Assembly (NCBI RefSeq): GCF_033115175.1
Contig: NC_084834.1
Location: forward strand, 10,823,294-10,887,293
Direction of reading: 5' to 3'
Origin: Lepus europaeus
Lineage: Eukaryota; Chordata; Mammalia; Lagomorpha; Leporidae
Length of the DNA stretch: 64,000 nt
The notes below the pieces were generated by a model, which worked only from the letters and a program-made list of their open reading frames with translations, was not told the origin of the DNA and did not search any database. Below, in pieces: positions 1-64,000 of this stretch. Each line of letters begins with the position of its first letter. The stretch's first letter is position 1. A program made the translations under genes and the position numbers.

Positions 1-3000
1 CCCTCCCGGACGGGTTAGGAGACCCCAGCGGGAAGAAACGGACGCCTTGCACACAGGCCCAGGCAGCGTGCAGCCAAGCTGAGAACCCGGGAGCACACAC
101 GGCCCCGTGTCGGAGCACCCGACTCGCACCGCGGCCCCTCTCTCTGCCAGGAAGGCACATCCTTCCTGGCAGAGAGCCGAGGATGCCACCGCAGCTCCAG
201 AGCACAGGCCAGGGGTTCGGGACCAGGAGTCGCTGGGCGACCGCTTCCCGGTCCCGGAGGGGATAGGAAAGCCCCCTTCTCGCTCCAGGAGCTCCGGCAA
301 CCCCGCGGGCACCCAGGGGCAGAGGACACAAGACACCCGGGCCCCTACCGTGGTCGGGCTCGGTGGAAAGGCCGGTCACGTCCGTGCGCGAAGGCGGCAC
401 GTCCGGAAGAGGTTCCCGGGTGCCGGGCTCCGTGTCTGCGGAAGAAGAGGAGACATAGCATACTTGGCCTGAGTGAGGGTCTTTTCAGACAACACACCTG
501 CCTGCGCCTAGAAGATCAGGCGGAAAAGGTTCTCCCAGCCCCACATCTCCCCTCGCCTAACGTGCGTACCTAGGTCAGTAAGGAGAAGCACGGGCGTGTG
601 CCTACGCAACCAAAAATCCCACCGAAGGGAAACTGAAGGCAGGCACCAGGGCCGGGCCGGGGAGGGGCCGGGGCAAGGACATCTCAGGAGAAGCAGAGGC
701 CCAGAGGACCATCCTTGCGGAGCGCGGCGTGCCCGCGCCTAGGTCCCCTGCGCACACTGGGCCACCAGGGGCAGTGGGGCACTCCACGCCAGGCCCCGGG
801 AGCCTTCTGCACTCGCAGCCTGCGTGGCAACTCAAGACATGCTGGTGGGACTGCTGCACCAGACGGGGCCACGGCAGGAGCAGACGTGGGGAACAGGAAG
901 CACAGCCCCCTCCCGGACGGGTTAGGAGACCCCAGCGGGAAGAAACGGACGCCTTGCACACAGGCCCAGGCAGCGTGCAGCCAAGCTGAGAACCCGGGAG
1001 CACACACGGCCCCGTGTCGGAGCACCCGACTCGCACCGCGGCCCCTCTCTCTGCCAGGAAGGCACATCCTTCCTGGCAGAGAGCCGAGGATGCCACCGCA
1101 GCTCCAGAGCACAGGCCAGGGGTTCGGGACCAGGCGTCGCTGGGCGACCGCTTCCCGGTCCCGGAGGGGATAGGAAAGCCCCCTTCTCGCTCCAGGAGCT
1201 CCGGCAACCCCGCGGGCACCCAGGGGCAGAGGACACAAGACACCCGGGCCCCTACCGTGGTCGGGCTCGGTGGAAAGGCCGGTCACGTCCGTGCGCGAAG
1301 GCGGCACGTCCGGAAGAGGTTCCCGGGTGCCGGGCTCCGTGTCTGCGGAAGAAGAGGAGACATAGCATACTTGGCCTGAGTGAGGGTCTTTTCAGACAAC
1401 ACACCTGCCTGCGCCTAGAAGATCAGGCGGAAAAGGTTCTCCCAGCCCCACATCTCCCCTCGCCTAACGTGGGTACCTAGGTCAGTAAGGAGAAGCCAGA
1501 AGCACGGGCGTGTGCCTACGCAACCAAAAATCCCACCGAAGGGAAACTGAAGGCAGGCACCAGGGCCGGGCCGGGGAGGGGCCGGGGCAAGGACATCTCA
1601 GGAGAAGCAGAGGCCCAGAGGACCATCCTTGCGGAGCGCGGTGTGCCCGCGCCTAGGTCCCCTGCGCACACTGGGCCACCAGGGGCAGTGGGGCACTCCA
1701 CGCCAGGCCCCGGGAGCCTTCTGCACTCGCAGCCTGCGTGGCAACTCAAGACATGCTGGTGGGACTGCTGCACCAGACGGGGCCACGGCAGGAGCAGACG
1801 TGGGGAACAGGAAGCACAGCCCCCTCCCGGACGGGTTAGGAGACCCCAGCGGGAAGAAACGGACGCCTTGCACACAGGCCCAGGCAGCGTGCAGCCAAGC
1901 TGAGAACCCGGGAGCACACACGGCCCCGTGTCGGAGCACCCGACTCGCACCGCGGCCCCTCTCTCTGCCAGGAAGGCACATCCTTCCTGGCAGAGAGCCG
2001 AGGATGCCACCGCAGCTCCAGAGCACAGGCCAGGGGTTCGGGACCAGGAGTCGCTGGGCGACCGCTTCCCGGTCCCGGAGGGGATAGGAAAGCCCCCTTC
2101 TCGCTCCAGGAGCTCCGGCAACCCCGCGGGCACCCAGGGGCAGAGGACACAAGACACCCGGGCCCCTACCGTGGTCGGGCTCGGTGGAAAGGCCGGTCAC
2201 GTCCGTGCGCGAAGGCGGCACGTCCGGAAGAGGTTCCCGGGTGCCGGGCTCCGTGTCTGCGGAAGAAGAGGAGACATAGCATACTTGGCCTGAGTGAGGG
2301 TCTTTTCAGACAACACACCTGCCTGCGCCTAGAAGATCAGGCGGAAAAGGTTCTCCCAGCCCCACATCTCCCCTCGCCTAACGTGGGTACCTAGGTCAGT
2401 AAGGAGAAGCCAGAAGCACGGGCGTGTGCCTACGCAACCAAAAATCCCACCGAAGGGAAACTGAAGGCAGGCACCAGGGCCGGGCCGGGGAGGGGCCGGG
2501 GCAAGGACATCTCAGGAGAAGCAGAGGCCCAGAGGACCATCCTTGCGGAGCGCGGCGTGCCCGCGCCTAGGTCCCCTGCGCACACTGGGCCACCAGGGGC
2601 AGTGGGGCACTCCACGCCAGGCCCCGGGAGCCTTCTGCACTCGCAGCCTGCGTGGCAACTCAAGACATGCTGGTGGGACTGCTGCACCAGACGGGGCCAC
2701 GGCAGGAGCAGACGTGGGGAACAGGAAGCACAGCCCCCTCCCGGACGGGTTAGGAGACCCCAGCGGGAAGAAACGGACGCCTTGCACACAGGCCCAGGCA
2801 GCGTGCAGCCAAGCTGAGAACCCGGGAGCACACACGGCCCCGTGTCGGAGCACCCGACTCGCACCGCGGCCCCTCTCTCTGCCAGGAAGGCACATCCTTC
2901 CTGGCAGAGAGCCGAGGATGCCACCGCAGCTCCAGAGCACAGGCCAGGGGTTCGGGACCAGGAGTCGCTGGGCGACCGCTTCCCGGTCCCGGAGGGGATA

Positions 3001-5470
3001 GGAAAGCCCCCTTCTCGCTCCAGGAGCTCCGGCAACCCCGCGGGCACCCAGGGGCAGAGGACACAAGACACCCGGGCCCCTACCGTGGTCGGGCTCGGTG
3101 GAAAGGCCGGTCACGTCCGTGCGCGAAGGCGGCACGTCCGGAAGAGGTTCCCGGGTGCCGGGCTCCGTGTCTGCGGAAGAAGAGGAGACATAGCATACTT
3201 GGCCTGAGTGAGGGTCTTTTCAGACAACACACCTGCCTGCGCCTAGAAGATCAGGCGGAAAAGGTTCTCCCAGCCCCACATCTCCCCTCGCCTAACGTGG
3301 GTACCTAGGTCAGTAAGGAGAAGCCAGAAGCACGGGCGTGTGCCTACGCAACCAAAAATCCCACCGAAGGGAAACTGAAGGCAGGCACCAGGGCCGGGCC
3401 GGGGAGGGGCCGGGGCAAGGACATCTCAGGAGAAGCAGAGGCCCAGAGGACCATCCTTGCGGAGCGCGGCGTGCCCGCGCCTAGGTCCCCTGCGCACACT
3501 GGGCCACCAGGGGCAGTGGGGCACTCCACGCCAGGCCCCGGGAGCCTTCTGCACTCGCAGCCTGCGTGGCAACTCAAGACATGCTGGTGGGACTGCTGCA
3601 CCAGACGGGGCCACGGCAGGAGCAGACGTGGGGAACAGGAAGCACAGCCCCCTCCCGGACGGGTTAGGAGACCCCAGCGGGAAGAAACGGACGCCTTGCA
3701 CACAGGCCCAGGCAGCGTGCAGCCAAGCTGAGAACCCGGGAGCACACACGGCCCCGTGTCGGAGCACCCGACTCGCACCGCGGCCCCTCTCTCTGCCAGG
3801 AAGGCACATCCTTCCTGGCAGAGAGCCGAGGATGCCACCGCAGCTCCAGAGCACAGGCCAGGGGTTCGGGACCAGGAGTCGCTGGGCGACCGCTTCCCGG
3901 TCCCGGAGGGGATAGGAAAGCCCCCTTCTCGCTCCAGGAGCTCCGGCAACCCCGCGGGCACCCAGGGGCAGAGGACACAAGACACCCGGGCCCCTACCGT
4001 GGTCGGGCTCGGTGGAAAGGCCGGTCACGTCCGTGCGCGAAGGCGGCACGTCCGGAAGAGGTTCCCGGGTGCCGGGCTCCGTGTCTGCGGAAGAAGAGGA
4101 GACATAGCATACTTGGCCTGAGTGAGGGTCTTTTCAGACAACACACCTGCCTGCGCCTAGAAGATCAGGCGGAAAAGGTTCTCCCAGCCCCACATCTCCC
4201 CTCGCCTAACGTGGGTACCTAGGTCAGTAAGGAGAAGCCAGAAGCACGGGCGTGTGCCTACGCAACCAAAAATCCCACCGAAGGGAAACTGAAGGCAGGC
4301 ACCAGGGCCGGGCCGGGGAGGGGCCGGGGCAAGGACATCTCAGGAGAAGCAGAGGCCCAGAGGACCATCCTTGCGGAGCGCGGCGTGCCCGCGCCTAGGT
4401 CCCCTGCGCACACTGGGCCACCAGGGGCAGTGGGGCACTCCACGCCAGGCCCCGGGAGCCTTCTGCACTCGCAGCCTGCGTGGCAACTCAAGACATGCTG
4501 GTGGGACTGCTGCACCAGACGGGGCCACGGCAGGAGCAGACGTGGGGAACAGGAAGCACAGCCCCCTCCCGGACGGGTTAGGAGACCCCAGCGGGAAGAA
4601 ACGGACGCCTTGCACACAGGCCCAGGCAGCGTGCAGCCAAGCTGAGAACCCGGGAGCACACACGGCCCCGTGTCGGAGCACCCGACTCGCACCGCGGCCC
4701 CTCTCTCTGCCAGGAAGGCACATCCTTCCTGGCAGAGAGCCGAGGATGCCACCGCAGCTCCAGAGCACAGGCCAGGGGTTCGGGACCAGGAGTCGCTGGG
4801 CGACCGCTTCCCGGTCCCGGAGGGGATAGGAAAGCCCCCTTCTCGCTCCAGGAGCTCCGGCAACCCCGCGGGCACCCAGGGGCAGAGGACACAAGACACC
4901 CGGGCCCCTACCGTGGTCGGGCTCGGTGGAAAGGCCGGTCACGTCCGTGCGCGAAGGCGGCACGTCCGGAAGAGGTTCCCGGGTGCCGGGCTCCGTGTCT
5001 GCGGAAGAAGAGGAGACATAGCATACTTGGCCTGAGTGAGGGTCTTTTCAGACAACACACCTGCCTGCGCCTAGAAGATCAGGTGGAAAAGGTTCTCCCA
5101 GCCCCACATCTCCCCTCGCCTAACGTGCGTACCTAGGTCAGTAAGGAGAAGCACGGGCGTGTGCCTACGCAACCAAAAATCCCACCGAAGGGAAACTGAA
5201 GGCAGGCACCAGGGCCGGGCCGGGGAGGGGCCGGGGCAAGGACATCTCAGGAGAAGCAGAGGCCCAGAGGACCATCCTTGCGGAGCGCGGCGTGCCCGCG
5301 CCTAGGTCCCCTGCGCACACTGGGCCACCAGGGGCAGTGGGGCACTCCACGCCAGGCCCCGGGAGCCTTCTGCACTCCCACCCTGCGTGGCAACTCAAGA
5401 CATGCTGGTGGGACTGCTGCACCAGATGGGGCCACGGCAGGAGCAGACGTGGGGAACAGGAAGCATAGCC
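1..5470. repeat. GC-rich tandem array, six 907/914-bp units
   Basis: Units start at 1, 908, 1822, 2736, 3650 and 4564, each beginning ccctcccggacgggttagg; lengths 907, 914, 914, 914, 914, 907. They differ by only a few substitutions, for example near 1134 (aggcgtcg instead of aggagtcg) and 1641 (gcggtgtg instead of gcggcgtg). The first and last full units lack a 7-bp ccagaag duplication. GC and CpG content is far above the rest of the window. All frames are open for long stretches only because of composition; those ORFs are not genes. The array continues to the left of the window. I do not recognise it as a named satellite. Confidence 0.97.
349..4998 (-). other. Candidate tandem coding exons, six identical 87-bp copies (phase 1-1)
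   Basis: Copies at 349-435, 1256-1342, 2170-2256, 3084-3170, 3998-4084 and 4912-4998. Each is preceded on the minus strand by branch-like ccctcactcag, then a pyrimidine tract ending tcttcttccgcag. Each is followed by CACG|GTAGGG. Each has 2 + 84 + 1 coding bases without a stop. If joined, the repeat reads DTEPGTREPLPDVP, then PSR, then TDVTGLSTEPDH, 29 residues. The phase equals that of the last RhoGAP exon (12940-13090), so copies could splice in series onto the protein. That they are spliced is inference; no downstream terminal exon is in view. Confidence 0.55.
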
Positions 5471-6190
5471 CCCTCCCGGACGGGTTAGGAGACCCCAGCG
5501 GGAAGAAACGGACGCCTTGCACACAGGCCCAGGCAGTGTGCAGCCAAGCTGAGAACCCGGGAGCACACACGGCCCCGTGTCGGAGCACCCGACTCGCACC
5601 GCGGCCCCTCTCTCTGCCAGGAAGGCACATCCTTCCTGGCAGAGAGCCGAGGATGCCACCGCAGCTCCAGAGCACAGGCCAGGGGTTCGGGACCAGGAGT
5701 CGCTGGGCGACCGCTTCCCGGTCCCAGAGGGGATAGGAAAGCCCCCTTCTCGCTCCAGGAGCTCCGGCAACCCCGCGGGCACCCAGGGGCAGAGGACACA
5801 AGACACCCGTGCCCCTACCGTGGTCAGGCTTGGTTTCAGCGTTCGTAGTCACGCCTGGCTTTGGCACGTCCGGCAGTGGTTCCCGGGTGCCGGGCTCCGT
5901 GTCTGCGGAAGAAGAAGAAGAGACATAGCATACTGGTCTGAGTGAGGGTCTTTTCAGCAACATACCTGCTTCTTCCTAGAGGTCCAGGCAGAGAAAAGTT
6001 CTCCCAGCACCTCACTTCCGCATGCCTAATATGGGTTCGTTGGTCAGTGTGGAGACAGCACTGGTGTGTGCCTAGGCCACAATGTATCCCTGCGAATGGA
6101 AACTGGTGGCACCAGGGCCATGGTGCAGAGGTGCCATGGCCGGTGTCAAGTAGTCCCCCTGCGTTGGGCCACTTATGCTTTAGTTTCATC
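5471..6190. repeat. Seventh, diverging unit at the array edge
   Basis: Positions 5471-5824 are still about as similar to the array as its units are to one another. From 5825 similarity drops abruptly, but the order of blocks is retained: exon-like segment, gagtgagggtcttttcag, gtgtgcctaggcc, the ggaaactg block and gcaccagggcc. This looks like the edge where homogenisation stops. It joins the older relic units to the right. Confidence 0.9.
5819..5902 (-). other. Diverged copy of the tandem exon, 84 bp, still open and in phase 1-1
   Basis: Same acceptor (cttccgcag) and donor (CACG|GTAGGG) as the array copies. The first 13 residues (TEPGTREPLPDVP) are unchanged. The rest changes to KPGVTTNAETKPDH: one codon shorter, with no frameshift or stop despite strong nucleotide change. 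An in-frame 3-bp difference with kept splice sites is the pattern expected of coding sequence, although one example is weak statistics. Confidence 0.5.
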
Positions 6191-7003
6191 CCACTCTCGA
6201 GTGTTTTTTTTTCCACGTTAATGATCTAAAGTGCTCAAGCCAAGTGGAGTCCCTCATGTAAGTAGTGGTGCATGTAAGCTCTAGATGTAATGGGAAGTAC
6301 AATTTGCAGTCTCGGTTAACCTGACTAGCTTTCTGGCACTCTTTAACCAGGAGACACATCCTTCCTCGGCATATATCCACGGTTCCATCACAGCTTGATA
6401 GCAGAGGCACTTATTTCTGGAGAAGAAATCACTTTGCAACAAACAGGAAAGTTAAAGGGCATGTGAAGTGAAAGGATGCAGGAACTTGCATGTGCCACCT
6501 TGGTGTTCCAGTGGGAGCAAAGATAGAACCTTATTTCACCCAGACCACAGTCTCCTCTGAGGGGCCAGGTGAGTACACCTCTAGGAACTCTCTGGTCCCT
6601 GCAGGACACTACTGCCAGCCCCAGTTCTCATGAGCCGTGTTCAGCCCATGCCTAGTCATGTCCCTCCCTCGCTGATGCTCCCGGCATGTGGGAGACATGG
6701 GGGAAATTCTTAGGCAGCTGCACAATCTCCTCTCTGCTCACTCACAGGGCAGAAGGCAAGCGTGGCCGCACAGCTGTTTGGGTCCGGCCTTTTTCCCTAC
6801 TGGAGGATTGGGGCCTGTCCCATTCCTGGCACTCTTTGAGTCTCATGTTGGGTTCATGTACTCCACCTCAGACAAATCTCAAAGTGTTTAGGCATGCTTT
6901 AAGAACACTCTCATTCCAGCAGCAGAGATCAAATCCATGACTTCACTTCAGGCAACAGCCATGCGTTGTGGACACGTTTCCCGGGGTTCTGAGACCAGCC
7001 GAG

Positions 7004-7046
<43 letters not shown>

Positions 7047-9639
7047 TCATGTTGGGTTTCAAACTCCATTGAAAACAAATAATAAGAGTGTCTCAGGCAG
7101 GATTGGAGAACCCACTCGTTCCATGTTTCAATTAGTGCATCCCTTTTCAGAAGGTAACACTGTAAGCCACAGATGTAATGAAATTTCTTTTAACTATCAT
7201 TTGCCTATTTGTTGTGCTAGGGAGCCAAGCAAGCACAATATGATGCCCAGTTCACTTTCTTAGTAGGGATCATGGTGACAGTCTCTGTGAATTAATCTTT
7301 TCCCTCCTTCACTGCAACTGAAAACCTCAATTGTCATTAGCCTTGCCCTCATATATTTGGTAAATTCAGTATTTGATGGATGGCTCCAAGCATTTAGGGA
7401 TGAAAGGTGAAAATGCAAAACCACCATGCCATCTCTTTAATTCAGTATCTCAGTTGTCAGAGAAAAGCATGTCTGGGCATAGAAATGTTTCTTCATTTCT
7501 CCTCTTTATGAATAAGTTTTTATTGAAAAGAGTTCATGGTTTAGACATATGCAGGGTTATCACTTGGATTTTTGCTTTGGTTGGAGTTAAGCTGCTCTAG
7601 GCGTCTAGTCTCTCAGCGTTCATCAATGTTCATCAATGGTAACTGTGTCTATGAGTGTCCCAGTGGTATAGTATGCTGCAGTTCATAAGGATAGAAGTTG
7701 GGCTTGAGCTGAATATGGGTTTCTTTATCTGTATATCTCTGGTGCACCGAGAGTTCAGTTTCAGTCTTGCCGGAGAGTGTGACAGCCAAGACCTTGTTCT
7801 TGGTGCTGAGAGAGACAAAGTTGACCTCCTCCTTGTCCTACTGGCAAGCCTTGATGATTCCAGTGATTATGGAACCAATTCCTATGACTCTATACAGATG
7901 GGCCCTTCCTCAGGTCATTTCTGTGCTAAGAATTGCCCTTCCCCTTTCACAAAAATAAGAGGATAGGCATAGATGCAATGAAAAGATCCTGTAATTAGGG
8001 AAGTGGCCAGTATCCCAGTGAGAGCCAAGGAAAAAGTGCTACTTTGCTAACCCACTGTCTTGGCATAGAGACAACAAGGGTGACTCACTATCTAGGCATT
8101 TTAATCCCTGCTGCACAGCAAAAGACGACTTCAATCCAAGTTAGGAAAATTGCTCAACCATTTTGGCAAGTTAGTTCTTGTGGAGGTTTCAAGGAATTTT
8201 AGGAAAGATGGGATAAAATCCTAAAAAACCCTGGCAACTGTTATTTTCAGTAACTCAGAAGACAGAGGACAAATGACATAGGTGGGCTCATTCCATGCTT
8301 AGTTTTGGTCTCCTTGCCCAGTGAAGGAAGTGTTTGTGCCAGTCACACTCCCAGACACTCAGTCCAATTCCCAGGTAGATTTTATTTAATCCATTGAAGA
8401 AAAATCTATAGCTGTCTTAGGATAGCTTTGGAAAACAGACCGTATCAGAGGTCAAGGCAATCATAATGGAGATTTCCTTGAGGCTTCTGAGACCTTGTGA
8501 AGAAAAGGAGAGGGAAATACATATCATGAGTACAAGATGCAAAGACAGAATTCTTTTGGAGCCAAACAAAAGATTTTCTAAATTCATTGCAGATATATTA
8601 TTTTTATTGGAGTAGCACTACTCTACAAAACACTGGAGTTATGATTTGAGGTTGCAAATGTGTGAGGATACAGAAAATGAAAATCTTGGCAAACTGGAAA
8701 GTGCTGATTTGGTGTACGACTGTGAAACAGTCACAATGCCAGCAGAAGCAAATGGTTGTCTCAGTGTTTGTGCCTCATCAGCAATTTTCTTTCAAGGGAA
8801 TCTGCCCTTCCAAGGCAGAAACTGAAGACGTCAAGCTAGTTAGGAAACACACACTCAAACATTTGTGAAAAAGCTCTTAATGTCACATTAAAAGATGGGT
8901 AGAGAACATAAAATGAAATCCTAAGTAATTCTGCTAACTGGACACATCCAGTGTTCAGAATGAAGAGGTCAAAAGACAGATGTGGGCCCTGGCCAGCTCC
9001 GGCTCGGCATTATTTGCCAGTGGAAGATTTTGTTCAGTCACCACATCTTACACTGTGCCACACTCCAAGTGAAGTGTGAACTTTCATGTTGAAGGAAAAA
9101 CAAAACCTATCATAGTGTATTTTCCAACAGCAGACCCTTCTCAACATCAGATAACTGGTAATGAAGTTATTCTGAATCCAAATATGATACAAGCACATGA
9201 AAGGAGACACATGCAAACATGCATTATGGGAAAATGCTGGGTGAACTTACTTTTGCTCAAGAAAAAAAGATTCCTATTCTAAATTCTCTCTTAGATGTTT
9301 CCTTTTTGTCCTTGGATATCATTTTGAACTGTAATTTTCCTTCCAGAAATAGAAGCACAAGAAAAATAAAGGCAAACTGCATAGTCAGTGTTCCCATGGA
9401 AGCCAAGTCAAGAAAAATATGAAGTCTAAACCATTGCCTTAGTTTAGTGGTCACACTGGTCATTCTCTAGCAAGAGAGTTATCAATGGAGGAGTTCAATT
9501 CCAGTTAGGAAAATTATACATTTTGGCAAGTTGGTTTGTAGCAGACGTTCAAGGCAGTGCAAGGAAGATTCAAGTGCATGCTTAGGAATCACGCCGGTTG
9601 TTCTCTTCAGTAACTCAGAAGACAAGGTTCAGAAGGCAT
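6191..9639. repeat. Ancient diverged ~0.9-kb units related to the array
   Basis: Blocks recur in array order. 6330-6400 resembles the array block with acacatccttcct. 8140-8290 and 9500-9640 share aggaaaatt...ttttggcaagtt and cagtaactcagaagac. 8290-8330 and 8970-9040 resemble the exon and donor region. 8555 and 9258 share an attctaaatt(c/t) block, and 8770-8830 resembles the unit part just before the ggaaactg block. They are AT-richer and much decayed. A pure A run (about 37) lies at 7006-7042. I see nothing else recognisable in 7043-8130. Confidence 0.7.
6746..6814 (-). other. Possible older relative of the tandem exon (69 bp, phase 1-1)
   Basis: About 915 bp from the previous copy. Between gggacag and T|GTGAGT there are 2 + 66 + 1 open bases, reading PNPPVGKKAGPK and on to LLP. 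It resembles the relic at 9955-9910 (PNLPLGKKAMP). The acceptor lacks a good pyrimidine tract, so use as an exon is doubtful; as a marker of unit homology it is useful. Confidence 0.35.
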
Positions 9640-9898
9640 GCACACAGGCCCCCAAAACGAGCGATGGACCGACAGCCCGGCCCACCGGGATCCTCCCCCA
9701 ACACGGAGGGGGGAGGTGCGGGCCGCGGTAGGGCCGAAAGAGCAGCGCCTGGTCCCCACCGCGGGGACCGGCAGACCGACCAGCATGCCTACGCTCCCCC
9801 CCCCCCAGCAGAAGGGGCAGACGGGGCACACGGGTGGGGCACGCCACCCAACGCACTCAGCACAGGAGGGACGGCGGCCAGGGGATAAGGGTACCCCA
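9640..9898. mobile_element. 259-bp GC-rich insertion with 11-bp target duplication, origin unknown
   Basis: The 11-mer tcagaaggcat occurs at 9629-9639 and again at 9899-9909, exactly bracketing a block far richer in G and C than its surroundings. The block contains a run of 12-13 C near 9796 and many CpGs. The flanks join into one relic unit when the block is removed. It has no poly(A) tail and no terminal inverted repeats that I can see. It does not resemble the SINEs here. A GC-rich non-coding RNA or rDNA-spacer retrocopy is possible; I cannot identify it. Confidence 0.7.
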
Positions 9899-9909
9899 TC
9901 AGAAGGCAT

Positions 9910-10160
9910 AGCCTTTTTGCCAAGTGGAAGGTTTGGGTCAGTCACATTCTGTGACATTGGGTCAGATTCTCATGTTGGTTTTACTGATTCCACTGTGGAA
10001 AAGTCTAAAGCTGTCTTAGAATATGTTCAGAAAACAGACTCATCTCAGTGTAAGATACAAGTAAAATCAACTCTGAAATCTCAACTTCATGTACTCATAA
10101 AGGGGATTTTCCTGAGGTTTCTGAGACCTCATGAAGAAAAGAAAAAGAAAACATACTGGG
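9910..10160. repeat. Relic tandem unit, right part after the GC-rich insertion
   Basis: It continues the unit interrupted at 9639. The block gccaagtggaaggtttgggtcagtcac is the cousin of 9019-9040 and 11595-11615. The block aaagctgtcttagaatatgttcagaaaacagac matches 8410-8440, and cctgaggtttctgagacctcatgaag matches 8478-8500. The minus strand has the exon-like TDPNLPLGKKAM, but its phase does not fit splicing. Confidence 0.72.
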
Positions 10161-10164
10161 GGCA

Positions 10165-10202
10165 GCCAAAATAGCTCACTTGGGAGAGTGTTAGACTGAA
10201 GA
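10165..10202 (+). tRNA. tRNA-Phe 5' half fragment (not a functional gene)
   Basis: 38 nt, gccaaaatagctcac and onward to ttagactgaaga, follow mammalian tRNA-Phe(GAA) from base 1 through the anticodon GAA. There are about three mismatches (A4, C15, T25 region). The D arm and anticodon loop are readable; the sequence then stops matching, so variable arm, T arm and acceptor 3' side are missing. It is flanked by similar tgaagaaaag tracts. Likely a retrocopied tRNA half. Confidence 0.65.
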
Positions 10203-10239
10203 AAAGGAAACTAGATATGATGAGAACCCACTGCACAAA

Positions 10240-11140
10240 CTGAATCATCTTTAGAATTGTTACTAATAGAGAGAGAACAGATTTCATGTATTTCACAGCT
10301 ACAGTTCTAAGAAGGGAATCGCAATTCCCCCCTCCCCCTCTCACTCTCTCAACCCCCTCTTTTCTTCCCTACTTTTCCTTTAATTTTTACAAAGAAAAGC
10401 TTTCAATCCACTCTACAGTCACAGGCTTAATTTATCACTAACCATATATTCAACAAGTAACAAAGTAGGAAGACTACAGTTCCACAGAAGTATACACAAG
10501 GCCTAAAAAGAACAATCATATCACAAAGTATCTGTTTATTCCTAAGTATTTTTTTGTATTCTACATCACCTGCCACATAGCAGAGAAAATAAATATATTT
10601 GTCTTTTCGGGACTGGCTTGTATCATTAGGCTTAATGGTTCCCACTTGTACCCATTTCTGTGCAAAAGACAGGATTTCATTCTTTTCTTTTTATGGCTGA
10701 GGAGTATTCCATAGTGTGTATATACCACATTTTCTTAATTCCATTATCAGTTGATGAATATCTGGGTTGAGTCCACATCTTAGCTGTTGTGCATTCAGCT
10801 GCAATAAACATGGGGGTACAGATGACACTTCACACGCTGATTTCATTTTCTTTGGGCTAATTCCCAGGAGTGGAATGGCTCAGTCATATGGGAGATCTAC
10901 TTTCAGATTTCGGAGGAATCTCCATACTGTCTTCCATAATGGTTCTACTAGTTTACATTCCCACAAGCAGTGGGTTAGGGTACCTTTTCCCCACATCATC
11001 ACCAGCATTTATTGCTTTTTGATGTTTGGATGATAGCCATTCTAACTGGGCTGAAGTGAAAAATCATTGTGGCTTTGATTTGCATCTCCCTGCAGACTAG
11101 CGATCCCGAGCCTTTGTTCACCTGTCCATTGGCCATTTGA
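10240..11140 (-). mobile_element. L1 3' end fragment, antisense
   Basis: On the minus strand this is the last part of L1 ORF2 and its 3' UTR. The plus-strand text shows the well-known antisense stretch around 10690-10990 (gaggagtattccatag..., ggagtggaatggctcagtcatatggg, acattcccacaagcagtg). The purine-rich 3' UTR appears as the pyrimidine tract at 10325-10385. It interrupts a relic tandem unit: the spacing 9258-11150 is ~0.93 kb once the L1 is removed. Confidence 0.85.
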
Positions 11141-11144
11141 ATAT

Positions 11145-12220
11145 TTTGAGCAAGAAAATTCCTTTCTAAATTCATTTCAGGTGTTTTGTTTTTATTTAAA
11201 TTCCACTTATATACAAAACATGGGAATGACTTTAAGAGGTGCAAAAAGGATAAGGACAGAGATACTGAAAATCTACCTTGAAAATCAATGATTGAATTTT
11301 GCAACTATGAGACAGTTACAGAATAACTGGATTCAAAAATGTTTGTCTTAGGGTAGGTGCCTCATGGGCAATTTTCTACCAAGGAATTCTAGCCTTCCAG
11401 GAAAGAAACTGAAGATTTCAAGCACCTTGATAACAAGGTGCAAACCTTTTATAAACTATCCTTTAGCGTTAGGTGAAAGGAAATTTAGGGACATTTAAAG
11501 GAAGCACGCTCTTGGTACTCTTCAGTAACGCAGATTGCGAAGACAGAAGACACAGGTGGTCCCTTTACAAGCTCAGGCTTGACTTCTGTCTCCACTGGAA
11601 AGTTCTGGCCAGACACCATACCTTTAATGGGTTCAGACTCCGGTGACAGTGTCATCTTGTCCATTGAAGAGAAAACAAAAGTAGTGTTAGTGTATTTTCA
11701 GTCACTTTCCAGTATCTGATTGCAGGAGAAGAATTTGTTTGAAATGTAAATATCATTTGCTCCCAATGTGGGTTTCGTAAGTTCTGAGACATCATCAAAC
11801 TAAGTATATCGAAGTATGTCTCTGAGAAAATGATGCCCAAGTTGAATAATCATTGTGAATCAAACCAATTCTTGTTTTGAATTAAAAGTTTGAGGTTTAA
11901 TTCTTGAAATCATTTAAATGAAGAATCTTGTACTTTGGAAAAGTACCCATCAGTTTTCCACAGGGAGCCAAGGATAGAATAACATCATTGACTCATATTG
12001 GAGATTGTCTTGCAGTTTCTGAGACATCATGAAGACCAGCTTATGAAAGAACAATTAATGAAAAAATGTTTTATAGATGTACTACTTTCTTGAGCAAAAC
12101 AAATCCCTATCCTATATTTATTCTGAGGTTTTTCTTTTTAACTTTGAGTACTATTTATGTATACAACATACAAAGATGATACGCTGGTACATGAAGGCAC
12201 CAAATTTGGAACACTGGGAA
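11145..12220. repeat. Relic tandem units, rightmost recognisable
   Basis: The attcctttctaaattca block at 11157 and its cousin near 12105 are about 0.95 kb apart. 11360-11420 matches 8770-8830 (gcctcat...gcaattttct...aaactgaag). 11515-11580 matches the array around the exon donor (cagaagacacaggtgg...gctcaggcttg). On the minus strand 11660-11560 is open, including NFPVETEVKPELV, but its phase differs from the array exons. Beyond 12220 I no longer see unit blocks. Confidence 0.68.
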
Positions 12221-12939
12221 GGACATGAGGTCTTTTCTGTTCATCCCTAACACTGTTCCCTTTCAAAGGGTTTCAAAGAGCACTGGGACTTGGGATGTGT
12301 CAGCTACCACAGAGTACCAAGGGGAGAGAAAGACAACCGGTAGTGTTGCTAGCCTCGCCGATGCTTCAACAGCAACACACTGATTATGTGTGAGAGAGTA
12401 ATTCAGGAAGTGTATGTTGCAATGCATTTCAAAGTATGAACTTGTCTATGCACACACTGTTTCTAGTTGTATCATAAATACCTATTATGAAAAAGTGTGC
12501 ATTCATCTGAATATGTTTAGCAGCCAAGTCACATACTACTTGAAGTCCATGTTTCCTCAGCACAAGAGGCACTCATTTGTAAGGGCTACACTTAAATTTG
12601 GTTAGAAAATGGATCCGTAGACTATATCAACACATGATCTCTCCGATGCACACATTATTTGCAACAGTGGCGTGGTAAGTCAAGTACATCATCTTATCTG
12701 TCCTTTGGTCTCAGGACACCATAAAACCTCCTGATCTGTGCTACCCTTGTGAAGACAGAGCAGGTGGCGTCATGGGAGGGGTGGCATTATTCTTGGGGTT
12801 AGCCCTGAGCTACAGGACATCGCTCGAGCTTCTCCCGTGACACCTGGCAGGCTTGCAGTCTGGTTCTTAGCAAAGCAGTGAAATTCTCCCAGAGAACCTG
12901 GCACGCTGGCCCTAAGATCCCACCTCAGGGAACTCTCAC
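12221..12939. other. Sequence between relic repeats and last RhoGAP exon, no gene
   Basis: Mostly unrecognised. On the minus strand a candidate short terminal exon could start after gtagctcag near 12813 and end at a TGA near 12771 in the phase left by exon L. Its acceptor has no pyrimidine tract, so I do not annotate it. A weak likeness of 12755-12800 to the unit's exon region was noted. Confidence 0.4.
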
Positions 12940-13090
12940 CTAGGCCGGCAGCACTCTGCCCCGCAGTGGCGATGACTTGCCGGCTGCTCTCTCCAAAGTT
13001 TCTTTTGGAATTCATACAGCTCTTCTTAGACTTCTGGTCATCTCCAAATATTCTGGGATAACTTGCAATCATAAACTCCACAAGGGAAAT
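12940..13090 (-). CDS. ARHGAP20-like: ARHGAP20-like exon L: end of RhoGAP domain, phase-1 donor to the tail
   Basis: 151 bp. Acceptor cccttttgtgtcacag, donor CCTAG|GTGAGA. Phase 0 in, phase 1 out. [20 protein letters not shown] matches the last RhoGAP helix of ARHGAP20 ('VSLLIQFLIENC.RIFGEE'). Thirty Ser/Lys/Gly/Ala-rich residues follow. It leaves one G of a codon, so any following exon must start with two bases. The exon units at 5902 and below do so. If the donor were skipped the frame would run on to a stop near 12770. Confidence 0.9.
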
Positions 13091-16000
13091 CTGTGACACA
13101 AAAGGGTGGACATGGGGTGCTCTTTTCCACTTGGTCTGTTTAGGAGCACAAGTCCTATGTGAACCGTGAACATCACGAAAATGTGAAATTCTGGATTCTA
13201 ACAAAAATTTGCACTTGACATTAACACATACGAGCCAATTTTATCTCCTAAATGACAGTTACACTTTCAAGAATACTATGTACTTTGTCCAAAAACACTT
13301 CTCATTAGAAGACCAACATATTTTGTGGCCTAGTTGAATGGCTAATATTTTGATATCACTTGCTTCTTTGGCAAAAATAGGATAACTGTCAGTTAACCTA
13401 TGCAGGATGTTTGAAGTGAAGATGTAATCATTCCACACTAAAACATGTCAAGTACTCGAGAAAAGAACACATGTGAAATGTGCTTCTCAAGTGAATTATC
13501 TTAAGCTTGAGAAGCAGAGTTTCTTTGTGGATCCTTTGACGTGAAAGGAGTCAGTGCAAAGAAACTGTCTGCTTGGTTAGCTGAAGTCTCTCCACCAGCA
13601 TGGCTCTGCCTCAACCCAGCATTACATTCTGCATGAGCTTGAGAAGAGCTGTGATTATACTGGAGATGTTATGGGCCCACTACAATGCTCCGGAAACCTT
13701 GATTCACCTTCACATTCCAGTAGCAGAGATGAAATTGCACACCAACATTTCTCTGAATGAGCCACAGCAGGTGGATGAAGGTCACTGGTGGAAGGATAAG
13801 TGTGCTCATCTTGCCCAAGCACACAAGGCAGTGTCACTACTGACCACCACTGACCACTATTATCACCACTGCCATCACTCAGCTCAGGAAGCCATGAAGA
13901 AAACTTGGTTCAAGTCTGCATGGCTCTCAGTGACAGAGACAGAATTGCACCTTAGATTGCCCAACTACCAAAACTTGGTTTCCTTCTATCATGTTACATG
14001 AGCTTCTTCTCTCTCCATGTTTAAGTCATATCACTCTTCTGTTTCCTACATAGGAAAGAAGTAACTCACTGCTATCAATTTCCTGCATAACACCCCACCC
14101 TTCCACAATTCCCAATACAGAATAAGTGACCTGACACTGTAGAGGGGTAAAATGGAAGTCTTCATGGTTTAAAAAAAAAAAAAAAAAAGGCTCATCAGAA
14201 TGCAAATCCTGACTTTCACTTTCCCACTGGGACTGTGCTCCTCAACACATACAAACAGGGTACCTCATTACCTTTCTCCTCAATTCGCCTTCGAGGGCTG
14301 GGCTTGTTGAAGTAGATCGCCAGACACACAGAAGGCTCGGGGTGATGCACAAAGCTAACTTTGATGTAGTCATTTGATTGTATGATGCATTACGTGAGAT
14401 TGCATATAATGATGAAAACAAGTGTCTTAGGACAGCTGCGTTAGCTCTGGGCAGATGGGCTAAAAGCCTAAACACAAAAAAATGGAGTCTTATAACAAGT
14501 CACATAATCCAATGAAAATACAGACAAAAGGAGCTGTAAGTCTTAAAAAAATTCCTATGATTTTTTGCTGTGTTTTCACTTGGGATAACTCTGTCAATAT
14601 CTAATTGAACACAGGTATATTAAAAACAGATGTTGTGTTACAGAATGTTCTCAGGTGAGAGCTTACTGAGGAAATTCAACAGCAATTAATTGAAAGCATT
14701 GCCCTTCTTTGAAAGGTAATAGTGCAAGAATGCTGCCTCAAGCCAAGAGTCTAAAGTAGTGATGGAACAAACACATCCCAGGCATGAATGTATACAAAAG
14801 TGCTTGACTGACTTCAATTCCATAAGCACACACAGAGATCTCCACTTAGTTGCTCCTGACAATATGACGGTCAGACCCGTGGTCAACTGTTCTTGTACCA
14901 TGTCTCTGACACCAGCAGGCTTCCTCCCCACCAATGTCATACATTCAGAATGTGTACAATATCAACAACTCGATAACAACACTATTTGGGGAGAAATAAG
15001 AACTCAATGACAATGGTAGAGTCTACATGTCTTCTGATTCTGGCTGTGGTGTGTGGGACTACAAGAACCCTCTTCACAATGTGCACTCTTTTAGTGGTTC
15101 ATGCTCGAGAGCAGAAGAGAATCTTTTTCTCAGACTATGTCGGTTGCTTTCTGAGGCATGTCTGGAGTACAGTACCAATTATATAGAATCACCTCTGGAT
15201 GTCTCTGGCCTCCTCGTCATTGCCTTCATCAAGAACATTCAGCCACTGATCATAGAGGTCAGCTGAAAACAGGGTGTTAGGAAAGGCTCGAAGGCAATCC
15301 TTATAGAGATTAAAAAAGAAGTTATATCAATTTGTTGGCAAGTATAGACTGGAGAAGTTACAAAGAAAACATTTAATTGCAATATTTAATTTAATCTCCG
15401 CTTTTTCTCTAGACGCTCAAACTGTGACCTCCATAGAGTTTGGCCTCTCATTCCCACCACTGTGTACATGCAGAAACAGGTGCTTCAATTTCTTCTGACT
15501 TTCTTCTGACTTCTCAGAGTCTCAGAAGTTTTGGAAGGGAAGAAAAACCTCATCTTATTGTCTCAATCATCTTTTGGGGGGTAGTTATTATGGCATAGTG
15601 GATTTATCTGCTGCCAGGGATGCCATCAACTCATATCAGAGGGTCACTTCAATTCCTGGCTGCTCTACTTCTGATTCAGCACATTGCTGAAGTGCCTGAG
15701 AAAGCAGTGGGTAACTGCCCAAGTACTTGGGGCTCTGCCCTATTTCAGAGACCTGAAACAAGTTTTGGGTTCTGGCTTCAGGTTGGCCCAGCCCAACCTG
15801 GGCCACTGCAAAAAACTGGGGAGTGAACCTACATGTGGAAGATTGATATCTCTGTATGAGCATGTGTGTGTGTGTGTGTCATTGTAAGCTTATTTATTTA
15901 TGTAAAAGATGGAGTTGAAACACACAGAGAGAGAGAGAGAGAGAGAGGGAAACAGAGAGACAGAGAGGGAAACAGAGAGAAATCTTCCATACACGAATTT

Positions 16001-18564
16001 ACTCTGCAAATGTCCACATTGAATCCACAAGCCAGGAACTCCACCCAGCTCTGCTATGTGAGTGGCAGGGACCACAGTATTTGGGCCATCTTTTGCTGCC
16101 TTCCCATATCCATTCGTGCTAAGTTCAACCAGAAGCAAGCAGCTGGGACTCAAATCAGTGCACATATAGGTTGTCTGTGTTGCAGGCAGTAGGTAAATGC
16201 ACTGCGCTACACTGCCAGACCCATACGTGTCTCTTTCTATCACTCTGCCATTCAAACATATAAAACAAATCTCTATAGTCTTCTTTGCCTATATTTTAGT
16301 AAAATAGTACAAACTGACAGATCTGCTTATGGGTCATCCTAAATCATATTATGCACTGAGGACATGTAAACATACATACTTCACATTTTGATTTCAGACT
16401 AATCCTTTTAAGTCTTAGCAGCAAAGGTTCCGAACCAAATGAACTAAATATACACACGTGTACTCACATAAAATAGGAAGTAAGGACTGGACATTTTGAC
16501 TATGTCTGTTCCCTGGGGCAAAATACTCTCCTAATAGCCTCATTCGACTTTCCTTTTCACTAGCTCATTGATCAACTCTTTTTTTTTTTTTTAAAAACAG
16601 AGTGGACAGTGAGAGAGACAGAGAGAAAGGTCTTCCTTTGCCATTGGTTCACCTTCCAATGGCCGCTGCGGCCAGTGCGCTGCGACCAGCGCACCACGCT
16701 GATCAGGAGCCAGGAGCCAGGTGCTTCTCCGGGTCTCCCACGGGGTGCATGGCCCAAACACTTGGGCCATAGCAGAGAGCTGGCCTGGAAGAGGGACAAC
16801 CGGGACAGAATCTGGCACCCCAACTGGGACTAGAACCCAGTGTGCCAGCGCTGCTAGGTGGAAGATTAGCCTATTGAGCCACAGCGCAGGCCTTCTTTTT
16901 TTTCTTTCACAGGCAGAGTGGGTAGTGAGAAAGAGAGACAGAGAGAAAGGTCTTCCTTTGCCGTTGGTTCACCCTCCAATGGCCGCCGCGGCCAGCGTGC
17001 TGCGGCCGGCACACTGCGCTGATCCGATGGCAGGAGCCAGGTACTTCTCCTGGTCTCCCATGGGGTGCAGGGCCCAAGCACTTGGGCCATCCTCCACTGC
17101 ACTCCCTGGCCACAGCAGAGAGCTGGCCTGGAAGAGGGGCAACTGGGACAGAATCTGGCACCCCGACCGGGACTAGAACCCGGTGTGCTGGCGCCACAGG
17201 CGGAGGATTAGCCTAGTGAGCCACGGCGCTGCCCTTGATCAACTCTTCACAAATATAACCAGAAGATGGTGGGATTTATATTTCCAGTTCATATCCCGTT
17301 GCTAGCTTTCTTTCCACTGGTCTTACTATATGGCCCATGACACGTTTAAATAGCAGTGAGTGTAGGAAATGCCTCTCAGTAAGTGTTGTGTTCATAATCC
17401 AGACATTGCTCGCTCATTCTAGTATTTCTTCAATAGTCATTTATGTCATATCCAGTTTGGACTACTGGGGATAGAACAGTGAAGAAAATGGACAAAATCC
17501 AAGCCCTCTTATACCTTGACTATGTCACTCGTGTCCAATACTCTCCCACTGTAGTTACAGCCTTCGACTGTTTCCCAAGGAGTATGTCCAATATGTGTGG
17601 AGCTCTGAATGATGTGGAAGTCTGGGATGGTTCAGGAGTAGCTTTGTCTGCTGAGTACTTACTTCCATGCATGTGGGGTATGTGTCCTCTCTTGGCTTTC
17701 CCTGTGCTGCAGGATGAATAGACGGGGCATGTTGTGGAAGCCACACTGTGAGCCAAGGAGAATATGTGAAGACGATTTGCTGTTGTACCTCTGCTTCTAG
17801 GTAGCTCAATGGCAAATTCAACTCGATGATTGCATTTATTTTTAGCCTGGACCAACTCTCCAGGTGATTCACATGGTATTTATCAAAAATCAGACTCCAA
17901 AGTCCTCAGAGGGGTAAACCCTATATCTTGTTGGAAAATGACATCAACTTCATGTACAACACAAACAACACAAACATGTGACTGTCTAACCTAGTGTATA
18001 TTTTTATGATTGAGTGATGTACGTGTGGGCCTGTAAGTCATTACAGAAGTGTAACCATTTAACATGTGGCCAAGCATTGATGGAGGGTAAGGAAAGAGCA
18101 AGTGTAATGAGTGTTTCGAAGAATGTAAGGATACTTTTTGTAGTGATTACGACATTACCAGATTTTTGTTTCACAGCTGTTGAAAATACCAACAATTCAA
18201 TTTTCCCTCATAGAAATGAACCTGGATACTTGTGATTTTACCATATAACTTTGAAATACATGTGTATTTTGCACCACCTTGGTTTTTAGAATTCTTTGCT
18301 CGGGGCTGGCACTGTTTTGCAGCAGGTTAACGCTTTGGCCTGAAGTGCCAGAATCCCATATGGTATGGGCACGGGTTCGAGGCCCGGCTGCTCCTTTTCC
18401 AGCCAGGTTCTCTGCTATGGCCTGGGAAAGCAGTGGAAGGTGGCCCAAGTCCTTTGGCCCCTGCACCCACGTGGGAGAACCAGAGGAGGCTCCTGGCTCC
18501 TGGCTTCAGATTGGTGCAGCTCTGGCCATTGCAGCCAATTGGGGAGTGAACCATCACATGGAGG

Positions 18565-18606
<42 letters not shown>

Positions 18607-21600
18607 CTCCTCTCTGTGTAATTCTGACTTTCAAATAAATAAAAAAAAGAAAATTCTGTGCTCAATGGGCAGAGGCACAGAGAGCGAGACACACATGCAC
18701 ATACACACACACTGTTCATGAATGAGGAAGAGAGACAGAGAGAGATCCTACATAAAAGAATGGCTCCAAAATCCAGTTCAGACCCTGGTTGAAGCCAAGA
18801 GCATCATCCTTGCCTCTCACATGGGAGGCAAGAACCTCAGTACCTTGGCCATCTTCCACTGCCTTCCCAGATGCATTGACAGGATGCTGGATCAGCAGCA
18901 CAGCAGCCAGGACTCGAATTGGTGCTCTGATATACGACGCCAGCATTCCAACCCCCAGCATACCCTGCTATGCCACAACACAGGCCCAACATTTTAAAAC
19001 ATCTAACGTAGCTTTGCCTGCTGCAACACTTTCAAAGTCAGATTTACAAGCTGAGCTTTGTGCTGGGGCTCGTTGCTATGTAACTATAACTATGAGTATT
19101 GGCTTAAGTACAATGGAAATGAACATAAGATGCCAACAGTAGTCAAAATGAAGGCAGCTCCAAATAGCAGAGTCCTGATACCACGTGTGAAGCAAAGGCA
19201 TAAGAGACAGGGGAAAGAATGACAATGGAAAGAATGGAATTTTCTTGGCATTTATGTGTATGTGTAATTCATTTTAAAAGCAATGTTTGCTTATTGTGGA
19301 AAACACCTAGAATGGTTTTCAAAATTTCAAATAAAGTTTCTTTGGGAAACTCTGATGTCATTAGGAAGACACTGTCAAATCTGGCAAACGCAGGAGATTT
19401 GTACTGGCCAAAATTCTATATGAATAACCAGGGTTTATTTGGAAGATGCTTGGGCAATTATTAGGAACTATGCTAGCATAATTCTGCATGGAGCATTCAG
19501 ATGAGGACAGCAAGCATGGAGTCTGAAGACTGGGGAAAGCTATCTAACAAGCAGAGTCTGTCCAATGAAGGGAGTAGCTGCCTACAACCTGGACATTCTG
19601 ATGTGTTTTTCAGTTTCTCAGGCGCTTAACTGATTAGGCCTATTACTCTTCTTGAGATGTCACGAGGAATGAAACCCATCACACAGCTTCCATATTGTGC
19701 ATAGATGATGCCAGAATCCCCCTACCTTTAATAGTGTTGCTAACACAAGTGGCGATTCATTGCCCCAGTCGCCTCTATCTCCTGTATTGAATCTTTCCTT
19801 CAGGGCTATAAATGACTTTAGGTCACCAACTTTTTGAAAAATATTCTCTGTCTTTGGCCCTTTCTGCTTGATAAGGCGGATCAACTCCTGTGGGAAAGAA
19901 AAAGGAAAGCTAATTAAAGGACATTTCATATCCACAAGCCCAGAACAAAAGCTAGCCCCTGTAAAGAAGAGTATGTGAACTAATACAGCAGGAGCTGAAG
20001 TGAGAGAAGAAAATTTGTTTCAGTGTCTCTAAATACATGTTCGACCCATCCCTCTGATCTGTGTCCACCCACTAAATTGTTTTGAATGCTGGCTTTAACC
20101 TATTTTCATTCTCAAGGAATGGAACTTTTAAACCAAACTTCTCTGCTTCAAGCTTTCAGTGAATCACTCTCTCCTGTTTCACCATGCTGTTCTCATTATT
20201 TCCTAGTACTGATGACCTTGCCCAACTAGGAAAATCTCATTGCCACACTTGTTGACTTCCATGTCCTTCTGCCCCATCTTCATGCCAAGAGGGGAACAGG
20301 AGTGTCACAGTCAGGTATCTCCAGGAATTTGTCACCTATTAGGTCCCTTACTTTTCATGAGACCTTGGGCATAGTACATTACCTTACTCAAGCTTTCCTT
20401 TTATCCATGAATGATGTCACAGTGATGAGGATCCTAGCAACTCCTTCAACTTGTGAATGCTGCAAGGGCTGGGGCACCATCTAGCATGGAACTAACTTGA
20501 TACATTCCTCCCCACCTAGCATAAAATGCCCTACATCTAGCATAGTGCGTGTAGATGTGCTGGACAATCAATGTGCCAACTCTCAAATGCCCTCCCGGGA
20601 AATAACACAGGCCACATTCTGTGGCTTTCCTCTGACACAATTTCTTATGATAGAAGGATAAATAAATGGCAGATGATCCATCTAATCATCTGAAATACAA
20701 ACCACACCCACAGTGAGGGACCTTGAGTTATAAGTTCGAGTCATCTAGACAAAAAGGAAATGAAGGAACACTTCAAGGAAGAGGCTAAAAGGGGAACATG
20801 GGGGATGTCGACTCAAAGAGATTCAGAAACATTCCTTTTGCTGTGTGTGAGCAGGTGACTGGGTAACATCGCTGAAACCAGCAGAATAAACGGAACGGTT
20901 GTTTCTCCTGTTGCGTTTCAAGTAAGACCACGATAACGGATCTGACTGCTCTTCTTTGAGGTCACATTCAGAAGGCATGTCAGCCAAAGCCAGGGACTGA
21001 CAAATGATGGCCTCATCGGAAACACTTTTGGATGATGACACCAACCCCTCAGAACGCTCACTCCTCAGGAGGGCTTCAGAAGATCAAAATGGTACCTACC
21101 CAAAGCGTGAGCATCAGGTCCTCCACACCAGACACTCTCAGGAATGTTGGCACTGAAAGAGCAGGAGCGGCGTCCTGGGGCACGTCATTATGGCTTCTGG
21201 TAATGCCCCAGCAACACAGCCAGTTCGTGGGAAAGCCTGAGGAGAAAATGAGACCATTAGCTGTGGAGGATCAATGACAGATTCTGTTTCCACCCTTTCC
21301 ACCCATCCATTGACAGATGACTGTTTCCACCCTTAGAAAAGACAGAAACTGATCCATTTGTGGTGCACAAGAGCTTACAATCTGAAATTGGCTAGTTCCA
21401 TCCACGTGACATTCATGAACTTTTCTTCCCAGTTTCCTATAAGCTGGCAGTTAGAATCAGGTGTTTAGCCTAATTGTTAAGATGCCCTAGGCTCATATCA
21501 GAGTATCTGGACCTGATGTCCATCTTTGGCTCTCAATTCCAGCTTCTTGCAAATGCAGGCCCTCTGAGGCACTATGCATGGCTAACAAATTTGGGTTCCT

Positions 21601-24600
21601 ACCTCTAACAAGCACAACATGGAATAAGTTCCCAAATTCCAGCTCTAGCCCTGCCTGTCATAAAGGAGACATGATATAAATACCAGATTCCAGTTCTGTC
21701 CCTGGCCCATGGCCACGGCTGACATTTAGTGAGTGAATCAGAGGATAGGAAACTCATCTCAACTCTCTCCTCCCTTCTCCTCCCTTCTCTCTCTCTCCCT
21801 CCCTCCCTCCCTCCCTCCTTCTCTTGGGCATGTGTGTGATGGTCTCTCAAATCAAACAATTAATCAACCAGAAATGAAATATAAAGACTTGAGGAAGCTG
21901 CTCAGGTTCAATTCTGGCAGTGCTACCTACAGTTTTTGCTTTTTATTTTTTTTGCATAATGAGACACCTCACATTGAGTTGTACACATCCTCTGAAGTTT
22001 ACCCAGTGGAGTCAGGTGTCAGAACTCATTTGAAAAGCTAAAAAATACAGTTGACATTCAAACTAAGTGGAGTCTCATAATCTACTTCATGCTAAGTCAC
22101 CTTTCCCTATGAGATTTCCTGTTTGGTAGTCTGAATGCCCAACCACCAGCAACTCACTCCCATCAAAGAGATCTGCACTTCATGACACAAGCTCCCTGAT
22201 ATCACTCAACCAGCCTCTGCCTCCCTCCCTCACTCTTCAGGGTTACAAAGCTTAACCTGTTCCCCAGGTGACTTGATTCCACCTTCTTCACTTGGTTCCC
22301 AAACGAGTGGCAGGATCCCATGGGGCCTTGTTCCTTGTGCCACCCTGCCAAGCTATACAGACTATATTTTAGCTACCCATCACGCTCTGCCAGGTGAATG
22401 CTGAAGAAGAATTTTCCACAGACAAGAGAATCACCAAAGAAAACATGAGTTTGGAATATCTACTGCTCAGCTGTGCACGTTTTCTTAAGAAGGCACCTAA
22501 ACTTTTCTTCTTAAATGACCCATTTATGCTGAATATCATAAAAGGCACCAGAGGAGTCAAGGTGCAGTGTGATAGACAGATAGGGGAAATTACCAAAAAC
22601 AATCTGGTTTTTTTAGATTCATTTTATTTATTTGAAAGACAGAATTACAGAGAGAGGTAGAGACAGAGAAAGGACTTCCATCCACTGGTTCACTCCCCAG
22701 ATGGCCACAATGGATAGAGCTATGCCGACCCAAAGCCAGGAGCAAGGAGCTTCTTCTGGGTCTCCCACATGGGTGCAGGGGCCCAAGGACTCGGGTCATC
22801 TTCTACTGCTTTCCTAGGCCATAGCACAGAGCTGGATCGGAAGAGGAGCAGCCGGGATGAGAACTGGTGCCCATATGGGACGACTGCGCTTCAGGCCAGG
22901 GCTTTAACCCGCTGTGCCACACCATCGGCCCCCTCCCCAAATATCTTTCATCAGCCATCTTCTTGGCATTTCTGGGCCCCTGAATGCATCACCATCAGAC
23001 AAACAACGGAGGGCAATCCTCATGGTGCTGTATCATTGAGGAAGCCAGGATAGGCTCCAAGATGTGCCACTTCATCAGCCAGCCCAGTTAGTCAATTCTT
23101 GGGACTTCCCTTTGACTCAACTTGTATAAGAATGATGCTATCTACACCTCACTGCACTAATATAATGTATTACACAGCATGGCACACAAGTTATCACAAC
23201 CCTGAAGAAAATTGCTTTCTTCTATAATCATTTACAATCTAATGGTGTAAAGGATCCGACACATCAGTTTCCTCACCCTAAAGTAAACTTTATCTCCATT
23301 CTCTTTCTGGTTAGTTAGTACTCTCCAGAGAGCATGCAGTCACAAAGAAATCCAACACCAAGCATTCAAAATTCCACCATTTTAAAAGGAGACAAGAAAA
23401 AAGCAAATGCCATCTCAAATGCAGGAGGCTGCTCATACATACTACCATATCCAACTTTTTGTTTAAAACAGGCAAGAATACATGGTTTAACTTGTGTGCA
23501 ACCTGGTGCACCTAAGACTCACCTGATTTCATTATTTAAAAAACTATTGGGACATAATCCACTACTTAGTTGTCACACAGCTAAGCAATTAAGCATCATG
23601 CTCCATGCCTTGATATGAATCTATACATCCAGAACATATGGGAACAAAGAGAGATGAGTGCCATTACAATCTTTCTCAAACAAAAATACTTTCGGTGCTT
23701 AGCTGAGGCTTTCATAAGGTACATTCTTTAGTGAGAGCGCATGCTGCTTCTGTGACCAATGGAAACAGCAGCCATTTTCCATGAGACACGTTGCGTAATT
23801 CAACAAGCTCACTTCAAAACCACTGAGCCTTTCTGACAGTCCTGGCGATACTTCTGGTGGTGGCATTCTCTTGCCCAAATGGGGGTTGTAGATGTTTAAA
23901 AAGTTAAGATTTACAATCTTGTATAGGAGCAACATTTATAGAATATTGCTATATGCTCACAAGTTACAACCAAAAACACATTTATAAGCTATAGAACTCA
24001 CAGAATATCCTCACAACAAGAAAAGTACGAACACCATTCACAGTGGAAATTATTATACTCTTGCCACAATATTTCCCACCTTACTAAAAACTGTTCTTCC
24101 GAGAAAGGTCTCTCAAAAGAATACTGACAAGTAGGGAGAGAATGGAAAGCAAAAAGCTGAAACATCCCTGATCGTAACTGTTCAGTCCATGTCTGGTCTA
24201 GATATGCATCTGAAGCCTGAAGAAAGTCAGCATGCCATGGGCATAATGAAGAGATCAATTCAGGAAGCAACCCCCTAGCCACTTCAGCCCAAGCCAGAAG
24301 AGATCCAAATTCAATGCCAGTTTCTCACCAAGCTGGAGATCTTCCATATAAGGTAAGTCTAAGGCATGCAGTAAACTGATTACTTCCTGCTCTCACTCCA
24401 GATTCAGGGGTAACCTCTGGAATGGTTAGTCTTCATTTCCAGGCCTTCACACCTGATGCTCTTCATTGTAAAGATTTATTTGTAATACAGAATAACACAC
24501 AGAGAAAGACATCTTTCATCACTCTGTTCTCTTCCCAAATGGCCACAACAACCAGGGATAGGGCTGGAGATTAGAACTCCAACTGGATCTCCCACATGCG

Positions 24601-27600
24601 AGACAAAGGACCCAGGTATTTGGGTCATTTTCTGCTTCCTTCCCGGGCACATTCTGATAAAGCCAGCGAGCTTCATCAGAACTGGGAGAGCCAGGACTGA
24701 AGCCAATGCTCTGATGTGGATTGCAGGATGCAGCTTAACCCACTGTACCATGATGCCAGGCCCCAAGAAACTTCTCTCTGGAGACACATAGGTTTGTGCA
24801 TGCATTATTTTATGGAGCAAATGCTCAGGGTATCCAGAGGAGACAAAAGTTCTAATGTAGAAGAACCACCACAATCCTCCTGGAAGTGAGATGGGTTCTG
24901 ATTTTGAATAGTTTCTCTAAGCCTGGTTCTTGGTGAGTATTTGTTACAGTTGATTTCTCAACAATGTTGCAGTGGGTTCCTTTCTGAGAGGAGCAGCATG
25001 GTGGGGGTCCCTGTACTTATGCACACCTCCTCCCTCATGGAGAACAGCTCTCTGTCATGAATTTTTTCTCAGGAATGCATGGATGAGCAGAGAGCAGAAC
25101 CCTGCTGGAAATTAGACTTACCACAGCGGTGCAGCCTTTCAGCCATGTGCCTGGGCTTCAAAACAAACTGGATCCCTCCATCAGACAAGATGTCCAGAAC
25201 AGGATCCTCCATGCTCAGGGTGGAGGTGGACTTCCCTGGTTCATGATTATGAAGAGCAGCTCGATGGTAGCTTGCTTGAATAGCATATGGACATTCATAC
25301 CCTAGGCAGAGAAAAATCTCAATATACATCAGGCTGATGGTGACAGGTATGATCAAACATGCCTTGTTGTCAGTGTGGGTACAGCACCGTGGACAGCTCA
25401 AGTTCTCCTGGGGCTTCTGCAAGAGAGCTGTGTCTTGGGAGTGAGCATCAGGTGTGCTCTCTCTGGGGAGGCACTGCATAAAGCAGGTACCTAGGCAGAG
25501 GACCTTTCCAACGCAAACAGAAGTAGTAACACATTGCCTAGCTTAGAAGACCAAGATCCCTCAGTGCACTACACATTGATGACTTGTAATTTCCGTTGTA
25601 AAGTATAAGGCCTCCTAAAATCTGCCTCCAACTAGATTTTTACACCTCACAAAAAAAAAGATGTGATCAATTTCAACCAGATTCCACCCCTTTCCATACT
25701 TACCATCCTCATATGAGTAAACATCAGTGGTCTGCATTTTTTAAATGATTGGGCCATATATGTCATGAGTTGCTGTAATCTAGAATCTCTCACCCACGAT
25801 GTTAGATCATGAAAAGAGACTTCATTTCTCTGTCAGTTTTATAGCCTGGGATTCTCAAGAGCACTGGGGCCATGGTCTGCTGTTACACTTCCCTCCTACT
25901 TGGGCCCTCTCGGGAGCCCCTCACAGCTAACTAGCTGAGGGAGTGCTGCAGAGTGTTAGAGACCCAGAGCCATCCTACCAACTGATGTTCACAGAGTACA
26001 TGTACAGTCATTGCTTTCCTCTCTCATTTTTAAATTGCTGGCAACTCAAGAAATTCTCAAAGATCCTCTGCTACTGCTGGGTATTAGCAATTGAGATGTC
26101 CATGAAGACACCTGTGTCCCACACGGAACCACCTGGTTTGGTCCTTGATCATGGATCCTGACTGAAGCTCTCTGCAATTGCAGATCAGACCCTAAGATAC
26201 AGAGCTGTTGTCTTGAATACTGATGTTCCTGCCACTCACATGGAAGACTGGATTGATGACCTGCCTTCTGGCTCCTTGCTCTAGGACACCTCCAATCTTT
26301 GTGGACCTTTAAGGATAGAACTAGCAATTTAACATTCTGTTTCTATTTTTGCCTCTCAAAAACTAAACTTTGAACGTGTTTTCATGATTCTGTGCTGTCA
26401 AAGGGATTTTCTTTTCAACAACAAAGTGAAAGCTCCCTTTCTTCAATTTCTGACATATTAGTTAAATTTTCCATTTCATGGGACATTAATACTCTGTTCA
26501 GAGCAAGAATTATAGCACCTTGTCTCTTTCATGGTAAAAGAAGCTTCTATCACTGCAATATTAATAAAACCAAACCATCAGCATAACCAGGACAGAAAAA
26601 GATGATCAGGAACTGAGAGTATATTAAACACACGTCCATAATGACTGCTAGGGGTCACCAATGACAGATACACTCTTAGGATTTCTTAGAGCCAGTCACC
26701 ATGCATGCTATCGTTCAGGTCCAAATCATCCTCCAGAAAAAAAACTTTTTACATAAACAAATGCCATCTACTCAATAAATTCATTTACAGTATTTGATTT
26801 TCACACTATCTCTATTGCTATCTTGTTACAAAGATGTCAAAATTAAGGAAAAACATCAGAGGCCCACTTGGGCCTCATTCTTTTGCAACTATAGCGTCTA
26901 CTCTACCACCAATGGCTCTACTCCCAACCTGTGTGTACTGATGGTCCTTTTCCCACTTAATGTTGTATGATTGTTCAGAATTTCTCTACAGACAAGCCCA
27001 GCTACCTGCAAAAGCTAAGTGGCCTTTTCTCCCAGTCTTGGCTGGGACCAGCTTTAAGCCACATCCATTAAACTGTCCCCACAATGATCCAGAGACACCC
27101 CCCCCCCCCAATTTCCTCTCCTCTATGAAATGGTTAATGCTACTCTTAGGATCATTGGTTACTATTCTCAACCCTGTCTTTTATACTACAGTGTCTAAGT
27201 GTTTACAGCAAGTTATAATGGAACAAAGGAAAGGCCTTCAACAACCAGGCAGTCAACCAAATGCTGCTACAGGAATATACTCGGCTCCCCACCCAGGAGA
27301 CAGCAGCCTGAGACATCGCCCCAAGCCAGCAGGAAGTAGCTCTAAAGATAGATCATCATCCCTCTACCCTCCCTGGGCTTTTGGGACTAATGTAACCCCA
27401 TAGTAATCCTGCTTTATAAAAAACAAAAGGGGGGAATGTTAGGAAACTGGTGCAGTTTTAGCCAGGTGGCTGCACAGCCCAGCTACCTGAGCCAGGCTCC
27501 ACCCCCATCCTAATGGGATTCCCTGCCCGCCCTCAGGCAAAGTTTTAAAAGGGCCTGTTCCTGAATACGTGCTCTCTTGGCTCTGCTCCCTGCTCTGTTG

Positions 27601-30600
27601 GCTTCTCATCCTCTCGCCTCTCTCCTCCCTCCTCTCTCCTCTCTGTCTCTCTCTCTTACAGTCTCCTCTTTTTCCTTCGCTGCCCCTTCACTCTGGTCTG
27701 TAGGGTATTCTCCAATAAACCCTTTCCCTTAAAAAAAAAAAAAGGAAAAACATCATAAAATAGGTGGTTGGCTTTTGTCCTCAGATGTATTTAGCAATTC
27801 CTGGATTCTGAGACTGACAAAGTACATTCGGAAAGAACAGAAACTTTGTTTTTCAAATTTTGTAAGTGACTTGAAAACATTATAAATTACACATTAGTTT
27901 CTTTACATGACTGTTGAAAGAAGAATAGGGAGATTGCCCCGGTAATTAATATTGTATGATTTTCATAGAAATCACCAGCATTATATTACAAAGTCTATGA
28001 TAAATGGTTCGCCTCCTTTCCTTTCCGGGGCTTGTTTCTATGAGAGACACTGAAACACATGATGATTCATGAATGGTTTCTTCTTTATATAGGTTAATTC
28101 AACAACTCTTTTAGGAGAGGTATAATGTTTTTATCAACAACCGCAAGATCAAGTGCTAGAAAATTCAACAAAAAGAATGGCTGAACTGTACATGTTTGTT
28201 AATCAGAAAACCTTTTAGGAGTTTGAATGTGATTATCTTGTTAATCATGCTCAAATAACTTCTTGGCATAATTTCACAATCAATATATATGTGTTTACAG
28301 ATGACATGCACACACACACACACATTCACAAACACAGGGGAACCAGAAACTCCACTAACAGACTACTGGAACTCATAAGAGAGCTTGGTAAAGTTGCAGG
28401 ATATAAAATCAATGCAAAAAAAGTAATAGACTTTGTGTACCCAGACAATGCCAAGCCTGACAAAGAACTTGTAAGATCAGTCCCATTCACAATAGCTACA
28501 AAAATGTCAACACCTTGAAATAAATTGAACCAAGAAGGTGAAAGATCTCTACAATGAAAATTATTGAACATTAAAGAAAGAAATAGAAAACAGAGAAAAA
28601 TGGAAAAATCTTCCATGTTCATGGATCAGAAGACTTATCATCATAATGTCCATATGACAGAAAGAAATTTACAGATTCAATGTGATCCAATGAAAATACC
28701 AAAGGCATTCTCCTCAGATCTAGAGAATATGATGTTAAAATTCATATAGAAACACCAGAGAGCCCAACAAGCTCAAACAATACTAAACAACATAAACAAA
28801 ACTGGGAGCATCACAATACTAGATTTCAAAGCATACTACAGGGGCCAGCACTGTGGTACAGTGGGTTAACGCCCTGGCCTGGTGTGCCGGAATCCTATAT
28901 GGATGCTGGTTCAAGACCCGGCTGCTGCACTTCCAATCCAGCTCTCTGCTATGGCCTGGAAAAGTAGCAGAAGATGGCCCAAGTCCTTGGGCCCCTGCAT
29001 CCACATAGGAGACCTGGAAGAAGCTACTGGCTCCTGGCTTTGGATCGGCACAGCGCCGGCCATTGCGGCCAACTGGGGAGTGAACCATCAGATGGAAGAT
29101 CTCTCTCTTTCTCTGCCTCTCCTCTCTCTGACTTTCAAATAAATAAATAAATAAATAAATCTTTTTTTAAAAAAAAATCATACTACAAGGCATTGATAAT
29201 CAACACAGCTTGGATCTGACACTAGAATAAATACATAGATCAATGAAACAGAATAGAATCTTCATAAACCAATTCAACATGTACATCCAACTGATCTTTG
29301 GACAAATGAGCTAAAATCAATACCTAGAGAATGGTCAGTATCTTCAACAAATGGTGCTGGAAAGTTGGATATACATGTGCAGAAGTATGAGATAAGAACC
29401 CTACCTATATAGCTATATACCCTATACAAAAGTCAACTCAAAATGGATCAAGAATCTAAAGCTATGATATGATACCATCAAATTGCTAGAGAACATTGGA
29501 GAACCTCTGCAAGACACTGGCATAGGCAAACACCTCTTGAAAAAGACCCTGGAAGCAAGGAGATCACAGCAAAAATACACAAATGGGATTACACCAAAGT
29601 AAGAAACTTCTACAAAGCAAACACTCAAAAAAGTGAAGCAGCAAATGACAGAATGGAATAAAACACTGGCAAACTATACAGCAGATAAAGGATTAAGATC
29701 CAGAATCTATAAAGAGCTCAAGAAACTCAACAACAACAAAACAAGCAACCCAGCTACAAAATGCTCAAAGGACTTGAACAGGCATTTTTCAAAAGAGGAC
29801 ATTCATGTAGCCAAGAGACACATGAAAAATCCTAAGGATCACTAGCTACCTGAGACATGCAAACAAAACCACCATGAGGTTTTACCTTACCTTAATTAAA
29901 TTGGAATTCATGGAAATATCAACAAACAATAAATGTTTGTGAGGACATAGGAAAAAGATACCCTAATACACATCTGTGGAAATGTAGGTTAATACAGCCA
30001 TTATGGAACACAGTATGAAGATTCCTCAAAAACAGGAAAATAGACCTATCATGTGACCCAGCCATCCCACACCTGGGAATTTACCAAGGGAAATGAAATC
30101 AGTGCATGAAAGAGTTATCTGTACCCCCATGTTTATTGTGGCTGAATTGCACAATAGCTAGGATATAAAATCAGCCCAACTGTCCATCAACCAATGACTG
30201 GGTAAAGAAAATGTGCTATATACATACTATGGAATACTATTCAACCACGAAAAAGAACGACATTCTGTCTTTTGCGATAAAATGGATGCATTGGAAAACC
30301 ATTATATTTAGTTAAATAAGCCAGTTCCCCAAAAGACAAATATCATATGCTTTCCTTGATCTCTGGTACCAAACAGAGTACAAAAATTTAATGTATATGA
30401 GTAAAATTCACATTTTGAGATGTGATTATTGTTTAAAGCCCTTGTCTGTAAATAACAATCTGATCCTCTACTATTCAGAACAGTGTTGTTGTTCTTTCTT
30501 ACTAATATTGGTAAAATTTTTACTTAGTGGAGGGTTAAGCATATAATTTTAAAGTAAACTGAAAGTATGTTATTATAAAACTTGAAAGAATAAGAAAGGA

Positions 30601-33600
30601 AGGAGGAGGGAGAGTGGTATACTTGGACACAGACGTGACAGATTTTGCAAGACTTAAAAATAGAGGTTACCTATGAGATAAGAAATAGAAAAGGGGAATA
30701 CAAACCAGTATATGGGCATCAATCGAATGTTTGGAGAAATAAAATTCAACTCCATTTTCATTTCATTATAAAAAAGAAAAAAAAAGGACTATTCCAAGAC
30801 AGTTGTGTTATCCACATGGAAAAGCAGAGAATAAAACTTCAGTTTCTTCTCCAACTACAACTTAAATTGCTGTATGAAGATATGTTGTCAGGCACCCGGG
30901 GTAGAGTACACACTTGGCAATTAATTTTATAAATGAGTACTGACTACATGAGGTTGTTTTCTTCCTTGTAAAGATATTTAAGCTTAAGAAAAAACAATGC
31001 ATAGTCTGGAAATTAATAGTTACCATTCTGAAGCAATACATTTCATTTTTTATTTTGCTGGACACTTACCGACGAGTGGGTAAGAGTTCTTTCTCTGGTT
31101 TGAATAGACCCACATTTGGTAGTCCGTTTCTGAGCCCTAAGAGACAAAAAGAACTAAGCATCACAAGTTTTTGTCAGGGCATACTTCAAGGATGTATTTC
31201 TTTTTTTTTTTTTTTAGAAAACTTTAATAAATATAAATTTTGAAAGCATTTCCCCCCATAACCACCCTCCCACTTGCAAACCATCACATCTCCTACTCCC
31301 TCTCCCAACCAACTCTTCATTAAGATTCATTTTTAATTCTCTTTAAATAACCCATAGCTCTTAATATATACAGAAGATCAACTTAGTATATGCTAAGAAA
31401 GATTTCAACACTTTGTACCCACACAGACACACAAAGCATAAAGTACTGTTTGAAGATAAGTCTTATAATTCACATAGTACACCACATTAGGGACAGAGAT
31501 CCTACATGGGAAGCAAGTGCACAGTGACTCCTATTATTGATTTAACAAATGACACTCTTAGTGATGACGTCAGTAATCACCAGAGGCTCTTGTCATGAGC
31601 TGCCAAGGCTATGGAAGCCTCTTGAGTTCACCAACTCCGGCCTTATTAGACAAGGCCATAGTCAAAGTAGAAGTTCTCTCCTCCCTTCAGAGAAAGGTGC
31701 CTCCTTCTTTGATGGCCTGTTCTTTCCACTGGGATCTCACTCACAGAGATCTTCCATTTAGGTCATTTTTTTTTGCCACAGTGTCTTGGCTTTCCATGCC
31801 TGAGAAACTCTCATGGGCTTTTTAGCCAGATCAAGGATGTATTTCTTTAGCGTTTCTACATTTCCAAAGAAGAAAATAATTGGGACCAGTGCCAATGCTC
31901 TTCGAGTTAACAGGACTGACCGAAATAACTTTGGTCCCTCTCTGAGCTTCCAAGACTACACCCCAGATTCATGCCATATGACTTTTGACAAGGATCACAA
32001 TGCTATTACCCCAAGTGACCTAAGGAATAAGGAATCATATTTATGCCACTTCACTAGTAAAGGGAAGCCTAATCCTGATCATTCCACTCTCAGCTATCTC
32101 CAGTCTCTTTGAAGAATGCTGTGTTTTAGTGGATTTAGCTGGCTTTCCATCATCTACACATGAGACCTGGATTAAGTTCTCAGCTCCAGGCATCAGCTCT
32201 ACTGCTGCTGTAGGCACTTGTCGAGGGAAACCATAGACATAAACTCTTCTGTGTGTCTATGTCTCTCAAATAAAAGAAGTTTTTAAAAAAGACATGTATG
32301 TGGTGTGCACACACATTCCCCAAATAGCAAGCTTTCATTCAACTCTTATCTTGCTTTTTAATAATTTATTAGAGGCACCAGATATATCATTCCCTGAATC
32401 AGCATCTAAGGCATACGGCTTTTATGCAGGTGTTCTTCATGTCAAAATTTACAAGGAGTGAGATTTTAGCATGGTGGTTTTAAGATGCCTGAGACTCACG
32501 CCACAACAGCTGGGTTCCAATCCAAGTTCTAGGTCCTCATTCCAGCTCCCTGCTAATGTGCATTCTGGGAAGCAGCTATGAATTCTCAAGTAACTGGGTT
32601 CCTGCCACCCATGTGGGATACCTGAATTGTACTCCTGGATCCAGACCTTAGCTTCAGACCACCCTTAGGTGCTGTGGGCATCTAGAGATTGAACCAACAG
32701 AAGGGAGCACCCTCTCTATGTATTTCTGTGTCTTCCTCTCTGTGTGTCTCTCTGTCTTTGTCTGTCTCTCTTGCTATCTCTGTCCTCTCTGACCCTCAAA
32801 AATTAAAAAAAATATTCAACTAGACATGTCTATTAGGTTTGTGTACACTGAGATGATAGGTGTGGGATTGGAGAAACCAGAATATACAGAAATAGCAACC
32901 CAACAGACAAGCTTATAACCTTCGTATTAGGAAGCATGTAAGATATTTGTGTGTGTGTATGTGTGTGTGTATAAATATATATATATATATATACACAAAA
33001 ATAAAATACATGACAATAGCAATCTGAAATTATACTCCAATTTCATTAAATTGTAGCTTTCAGTTCACATGAAATTTAAAATCAGAACAGAAGAGCAATA
33101 CCCATACATAGACAAATATATCTCCGATGTTTTCCATTCCCACATGTGCACATGGTTTTGGGACAAAATATGTTGCTGCCTACGATTGGTATCTTTGCCC
33201 GGAACTGTATTTTACAAATATGCACTGTAAGCATGTGTGCATGTATCTGGATCAAGGGGAACACATATTCATCTCAAAAACCAAAGTTGTTATTTAACTA
33301 ACTAAAAGTATCTTTCAGATTACTTACACTTAATCCTAGCACTGGTAGTGCCATATGGATAACGTCATTCACGGTGTCTAAATTGGTAACTGTTATAATT
33401 CCAGACTGTAAAAGGGAAAAGAAGAAAAAACTGCTGATACAGGAGAATGTTAAAGTATATGATTACATAATTATGAAACTCTTGGATTCAGAATAAAGTT
33501 TGAGTAATGACAAAGCAAAATACATATGAAGCACCAAACCTTAATGATAACTGATTTTTATTACTTTACATAACACAAAGCCAGAAGAAAGAATTTCAAT

Positions 33601-36600
33601 CAATTAACATATTTCTAATAGAGGAGTTATGGTACTAAAAATATAACTGCTAAGGCCCAAAGAGAAAGAACCTCAATTCAGAAAGAGCCCAACACCCAAA
33701 GAGTCTCCATCATGCAGGGAATAGTTCAACAAGGAGTTAGTCTCTCTCCTTCTCTTGATGAGTTGTGTTTTTATGTTTAGATTGATTTCTTTGCATATCA
33801 TATGTTCAGTCCTCATCAAATGAGAGTAAGAACTGGCTCTCACAGGCATTCTTGCTCTATAAACCACTATGTAGGGAATACCTTCTCCTAGTCAGATCAT
33901 CCTTTTTAGATTTTCATTGTCAAAATGTATTGAGACCATGAACCCAGAATTCAAGGCTGAAAATTCTAGACATTTGAGTTCTTTTTTGAGATACCCACAG
34001 AATTTTAAAACTGTATATGAACACTTTTACAGAGTTTTTTAAGGAAAAAAAAAACTCTTTTAAAGGCTTACCAATTTATCTGGTTTGTAACATAATGAAT
34101 TTTCATGGTATATGGAAACCTTAAATGCAAAATAAGCAGTACAAGGATATGGGCCTTCTTTTCTGATCCTGTTCTCTCTATGAACACAATAGATGGAGAT
34201 GCTTATAAGCATGTAATTTAAATAACTATTCAATAATTAGAAAATATGGAAATGAGTTTCATTTCTTTTCTATATGAGATGTTATTTGATATATAACAGC
34301 CTAGGGAAATGTGACCAGATCTCTAAGAGTTTCATATGAATATTATGAAACAAAAGCAGCTATGTGCTCCAAGACATTGAAACAAATGTGCTGAAAATGA
34401 AAAAAAAAAAAAAAAGTAGAGGCTGTCCCAGCACAAAAACAGAAGATATTTCAAAATGGGAACTTTAGCTGTGAAAAATATCTGAAAGAACAATGCAGTG
34501 GGTGGACTAAAAAGCACAAGTGAGATGGCAAATAGGAAGACAACAAATTTGAAAATACATAAACTGGAAACAGCCAGTCTGAAGAAGGAAGAAAGGTATG
34601 ACTGAAAAAATTAGAGCTTACTGCTCTAGTCCAGGGGAAGATAGTTTTTAAAAAGTGGAGAGAGTGTAGTCTCAGGGAAGAGTTGGGGAGAAAATGCCAG
34701 AGGAAACTCTACCAAAATTAGAGGGACATGGTGGACCTTCCGTGGATGGCATGGATGCCCACAACTTGGGACTCCAATAGCCGAGAGCCAGCTCAGCAGC
34801 CCAGAGCCTACGCACTGGCATTGGAAAGTGAGGTGAGACCATACAGTAGTAGTAGTAGTCCAAGGCACTGGTGATTAAGCTGCAAAGAGAGCCTAGAGAA
34901 AACTTGGCTTTGAGCCCCAACGGGGAAAGTGTACCTTCCAAGCTACAAGAGAAAAAAAAAAAAAGTATGGACACAATTTCTCTCCCCAATCACTTTACAA
35001 TGCCATTCTGTAACAAGCCAATAGAGCAGGTGCCATTTTGGACATATGTAACAGCTGTGCCACCTGGTGTCCATGCCCAGCAACTAGTCGAGTGGAGACC
35101 CCTGACTGGTGGGGAGAACTAACAAGGGGATAGGAGCCTGTGACTGTGTGAGGCTTCTCTACTGGGACTGTGAAAAAAACTGAGGGTGTGAGGCAGGATC
35201 CACGGTGAGGCTGGGACTCTGGACACTCACACTGGGAGACTCCACATGCTCAGGGCTTCCTGGTTACCTGGACAGAGACATCGCTGGGGAATCTGAGCTT
35301 ACACTGAGGACTGTACAGATCCTTTGTGTGCTCCTTGGGACAGAGTGGATGAATATTATAGCCACTGGGGCTAGCGCTAAGGCACTGGTCTCCATTAAGG
35401 AGAAGAGCTCAGCTGAGCAGAAAAAATTTCCCTTCTGATAAAAAAGAGAGAGAGAGAGATGATTTACTGTGCCAAACCTGGGTGTATCACCTCAGACATG
35501 CCCTTAACCCCGGAGAACTGAACAGAGCTCCCTGACCACACCCACTACAAGTTAGATATTCACTGAAAGTAGACATTCCACTTATCTACAGAGCCACAGT
35601 ACAAAGATAAAATCCATTAGACCAAAAAAAAAAAAAAAAGAAGAAGAAAAAGAAAAGGAAGAAACCAACGAGTATCTCCACACATGCCAAACAACAAACC
35701 CACCAGTTCAAGAAACAAGAATAAGGAACACAACATGACACCCTGAAAAGAGTAAAACCCTTCAATACTAGATTGTGAATACATTGAGGCAGAAGAAATG
35801 AAGTTTAAAAGTTGATCATGATTACACAGAAGTTATCAGATGCAAATGCACAAACTACTGAAATCTGAACAGGACATGAAAGAAAATTTCCTCCATGAAA
35901 TTGAGACCTTAAAGAGAAATCAAAATGAAATGAAGAATTCAATAAAATGAATTAAAAATGCAGTGGGGAGCCTTAACAACAGAATCGGTGAAGAAGAAAG
36001 AATATGGGCCAGCGCTGCGGCTCAATAGGCTAATCCTCCGCCTGCGGCGCCGGCACACCAGGTTTGAGTCCCAGTCTGGGCACCAGATTCTGTCCCGGTT
36101 GCCCCTCTTCCAGGCCAGCTCTCTGCTGTGGCCCAGGAAGGCAGTGGAGGATGGCCCAAGTGCTTGGGCCCTGCACCCCATGGGAGACCAGGAGAAGCAC
36201 CTGGCTCCAGCCTTCGGATCAGCATGGTGCGCCGGCTGCAGCACATCGGCCGTGGCGGCCATTGGAGGGTGAACCAACAGCAAAGGAAGACCTTTCTCTC
36301 TGTCTCTCTCTCACTGCCCACTCTGCATATAGAAAAAAAAAAAAGAAGAAAGAATATAAGACTTGGAAGACAAAGCACAGGAAAGTATACAATGAAACCA
36401 AAGACAAGAGGAAATTAGAAACCTAAAAAACACTGTTGGAAATCTACAAGTTACTATAAAGTGACCCAACATACAGGTTCCAGAAGTTCCTGAAGGCATG
36501 GAAAGAGAGAAAAGATTAGAATGCCTTTTTAATGAAATAATAACGGAAAACTTCCCTAATTTGGAGAAAGAAAGGGACATCCAAGTACAGGAAGCACACG

Positions 36601-38126
36601 AAACTCCTAATAGACATAACCAGAAAATATCCTCATCATGCCACATTGTAATCAAACTCACCACAGTAAAACAGAAAGAGAAGATTCTAAAATGTGCATG
36701 TGAGAAATGCCACAGTACTTTTAGAGGATCTCCAGTTAGACTCACAGCAGACTTCTCATCAGAAACCCTACAAGCAAGGAGAGAATGGCCAGATATACTC
36801 CAAGGCTTAAAAGAAAAAAAAAAGTCATCCAACAATATTATGCCTGCAAAGATCTCATTTTTGAGCAAAGGTGAAATAAAGATCTTCCATAACAAACAGA
36901 AATTCAAAGAATTTATCACCACCCGTCCAGCCCTACAAAAGATGCTTAAGGATGTGTTGCACACAGAAACATGGTCATCACTACAAAAGAAGGTAAAGGA
37001 AGAAAATCCCTCAGTAAAAGTTCAAAGGAAATTCAATGTAAAAAACAGGAATATTTTTGGGAAAATGGCAGGGCAAAGTAGTTACTTATTAATAGTCATC
37101 TTGAATGTAAATGCCTTCAAATCCCCCGTTAAAAGACACAGACTGGCTGAATGGATTAACAAACAAAACCCATCTATTTGCTGCCTACAAGAAGGAAAAA
37201 ATGTTTGCACTCACTGTGAAATTTCCCCAAATTTGACAAAAATAAAAAGTTACAAATTAGCGGCTGGTGCTGTGGCATGGCGGGTAAGGTCGCTGCCTGT
37301 ATGCTGGCATCCCATATGGGTGCCAGTTCAAGTCCCTGCTGCTCCACTTCCCATCCAGCTCTCTGCTGTGCCCTGGGAAAGCAGTAGAAGATGGCCCAAG
37401 TCCTTGGGCCCCTGCACCCACGTGGGAGACCCGGAGGAAATTCCTAGCTCCTGGCTTCGGATCGGAGTGCCTCCAGCCGTTGCAGCCATCTGGGGAGTGA
37501 ACCAGTGGATGGAAGACCTCTCTCTGTGTGTGCCTCTCCTTCTCCCTCTGTGTAACTCTGACTTTCAAGTAAATAAATAAATCTTTTTAAAAAAGTTAAA
37601 AATTAAAGGAACTCAGAAAATATCAAACAAAATAGATTCAAAGAAAACCATGTTTTGGCACATTGTGGTCATATTACTGTAAGCCAGAGAAGGAGCACAG
37701 ATCCTGAAAGCAGGGATACAAAAATAGGCAAATAAGACAGTCACCATGGATCACTCAAGCTATCAGAAAGCATCGTGATCAGAACACAGTGGGATATCTG
37801 CAAGGCGTAGAGAGAGAAATATGATATTCTTTCCAGGTTCAGCAAAAGTACCTTTCAAGAGTGAAGCTGAGGGGCCGGCGCTGTGGTGCAGTGGGTGAGC
37901 GCCCTGGCCTGAAGTGCTGGCATCCCATATGGGTGCCGGTTCAAGACCTGGCTGCTCCACTTCCAGTCCAGCTCTCTGCTGTGGCCTGGGAAAGCATTGG
38001 GATGGCCCAAATCCCTAGGCCTCTGCACCTGTGTGGGAGACCTGGAAAAAGCTCCTGGCTCCTGGCTTCGGATCCATGCAGCTCTGGCCATTGCAGCCAA
38101 TTGGGGAGTGAACCATCGGATGGAAG

Positions 38127-38164
<38 letters not shown>

Positions 38165-41100
38165 CCTCTCTCTGTGTAAGTCTGATTTTCAAATAAATAA
38201 AAAAAAATTTTTTTTAAAAAAAGGTGAAGCTGAAATCTACACATTTTTGGATGAAAGCAAATTAGAAAATTGGTTGGCACCAGAACTTTACTACAGGAAA
38301 TGGCAAGTTTCTGTAAGATAAAATCAAGATAAAATTAGAGAAAACTCAGATTTTCAAGTGTGAATGAATAGCATTAGGTATGGTTATTTTATGAAAACCA
38401 TACATAAATGAAACTGATTTTGAAAAATTCCAGGATGAGCAACCATTTGCCACAACTAAAACCAAAGCAGGTTGAGACAAGGGTGCTCCTCCCTACAGGA
38501 GAACTCCATTCTCAACTTCTTCAAGCAATTCCTCTGGTTATGGAAAACAGCTCATAAAAGATGCCTGGCTCTGATTAGCTGCTGGTAAATGGCTGTGTTG
38601 GACTAGGCTTTTTCTACTGCAAATACCACATTTTGTGATCTGAAGCTGCTATAAAGAAAAAGTCAAATAGCGTATCAGTGTTATCATGGTCACCGTTATG
38701 AAGATCTGGGCTAGTGTGTCATAATTTTAGAAATCAAATGTGATCCAACTGAAGCTATTCTTCCCTATAACATACAAAAATGAGGAAGACACACACCGTT
38801 CTCTCCAAAGGTTCACCCCTTCAAGTTTAATTCAATCCTGACAGACTTTGGTATGGGACGTAACCAGCTCAATGCAATACCTAACTCCGAGAGTGGATTC
38901 TGTTCCACAAAGGGAGCATTACTAGAGCAATCAATTGGAACATGACATGAACAACAGGTGACAATATTATTTATACCAATGTTCAATTTCCAGGTGAGGA
39001 CTGTATGGTGTTTATCTAAGACTATATCTTGATCTTGGGAATACACAGGTATTCGAAGATAAAGGCATGCAGCATATGTAACTGCCTTCAGAAAGAAGCA
39101 TATCCAGACACATATCAAGAGAGAGACAGAGAAAATAAATTATGGAACAAAAATAGGACAAGATGCTATCAAATCAGCACATTTGGGTGTGATATTCTTA
39201 TCACTCTTTCACACATTTCAGGGTTTTAAAATTCCTTCCAAATAAATAAAAATATTTTAACATGAAATAAATATTGAAAAACTGGGAACAAACAAAACCA
39301 CTGTTTGAAAGCAGTGACAAATGAAGAGAAATATTTAAATTCCCAGAATACTGGCTTGGGGAAAAACACTTTATGAAAACATGAAACTTCGTGGATATTT
39401 AACAGGAAATATTCTTTCTAAGCATAAGCATTGAGTTATCGTGGATTCCCAATGCTTCATATAACCTAACATTTACTTTTTATGTACACAAAAAAACTGC
39501 ATGTGTAGGTGAAGATATATTTCTCCATGTTCCCTTCTGAATACTCTCACTCTCCCATCTCTCTCTGTCACTCCAATCTCACTCTCTCCTCCCTCTTCTT
39601 TTCATCCCCTCCTCTGTTCCATTATATTGTTCCTCTTCCCATACTGCTTGATCTCTACCTGTTTCTCTACCTAAAACCTCTATCCCCATTGTCTCTACCT
39701 CTCTTTCAAAGTCAGGAAATTGGAATTTAAAATGTGGAGTCCGAAACACACTTACATAAGGAATGTTGCTATCGGTGAGTGATTCTATCTGCAGAAGTGT
39801 GGTCTGCTTTTGATCTTTCTCTTTCGACTCAGTTATACACCTGATAAAAATCATTAAGAAACAAAAATTAATGAATTAGCTAATGTTTCTCATCAAATCA
39901 ATTCATGTGGCAAAAATTTTCTATATATTTCTCATCATTTATATGTACATATATATATATATACACACACACGAAACTCTTGTTTGAGCTAGCTAATACA
40001 TATACTGATACAGAGACATACATATGTATTTCTGTGCACAGATATCTATAGCATACTTACAGATATAAATATATTTATCTATAAATAACTTATATTATTT
40101 ATATTTAGATTTGTAGAACTCAGCAAGGTCAAAAGATGAGGAGTGGCATCGCTGTGGCATACGAGGTAACATCACCCACCGCCTGTGGCACCGGCATCCC
40201 ATATGGGCACCGGTTCGAGGCCCGGCTGCTCCTCTTCCAATCCAGCTCCTGGCTATGGCCTGGGAAAGCAGTAGAAGATGGCCCAAGGCCTGGGCCCCTG
40301 TAGCTCCGCGGTAGACCAGGAAAAAGCTCCTGGCTCCTAGCTTCAGATCAGCCCAGCTCCAGCCACTGCGGCCACTTGGAGAGTGAACCAGTGGATGGAA
40401 GATCTTACCCTCCACCTTTCCTTCTTTCTGTAACTCTACCTCCCAAACAGATAAATAAATAAATCTTTAAAAAGCCAAACCAAGAACAACAAAACCAGAT
40501 GAGTAGGAAAATAATTCTGGGAAAGACGGCATGGCCTGGAAAATAATAGGGAGTGTCTTGATGTGTGGTTTGGGCAGCAGATCCACCCCTCAAAGTTTAC
40601 CTATCTGGACCACCTTCATGGCTTCAAGTGTAGGAAGCAACAGGCGCTTTCAGACTCACTCAGTAGAGCACTGAGTAGATCCACTCAGCTACTGAGTAGC
40701 TCAGTACTAGCTACATTTATAGACATTTAATACATATTGGGAATATTGTTAGCTCTGATCCATAGGCTGTACGGAGGGAAAGATGAAAGATACATCTTGA
40801 ACTTCCTCAACAATGAATACAACATTCATGTGAATGAGGGAACATGACTTACAGCACATGTAGAGGAACCAAGGATTGCAAGATCATCTGAGAGTATTTT
40901 TAAGTGGGAAGAGCATTTTTAAGTGGGAATCATGTAGGGGCACTGCTCGCAGAGATTTATGCCTCCTAGCACAAACTGAAGATTCAAAATGTGTATGCTA
41001 GAGAAATACCTGTCCAGCAAGCGTTCCCATTTTTCCATGAATGTCCGGGAGCTGCAAGCACAGAAGTCAGAGAAAATAGTAAGCTACATAAAAGACTAAT

Positions 41101-44100
41101 TCCAACTGATTAAGACTACCATTGCAGATAAACACACCAGCAGGCAATTGTGGGTGACAGGGACTCAGGCGTAAGTAGTGCCCTTGCATACAGGGGCTCT
41201 GGGTGGAGTCCGCTCTTGTACAGCCACATGACAGTGATGGGAAAGAGTTCTTAAAGGGAAGGAGAAGCTGACTTGAAACGAAACCCTGGATTGCAACGAT
41301 GGGATGCTAGCTCAGTGATCACAGGAGTCACTGAACTGACATGAGTCTCAGTATCCACCATGGAAAGTGGAGGTCATTAAACCTCAGAGTGCTCTTGTAG
41401 CTTGAAGTGCTATTCCAATGGAAAAAGCATTATGATCAGATTAGGTCATACTGAAGAGACTGGGCATGTGAATGGAATGCTCTGAGCTCCCTTTAGCGGG
41501 GAAATCCATACCACTGTACTGCACAGAGGCTGCAGAATTGTCAGATGTCAAATAAATACCTCGAAAATCATTTCAGTGCTATGATGTGCTGAAGAATGTC
41601 AAAGCACCTAGTGTTTGGTGACTCATGTTTTATATCCTTTCTGCTACATCATTAATGTATTTGAAATCCAAAGTGAGAAAGATCTGCAGTTTCAAACATA
41701 CATAGGCTTATAATTTACTAGCATCCAAAACAGCTGGGGAGTGATTAACTACATAGAAAATAAAACTGACCATTTATATGACTGGGTCCTGTGCCGGCAG
41801 CATCTGTAATACCTTGCTCATGAATATCTGCATTATCCCGAGAGCAAACCCTGCTCGCTAGTAAACAGCCATGCCCTATTCTCCACCACCCCCAGATCCT
41901 ACACATCATAACTATCCATTCATCAGGTCATGAACATGTGATTTGTTGCTAATGTCTGGCTCTAACGAACAACACTGCTAGGAAGATTTGTGCCCAAAAG
42001 TCAGAGTTAGGAAAAAACATAGAATGTATGTATGTTTACACTTTCCTTGGACCTACATTCCAGAGTGGAACTGCTCAGTCCTGTGGTCATCCTACATTGA
42101 ACTCATGGAAGCAACACGTTTTTCTGCAGGGGCTGCCACATTTCCTATTTCTACCAGCAAGAGCTCCTCCACGCTGCATTTCTATGCCTTCTCAGGACAT
42201 GCTTCCACAGCAAAGTGGACATTTCCTTGGCTTTCCACCTTCATATGGACTTGAACACCACTGGTTACTTATGCCAATTTGCATAAGAGTGATAACAGCC
42301 AACAGGAAATGTACTCGGAGCTGGGCGGTGTTGTAAATGTGTTGTATGTGTTTACATAGCTTCATAGCCAATACAGCCTATGTCCACCTCGTGCCCACGC
42401 TTCTCCCTCATTCAAAAAACTGTCTAGTGGAACTCCTCATCAAAGGCACCACATATGCCCAAATAGGCAGCTTCCTTTCACCTGCAAGATTAAGAAGACA
42501 TTAAGCAATAGGATCTGAGAACCTAGGGAGCAAAGTTGTCACGGCCAAGAAGACATGCAGACAGTGGTACAAGCATGTCTTTCTTCTCAGTAATATTTGC
42601 AAGCAGTTCCATCACAGAACTGAGTTAATTAACAGTTTGGATATATCTCCTTTGTATCAACTTCAATACGACCTGACAGACCTGGAGGGAGTGAGGAGAG
42701 GAGAGCAAAAAAGAGCACTGTCTTTGTGAAAAACACACAGGACATACGGTTTGTGCCTGTTCAGAGCAGCAGGCAGGGGTTGCAAGGTACCTGTGTACAC
42801 AAAAACATAGACACAAGATGTCTAGGGAATGGAGCCCCGTTTCCTTTCCTCATACCAGCCTCAAAATGGGCCTTGGAAAACTCACCCACATCCCATGAAT
42901 CAAATCTTTGTTTCAGGTGGCTGTATCACTGAAGACACCAAATAGCAATTCTAGCAACCCAGGATATAATTTAATTTGTATAATCAAGTACTATTTCTTT
43001 AGGGCATTACTTTGGGAGAATCAAAGGATTTTTCCAAGCTGAATTGATCTACTCTACTAGTTGAAACACACAAAAGCCTAGACCTAGAGGATGGAGGATA
43101 TTGGAGAGGGGTCCCAGAGCCTTGCTCTCTCAAATCTATTTTTACTAATCCAAAATACCCACTCCCCAAGTAGCTCATGGAGCCCTTGGAAAACCATTGC
43201 TCCAGACCAAAGCAAATCATTCCACAGTTCCCATTTCATTCTCTCCACACATATTGGCACATAAAAACTTCTTGGGGAAAATATGTGTCAGACAAGTGCC
43301 ATGGCTGGAAGTCAAAGCATGAGGCAGCAGATTATTACAGGGTCAAATTAAAATGCTTATCATTCCCTCCCCAACCCCCCCAAAAAAAACAAGTTTGGAA
43401 GAAAATTTAGGTGCATTTCTCTATCTTTGTTAGAAAAGGCAATAAGGGTTATATCCTTCCATATCAAAGTAAAATTACAAGACTCAGCAGTGATACTTAC
43501 AAGAACTTGGCCCTGTAGTTGACCATTGGCCACCCAATATTCAGGCACCTGGAGGCACTGGTATCACCTTCCTCAACAATGCATTTGGAAATCCATATTT
43601 CATTGACAGGGATTACATGTTTGTAGTAAATATTTTTGCCGTACCTAAAAAGATCATCAAGCAAGATGGTTTTCTTTTTTCTTAAATGAGAGCACATCTT
43701 CTCCTGAGCAAACCCCAATTCTCCATGTTCCATAAGCAAGAACACCTCACATCCATCTATTCCCTCTCAGTGCACAGCACAGGCAAGAGTCAGGTGGACC
43801 TTGACAAAAGCATGTGCTCAATGAAGGCTGGCCCACAAGGGGCCCCCACACACAAGATTAATGGCAGCCAGTGGCAACAGATGGATTGGTCTCTTTCTGA
43901 ATGCTGACTATGGACTCGAGGCCATACTCTATATTTTAAAGGTGTTACATTTTAAGAGAATCACTCATTCTCTGGTCATGCACATCTGATTGACTTCAAC
44001 AGAGTGTCTGAGGGGTTGAACAAAGATTAAATCATGGATGAATTATTTATAAAATTTTCTTCTTCACAGAGACAGACTATACATACATAATCTCGGAATA

Positions 44101-47100
44101 ACCTTAGTTTCAGATATCACAAACACATTTGAATCTTAATTCTTCTACAAATTTTGCACCTTGAAAGCTGGGATGGTGAATGTCTGGTCCTTGGGCTGTA
44201 CAAAGCCTGTGAAGTCATTGAGGCTGGCACTGCCAAGGCAACTAACTGCAAGCTGGATTCAAAATTCAATAAATCCCTAGCAGGCTAAATTTTTAAGTTG
44301 ATGATTTTCTCCAGCCTGTGAAAGATGCTATAAATATTCAAATTGATCCTGGCCAGGTCGGGGGGAGGGGACCCTCTCCACTCCTTCTCTAAAGACAGCT
44401 TATTTCAAATTCCCCCCCCCCTTTTTTTTTGACAGGCAGAGTTAGACAGTGAGAGAGAGAGACAGAGAGAAAGGTCTTCCTTCCGTTGGTTCATCCCCAA
44501 AATGCCCGCTATGGCTGGTGCACTGCCAAACCGAAGCCAGGAGCCAGGTGCTTCTTCCTGGTCTCCCATGCGGGTGCAGGGCCCAAGCACCTGGGCCATC
44601 CTCCACTGCCTTCCCGGGCCACAGCAGAGAGTTGGACTGGAAGAGGAGCAACCGGGACAGAATCCGGTGCCCCAACCAGGACTAGAACCCGGGGTGCCGG
44701 CGCTGCAGGTGGAGGATTAGCCAAGTGAGCCATGACACCAGCTCAAATTTCCCTTCTTAAGATTTGGTTCAGATCATCTGCCCCACAGATTCTGGCTTAA
44801 AAAAATACTGTGGCCTACAGACTGCAGCCACAATAAAAGCACAAAACAAAGTGCACCTTAGTCCAAGTGCTCAACGTCTTATCCATAAGGGAAGAAATCA
44901 CCTCTCATTTTTTTCTGCAGAGAGCACAAGGTGACGATATCGCAGCTTCAGCAGTGAGATTGCTCAGTACTGGTTTGGCCCGACCCACTTTCGCCCTCTG
45001 GCATGCTGCCTTGTTCCTTTACAAATCTAACTCTCAGGTGAGTGGTAGATGTGAAGAGCTCTAAGCCTTAAGGAGGATGTTCAGGGATTTGGCCACAGGG
45101 CTCCCTATGATTTAAAGCTATTGAAATCAAATTGTCATAAAATCTGCCATGGGATCCAAAAGAATACAAAGTGTTGAGGCAGCTGGGTGAGAGCCGGTAC
45201 TATAATAAAGAGATCTAGTTTCAAACATGGGCTCACGGGGCCAGCACTGTGGCACAGTGGGTAAAGCCCTGGCCTGCTGAAGCACCGGAATCCCATATGG
45301 GCGCCAGTTCTAGTCCTGGTTGCTACTCTTCCAATCCAGCTCTCTGCTATGGCCTGGGATAGCAGTAGAAGATGGCCCAAGTCGTTGGGCCCCTGCACCC
45401 AGGCGGTAGACCCAGAAGAAGCTCCTGGCTCCTGGCTTCAGATCGGCGCAGCTCTGGCTGTTGCGGCCACCTAGGGAGTGAACCAATGGAGGGAAGACCT
45501 CTCTGTCTCCACATCTCTAACTCTGACTTTCAAATAAATAAATCTTAAAGAAAAAAATCATGGGCCCACGACTACTGTGGTGACCTTGAGGCAGCCACTG
45601 GGGCTCTCTCAGCATCAGAGCCTGTTGGAAAACAAGAATGCAGACCCATCTCAGATAATGAAGGCAAGGATTAGGCAAGAGGAGGTACAAGATATCCGGA
45701 ACACACCATACTGCGCTTAACACACCCCTGATCCAACATACCTCATATGAGTGTCACTAAGATGAGACTGCATTTTATAAAACTGGGAGAGAGACAGAGA
45801 GAAAGGTCTTCCTTCCGTTGGTTCACCCCCAAAATGCCCGCTATGGCCGGTGCACTGCCAATCCTTGTTTCTCTGCTCTAGGACAGGGCAGAACTGGAAG
45901 CCAAGGGGAGGGCAGCACTGGCAACTTTTATTTTTCTTTACTCACTGCAAAGCTTCCTGGTGAGATTTTGTTTGTGGAACTCGTCTTTGCCTTATATAAT
46001 ATTTTGTAAATTATGAAAACACAGATGGAGCAGATAAGCAGATGTCCAGATCAGTCTATTCCTTCCTACCCCTTCCCTGCACACATGCGTTAAGCAGTTG
46101 CCTTATTCCAGGCTATGTACTGGTTGCATTTGTGTTCAAGGCTGACAGTAGGAGTGACCACTTGTGTCTATCTCCAACCAGCACACCAAATCTGCCTCCT
46201 GTACCTTTTGCTTTCACTGTCCCTCCCAAGTTGGGGTCCTTGGTATCGGTGATCTGGGTTATCATCTCCAGGACATAGTCTCCCTCCTATATTGTTGCCA
46301 GCTCTCCAATCCATTATCTCCCAGCAGCCACAATGATACGCTACAATATTTACCTGATATGGTCATTTCCATAAGGAAACCCCTTCAAAGGAATTCCTCA
46401 ACCCCTTACTGGGATCTGTCAAGATCCTCTGTGACCAGAACCCTGAGCACTTACTCAGTCTCACCTCTGACCTGGTCAATTACAATGAGCTCCAGAAACA
46501 TCAGCCTTGCTAAAGCCCTGCTCCCAAAGGGTCAAGCTGCATACACGATGGCCTGCAGTCCCCTCGGCCAGGCAAATTGGGACACCCAGTCTAGAACAGG
46601 TGGCTGCTTCTCACACCAGAGGAATGGTTTCAATGTTGCATCTCACATAGGCACCCTAGTGGGACTCTTCTCTGACACTCCCACATGGCACTGTTTATTT
46701 GCTACTATCAGATGCATATTATTACAATCTTCAACTGTCTCTTTCTTAGTTTTATCATCTCTAGGCAAGTCTCAAGAAAGAAGAATCCTGGGACCAACAC
46801 TGTGGCGTAGCAGGTAGAGCCACTGCCTGCAGTGCCAGCATGCCATGTGGGTGCCAGTTCAAGTCCCGGCTGCTCAACATCCAATACAGCTCTCTGGTAT
46901 GGCCTGGGAAAGCATTAGAAGATGGCCCACGTCCTTGGGCACCTGTACCCATGTGGAAGATCTGGAAGAAGCTCCTGGATCCTGGATCCTGGATCCTGGC
47001 TTCAAACTGGCACAGCTTTGGCATTTGCTGCCATCTGGAGAGTGAACCAGTGGATGGAAGACTTTCTCTGTCTCTGTCTCTGTCTCTCTCTCTCCCCCAC

Positions 47101-47560
47101 CCTTCTCTTTCTCTCACTGCCCCATCTCTAACTCGTCCTTTAAAATAAATAAAGAAATGTTCAAAACAAAAGAGAGAGAGGAACCCCGTCTCTCCCATTC
47201 TTGATTGCACTGTCTACAGGGGCACAATACAGAATAAAACTTCCATGACTGCTTGTTTAATAAGTGAAGAATGAAACCACTGGCAAAAACAAAGTAAAAA
47301 CATGCTACTTGCTGAAAAAGAGTGCATGAAAATGAATTTTGTTAGAGACAATATATTTCACGATGATCAGGATAGCATGCATCATATGTACCTACCGAAT
47401 GTTAGATATCTTCAGCTCATCCTTGTACAAAAAAGCCTGACGCTTTGTTTTCTTATCACCCGTTCTTAACTTTATCGGACCGTGCACCAGTAGTCTTCGG
47501 ACAGGTCCATTTGAAGCACTTGCATCCTTTGAGGTGCCAGGCTCCTGAGAATCAGCATCC
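12940..47560 (-). CDS. ARHGAP20-like: ARHGAP20-like gene (PH-RA-RhoGAP), 12 exons, 5' and 3' ends not seen
   Basis: Seen: exons 47396-47560, 43501-43644, 41010-41051, 39756-39840, 33328-33405, 31070-31136, 25122-25301, 21100-21152, 19726-19887, 15193-15299, 14272-14467 and 12940-13090. They total 1430 nt, every junction has AG...GT and matching phase, and there is no stop in 476 codons. Known: ARHGAP20 has a PH domain, an RA domain binding Rap1/Ras-type GTPases and a RhoGAP domain; it acts at membranes downstream of Rap. Domain order and exon breaks match ARHGAP20, but identity looks near one half, so this is a paralogue rather than the orthologue. The open frame over 35 kb argues against a pseudogene. 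Oddities: the Arg finger and the supporting Asn of the GAP domain are substituted. The tail may continue into the tandem exon array at 1-5902. The start codon exon was not found. Confidence 0.93.
14272..14467 (-). CDS. ARHGAP20-like: ARHGAP20-like exon K: RhoGAP core with Asn-to-Lys change
   Basis: 196 bp. Acceptor tttttgtgtttag, donor AAAG|GTAATG. Phase 2 in, phase 0 out. It reads [20 protein letters not shown], then a helix ending [18 protein letters not shown]. The family pattern is 'LP.AN...L..L...L..I..(N)..(N)QMTA.NLA.C.APS(I/L)L'. The Asn of 'NLA', which in p50RhoGAP positions the Arg finger, is Lys (AAG) here. The Pro-Ser-Leu-Leu end and LPRAN motif are preserved. Confidence 0.94.
15193..15299 (-). 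CDS. ARHGAP20-like: ARHGAP20-like exon J: RhoGAP central part
   Basis: 107 bp. Acceptor follows a cttctttttt tract and ends ctataag; donor AG|GTGATT. Phase 0 in, phase 2 out. It reads [20 protein letters not shown] and [15 protein letters not shown]. Together with exon I this gives the RhoGAP signature 'LK.(F/C)LR..P..LFS.DLY..W', where the Lys-x-x-Leu-Arg motif contacts the GTPase; that part is intact. It matches ARHGAP20 'DQGNDEEK'. Confidence 0.94.
15588..15870 (+). mobile_element. CSINE (lagomorph C-type SINE), old copy
   Basis: The C-element body is recognisable by tcctggctgctctacttct, gcctgagaaagcagtg, caagtacttgggg and ggggagtgaacc. It is diverged and shortened. A (gt)n run follows at 15863-15880. 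Lies in the intron between exons I and J. Confidence 0.8.
15890..16225 (-). mobile_element. CSINE, antisense, diverged
   Basis: It starts with the reversed tail (cttatttatttatgtaaaagatggagttg), then a (ga)n tract at 15925-15985, then a decayed body ending at the reversed tRNA-like head near 16225. It sits head-off from the sense copy at 15588-15870. Confidence 0.75.
16581..17234 (-). mobile_element. Dimeric CSINE, antisense, inside one target duplication
   Basis: Two full antisense monomers, 16581-16892 and 16893-17234, both with ggtcttcctttgcc and the longer 'gggacagaatctggcacccc' head. A single 13-bp duplication ttgatcaactctt brackets the pair (16568-16580 and 17235-17247); none separates them. 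It therefore looks like one insertion of a dimer or a retrotransposed tandem. Confidence 0.85.
18303..18645 (+). mobile_element. CSINE with (ct)n tract
   Basis: Full-length: tRNA-like head (ggggctggcactg...), body, (ct)n at 18570-18602, tail aaataaataaaaaaaag. Imperfect duplication gaattctttgctc / aaattctgtgctc flanks it. Confidence 0.9.
18700..18990 (-). mobile_element. CSINE, antisense, old
   Basis: Weak but continuous match: reversed (ga)-rich tract, caagagcatcatccttgcctctcacatggga, ttggccatcttccactgcc, then a decayed head with gctatgccacaacacaggccc. Confidence 0.65.
19726..19887 (-). CDS. ARHGAP20-like: ARHGAP20-like exon I: RhoGAP N-terminal part, Arg finger replaced by Gln
   Basis: 162 bp, 54 codons, phase 0 at both ends. 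Acceptor tttctttcccacag, donor AAAG|GTAGGG. It reads [20 protein letters not shown] and continues GDLKSF...LATLLK. In active RhoGAPs the loop is 'KG..(T)EGIFR.S': the Arg is the finger inserted into the Rho GTPase site. Here the codon is CAA (Gln); the Gly before Ile is also Asn. A single CGA-to-CAA transition would explain the change. Remaining helices are conserved, so fold retention is likely. Confidence 0.93.
21100..21152 (-). CDS. ARHGAP20-like: ARHGAP20-like exon H: short link into RhoGAP domain
   Basis: 53 bp, the least certain exon. A strong acceptor (ctcctgctctttcag, 21153-21167) precedes (V)[17 protein letters not shown], followed by donor TGG|GTAGGT. It takes phase 1 from exon G and gives phase 0 to exon I, exactly as needed. 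'[14 protein letters not shown]' fits the place of 'LFGVSL....LPKPVLDML' that opens RhoGAP domains of this family, but similarity is weak. The basic segment usually found between RA and GAP in ARHGAP20 is absent or reduced. Confidence 0.68.
21450..21880 (+). mobile_element. Old CSINE remnant(s) and (ctcc)n tract
   Basis: taagatgccctaggctcatatcagagtatctgg and ctcaattccagcttcttgc are decayed SINE blocks. gtgagtgaatcagaggat and the pyrimidine run at 21765-21822 give the end of the element. Boundaries are uncertain. Confidence 0.55.
22605..22935 (-). mobile_element. CSINE, antisense
   Basis: Reversed tail (agattcattttatttatttgaaagac), body with cccacatgggtgcaggggcccaagg and head ending gtgccacaccatcggcccc. 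Full length, in the intron between exons G and H. Confidence 0.88.
24470..24770 (-). mobile_element. CSINE, antisense, diverged
   Basis: aagatttatttgtaatacagaataacacacagagaaag begins the reversed copy. It runs to cccactgtaccatgatgccaggcccc. Located 350 bp downstream of exon G in gene orientation. Confidence 0.78.
25122..25301 (-). CDS. ARHGAP20-like: ARHGAP20-like exon G: end of RA domain
   Basis: 180 bp. Acceptor ctctgcctag, donor TGTG|GTAAGT. Phase 1 in and out. Begins (G)[20 protein letters not shown], the family's 'HEYPYGI' strand. It ends with [18 protein letters not shown], matching the 'QCQFILKP' strand that closes the RA domain. The central Pro/Ser/Thr loop is less conserved. The intron downstream holds no recognisable gene. 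Confidence 0.92.
26859..27741 (+). mobile_element. Retroposed endogenous-retrovirus transcript (3' part, poly(A), 14-bp TSD)
   Basis: aaggaaaaacatca at 26845-26858 and 27742-27755 brackets 883 bp. Inside: an open frame (26960-27403) with one strong hydrophobic segment, perhaps the end of a retroviral envelope; then a polypurine tract at 27424-27436; then an LTR starting TGTTAGG at 27437 with TTTTAAAA near 27543 and AATAAA at 27714. The LTR stops 11 bases after AATAAA and passes directly into poly(A), with no U5. This is an mRNA copy inserted by L1 machinery, not a provirus. 5'-truncated, not competent. Confidence 0.8.
28266..30787 (+). mobile_element. L1 3' portion, sense, interrupted by a CSINE
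   Basis: The C-terminal part of ORF2 is decayed but readable (gagaacattggagaacc, ggattacaccaaagtaagaaacttctac, caaaagaggacattcatgtagcc). The usual 3' region with actatggaatactattcaaccac follows, then the G/A-rich 3' UTR near 30590-30620 and an A-rich end at 30770-30787. Several stops; non-functional. The CSINE at 28841-29178 is inserted in it. Confidence 0.85.
28841..29178 (+). mobile_element. CSINE inserted in L1
   Basis: Full-length sense copy with tail aaataaataaataaataaataaat. Duplication catactaca at 28832-28840 and 29179-29187. Younger than the L1 around it. Confidence 0.93.
31070..31136 (-). CDS. ARHGAP20-like: ARHGAP20-like exon F: middle of RA domain
   Basis: 67 bp. Acceptor tttttgtctcttag, donor G|GTAAGT. 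Phase 0 in, phase 1 out. It encodes [20 protein letters not shown] and LV. This corresponds to ARHGAP20 'GSE.DYQLWV.SG...APYPLIG'. A 5'-truncated L1 sits only 67 bp upstream of its 5' edge (31204-31830), leaving a short native stretch for branch point and pyrimidine tract. Confidence 0.92.
31204..31830 (-). mobile_element. 5'-truncated L1 3' UTR, antisense, 18-bp TSD
   Basis: It starts with a T run (reversed poly(A)). The body contains gaagttctctcctcccttcagagaaagg and gatggcctgttctttccactggg, also present at 62860-62935. Duplication tcaaggatgtatttcttt at 31186-31203 and 31831-31848. It lies 67 bp upstream of exon F in gene direction. Confidence 0.92.
32110..32295 (+). mobile_element. CSINE remnant
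   Basis: ttaagttctcagctccaggcatc is the body; tctgtgtgtctatgtctctcaaataaaagaag is the 3' end. The head is lost. Confidence 0.55.
32465..32815 (+). mobile_element. CSINE, old full-length copy
   Basis: gagattttagcatggtggttttaagatgcc starts the head. ccacccatgtgggatacctgaattg and a (ct/gt)-rich end with ctctgaccctcaaaaatt complete it. A (gt)n(at)n microsatellite follows at 32950-32994. Confidence 0.72.
33328..33405 (-). CDS. ARHGAP20-like: ARHGAP20-like exon E: start of Ras-associating domain
   Basis: 78 bp, 26 codons, phase 0 at both ends. Acceptor cccttttacag just above 33405, donor AGT|GTAAGT. It reads [20 protein letters not shown] then PVLGLS. In the family, 'K(T/I)(I/V)TV.N.DTA.EVI.MALP.LGI' forms the first beta strand and helix of the ubiquitin-like RA fold. 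Very good match; real coding sequence. Confidence 0.93.
34575..37255 (+). mobile_element. L1 5' UTR, ORF1 and start of ORF2, sense
   Basis: The 5' UTR (34620-35450) matches 63377-64000 almost line by line. ORF1 is decayed until about 36498, then an open frame carries the ORF1 C-terminal domain ([19 protein letters not shown]) and, without a stop, the ORF2 start ([20 protein letters not shown]). ORF2 then breaks near 37195. CSINEs interrupt it at 36006-36342 and end it at about 37260. Lies in the intron between exons D and E. Confidence 0.85.
36006..36342 (+). mobile_element. CSINE inserted in L1
   Basis: Sense copy of the variant with tgtcccggttgcccctcttcc. Duplication aagaagaaagaatat at 35991-36005 and 36343-36357. 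Confidence 0.93.
37260..37592 (+). mobile_element. CSINE inserted in L1 remnant
   Basis: Sense, full-length, tail aaataaataaatcttttt. Imperfect duplication aaagttacaaatta / aaagttaaaaatta. Confidence 0.9.
37872..38222 (+). mobile_element. CSINE with (ct)n tract
   Basis: Sense, full-length, (ct)n at 38127-38158. Duplication gtgaagctga on both sides (37861-37870 and 38224-38233). Confidence 0.92.
39756..39840 (-). CDS. ARHGAP20-like: ARHGAP20-like exon D: PH-RA linker
   Basis: 85 bp. Acceptor tttttatcag (39841-39850), donor TAT|GTAAGT. Its first base completes the Arg codon from exon C and it ends phase 0. It encodes a charged linker, [20 protein letters not shown], and eight more residues ending NIPY. 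It matches the position and 'EKEKD..SIPLKI' character of the ARHGAP20 linker between PH and RA. Confidence 0.87.
40140..40482 (+). mobile_element. CSINE
   Basis: Sense, full-length, from gtggcatcgctgtggc to the tail ataaataaataaatctttaaaa. Flanks share agatgag. Lies between exons C and D. Confidence 0.9.
41010..41051 (-). CDS. ARHGAP20-like: ARHGAP20-like exon C: PH C-terminal helix micro-exon
   Basis: 42 bp. Acceptor tgcttgcag (41052-41060), donor CAG|GTATTT. Joined to its neighbours it reads [15 protein letters not shown]. This is the amphipathic last helix of the PH domain, with the near-invariant Trp, equivalent to 'SSPEQKDKWLSLLQR' in ARHGAP20. Phase 2 in and out agrees with both flanking exons. 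It is too short to be found by ORF length. Confidence 0.85.
41890..42340 (-). mobile_element. Ancient L1 3' end, antisense
   Basis: Decayed antisense text of the L1 3' end: ttgctaatgtctggctctaacgaacaacactgctaggaag, ttccagagtggaactgctcagtcctgtgg, tgccacatttcctatttctaccagcaagagctcctcc. Older than the 10240-11140 copy. Confidence 0.65.
43501..43644 (-). CDS. ARHGAP20-like: ARHGAP20-like exon B: second half of PH domain
   Basis: 144 bp. Acceptor tttttag at 43645-43651, donor TT|GTAAGT. Phase 2 in, phase 2 out. It reads [20 protein letters not shown], then an acidic loop, then [14 protein letters not shown]. It aligns with the ARHGAP20 stretch containing 'K...LSDMW..SCVDE' and 'LGWPTVNFVATF'. The IGWP-VNY motif is diagnostic within this family. 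Confidence 0.92.
44415..44742 (-). mobile_element. CSINE, antisense
   Basis: Reversed copy from the T run to caagtgagccatgacaccagctc. Flanks share caaatt(t)ccc. Lies between exons A and B. Confidence 0.9.
45238..45560 (+). mobile_element. CSINE
   Basis: Sense; ggggccagcactgtggcacagtggg to tttcaaataaataaatcttaaagaaaaaa. Duplication catgggctcac / catgggcccac. Confidence 0.9.
45786..45862 (-). mobile_element. CSINE fragment, antisense
   Basis: 77 bp nearly identical to 44450-44530, ending abruptly on both sides at gagagagacagag and gcactgccaatcc. Probably a rearranged or converted piece. Confidence 0.75.
46795..47165 (+). mobile_element. CSINE
   Basis: Sense copy from ccaacactgtggcgtagcagg to ttaaaataaataaagaaatg. 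It has a triplicated tcctgga at 46974-46999 and a (tctctg)n tract. Confidence 0.85.
47396..47560 (-). CDS. ARHGAP20-like: ARHGAP20-like exon A: first half of PH domain
   Basis: 165 bp. Acceptor ttgagcag at 47561-47568, donor CG|GTAGGT. The frame begins with the last base of a codon and ends phase 2. The translation starts with a polar Ser/Asp/Glu segment ([10 protein letters not shown]), then [14 protein letters not shown] and [15 protein letters not shown]. These correspond to the first PH strands of ARHGAP20-type proteins, where an 'LLIDG...L..G...RHLFLFNDLFVVAK' pattern is usual. This is the most upstream exon I can place. It needs an earlier exon ending with two bases of a codon, which I could not identify. 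Confidence 0.88.
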
Positions 47561-48594
47561 CTGCTCAACAGCAAACACCAAAGAGTAGCTAGTCAATGGG
47601 CACAGACTAGTTTGATGTCAATCATTAGGAGTGACACATGATAAAACTGTCATCTCAATTCCTCAGACAAGGACCTCCAACTACAGATGCCAATGGGGTT
47701 TCAGGCTTTACAGGTCTCAAAGAGCAGGTGACACTGAGAGAGCTGGACAGGGAACACATCCAAGGGAGAACCTAGGGCAAGTATCGTCTTACAGGCATGC
47801 AAAAGAAGACAGCCGCTCAGACCAAGAGGTGTCAGGTAAATGGAGAACTGAGAAGATAACAAGAAGGGAGCCATCACTCCCATCAAACGCTATGGAAGGT
47901 AAGGCAGGTGGTTACTGAGGACTCATCATTGGACTCACTAACATGGAGGTCTTGGGAACCATGGACAACTGCTGGTGGAAGGATGGAAGGGATGTTTTCC
48001 AGAAAGTCTGTGGTACACAGAGGGTTCTAAAACAACCCATCCAAAAGCCTCACACCCTAATGATTGCAGCCTATGACTGTGCTATCTGCAAAAAGAGACT
48101 GTGAAGACAGAATGAATGTGATGAACCTTCAAATAGGGAGACTACATTCCCTCGTATAGGAGGCTTAAACTAACCCCCAAGAGGTCCCCAAATCAGAGAT
48201 TATCATCTACATTGACTCAGGACATGGCACAGAAGGGGAAGCCAGAGAGAGTTGATGGGCAAGGGAGAATGAATCTATCATATGGGCAGGAGCTGCACAG
48301 AAACATGAGACTAGATACAGTCAGCTCCCAGGAGCAAATACCAGCCCCCAGGTGACAGCTGGAGGAGGAAGGTACCTCAACTACAAGTCAGGGAATTCAG
48401 CCAATGTTCTGAATTAGCTCAGAAGCAGATCCTAGTCCAGAGCAATCTCCCAACATGTGGACCAAGCTTAGAGGGCCCTATGAAGTGGACCCAGAGAATC
48501 CCAAATAAACCTGTGCCCTACAGGTCCGTAACAAGGAATTCCTGTGGTTTTCAATCTCTCTGTTTCTGGTCATTGTTGTACCTCTATTATTTTA

Positions 48595-49480
48595 ACAAAA
48601 AGAATGTTGCTTCCTGAGACTAGGTGCCATTGCCATAAGCATCTAAAAATTTGAATGTGGATTTGCAATCAGCAAGAAGCGAAGGCTGTAACATGTCTGA
48701 GGAGCATGAGAAAGAAAAAGCTGAAATTCTGTTGAATATGCAGTTAGCAGAAATGTGCATATGAAAGATTCTGCTAGTGTGCACTTAGCAGTATTGAGGA
48801 TCAAAAGTCTGTGAGAGCATTTCAGGCATGGAAAGCCAAGACACTGTGGCAAAAATAGTCTACATGAACAATCTCTGTGAGACCCCAGTGGAAAAAAAGT
48901 GGCAATCAAAGAAGAATGTACTTCTCTCTAAAGAGAAGTTCTCTCTCTAAAGAGAGAACTTCCACTTTGCTTATGGCCTTGTCCATAGGGGAAAAAAACC
49001 GCTATAATCCAAAAGTTGTCCTTTTGAAATTTGTATTTATGAAATAAACGTTTTCTATTAAAAAAAAAGCCTTCCATAGCTTAGACAGCTCATTTCAAGA
49101 GCCTCGGGTGGTCGCTGACGTCTTCCATGAGAGTGTTCATTGTTAAATTAACAGCAGAAGTCACTGTGCACTGACTCCTCAATGAGTTGTACTGAGAGTT
49201 AACTGTAAAACCAGTTTTCAGTTTGTGTATGTGTATATGTGTGCTTGTGTGAAAACTGTTGACATCTTTACTTAATATAGAGTTGGTCTTCTATGTACAA
49301 AGTTGATTGAAAATGAATCTTAACGGAGAATAGAACTGGGAAGGGGAGAGTGAGGGGGACGAGGCATGGGAGTGTGGGTGGGAGGACTGATATAGTGAGA
49401 ATAACTATACTCCTAAAATTGTACTTATGAAAATTTGTATTCCTTAATAGATACATTTTAAGAATAAAGAAAGAAAGTAC
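48595..49480 (+). mobile_element. L1 3' UTR pieces, sense
   Basis: 48600-49075 is the reverse complement type of 31204-31830 (gtgagaccccagtgg, ggccttgtccatagggg) and ends in poly(A) at 49062. 49095-49480 matches 63175-63376 (gttgacatctttacttaatatag, gaaaatgaatcttaacgg...ggagagtgaggg). Two adjacent or one rearranged L1 end. Confidence 0.75.
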
Positions 49481-50934
49481 TGAAGATTATTGAAAATTTC
49501 AGAGTTTGACTGTTTCTAACTGGCTGTGTATGAAAGGGAGCATATATCATAAAAGAGAACATGTAATCTGGAACAATATCAATCTGCCTGGTTTTACTGC
49601 AAGTTATAGTAAAATATCAAAAGCAATCTTCAACTGTGAAGTTCTCTATACATATCTGCTGCTAATTCATTCTAAGTAAAAGCAACAGGCATGCCTTCTG
49701 CCTTTTCAAAGGAAAATTAAATCACATGCCCCTGATATTCTAAAGCAGTTTATATCTCTAAAGAGAGTATTTCCATTCAACTACCACACTGCCCTCTGTA
49801 AAGAACACTAAGATGGACACTACAGCTGAGACTCACCAAGCTCTTAAAACATGGTTTCAGAAGAGGGAACACTAGGCAATTTTCAGCCTATCACATGTAA
49901 AACAAGATGACACAGCGATTGGTAAAGAAGTCATTGTAACATGGTCCCCTGTTAGCATGATAATTTACATAATAGGGATACATTGATTCCCACTTAGTAA
50001 AATGCTTCCCATCTTATCTAAATTAGTGTTCAAATTTGGAGGCAAGGGGAGAGAAGTGCTAAACAACATGAAATACTGCTGGCAACATCCACAAACATTT
50101 CTTAACATCAGACAGGCTTAGATATAACTGGTTGAGTTAGGACCATGTACCAATGGGGCTCTGTGGCCATAATAGGTAAAACCAGTTGGACTGAGCAGAA
50201 CATAAAACTCTTTCATAAAAAGGACAGCCTCTTTTGAGATCTTTTCAGAGAAAACTCTTTGCCATGAAGCCAAGGAAGTGTCTCCCCTGATAGTACAAAG
50301 CCTGCTCTTTTGAGCTCCGTAGCACTAAAGCAAAGAACAAAAGTAGCTTCTCATGAAACCAGCACCAAAGTCAGGAATTACTTCCTCTGTTTTAGGGAAA
50401 ACAGAACAGAACTCTTCCTGGGACGACCAGCCTGCTTAAAAGATCACAAGTAGTATAGGAAAAGGCTACCTTGCGCTGGGGACTGGCGGATGACTTTCAG
50501 AAGCTCTGACATTATTTTCCATTGCTCATAATCTTTGACTCTGTCTACTATTCAACAGAAACTATGAACAAGACTCTGAAGACTGTGGGTTCCGCAGTAG
50601 TCAAGATCACCCATCATTGTGATGTCAAGGTTCTAAGGCTCATGCCATAACTGACAAACTCTCAAACTGATATATTGGTTTTCTAGATTTTGGCACCATC
50701 ATTCAATTCTTCAAAATTAAACTGAGATGATTGTTCCTTTGCACATAGTTGTAAGAAACAGAGATTTCAGCAAGCTTTCCTCCAGTTTGCCCAAGCGGCA
50801 ATGTATTTCAAAGCTATACTGCAATAGTATTTCTTTGCATAATTTAGTATAATTATATAATATTTTATACAAAAATAATATGTTCAACATTAAAATAAAT
50901 ACATGATTCACCCATTTTCTGCTCTTGTAGCAAA

Positions 50935-51480
50935 ACCCCTTAGGCTAGGTAATGTGTCAAAGAAAGAAGTTTACTTGTCTGATGGTTTTGGAGGTTGAAA
51001 ATCCAAGAGCATGGGGCCCCATTGACTCAGCCTCTTTTCCTGGCTTACAGACAACCATCTTCACACTGTGTCCTTGCATGGCACAGAAAAAGCAAGAGAT
51101 AAGGGCTTCAACAGGAGAACTGGGTGGGTGGGGGAAGAACTCTGACCATAGCAGTCTATTTTCATTTCTGTCATTGAACACTGACCTTTCGGCCCTAAAT
51201 ACCAAATGAAGAGATAGTATCGATGTGATGCTGTGTCAATTATAAGGTTATTTTAACATATCACAAACACAAAATTCTTTTATTCAATTTTCCCCCCTAA
51301 GTGTTTAAATGGGTGATCTCTCACATCACACATAAGGGTGTTAACTGTGAAATGAACAACAGGAGTCACTGAGCATTAACTTCCCATGCAGGACCTCTGT
51401 CCTCAAATTCTTGGATGATGAGAGTTAATAGGAAAACTTGTTTGCAAAGATTTACTTCATTTTAATGTATTCAGTGGAGG
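50935..51480. mobile_element. Old interspersed repeats (mammalian LTR/MER-like, then L1 3' UTR)
   Basis: 50960-51110 has the familiar 'gttttggaggttgaaaatccaagagcatggggcccc...' text of an old mammalian repeat whose exact family I cannot name. 51300-51470 resembles L1 3' UTR at 49130-49220 (gttaactgtgaaatgaacaacaggagtcactgagca). Confidence 0.5.
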
Positions 51481-51749
51481 ATGTTATCTATGTCTCATAA
51501 GCTATAGTAATGTCTAAGTGCTCACAAAGGATGCTCTATTCTTGGGTTCTTCAAAGTTGATTTTCTCAAATATATATATACATACATACATACCTATATA
51601 AATTAAACCTCAAAACAAGTAAATGGGTGATGAACTATCTACACAGGAAAGAAGGTTTTGTAGCAACACTGGCAGGAGGGCTGCAACCAAACTATGTACT
51701 TTTTGAACCCCCTCTTCAGCATTCGCCATGTATAGGGTGCTGGTAAAAG

Positions 51750-52210
51750 GAGTTATGCTAGAAGAGTCTCAGTGTCTCCACCTGCACAACAGAGGTGATA
51801 CTGCACCTCAAAGGATTGCCACAACTATAAAATGGGGTAACAGCATAGAAAATTTAGCAAGCTAACTCACATAATAATTCTTGCTTAACACCAAGGATGC
51901 TTAGAAAAGACAGGGAGACATTATTTTCCAAAATAGTGAACACTATCATGGATGTTTGTCCATGGCCAAAGAGAAAGGAGGGAGAATATGTCACGCAATC
52001 AAATCCATTGAGCAACTACAAAACGTCAAGCTTCTTGCAAGGTAGTTTATACATAGCATCCCCTTGCCTCAACATCAGCTTCTGAGGTAAAAATTATTAA
52101 TTCCATTTGACAGGTGGAGAAACTGAAGCTCAGTGAAGTTGTGTGACTGGGGGCCAGATACCTAACAGTTGGTAAAGTGAGAACTGTCTAATTCCTAAAC
52201 CACACAGTGT
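51750..52210. mobile_element. MIR-like remnants
   Basis: gacaggtggagaaactgaagctcagtgaag at 52110-52140 is the conserved MIR core end. 51760-51870 shows a similar 'gtctcagtgtctccacctgcaca' block. Confidence 0.6.
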
Positions 52211-53599
52211 TTCCATAGCTAAGCAGTGCCCCCCACCCCCAAGACAAGGGGAAAATATCCTTGGTATTATATACATATGTATGTATATGTATTTCACAGA
52301 ATCATCTTCCTGGCATGTACCCGGGGCCTCGGTCTCTTCTGCAGCTGGATTTGGTGAGCCCTCACACCCATTCATCCTTCACCCTCACAGGGCTGCTTCT
52401 GGACCCCTCAGCCTCTGTGGGCAGCTTGTTGATAACTCTCAGGAAGCCAGTTTGTATTAGTGCCCAGATATGCTTTTAGTTGCCTGTTAACTTAGGCAGC
52501 CAGCCACACCTTGGCATCAGACAGCCTGGGAATAGCAGTCAATACCAAGAAAAGGTTATAATCAATGACTCTCCAGATGTCTACTTGTGCTGGCAGTTAT
52601 GAGCCCTTGGGAGAACCCTTACACTCCCCATATGTTCTGGTCTCCCTCCTGGATCCCTGTAATGATCCTTTCTCATGTTGGTCCTCTGAACACCCTCATT
52701 TTTGCCTCCACCAAGGGAAACATCCTCAGTAGCTGATATCAAGCACCTGCTCCAGTGTTCTTTGCTGCCCTCTGCTGGCAAGAATAGGAAGTCCTATTTT
52801 ACCTCTCAGGACCTTGGCACAAGGCAGGTACTTCATTGAGATGAGTGAATTCTGGAACACCAAATTGGAAGTGCTGTCACAAAACTAAGTTCATAAAATG
52901 AACAATATTTGAGAACATTTTTGAACAAATCAAAACCATTGTAAAATATCTAAGTGCACCCTGAAATGCTGCTTCTAGCTGCATGTCTCCTCTCTCTTTT
53001 CATTCAAGGCAGAGTTCCAACATCACAGTGGAAAATCAGGCTCCCAATATTAATCACCATTCCCACAGTTTATAGAAATGAGCAAAAGAAATCACAAAAT
53101 GGAGGATAAAGCATGTCCTACTCAGCCTTCCTAAAGAAATGAATAATGGTGATGATAATATACACATTAAATCAGATCTCCTAGTTCCCATGTCTGTCTC
53201 TCAAGTCGATTGAAACAGAGTAGAGGGGGATAGGATAATATGTTAAACACAAATTAAACACACAATTGGGCTACAAAAAATGCATAAAGGAATGAGAGAA
53301 GAAATCATGATGGAAGAAATGTAGCGATGCTATGACTATAATACCCTGGGCTCATAAACTACTCAAGGCAACGTCTCATGAAAAAGATTTTTTCAGAATA
53401 CTGCCTATTGAAACAGTGCTGAGGGATCAGGGTGTTAGTTACTCCATTCCTTATGTCCATAGAGTAGACTGGCAATTGGATACACAAGTATTGTCACTTC
53501 TCCAACACATAGCATTCTATTCTTCTTGCAGCTAAGCTTGTGTGCTGATGCAGGGGACCCTCTCCTGTCACCTCACCTCTGGGAGGCAAGGGCAGATGG

Positions 53600-53765
53600 T
53601 AAAATAATAGGGTCTTTGGAATTGGGACTGGAAATAGGTTATGGATGTTTGAGTTTTGGCAAGCTACTTAATATTTCCGCACCTCAGTTCTTATATCTGT
53701 AAAAAGAAGACAATGACTTTCAAAGTGTTGTGATGAAGTGTGAGATAAAGCATGGAATAGGATAA
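53600..53765 (+). mobile_element. MIR
   Basis: ttggcaagctacttaatatttccgcacctcagttcttatatctgtaaaaag matches the MIR core in sense. Confidence 0.7.
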
Positions 53766-54079
53766 TTCAATCCCTGATGCCTGCCTGACCCACAAATAGC
53801 ACTCCAGAAACCCTGGAAGTATTCTCTCAGTGTCTAGATAGGGTTTCTCTGTCACTCTGCTGGATGGTTCCCCCTCTGGGGCTCTCTGGGTATCAGAAGA
53901 GCTGCTTTATCACAGAGAAATACACACCTACCTCTTGGCTTCCAGCAAGTATATCCAATATGTAGACAGTTTTCAAGGGTGTTTGAGATAGTATTCTTGC
54001 ATGGACTTAGATTAGGGGTTGTCCAGTTTATACTTGCAGGGTTTTGGGTACACAGATAATATTCCAAGACAACATAGAT

Positions 54080-54390
54080 TCAGAATGGGTGTTTGGCTCA
54101 GCAGTTAAGATGCCAGCATCATCTACCACAGTGCCAGTATCAAGTCCCAGATCAACTGCCCATTCCACCTTACTACATATACTCCTTCTAGGAGGTAGGA
54201 CTGCTGGCTCAAGAGCCTGGATCCCTGCCACCAATGTGGGAGACCTGAGCTGAGTTCTTTAAACCTGGCATCAGCCTGATCTACCCCCTCACTACTCCAG
54301 GAACTTGAGCAAAGAACCAGCAAATGGAAGGACTCTACTTGTTACCCTCTCTGTCTTTCAAACACAGAACATGAATGACAATTGAAAAAA
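54080..54390 (+). mobile_element. Old CSINE
   Basis: gtttggctcagcagttaagatgccagcatc, gtgggagacctgagctgag and ctctctgtctttcaaacacag trace a decayed sense element. Confidence 0.65.
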
Positions 54391-56734
54391 AGATTTTGAG
54401 CTGGTTAAGTCCCTTTGTGGAAACAAGTTGCATAGCAAAGGGCACAAATAAACATAGATAAAAATGTATTTCATACAAATAACTGAAAATACATCGTGTT
54501 TCTCTTACTTAAAAACAGATCCAATGATAGAGGACAAAAATAGGTAACATGGTAACAAAAGTTGACTTGGGTTATCAGAAGGTCAACTCATTTTCCTACC
54601 TAGATGTTTTATTATGATCTTATTGCTAGGTCACAAGGTTTTGGCCAGACTGGAACACAATTGTCAACACTCATAGATATAAGGTAGCTTTTCTATGTAC
54701 ACTTTAAAAATAGGCACCAGCAAATACTGCTGGCTTTCAATCATGCAGAATGGAAGGATCCCTACTGTTCCAATTTTACAAAATGTAAATAAAAAATTTG
54801 AAAGAGAGAGAACAGTATCCATTCTACAGTTGTTCCAACATAAATGCTTATTATGGTGATAGTGAACAAAATTACTTGAGATACAATTTCACATATTTCA
54901 CAGATTATTTACAAGTAATACAAAACAGAATTCCTCAAATTCCTCAAGGACTCTCTTGATCCGATGTTCATTTGAATACTTTTCTGATAGAAAATTCAGT
55001 TTCACACCAGTCACAGATCTTACCTGATGGATTCTTTAAGCAAAGAAAGATTCAGATAAAGGCTTCTGTCTTCTGTTTCCTTCCATTCTGTAGTCAATCA
55101 TCTAACAGTGGAATACCTGAGGAAAGTGTAAATAGAAATCACACAATCAGACATGGGTAAATTTGGAAAGCATGTGAAGGGAATCTCCTGTGTCCTGGAT
55201 ACTCAATTGCTAAAAGGATGCAAAAGGTGAAAAGAAAATGGTTCAGAAACACTTTATTGGATGTGCTTGTTGGGAAGCCACAGGATGAACTTCCTTCACT
55301 GGGGAATGAAGGAAGGGACCAGGTAAATGTCAAACTACAGCACAATTGGGATCCCATTGAGCCCACAGTTCAGCTTCCTCAGGAATGCATGACATTAAAT
55401 GAAATTACTCAAACAAAGAACCTAGAAACAACAAAGCATGTGTCTTTTTACTCAGTGCGTTAATATTCTTGAATTGAGAAATCCCCCATGTGAACTTCCT
55501 ACTAGAAAAGCTGAATATCACAGTCTTAACGAGCTTGAAGAAATTCATCTTAATTTAAACCTGACAGCATTAGTCACACCTTGTTGGGAATTTAGGAGTT
55601 ACAGTGTAGCATTCTACCACCATTCTGTCCTTTCATACACAAGACATGGGGAAAATATTCAACACTACAATTGAAATGAAATTGCAAATGAAAGCAGAAG
55701 TGAAAAATGTCTCCTGAGAATATGTACCCTATGATGCTAATGGTCTCTGAGCCTATATTTTAAAACAGGGTCGTGATAAGGAACAGAAGCAGCTTCACTG
55801 CATTCTAATTGTAAAGGCAGCTTCTGTTCAGCATGCATGTTTATATAGTGAGAAAATGATTAACAAGACAGGTATGGAACCCTTGTTCTACTATGAGCCT
55901 TTTTATACACTCTAAGCGAAATACTACATTTTTAAAAGCCTTCCTGCCCAAGTTTTCAGATCAAAATTCTCCCAGATAATACCTCAAAGAAATGGCAAGC
56001 TGTGGTTTAGAAAAATATGGAATTGACATAAATTTGGAGAAATCTCCAACGTGAGATGGTATGGATGAAAACAAATAATGATATTTTTCAAGAGAGCTTA
56101 AACTTGAAAGAAATCAACAACTCTCTGAGCTAGGGGAGTCTTGAATAGTGGTGCCCAAGAGTAAATTGTGATCTGTTACAAGGCTGGCAAATGACAACTA
56201 CTGGGTCAAAAACAGGTCAAATACTTAACGTTACCCATGCTCATTCACTCACACAATATTGTCTCTGACAGTTTCAGGCTACAAGGTAAAGTTTCAGGCT
56301 ACTCAAGTAAAGTGAAAGATAACTGAACATGTAAAGATTCTTTTTCTTGTCAGTCCTCCCCCCAAAATAGTATAACTATTTACACTGTACTAGATATAAT
56401 AATGTCATCCAGGGTTGGTCTAGAGTATGCAGGAATATATGAGCAGATGAAATGGAAGTAATATACCATTATATGTAAGGAATGTGAATATCTTTGGAAT
56501 TTAGTATCCACAGGTGAGTGGAACCGATCCTCAAGGACCAGAGAGACAACTGTACTCTCTGGCTTGGCCATGAGACATGGCAAATATGGAAACGTTGGTG
56601 AAAGGTAGTGTGAATGATTCTGAGTTAATCTTAAGAGTCCAGAGTAGCCACTAGCCCTCCAATGGCAGAATGAGACCTGTGAAATAGACCCACTCTAGCT
56701 GTCTACAAATTTGCATGAGAAACAAAATACTCAT

Positions 56735-57095
56735 TGAGCCAGCCTGGTGCCACAGTGGGTTAAGCCACCACTTGTGATGCCCAAGTCAAAATGGTGGTAC
56801 AAGTCCCAGCTGCTCTGCTTCCAATCCAGCTCCCTGCAAACGTACCTGTGAGACTGATGGATCACGCCTCAAGCTCTTGGGCTCACTGCTACCCATGTGG
56901 GAGACCCGGGGGTAGATCCATGATCCCTTTTTTCAGCCTGGCCCAGACCTAGCTGTGGCAGGCATTTGGAGGAGTGAACAGATTTTTGATATCTCTATCT
57001 ACCTACCTCTCTTTCTCTATCCCCTCCCTGTGTGCATGTATGTGTGTGTATGCGTATGTGCATCACTCGGACTTTCAAAAAGTAAACAGATAGAA
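56735..57095 (+). mobile_element. Old CSINE
   Basis: gagccagcctggtgccacagtgggttaagccaccac begins the head; the end is a (ct)-rich run, then cggactttcaaaaagtaaac. Confidence 0.75.
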
Positions 57096-57477
57096 CAAAA
57101 AATACTTACTGTTGATATTCTCTGTTTGAATGCAGCAAAATCCAAATTTCATGGGTGAGTATACTCTGCTTAAGCTTTCCCATGGAGGCTGGCTTCTCAG
57201 ACTGACAACACTAGGAAAAGGATCTCACTCAAAGTTCAGGTATGGTTTAAGTCTCAACTACTGATGTTGATGGGCTCAACTGCAACAGGTTTTCATTCCT
57301 CTACCTATGATAAGAAAAACTGAGTGATAGCTAATCCAGACCAGCGGCCCACCGCACTCTTAGAATGCTGCATTTTCTGTGTAGAGCAATGTGTGGATGT
57401 CAGCCGTGACTCCTCAGCATTTGGTTTCAATGTCTTCTACATAAGGTAAGCCTCCCAGCACAGGAGGTTGAGACAAG

Positions 57478-57835
57478 CTTGCTTGATGTTGCAGTGGATG
57501 AGTCCACCACCACTTGTGATGCCACACTCCATATTGGAATGCTGATTTGAGATCCAGCTGCCCTTCTATCTAGCTCCTTATTAGAGAACCTAGAAAACCG
57601 ATGGATTATGGTCCAAGGACTCGGGCCCCTTGCTACTTATGTGGGAAGCCCTGCTGTAGTTCTAGGATCTTGATCTGACTTGGTCCAGTACTGTCTATTG
57701 TAGATATTTGGGTAGTGAACCACTGGTTTTGAGGTATACACATTCTCTCTCTCTCTCTCTCTCTCTCTCCCCCCCCATCCCTCTCTCTCCTTCTGTCCTT
57801 AGTCACTCTAAATTTCAACTACATAAATAAAATAG
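57478..57835 (+). mobile_element. Old CSINE with (ct)n
   Basis: Head with gcagtggatgagtccaccaccacttgtgatgcc, (ct)n at 57744-57769, end tttcaactacataaataaaatagg. Same old subfamily as 56735. Confidence 0.75.
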
Positions 57836-58859
57836 GACATTAAAAACCCCACAAGAGTGTACAGCAACACATAGATGATATAAAGCTCTAAGAATTTGTG
57901 CTAAAGATGCTAGCTGACAGGGAATGAAGAAAATGCATGTCAACCTTTAAAAATGTCATTTCACAGAATGCCTAGTGAAACACCTCATGATGTGAAAAGG
58001 CATACAGAGCTTTCATGGCCACTTTTCCTGAAATGATCAAGCTCACTAACATCAATAGCTCCCTTACTTCATAAAGATTTTCAGGGTCCACACATTTGCA
58101 ATGAGAACCCAGAAGCAGCCCTTGCTCTCAGGTTTTCAGCCTTTCCTGTCATTCCTTTTGCTACCTTTTTGAACCCAGTTTGGGCTGTTTTAAAGGTTAA
58201 TGGCTCAGCTCAAGCAAAACCGGTGCTACAGAAGGAGCTGGAAGCAACAGACTGGTTGGCATCTCCTACTATCGAGACCAACATTTCATTCTAGGGCATT
58301 ACTTTCTGGACTTCACTTCTAGATGCACTGCTATAATTAACCATATAAGTAGTAATAGTAAGATCATTGGTTTGCCAAATACAGACAGGAAAGACTGACA
58401 TTAAAGTGTCATGGAGTGTTTTGGGGAAGATCTCATTATTGCCATTGTTTACCAAATTGACATATAATGTTTCAAGCAGTCTCTGCTTTCTAGAAGAATT
58501 TTTTTTAACATATTTCATAAAAAGACTACCAGAATTTTTATCTCCATGTTTTACTAAAACACTATTCCTGCTTTCCTTCTGAATCCACGTTTCAAGTGTT
58601 AGAGGTACTGAACAGCCCTAGAGGTCAACTGAATGTTTCAGTCTTAACAGGGCTCACTGAGGCTATTTGGAAACCTAGCTGTCTGACTGCTCCTAATCAA
58701 CACTATTTCCATTTGTGTATGAGTACTTCCCTTATTAGCAAACTCCATTTGTTGGGTGATCTTTTCTAGCCCCCTGAAATCCCACTAGGTAATTCCAACA
58801 ACTCTCAGGTTATGGTGTTCCATAAAAGCATTCCTGTAACCATCATTAAATATTGATAT

Positions 58860-59200
58860 ATATTTGTTTAGCACTATGAGATGAAAGAATGCAAGAGATT
58901 TCCCCCTATTCTTAAAAAGCACACAATTGGATCAGAACCATAATCTTGGTTAATACCATAATTATTTGGTTATAATTATAAGATTATGGTTAAACCATAA
59001 TCTTGCATAATTACAAACAGAAAAAATATGCATAATTAAATGAACCAGTTTGCTTACTGCATGATCCTCAGTCATGTATTTTCCTCTTTTCAGACCTCAA
59101 GTTCCAGAGAGGCCAGGACCTTGCTGGATTCGTCCTGGCACTTGGCACACAGCATTCTGCACATTCACAGATGCTCAATAAGTCATTTTTGATGAATGGA
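58860..59200 (+). repeat. Left arm of ~0.3-kb inverted duplication
   Basis: tagcactatgagatgaaagaa..., cacaattggatcagaac..., aaatgaaccagtttgcttac..., cttttcagacctcaagttcc... and ggcacttggcacacag... recur in the same order on the opposite strand at 61010-61320. This arm carries an extra ~65-bp AT-rich hairpin (58936-59004). The arm includes an L2-like end (gatgctcaataagtca). Confidence 0.9.
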
Positions 59201-59306
59201 TGAAGACTATGTGCATTTGCTTAATAAAGGTGAAGATTAAGTGAGTTACATACAGAAAGACCTTAGGACAACATCTATTATTAAGACATTAATATAGTAA
59301 AATATT

Positions 59307-59647
59307 GGCTGGCGCCACGGCTCAATAGGCTAATCCTCCACCTGTGGCGCTGGCACCCCAGGTTCTAGTCCCACTCTGGGTGCTGGATTCTGTCCTGGTT
59401 GCCCCTTTTCCAGGCCAGCTCTCTGCTGTGGCCAGGGAGTGCAGTGGAGGATGGCCCAAGTGCTTGGGCCCTGCACCCCATGGGAGACCAGCAGAAGCAC
59501 CTGGCTCCTGGCTTCGGATCAGCATGGTGCATCGGGCACAGCGGACATTGGAGGGTGAACCAACAGCAAAGGAAGACCCTTCTCTCTGTCTCTCTCTCTC
59601 ACTGTCCACTCTGCCTATTAAAAATTTTTTTAAATATATAAAAAAAT
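59307..59647 (+). mobile_element. CSINE
   Basis: Sense variant with ctggattctgtcctggttgcccc. Duplication tatagtaaaatatt at 59293-59306 and 59648-59661. Located between the two arms of the inverted duplication. Confidence 0.93.
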
Positions 59648-60387
59648 TATAGTAAAATATTATAAAATGGATAAGATTTAGAGTAGAGATTAGAATATAC
59701 ATTCTAAAATTTATTTTAAAGTGACCTTGGAAAAAATAGGTGATAACAGAAAGAATACACCTTATGACACTATTGATGAAGGCAATGTATTAAGCATGGC
59801 GTTTAAATATATAAAGACTAAAGGTGTATAACAGCACTGCAATCTAACATTTGCTAAACTAAACAAAACCCAAATAACATTTTTTTATTTCAAAATAATG
59901 CATACTTTAAAACTGTTGTTAGGAGAGGAAGGGGGATGCAAATTAACACTTATCTAATCAACTGAAAGTACCTTCGGAGTTATTCAAAGACTCCTGAAGT
60001 AATTAGGAGGAATGCTCTGATTTCATAGGAAAGTATGTCTAGAATGATGCTCAACAGTATAATGTTCATAGAATCATGAACATTCTCTACCTAGGGTGAC
60101 TGAGACCTTCAGAAGTTTACACAATACATTGGGAATTTCATACATTTAAATGAAGTATGAGTATCATAACAATACATGTCAATCTAGGAAAGCATCTGCA
60201 ATCATCCTTTATAGATAAAAAATGAACAATTGATTAAATGGGCCATCTAGTATACCACACGTAGTTTCCTATTTACCACTATGAATAGTTAAGTTCAAAA
60301 TCCAAGGATATAGACTCAAATCAATTATGCTAAAAGTATCCTACCTATATAAATAAATGACAGACTAACTAGCCTTTCTAGCCATGA

Positions 60388-60650
60388 TGACTCGCCAGGT
60401 GAACTCACCTCAAGCAAAGGAGCTCCTCCATCTCTCTACAGAAATGAACAGGAAATGCAAGAAGCAGCACCTGCTGCAGAGACCAATTCCTACTTCACGT
60501 GCCCAGGATGCTGTAAGATAACCACGGACTTTAGCCATGTGCAAATTGTAGTTTTGTGTGTGGGCTGCTGCACTGTCCTCTGCCAGTCTAAAGGAGACAA
60601 AGCAATGTTTACAGAGGAAAATTCATTTCTCAAATATTCACAGATCAACA
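60388..60650 (+). pseudogene. RPS27: RPS27 retropseudogene
   Basis: Intronless copy of ribosomal protein S27 mRNA. agcaaaggagctcctccatc matches the N-terminal coding part. [20 protein letters not shown] then VGCCTVLCQ matches the zinc-finger region, keeping all four zinc cysteines. The middle N-terminal part has deletions and frameshifts, the 'MDVK' codons before CPGC are lost, and similarity fades after about 60640 before the normal stop. The 113-codon ORF running on to 60796 is not the S27 reading. No poly(A) tail seen. Confidence 0.87.
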
Positions 60651-61009
60651 AAAGAGTGGAATATTTGAGTAATTTGCTACAAATTACAAAGAGGAGTCCT
60701 GAATGCTCACCTGCACCACACTTACTTTCATATCTCTACCACAGTGTCACTTTGATTGGTGAGCACATGAGTAATACTGATGATGAAATCTGCTGAAAGG
60801 AAATGAAGTTGACTACACTTACAGGGTAGATGGCCAAGCCAGGCTAGAGGGGAGAGTGCCTATAGCCAGAAATCACAAGAACTGGGAGGGGGGGGGAGCT
60901 TGGAGAAAAGAGTATTTGCTTGAGACAAGAATATGTTCCCTTTTCAAACATATAATAATATAAGGATTATCAAGATGCTTATTTCTGGCTAGTCTGCTTG
61001 CACTAATCA

Positions 61010-61320
61010 AAATTTACTTATTGAGCATCCTCAAATATCAGTTGTTGAGCATGTCTAAATGTGCAGAATACTGTGTGCCAAGTGCCGGGATGACTGAAAC
61101 AAGCTCCTGGCCTCTCTGGAGCTTGAGATCTGAAAAGAGGAACATACATGACGGAGGATCATGAGGTAAACAAACTGGTTCATTTCATTACGCATACTTT
61201 GGTTTTGTTTGTAATTATGCATCTCACCAAGTGATAGTTCTGATCCAATTGTATACTTTTTGAGAATAGAGGGAAATTTCTTGCGTTCTTTCATCTCATA
61301 GTGCTAAGCAAATAGATGAA
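61010..61320 (-). repeat. Right arm of ~0.3-kb inverted duplication
   Basis: Reverse complement of 58860-59200, roughly 85% similar by eye, without the AT-rich hairpin. It has a short extra block (about 30 bp) near 61030-61060. About 1.8 kb separates the arms. Confidence 0.9.
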
Positions 61321-61639
61321 AATATTTTTGACCTCTTTAGATATATAAAGCATAAGGGATAGAAATGAGCTAGCTATGTGAATCAAATTATTTCAGAATT
61401 TGTTTTAAAAATTTGAGCAAGGAGAGGACAATTCTTTTCCACAGGAGACTGAACATATCTCGTAAAACATACCTGAGAAAAAAATGGTACTTCATATGAA
61501 TCTAATTCCAAATCATTAGGACTCGTGTGGTAATAAAAGGAAATTTAGGATAGTCTTATTCCTGCCAAACCATTCATCATCATAGTCTGATCACACTCAA
61601 TATCAAAGTACCATCTTTCAAGGACCCCAACCACTTTTT

Positions 61640-61938
61640 TTTTTTTTGACAGGCAGAGTTAGTCAGAGAGACAGACAGACAGAAAGGTCTCCCTTTACCC
61701 TTGGTTCATCCCCCAAATGGCTGCTACGGCCAGTGCGCCACATCGATCCAAAGCCAGGAGCCAGGTGCTTCCTCCTGGTCTCCCACGTGGGTGCAGGGCC
61801 CAAGCACTTGGGCTGTCCTCCACTGCCTTCCCGGGCCACAGCAGAGAGCTGGACTGGACTGGCGCCCTGATCGGGACTAGAACCCGGGGTGCTGGTGCTG
61901 CAGGCAGAGGATTAGCTAGTGAGCCATGGCACCAGCCT
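61640..61938 (-). mobile_element. CSINE, antisense
   Basis: Reversed copy with duplication gaccccaaccacttttt at 61623-61639 and 61939-61955. Shorter than full length near the head (about 30 bp missing around 61855). Confidence 0.92.
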
Positions 61939-62054
61939 GACCCCAACCACTTTTTAATATATGAGGGACTCCCACCACTTTCTGAGCCAAACACTTTGAT
62001 AACTAATCCATAACACACAGCAAGATATTCCTTTACATTGTTCAATTATCCCTA

Positions 62055-62320
62055 CTTTTTTGAAATCTATAGGGAAAGAAAGTGGTTTTCCATCTGCAGG
62101 ATCACTCTCCAAATGCCCACAGCAGCTGTGGCGACGCTTGGCCAAGTTCAGAAGCCTGGATCTCCAGCCAAGTCTCCTGGGAGGGTGGCAGAGTCCAAGT
62201 ATTTGAATCAACAATGGATGCCTCTCAGAATGCGCAATAGCAGCAAACTGGATTAGAAGTAGAGGCAGAGGCAGGACTGAACACAGCTACTCTGCTATGG
62301 GATGCAGGCTTCCAAAAAGC
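62055..62320 (-). mobile_element. Old CSINE, antisense
   Basis: ggttttccatctgcaggatcactctccaaatgcccacagc... follows the reversed body. Decayed head near 62300. Confidence 0.6.
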
Positions 62321-62514
62321 AGCTGCACCAAAATGCCTGCCCCAAAACACCTTTTGCAGAGCTCTTCATTTCAAAGCAACACTCTTCTCGTGTCCCACAT
62401 TCCACCATCAGCACATTTCCACCACGGTTATTTTGTATCTCCTTTCAAAAGCAAGAAAACTTGCCCCATACATGGTCAAGCTCTGGTTTTCAATTTCACA
62501 GTATTTGGTCTTGG

Positions 62515-64000
62515 GTTCCAAGACGGCGGAGTAGGGAGGGAGCCTACTGTTCTAGCCCAGGAGAAGATAGCTTTAAAAAAAGTGGAGAGATTGCCTCAGT
62601 TTGCACCCACACAGAAACACAAAGTGTAAAAATACTGTGTCAGTGCTAGTTATAGCATTACTTCACATTGGACAACACATTAAGGACAGATCCCACATGG
62701 GATGTAAGTACACAGTGACTCCTGATGTTGATTTAACAATTTAACACTCTTGTTTATGGCATCAGCAATCTCCCTAGGCTCTAGTCATGGGTTGCCAACG
62801 CTATGGAAGCCTTTAAGGTTCGCCGTCTTTGATCTTATTCCGATAGGGTCACAGTCAAAGTGGAAGTTCTCTCCTCCCTTCAGAGAAGGGTACCTCCTTC
62901 TTTGATGGCCCCGTTCTTTCCACTGGGATCTCAATCGCTGCAAACTGAGGAAATCTTTACACAGTATATACTGAATCGATCTTCTGTATATAAAGAAAAC
63001 TGGAAATGGAAAAAAAAAAACATGGTTTTAAATTGGAAATTGCATAGAAAATTAATCAATTTTTAAAAAAATATCATGTAGGATCTCTGTCATTAATGTG
63101 CTGTACACTGTGATGTAATACTATAACTAGTACTCCAACAATATTTTTCACTTTGTGTTGCTATATGGGGGCAAACTGTTGAAATCTTTACTTAACATAT
63201 ACTAAACTGATCTTCTGTATGTAAAGAGAATTGAAAATGAATCTTGATGTGAATGGAAGGGGAGAGGGAGTGGGAAAGGGGAGGGTTGCGGGTGGGAGGG
63301 AAGTTCTGGGGGGAAACCATTATAATCTATAGCTGTGCTTTGGAGATTTATATTCATTAAATAAAAGCTTTAAAATAAAAAAAGTGGAGAGAGCATAGTC
63401 TCAGAGAAGAGTTAGGGAGAAAGCAGCAAAGGAAACGCTACCAAAATTAAAGGGACATGGTGGACATACATAGAGGGTGTGGGTGCCCAGGCTCAGGACT
63501 CCAGCAGCAGAGCCTACACACCAGCATTGGAAAGGGGGGTGGGAGTGAGACCAGACTGCAGAAGCCCAAGCCACTGGCAAAAAAAGCAAGAACCTAGAGG
63601 GAACCCAGCTTGGAACCCCATGGGGGATAGTGTACCGGCTAAACTAGAGGAGGGAAATTTAAAAAGGACAATCACTATACAATGGCATCCTGTAACAAGC
63701 CGATAGAGCAGGCACCATTTTAGACATGTAACAGCTGTGCCAGCTCGTGTCCGTGCCCAGCAACAGCCAAATGGAGACCCTGACTGGTGGGGAGAACTAA
63801 CAAGGGGGACAGGAGCCTGTGACTATGTGAGGCTTCTCTACTGGGACTGTGAAAAAAACTGAGGGTGTGAGGCAGGATCCACGGTGAGGCTGGGACTCTG
63901 GACACTCACACTGGGAGACTCCACACGCTCAGGGTTTCCTGGTTACCTGGACAGAGACATCGCTGGGGAATCTGAACTTACACTGAGGACTGCACAGATC
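62515..64000 (+). mobile_element. L1 5' end (5' UTR), sense, split by another L1, continues past the window
   Basis: caagacggcggagtagggaggg at 62519-62540 is a typical L1 5' start. The UTR runs to 62590, is interrupted, and resumes at 63377 (aaaaaaagtggagagag...), matching 34650-35310. It probably represents a long L1 extending beyond the right edge. Confidence 0.85.
62591..63376 (+). mobile_element. Nested L1 3' UTR with inverted 5' part (twin priming), 16-bp TSD
   Basis: aaaaaaagtggagaga at 62575-62590 and 63377-63392 flanks 786 bp. 62591-62940 is antisense L1 3' UTR (compare 31411-31745). 62943-63376 is sense 3' UTR ending in ttaaaataaaa. The junction region shares tgcaaactgagg with its reverse complement at the left end. 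Confidence 0.88.

Follow-up and report, generated by a model that had tools for sequence, protein, structure and literature searches.

An ARHGAP20-like gene of the hare Lepus europaeus followed by a large tandem array of in-frame exon units

The ARHGAP20-like gene and its GAP domain

The DNA analysed here, a stretch of 64,000 nucleotides from Lepus europaeus (hereafter the window), carries on its minus strand an intact-looking ARHGAP20-like gene, whose 13 exons run from position 50522 down to 12940 and are followed by repeat units. The exons align to the rabbit model P0003, for which database annotation gives a PH-like domain (PF22286) and a Ras-associating (RA) domain (PF00788); the first nine were placed by tblastn of P0003 together with a check of splice sites and phases. 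Exon 1 (50470..50522) supplies the start codon (MENNVRASESHPPVPSA), exon 2 (47396..47560) opens the PH-like region, which continues in exon 3 (43501..43644), and exons 4 (41010..41051) and 5 (39756..39840) lead to the RA region, spread over exons 6 (33328..33405), 7 (31070..31136) and 8 (25122..25301), the last of which also holds a linker. Exon 9 (21100..21236) precedes the RhoGAP domain, which is encoded by exon 10 (19726..19887; Pfam PF00620 and alignments), exon 11 (15193..15299; Pfam search and tblastn of P0003) and exon 12 (14272..14467; Pfam and genome search), the 66 residues of exon 12 being 100% identical at nine genome loci including its own. Exon 13 (12940..13090), defined by the splice and phase check, ends in phase 1 at the donor TAG|GTGAGA. 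Joined to the seven repeat exons in the window, these 13 exons give a 20-exon model of 724 residues without a stop, by the same check. Across the whole window, no Rfam match reached the gathering threshold.

A sequence-only reading of the window had called this a RhoGAP gene. The domain is confirmed by Pfam (PF00620, E 2.5e-30), and the identification can be corrected to an ARHGAP20-like gene: the best solved-structure match of the GAP part is 3msx, the ARHGAP20 crystal structure (E 2e-42), and annotated relatives have the same domain set as ARHGAP20 (PH-like, RA and RhoGAP). The catalytic RhoGAP residues, in p50RHOGAP numbering, are given as the Arg282 finger, Lys319, Arg323, Asn391 and Pro398 (PMC8305018). 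In alignments, the arginine-finger stretch reads IFQKVG in the hare gene, versus IFRRSA in p50RhoGAP chains and IFRQSA in ARHGAP20, which places Gln at the finger position in exon 10. With the published numbers matched to alignment columns by our own judgement, the hare gene keeps the aligned Lys (LLKD), Arg (CLRA) and Pro (TPSLL), and the Asn of TNTNLAVV is Lys (TTSKLALC). Because the arginine finger is lost, the domain is predicted to be inactive, probably a catalytically dead GAP. Rabbit ARHGAP20 (P0027), in contrast, has Arg at the finger position and a long tail without units, where the hare gene has Gln and an exon array.

A tandem array of phase 1-1 exons

The window portion of the array occupies positions 1..5820, and its seven exons, identified on the minus strand by the splice and phase check and by reading of the array, are spaced 907 or 914 bp apart. 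Repeat exon 1 (5819..5902; DTEPGTREPLPDVPKPGVTTNAETKPDH) is of a distinct first type and measures 84 bp; repeat exon 2 (4912..4998; DTEPGTREPLPDVPPSRTDVTGLSTEPDH) and repeat exons 3 to 7 (3998..4084, 3084..3170, 2170..2256, 1256..1342 and 349..435) measure 87 bp each. The acceptor CTTCTTCCGCAG and the donor G|GTAGGG are present in 7/7 window units, so that the seven ~0.9-kb units with 84- or 87-bp exons first noticed by the sequence-only reading are confirmed at these positions, as is its statement that the exons are multiples of three in phase 1-1 and follow an exon ending in phase 1 at 12940. The repeat-exon donor scores 6.5 with our own scoring matrix, inside the range of 4.4 to 9.5 spanned by the gene's other exons.

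The array has 67% G+C and a CpG observed/expected ratio of 0.65, versus 42% and 0.19-0.25 in the rest of the window. Since a 29-codon open frame at 67% G+C is weak evidence when taken alone, the case for coding rests on the phases, the splice sites and homologous gene models. Tandem Repeats Finder did not list the array, the longest period of the program being 500, and a Pfam search with a four-unit piece of the tail returned no family at E up to 1. No match to CCASYAGRKGGCRS, which we take to be the CTCF core motif, was found in window positions 1-5902 when one mismatch was allowed, and the window as a whole has two matches, neither of them in this part; the idea of a DXZ4-type insulator, with a CTCF site in each unit, was set aside for this part of the array. 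Directly outside the array, positions 5903..6185 hold an older, diverged homolog of the unit intron (200 of 276 aligned sites identical). This flank is poorer in G+C; set against the array, it shows 39 AT->GC, 15 GC->AT and 22 other changes, which is consistent with biased gene conversion, the direction of change being unpolarised.

The array of this gene (gene A) crosses window base 1 and comprises 43 units in the genome; the earlier count of seven holds for the window and falls short of the whole array. The 36 further units and two terminal exons lie outside the window, between C10:10,822,815 and about 10,789,142. Acceptor, donor and frame are kept in 43/43 exons, and the full gene model, with terminal exons resembling those of the hare model P0002, joins 58 exons in frame at GT-AG sites into a 1805-residue frame. 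Every unit read contains one exon of 84, 87 or 90 bp in phase 1-1 with both splice sites. As the donor upstream and the terminal exons downstream are also in phase 1, the frame is preserved whatever the number of units.

On the same chromosome lie seven sister genes, which match gene A without a difference in the one RhoGAP exon compared and whose arrays consist of a 918-bp version of the unit, in numbers from about 17 to 85. Their unit numbers, estimated from the distances between flanking exons, are 74, 85, 35, 54, 77, 46 and 17, and lie within 0.1 of an integer in 6/7 arrays, the exception being array C (84.8). The sum, 388, equals the genome-wide count of a unit pattern (388 forward, 0 reverse, control 0); such counts of repeats may be lower bounds according to the tool's own warning, and, given this warning and the non-integer estimate for array C, the exactness of the agreement may be partly luck. 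Sister array B, read whole, has 74/74 units intact and, with the first exon, 75/75 exons, of which 74 were taken in by the exon-joining of gene B. In each of the sister loci B, C, J and K, the four that were checked, the array starts with the same distinct first exon type as in gene A. In the genome as a whole, the terminal exon has matches at 11 places and the RhoGAP exon at 30, nine of the latter 100% identical. Neighbouring units share variants, and the unit number differs about fivefold among the sister genes (an estimate from one assembly); array size varies greatly between them, so that copy number changes.

Gene models and variation among the units

Hare and rabbit gene models are database predictions, and they end in different ways. 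Hare model P0002 has three repeat exons in series, a letter-for-letter match to locus J, which its first terminal exon also matches exactly over the translated stretch. Rabbit model P0007 contains 12 tandem copies of the unit and continues past the final donor, which shows the donor context to be the same in the last rabbit unit; rabbit P0003 likewise includes repeat pieces in series. The sequence DTEPGTREPLPDVP, which makes up the first half of the unit, is common to the hare gene and rabbit P0007 and absent from rabbit P0003. In hare model P0001 (6 member sequences), a gene-B-type first repeat exon is joined directly to the last exon past array B; both exons are found at gene B, and all 74 array units of that gene are missing from the model. 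Rabbit model P0005 reads through the donor equivalent to 12940 and ends in the intron. The proposed use of the units as exons therefore gains from the exon-shaped units (43/43 in gene A, 74/74 plus the first exon in gene B) and from the serial arrangement in P0002, P0003 and P0007, and loses from the skip in P0001 and the early end of P0005. A description of the array was not found in the open-access literature, judged from titles and abstract openings, and of the three open-access papers with the exact phrase 'rho GTPase-activating protein 20-like' none concerns leporids by its title. A testis piRNA locus at Arhgap20 is reported as expressed in mouse only among mouse, rat and rabbit (PMC4654475).

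Variation was counted in gap-free columns, leaving aside the first unit of array A (distinct type) and the last unit of either array, as units were cut from exon to exon. Polymorphic columns number 3/87 in the exon versus 26/791 in the intron in array A (41 units, p 1.0), and 5/90 versus 12/799 in array B (73 units, p 0.022), where the exon is the more variable. An argument for selection from intactness alone was accordingly rejected, exon variation inside the arrays being not below that of the intron.

A different pattern is seen between positions and between genes. The sequence-only reading had described the unit nearest the RhoGAP exons as strongly changed, one codon shorter and retaining its splice sites; this stands, with the refinement that it is the gene's first repeat exon and that the changes sit in the exon. 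In gene A, the first exon differs from the array exon by 23 substitutions and one codon, with 18/23 substitutions in the 3' half, and the intron that follows it differs from the array intron at 9/754 sites. In gene B, the 3' halves of first and array exon differ at 19/42 sites and the introns at 0/762. Between arrays A and B, 7/45 sites differ in the 3' half of the exon versus 14/762 in the intron (p 6.7e-5, from few sites and overlapping pairs), and 0/42 in the 5' half, plus one inserted codon. We read this as exons conserved by position and introns homogenised by gene. The excess of exon changes finds no support in A versus J (p 0.076) and in the first exons of A versus K (p 0.58), and the variation in first exons extends to the 5' half (9/42 and 8/42 sites). 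A neutral alternative for the position-specific exon pattern is that the first exon may lie outside the amplified unit, with conversion halting at its diverged sequence.

Serial splicing, alternatives and known parallels

Our favoured explanation, which we consider likely, is that a coding tandem array encodes the tail of this leporid ARHGAP20-like gene. Spliced in series, the repeat exons would each contribute the same 29-residue piece to a tail that is disordered and rich in Pro, Thr, Asp and Glu. Near-identical units would change in number, and yet stay alike, through unequal crossing-over and gene conversion. The protein itself would serve as a scaffold that combines PH-like, RA and inactive GAP domains, and array size would determine how long its tail is. 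In gene A, the units may be spliced in series, and their number may vary between individuals. A fuller version, which we regard as possible but less likely than not, is that of a hare gene family with a hypervariable coding macrosatellite tail. Its genes would each splice all of their 17 to 85 near-identical in-frame exons (>430 in the genome) in series, and the dead-GAP scaffold would thereby gain a tail of about 500 to 2,500 residues whose length varies among sister genes, alleles and species. Positive selection would act on the second half of the unit, and crossing-over would keep copies alike within each gene.

Much of the favoured explanation is compatible with a possible, if somewhat less than probable, alternative in which transcripts take up few units, in a regulated number, so that alternative splicing among identical exons, and not genomic copy number alone, varies the tail between transcripts of one gene. 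The differing ends of the family models (read-through in P0005, a skip to the distal exon in P0001, serial units in P0002 and P0007) agree with this, as do repeat donors no stronger or weaker than the gene's others (6.5 within 4.4 to 9.5); the near-identical splice sites of the units, however, offer no sequence basis for picking particular ones. It is unlikely, to our mind, that the array is mainly a G+C-rich macrosatellite derived from one intron-exon-intron piece of the gene, its exons passengers that are mostly or all skipped and the tail short. In its favour are P0001 and P0005, which skip the array or stop before any unit, the 67% G+C, CpG-rich composition of the array, a within-array exon variation no lower than that of the intron, and the existence of macrosatellites that are not obviously coding, such as DXZ4. 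Against this stand the units in series in P0002 and P0007, the intact exons (43/43 and 75/75) of the two wholly read arrays, the retention of DTEPGTREPLPDVP between the hare gene and rabbit P0007 (though not rabbit P0003), and the concentration of A-versus-B exon changes in one half of the exon; the version with a DXZ4-like insulator is unsupported by any CTCF-like core in the window part of the array. That the locus is a pseudogene seems improbable: it is a much-copied family member that has lost key GAP residues, but its 20 exons in the window and 58 overall join in frame at GT-AG sites, and the 66-residue exon is 100% kept at nine loci. Least credible is an assembly artefact behind the unit numbers and large arrays, since, difficult as long arrays of 99% identical units are to assemble, unit numbers are near-integer (6/7 within 0.1), two unit types exist (907/914 and 918 bp), adjacent units have variants in common, and a rabbit protein model carries 12 units.

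If the tail is indeed encoded by the array, its length would be set by the count of whole tandem exons, as few mammalian genes allow. Related genes with very different arrays in one genome would offer a test of spliceosome behaviour on rows of dozens of identical exons, and the rate of array change and the importance of tail length would be open to direct study in the hare family. P0001, set against gene B, is also a warning that large exon arrays may be passed over in automatic annotation.

The closest known parallel is the coding VNTR of human LPA KIV-2, likewise a kilobase-size tandem unit with whole in-frame exons, where unit number sets protein length. The hare arrays agree with such a coding, multi-exon VNTR in that exons of 84, 87 or 90 bp are in phase 1-1 (43/43 in A, 75/75 in B) and units are near-identical including their introns, of which 26/791 (A) and 12/799 (B) columns vary. 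LPA units encode a folded kringle, are expressed and vary among people, whereas the hare unit is 0.9 kb with a single 84-90-bp exon encoding a probably disordered piece, reaches about 85 copies, occurs in eight genes with large arrays and is known from sequence and gene models.

There are two further parallels. Internal tandem repeats alter human genes in segmental duplications, for example the morpheus family with its 87-bp unit (PMC2812944), and there, as in the hare, recent paralogs differ in the count of protein-changing repeats; those are reported to be mainly minisatellite expansions that stay small (no more than four units in one group), whereas hare units of exon plus intron were copied tens of times. 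In titin, short repetitive exons number more than 100, with 74-109 of them inside the PEVK region across 41 mammals, and PEVK exons have a P, E, V and K content of about 70% (PMC6469411). The likeness lies in dozens of short, similar exons forming a repetitive segment. The hare unit differs in that 11/29 of its residues (38%) are P, E, V or K, versus the ~70% of PEVK exons, and in that the exons within an array are near-identical, with their introns homogenised too.

The repeat-exon array of an ARHGAP20-like gene

The sequence-only reading described seven units, and these are borne out: each has a splice acceptor, an open 84- or 87-bp segment in phase 1-1 and the donor G|GTAGGG, at a spacing of 907 or 914 bp. 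An apparently complete gene lies upstream of them on the same strand. Guided by hare and rabbit relatives, 13 exons were placed from 50522 to 12940 (minus), with GT-AG junctions that are all in phase; together with the seven repeat exons they yield a single 724-residue frame, in agreement with the claim that the array extends the frame of a RhoGAP gene. In the RhoGAP part, matches were found to Pfam PF00620 (E 2.5e-30) and to the ARHGAP20 structure 3msx (E 2e-42).

The seven units are present as described but form only the edge of the array, which totals 43 repeat exons and runs 32 kb further beyond the window (C10:10,823,294-10,887,293 of the 2.93-Gb assembly, C10 being contig NC_084834.1). 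In this gene, called gene A, AG, GT and frame are kept in 43 of 43 repeat exons; 41 encode an identical 29-mer, one differs by one residue, and one is a distinct first exon (84 bp, 5819-5902). Two possible terminal exons past the last unit are counterparts of the final part of hare protein model P0002, giving a whole reading frame of 58 exons and 1805 residues, or of 1813 residues if reading continues past the first terminal exon to a stop. The observation is genuine, and the array exceeds the size first reported. The arrays have 67% G+C and a CpG observed/expected ratio of 0.65-0.68, against ~42% and 0.19-0.25 in adjoining stretches (window 1-5820, array A and array B of a sister gene), and the CpG-dense sequence spans 38 kb in array A and 68 kb in array B.

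Gene models and the proposed use of the units as exons

The strongest support for use of the units as exons, which had been put forward from splice motifs and phases, comes from annotation by others in the form of predicted gene models. Hare P0002 contains three repeat pieces in series, followed by an end resembling the two terminal exons of gene A; locus J, which carries a small array, encodes the three pieces exactly, plus the start of that end. In rabbit P0007, which represents a cluster of 11 sequences, a related 26-mer occurs 12 times, after which the model continues through the last donor (GRGPCVLCPLPLGARWVAGAP), with two residues different from the hare donor read-through. Two units are present in rabbit P0003.

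Against serial use, in hare P0001 a first repeat exon like that of gene B is joined directly to a distal exon, a second phase-1 last exon (GSMIVSLESDPESGMVTD) at C10:12621390 (plus), ~8.6 kb beyond array B. P0001 is not assignable to one particular sister gene because the first exon of another, gene C, is the same as that of gene B. Repeat masking is suspected of making annotation skip large arrays. Also against serial use, rabbit P0005 ends before any unit, inside the intron following the exon that matches 12940. Past donor 12940, the frame of gene A remains open for a further 55 codons (GESSLRWDL..., window 12773-12940, minus), and a short isoform lacking the repeat tail, produced by read-through of the donor, is possible.

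Sister genes and their unit numbers

The 66-residue RhoGAP exon matches the genome at 30 sites; nine of these (gene A counted), all on C10, are 100% identical, and the terminal exon is present at 11 places. Array B (C10:12,544,727-12,612,747, plus) was read whole: an 84-bp first exon is followed by 74 exons of 90 bp, and every one of them keeps its splice sites and frame. Unit numbers in six more plus-strand genes, the sequence taken being 3 kb at either end of gene C, were estimated from the distance between RhoGAP exon and terminal exon, calibrated on B: 84.8 (gene C, the least exact of the six), 35.0, 53.9, 77.0, 46.0 and 17.0. Rounded and added to the 74 of B, these give 388. A genome-wide search with a 99-bp pattern (exon plus splice sites, ≤3 mismatches) returned 388 forward matches, a count that may be a lower bound, as repeat counts can be, and 0 reverse matches; the reversed control gave 0.

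Small arrays are found at locus K (C2:176.23 Mb; first exon plus three units) and locus J (C10:0.28 Mb; first exon plus two units). The ninth identical RhoGAP exon lies at C10:15228184-15228381 (minus), where no terminal exon was found nearby; it may be a copy without an array, or truncated. A coding VNTR of whole exons is already known from LPA KIV-2, and the hare array is a variant of that kind; what is unusual is how many near-identical exons each gene carries, how the arrangement recurs over several sister genes, and that one public model apparently skips such an array.

Exon divergence and the predicted protein

Introns appear alike within a gene, exons by position. In their 3' halves, first and array exons differ at 18/41 positions in A, 19/42 in B, 18/42 in J and 16/41 in K; the intron after the first exon differs from the array intron at 9/754, 0/762, 16/750 and 0/754, respectively. 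A neutral reading is possible, in which conversion halts at an old, diverged first exon; within arrays, exon variability is not below that of the intron, and in B it is higher (p 0.022). Between genes, array exons of A and B differ at 7/45 positions in the 3' half versus 14/762 in the intron (p 6.7e-5), and at 0/42 in the 5' half, one inserted codon aside; by our own count on the consensus alignment, five of six exon substitutions are residue-changing. Further array-exon pairs give p 0.0017 (J vs B), 0.019 (A vs K) and 0.076 (A vs J). First exons of A and B differ at 5/42 in the 3' half versus 21/762 in the intron (p 0.0089) and at 9/42 in the 5' half; for A and K the values are 1/42 versus 15/754 (p 0.58) and 8/42. 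The unit's first half (DTEPGTREPLPDVP) is identical in gene A and rabbit P0007; rabbit P0003 differs in it, as do the first exons of gene B and loci J and K. The exon pattern suggests selection on the protein, but it involves few sites and overlapping comparisons.

The arginine finger is the catalytic residue of RhoGAPs, and its loss inactivates them, according to the review PMC8305018. This position is Gln in gene A (exon at window 19726-19887, minus), P0003, P0004, P0007 and P0008, Arg in rabbit ARHGAP20 (P0027), P0009 and hippopotamus P0020, and Trp in pika P0019. In addition, the Asn of p50RhoGAP TNTNLAVV is Lys in gene A. Because of these two replacements, the GAP domain of gene A is probably not an active GAP and, judging by Gln at the finger in hare and rabbit relatives, a leporid family of pseudo-GAPs is probable. 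Pro, Thr, Asp and Glu are abundant in the tail, a four-unit piece of which found no match in Pfam, and we infer that the tail is disordered. Tail expansion may have occurred more than once within the family, because two rabbit relatives carry long internal repeats of their own: the tail of the more distant P0008 is built of repeated pieces that end in SETDH, and three copies of a 105-residue block are present in P0014, both with unit lengths unlike that of the array.
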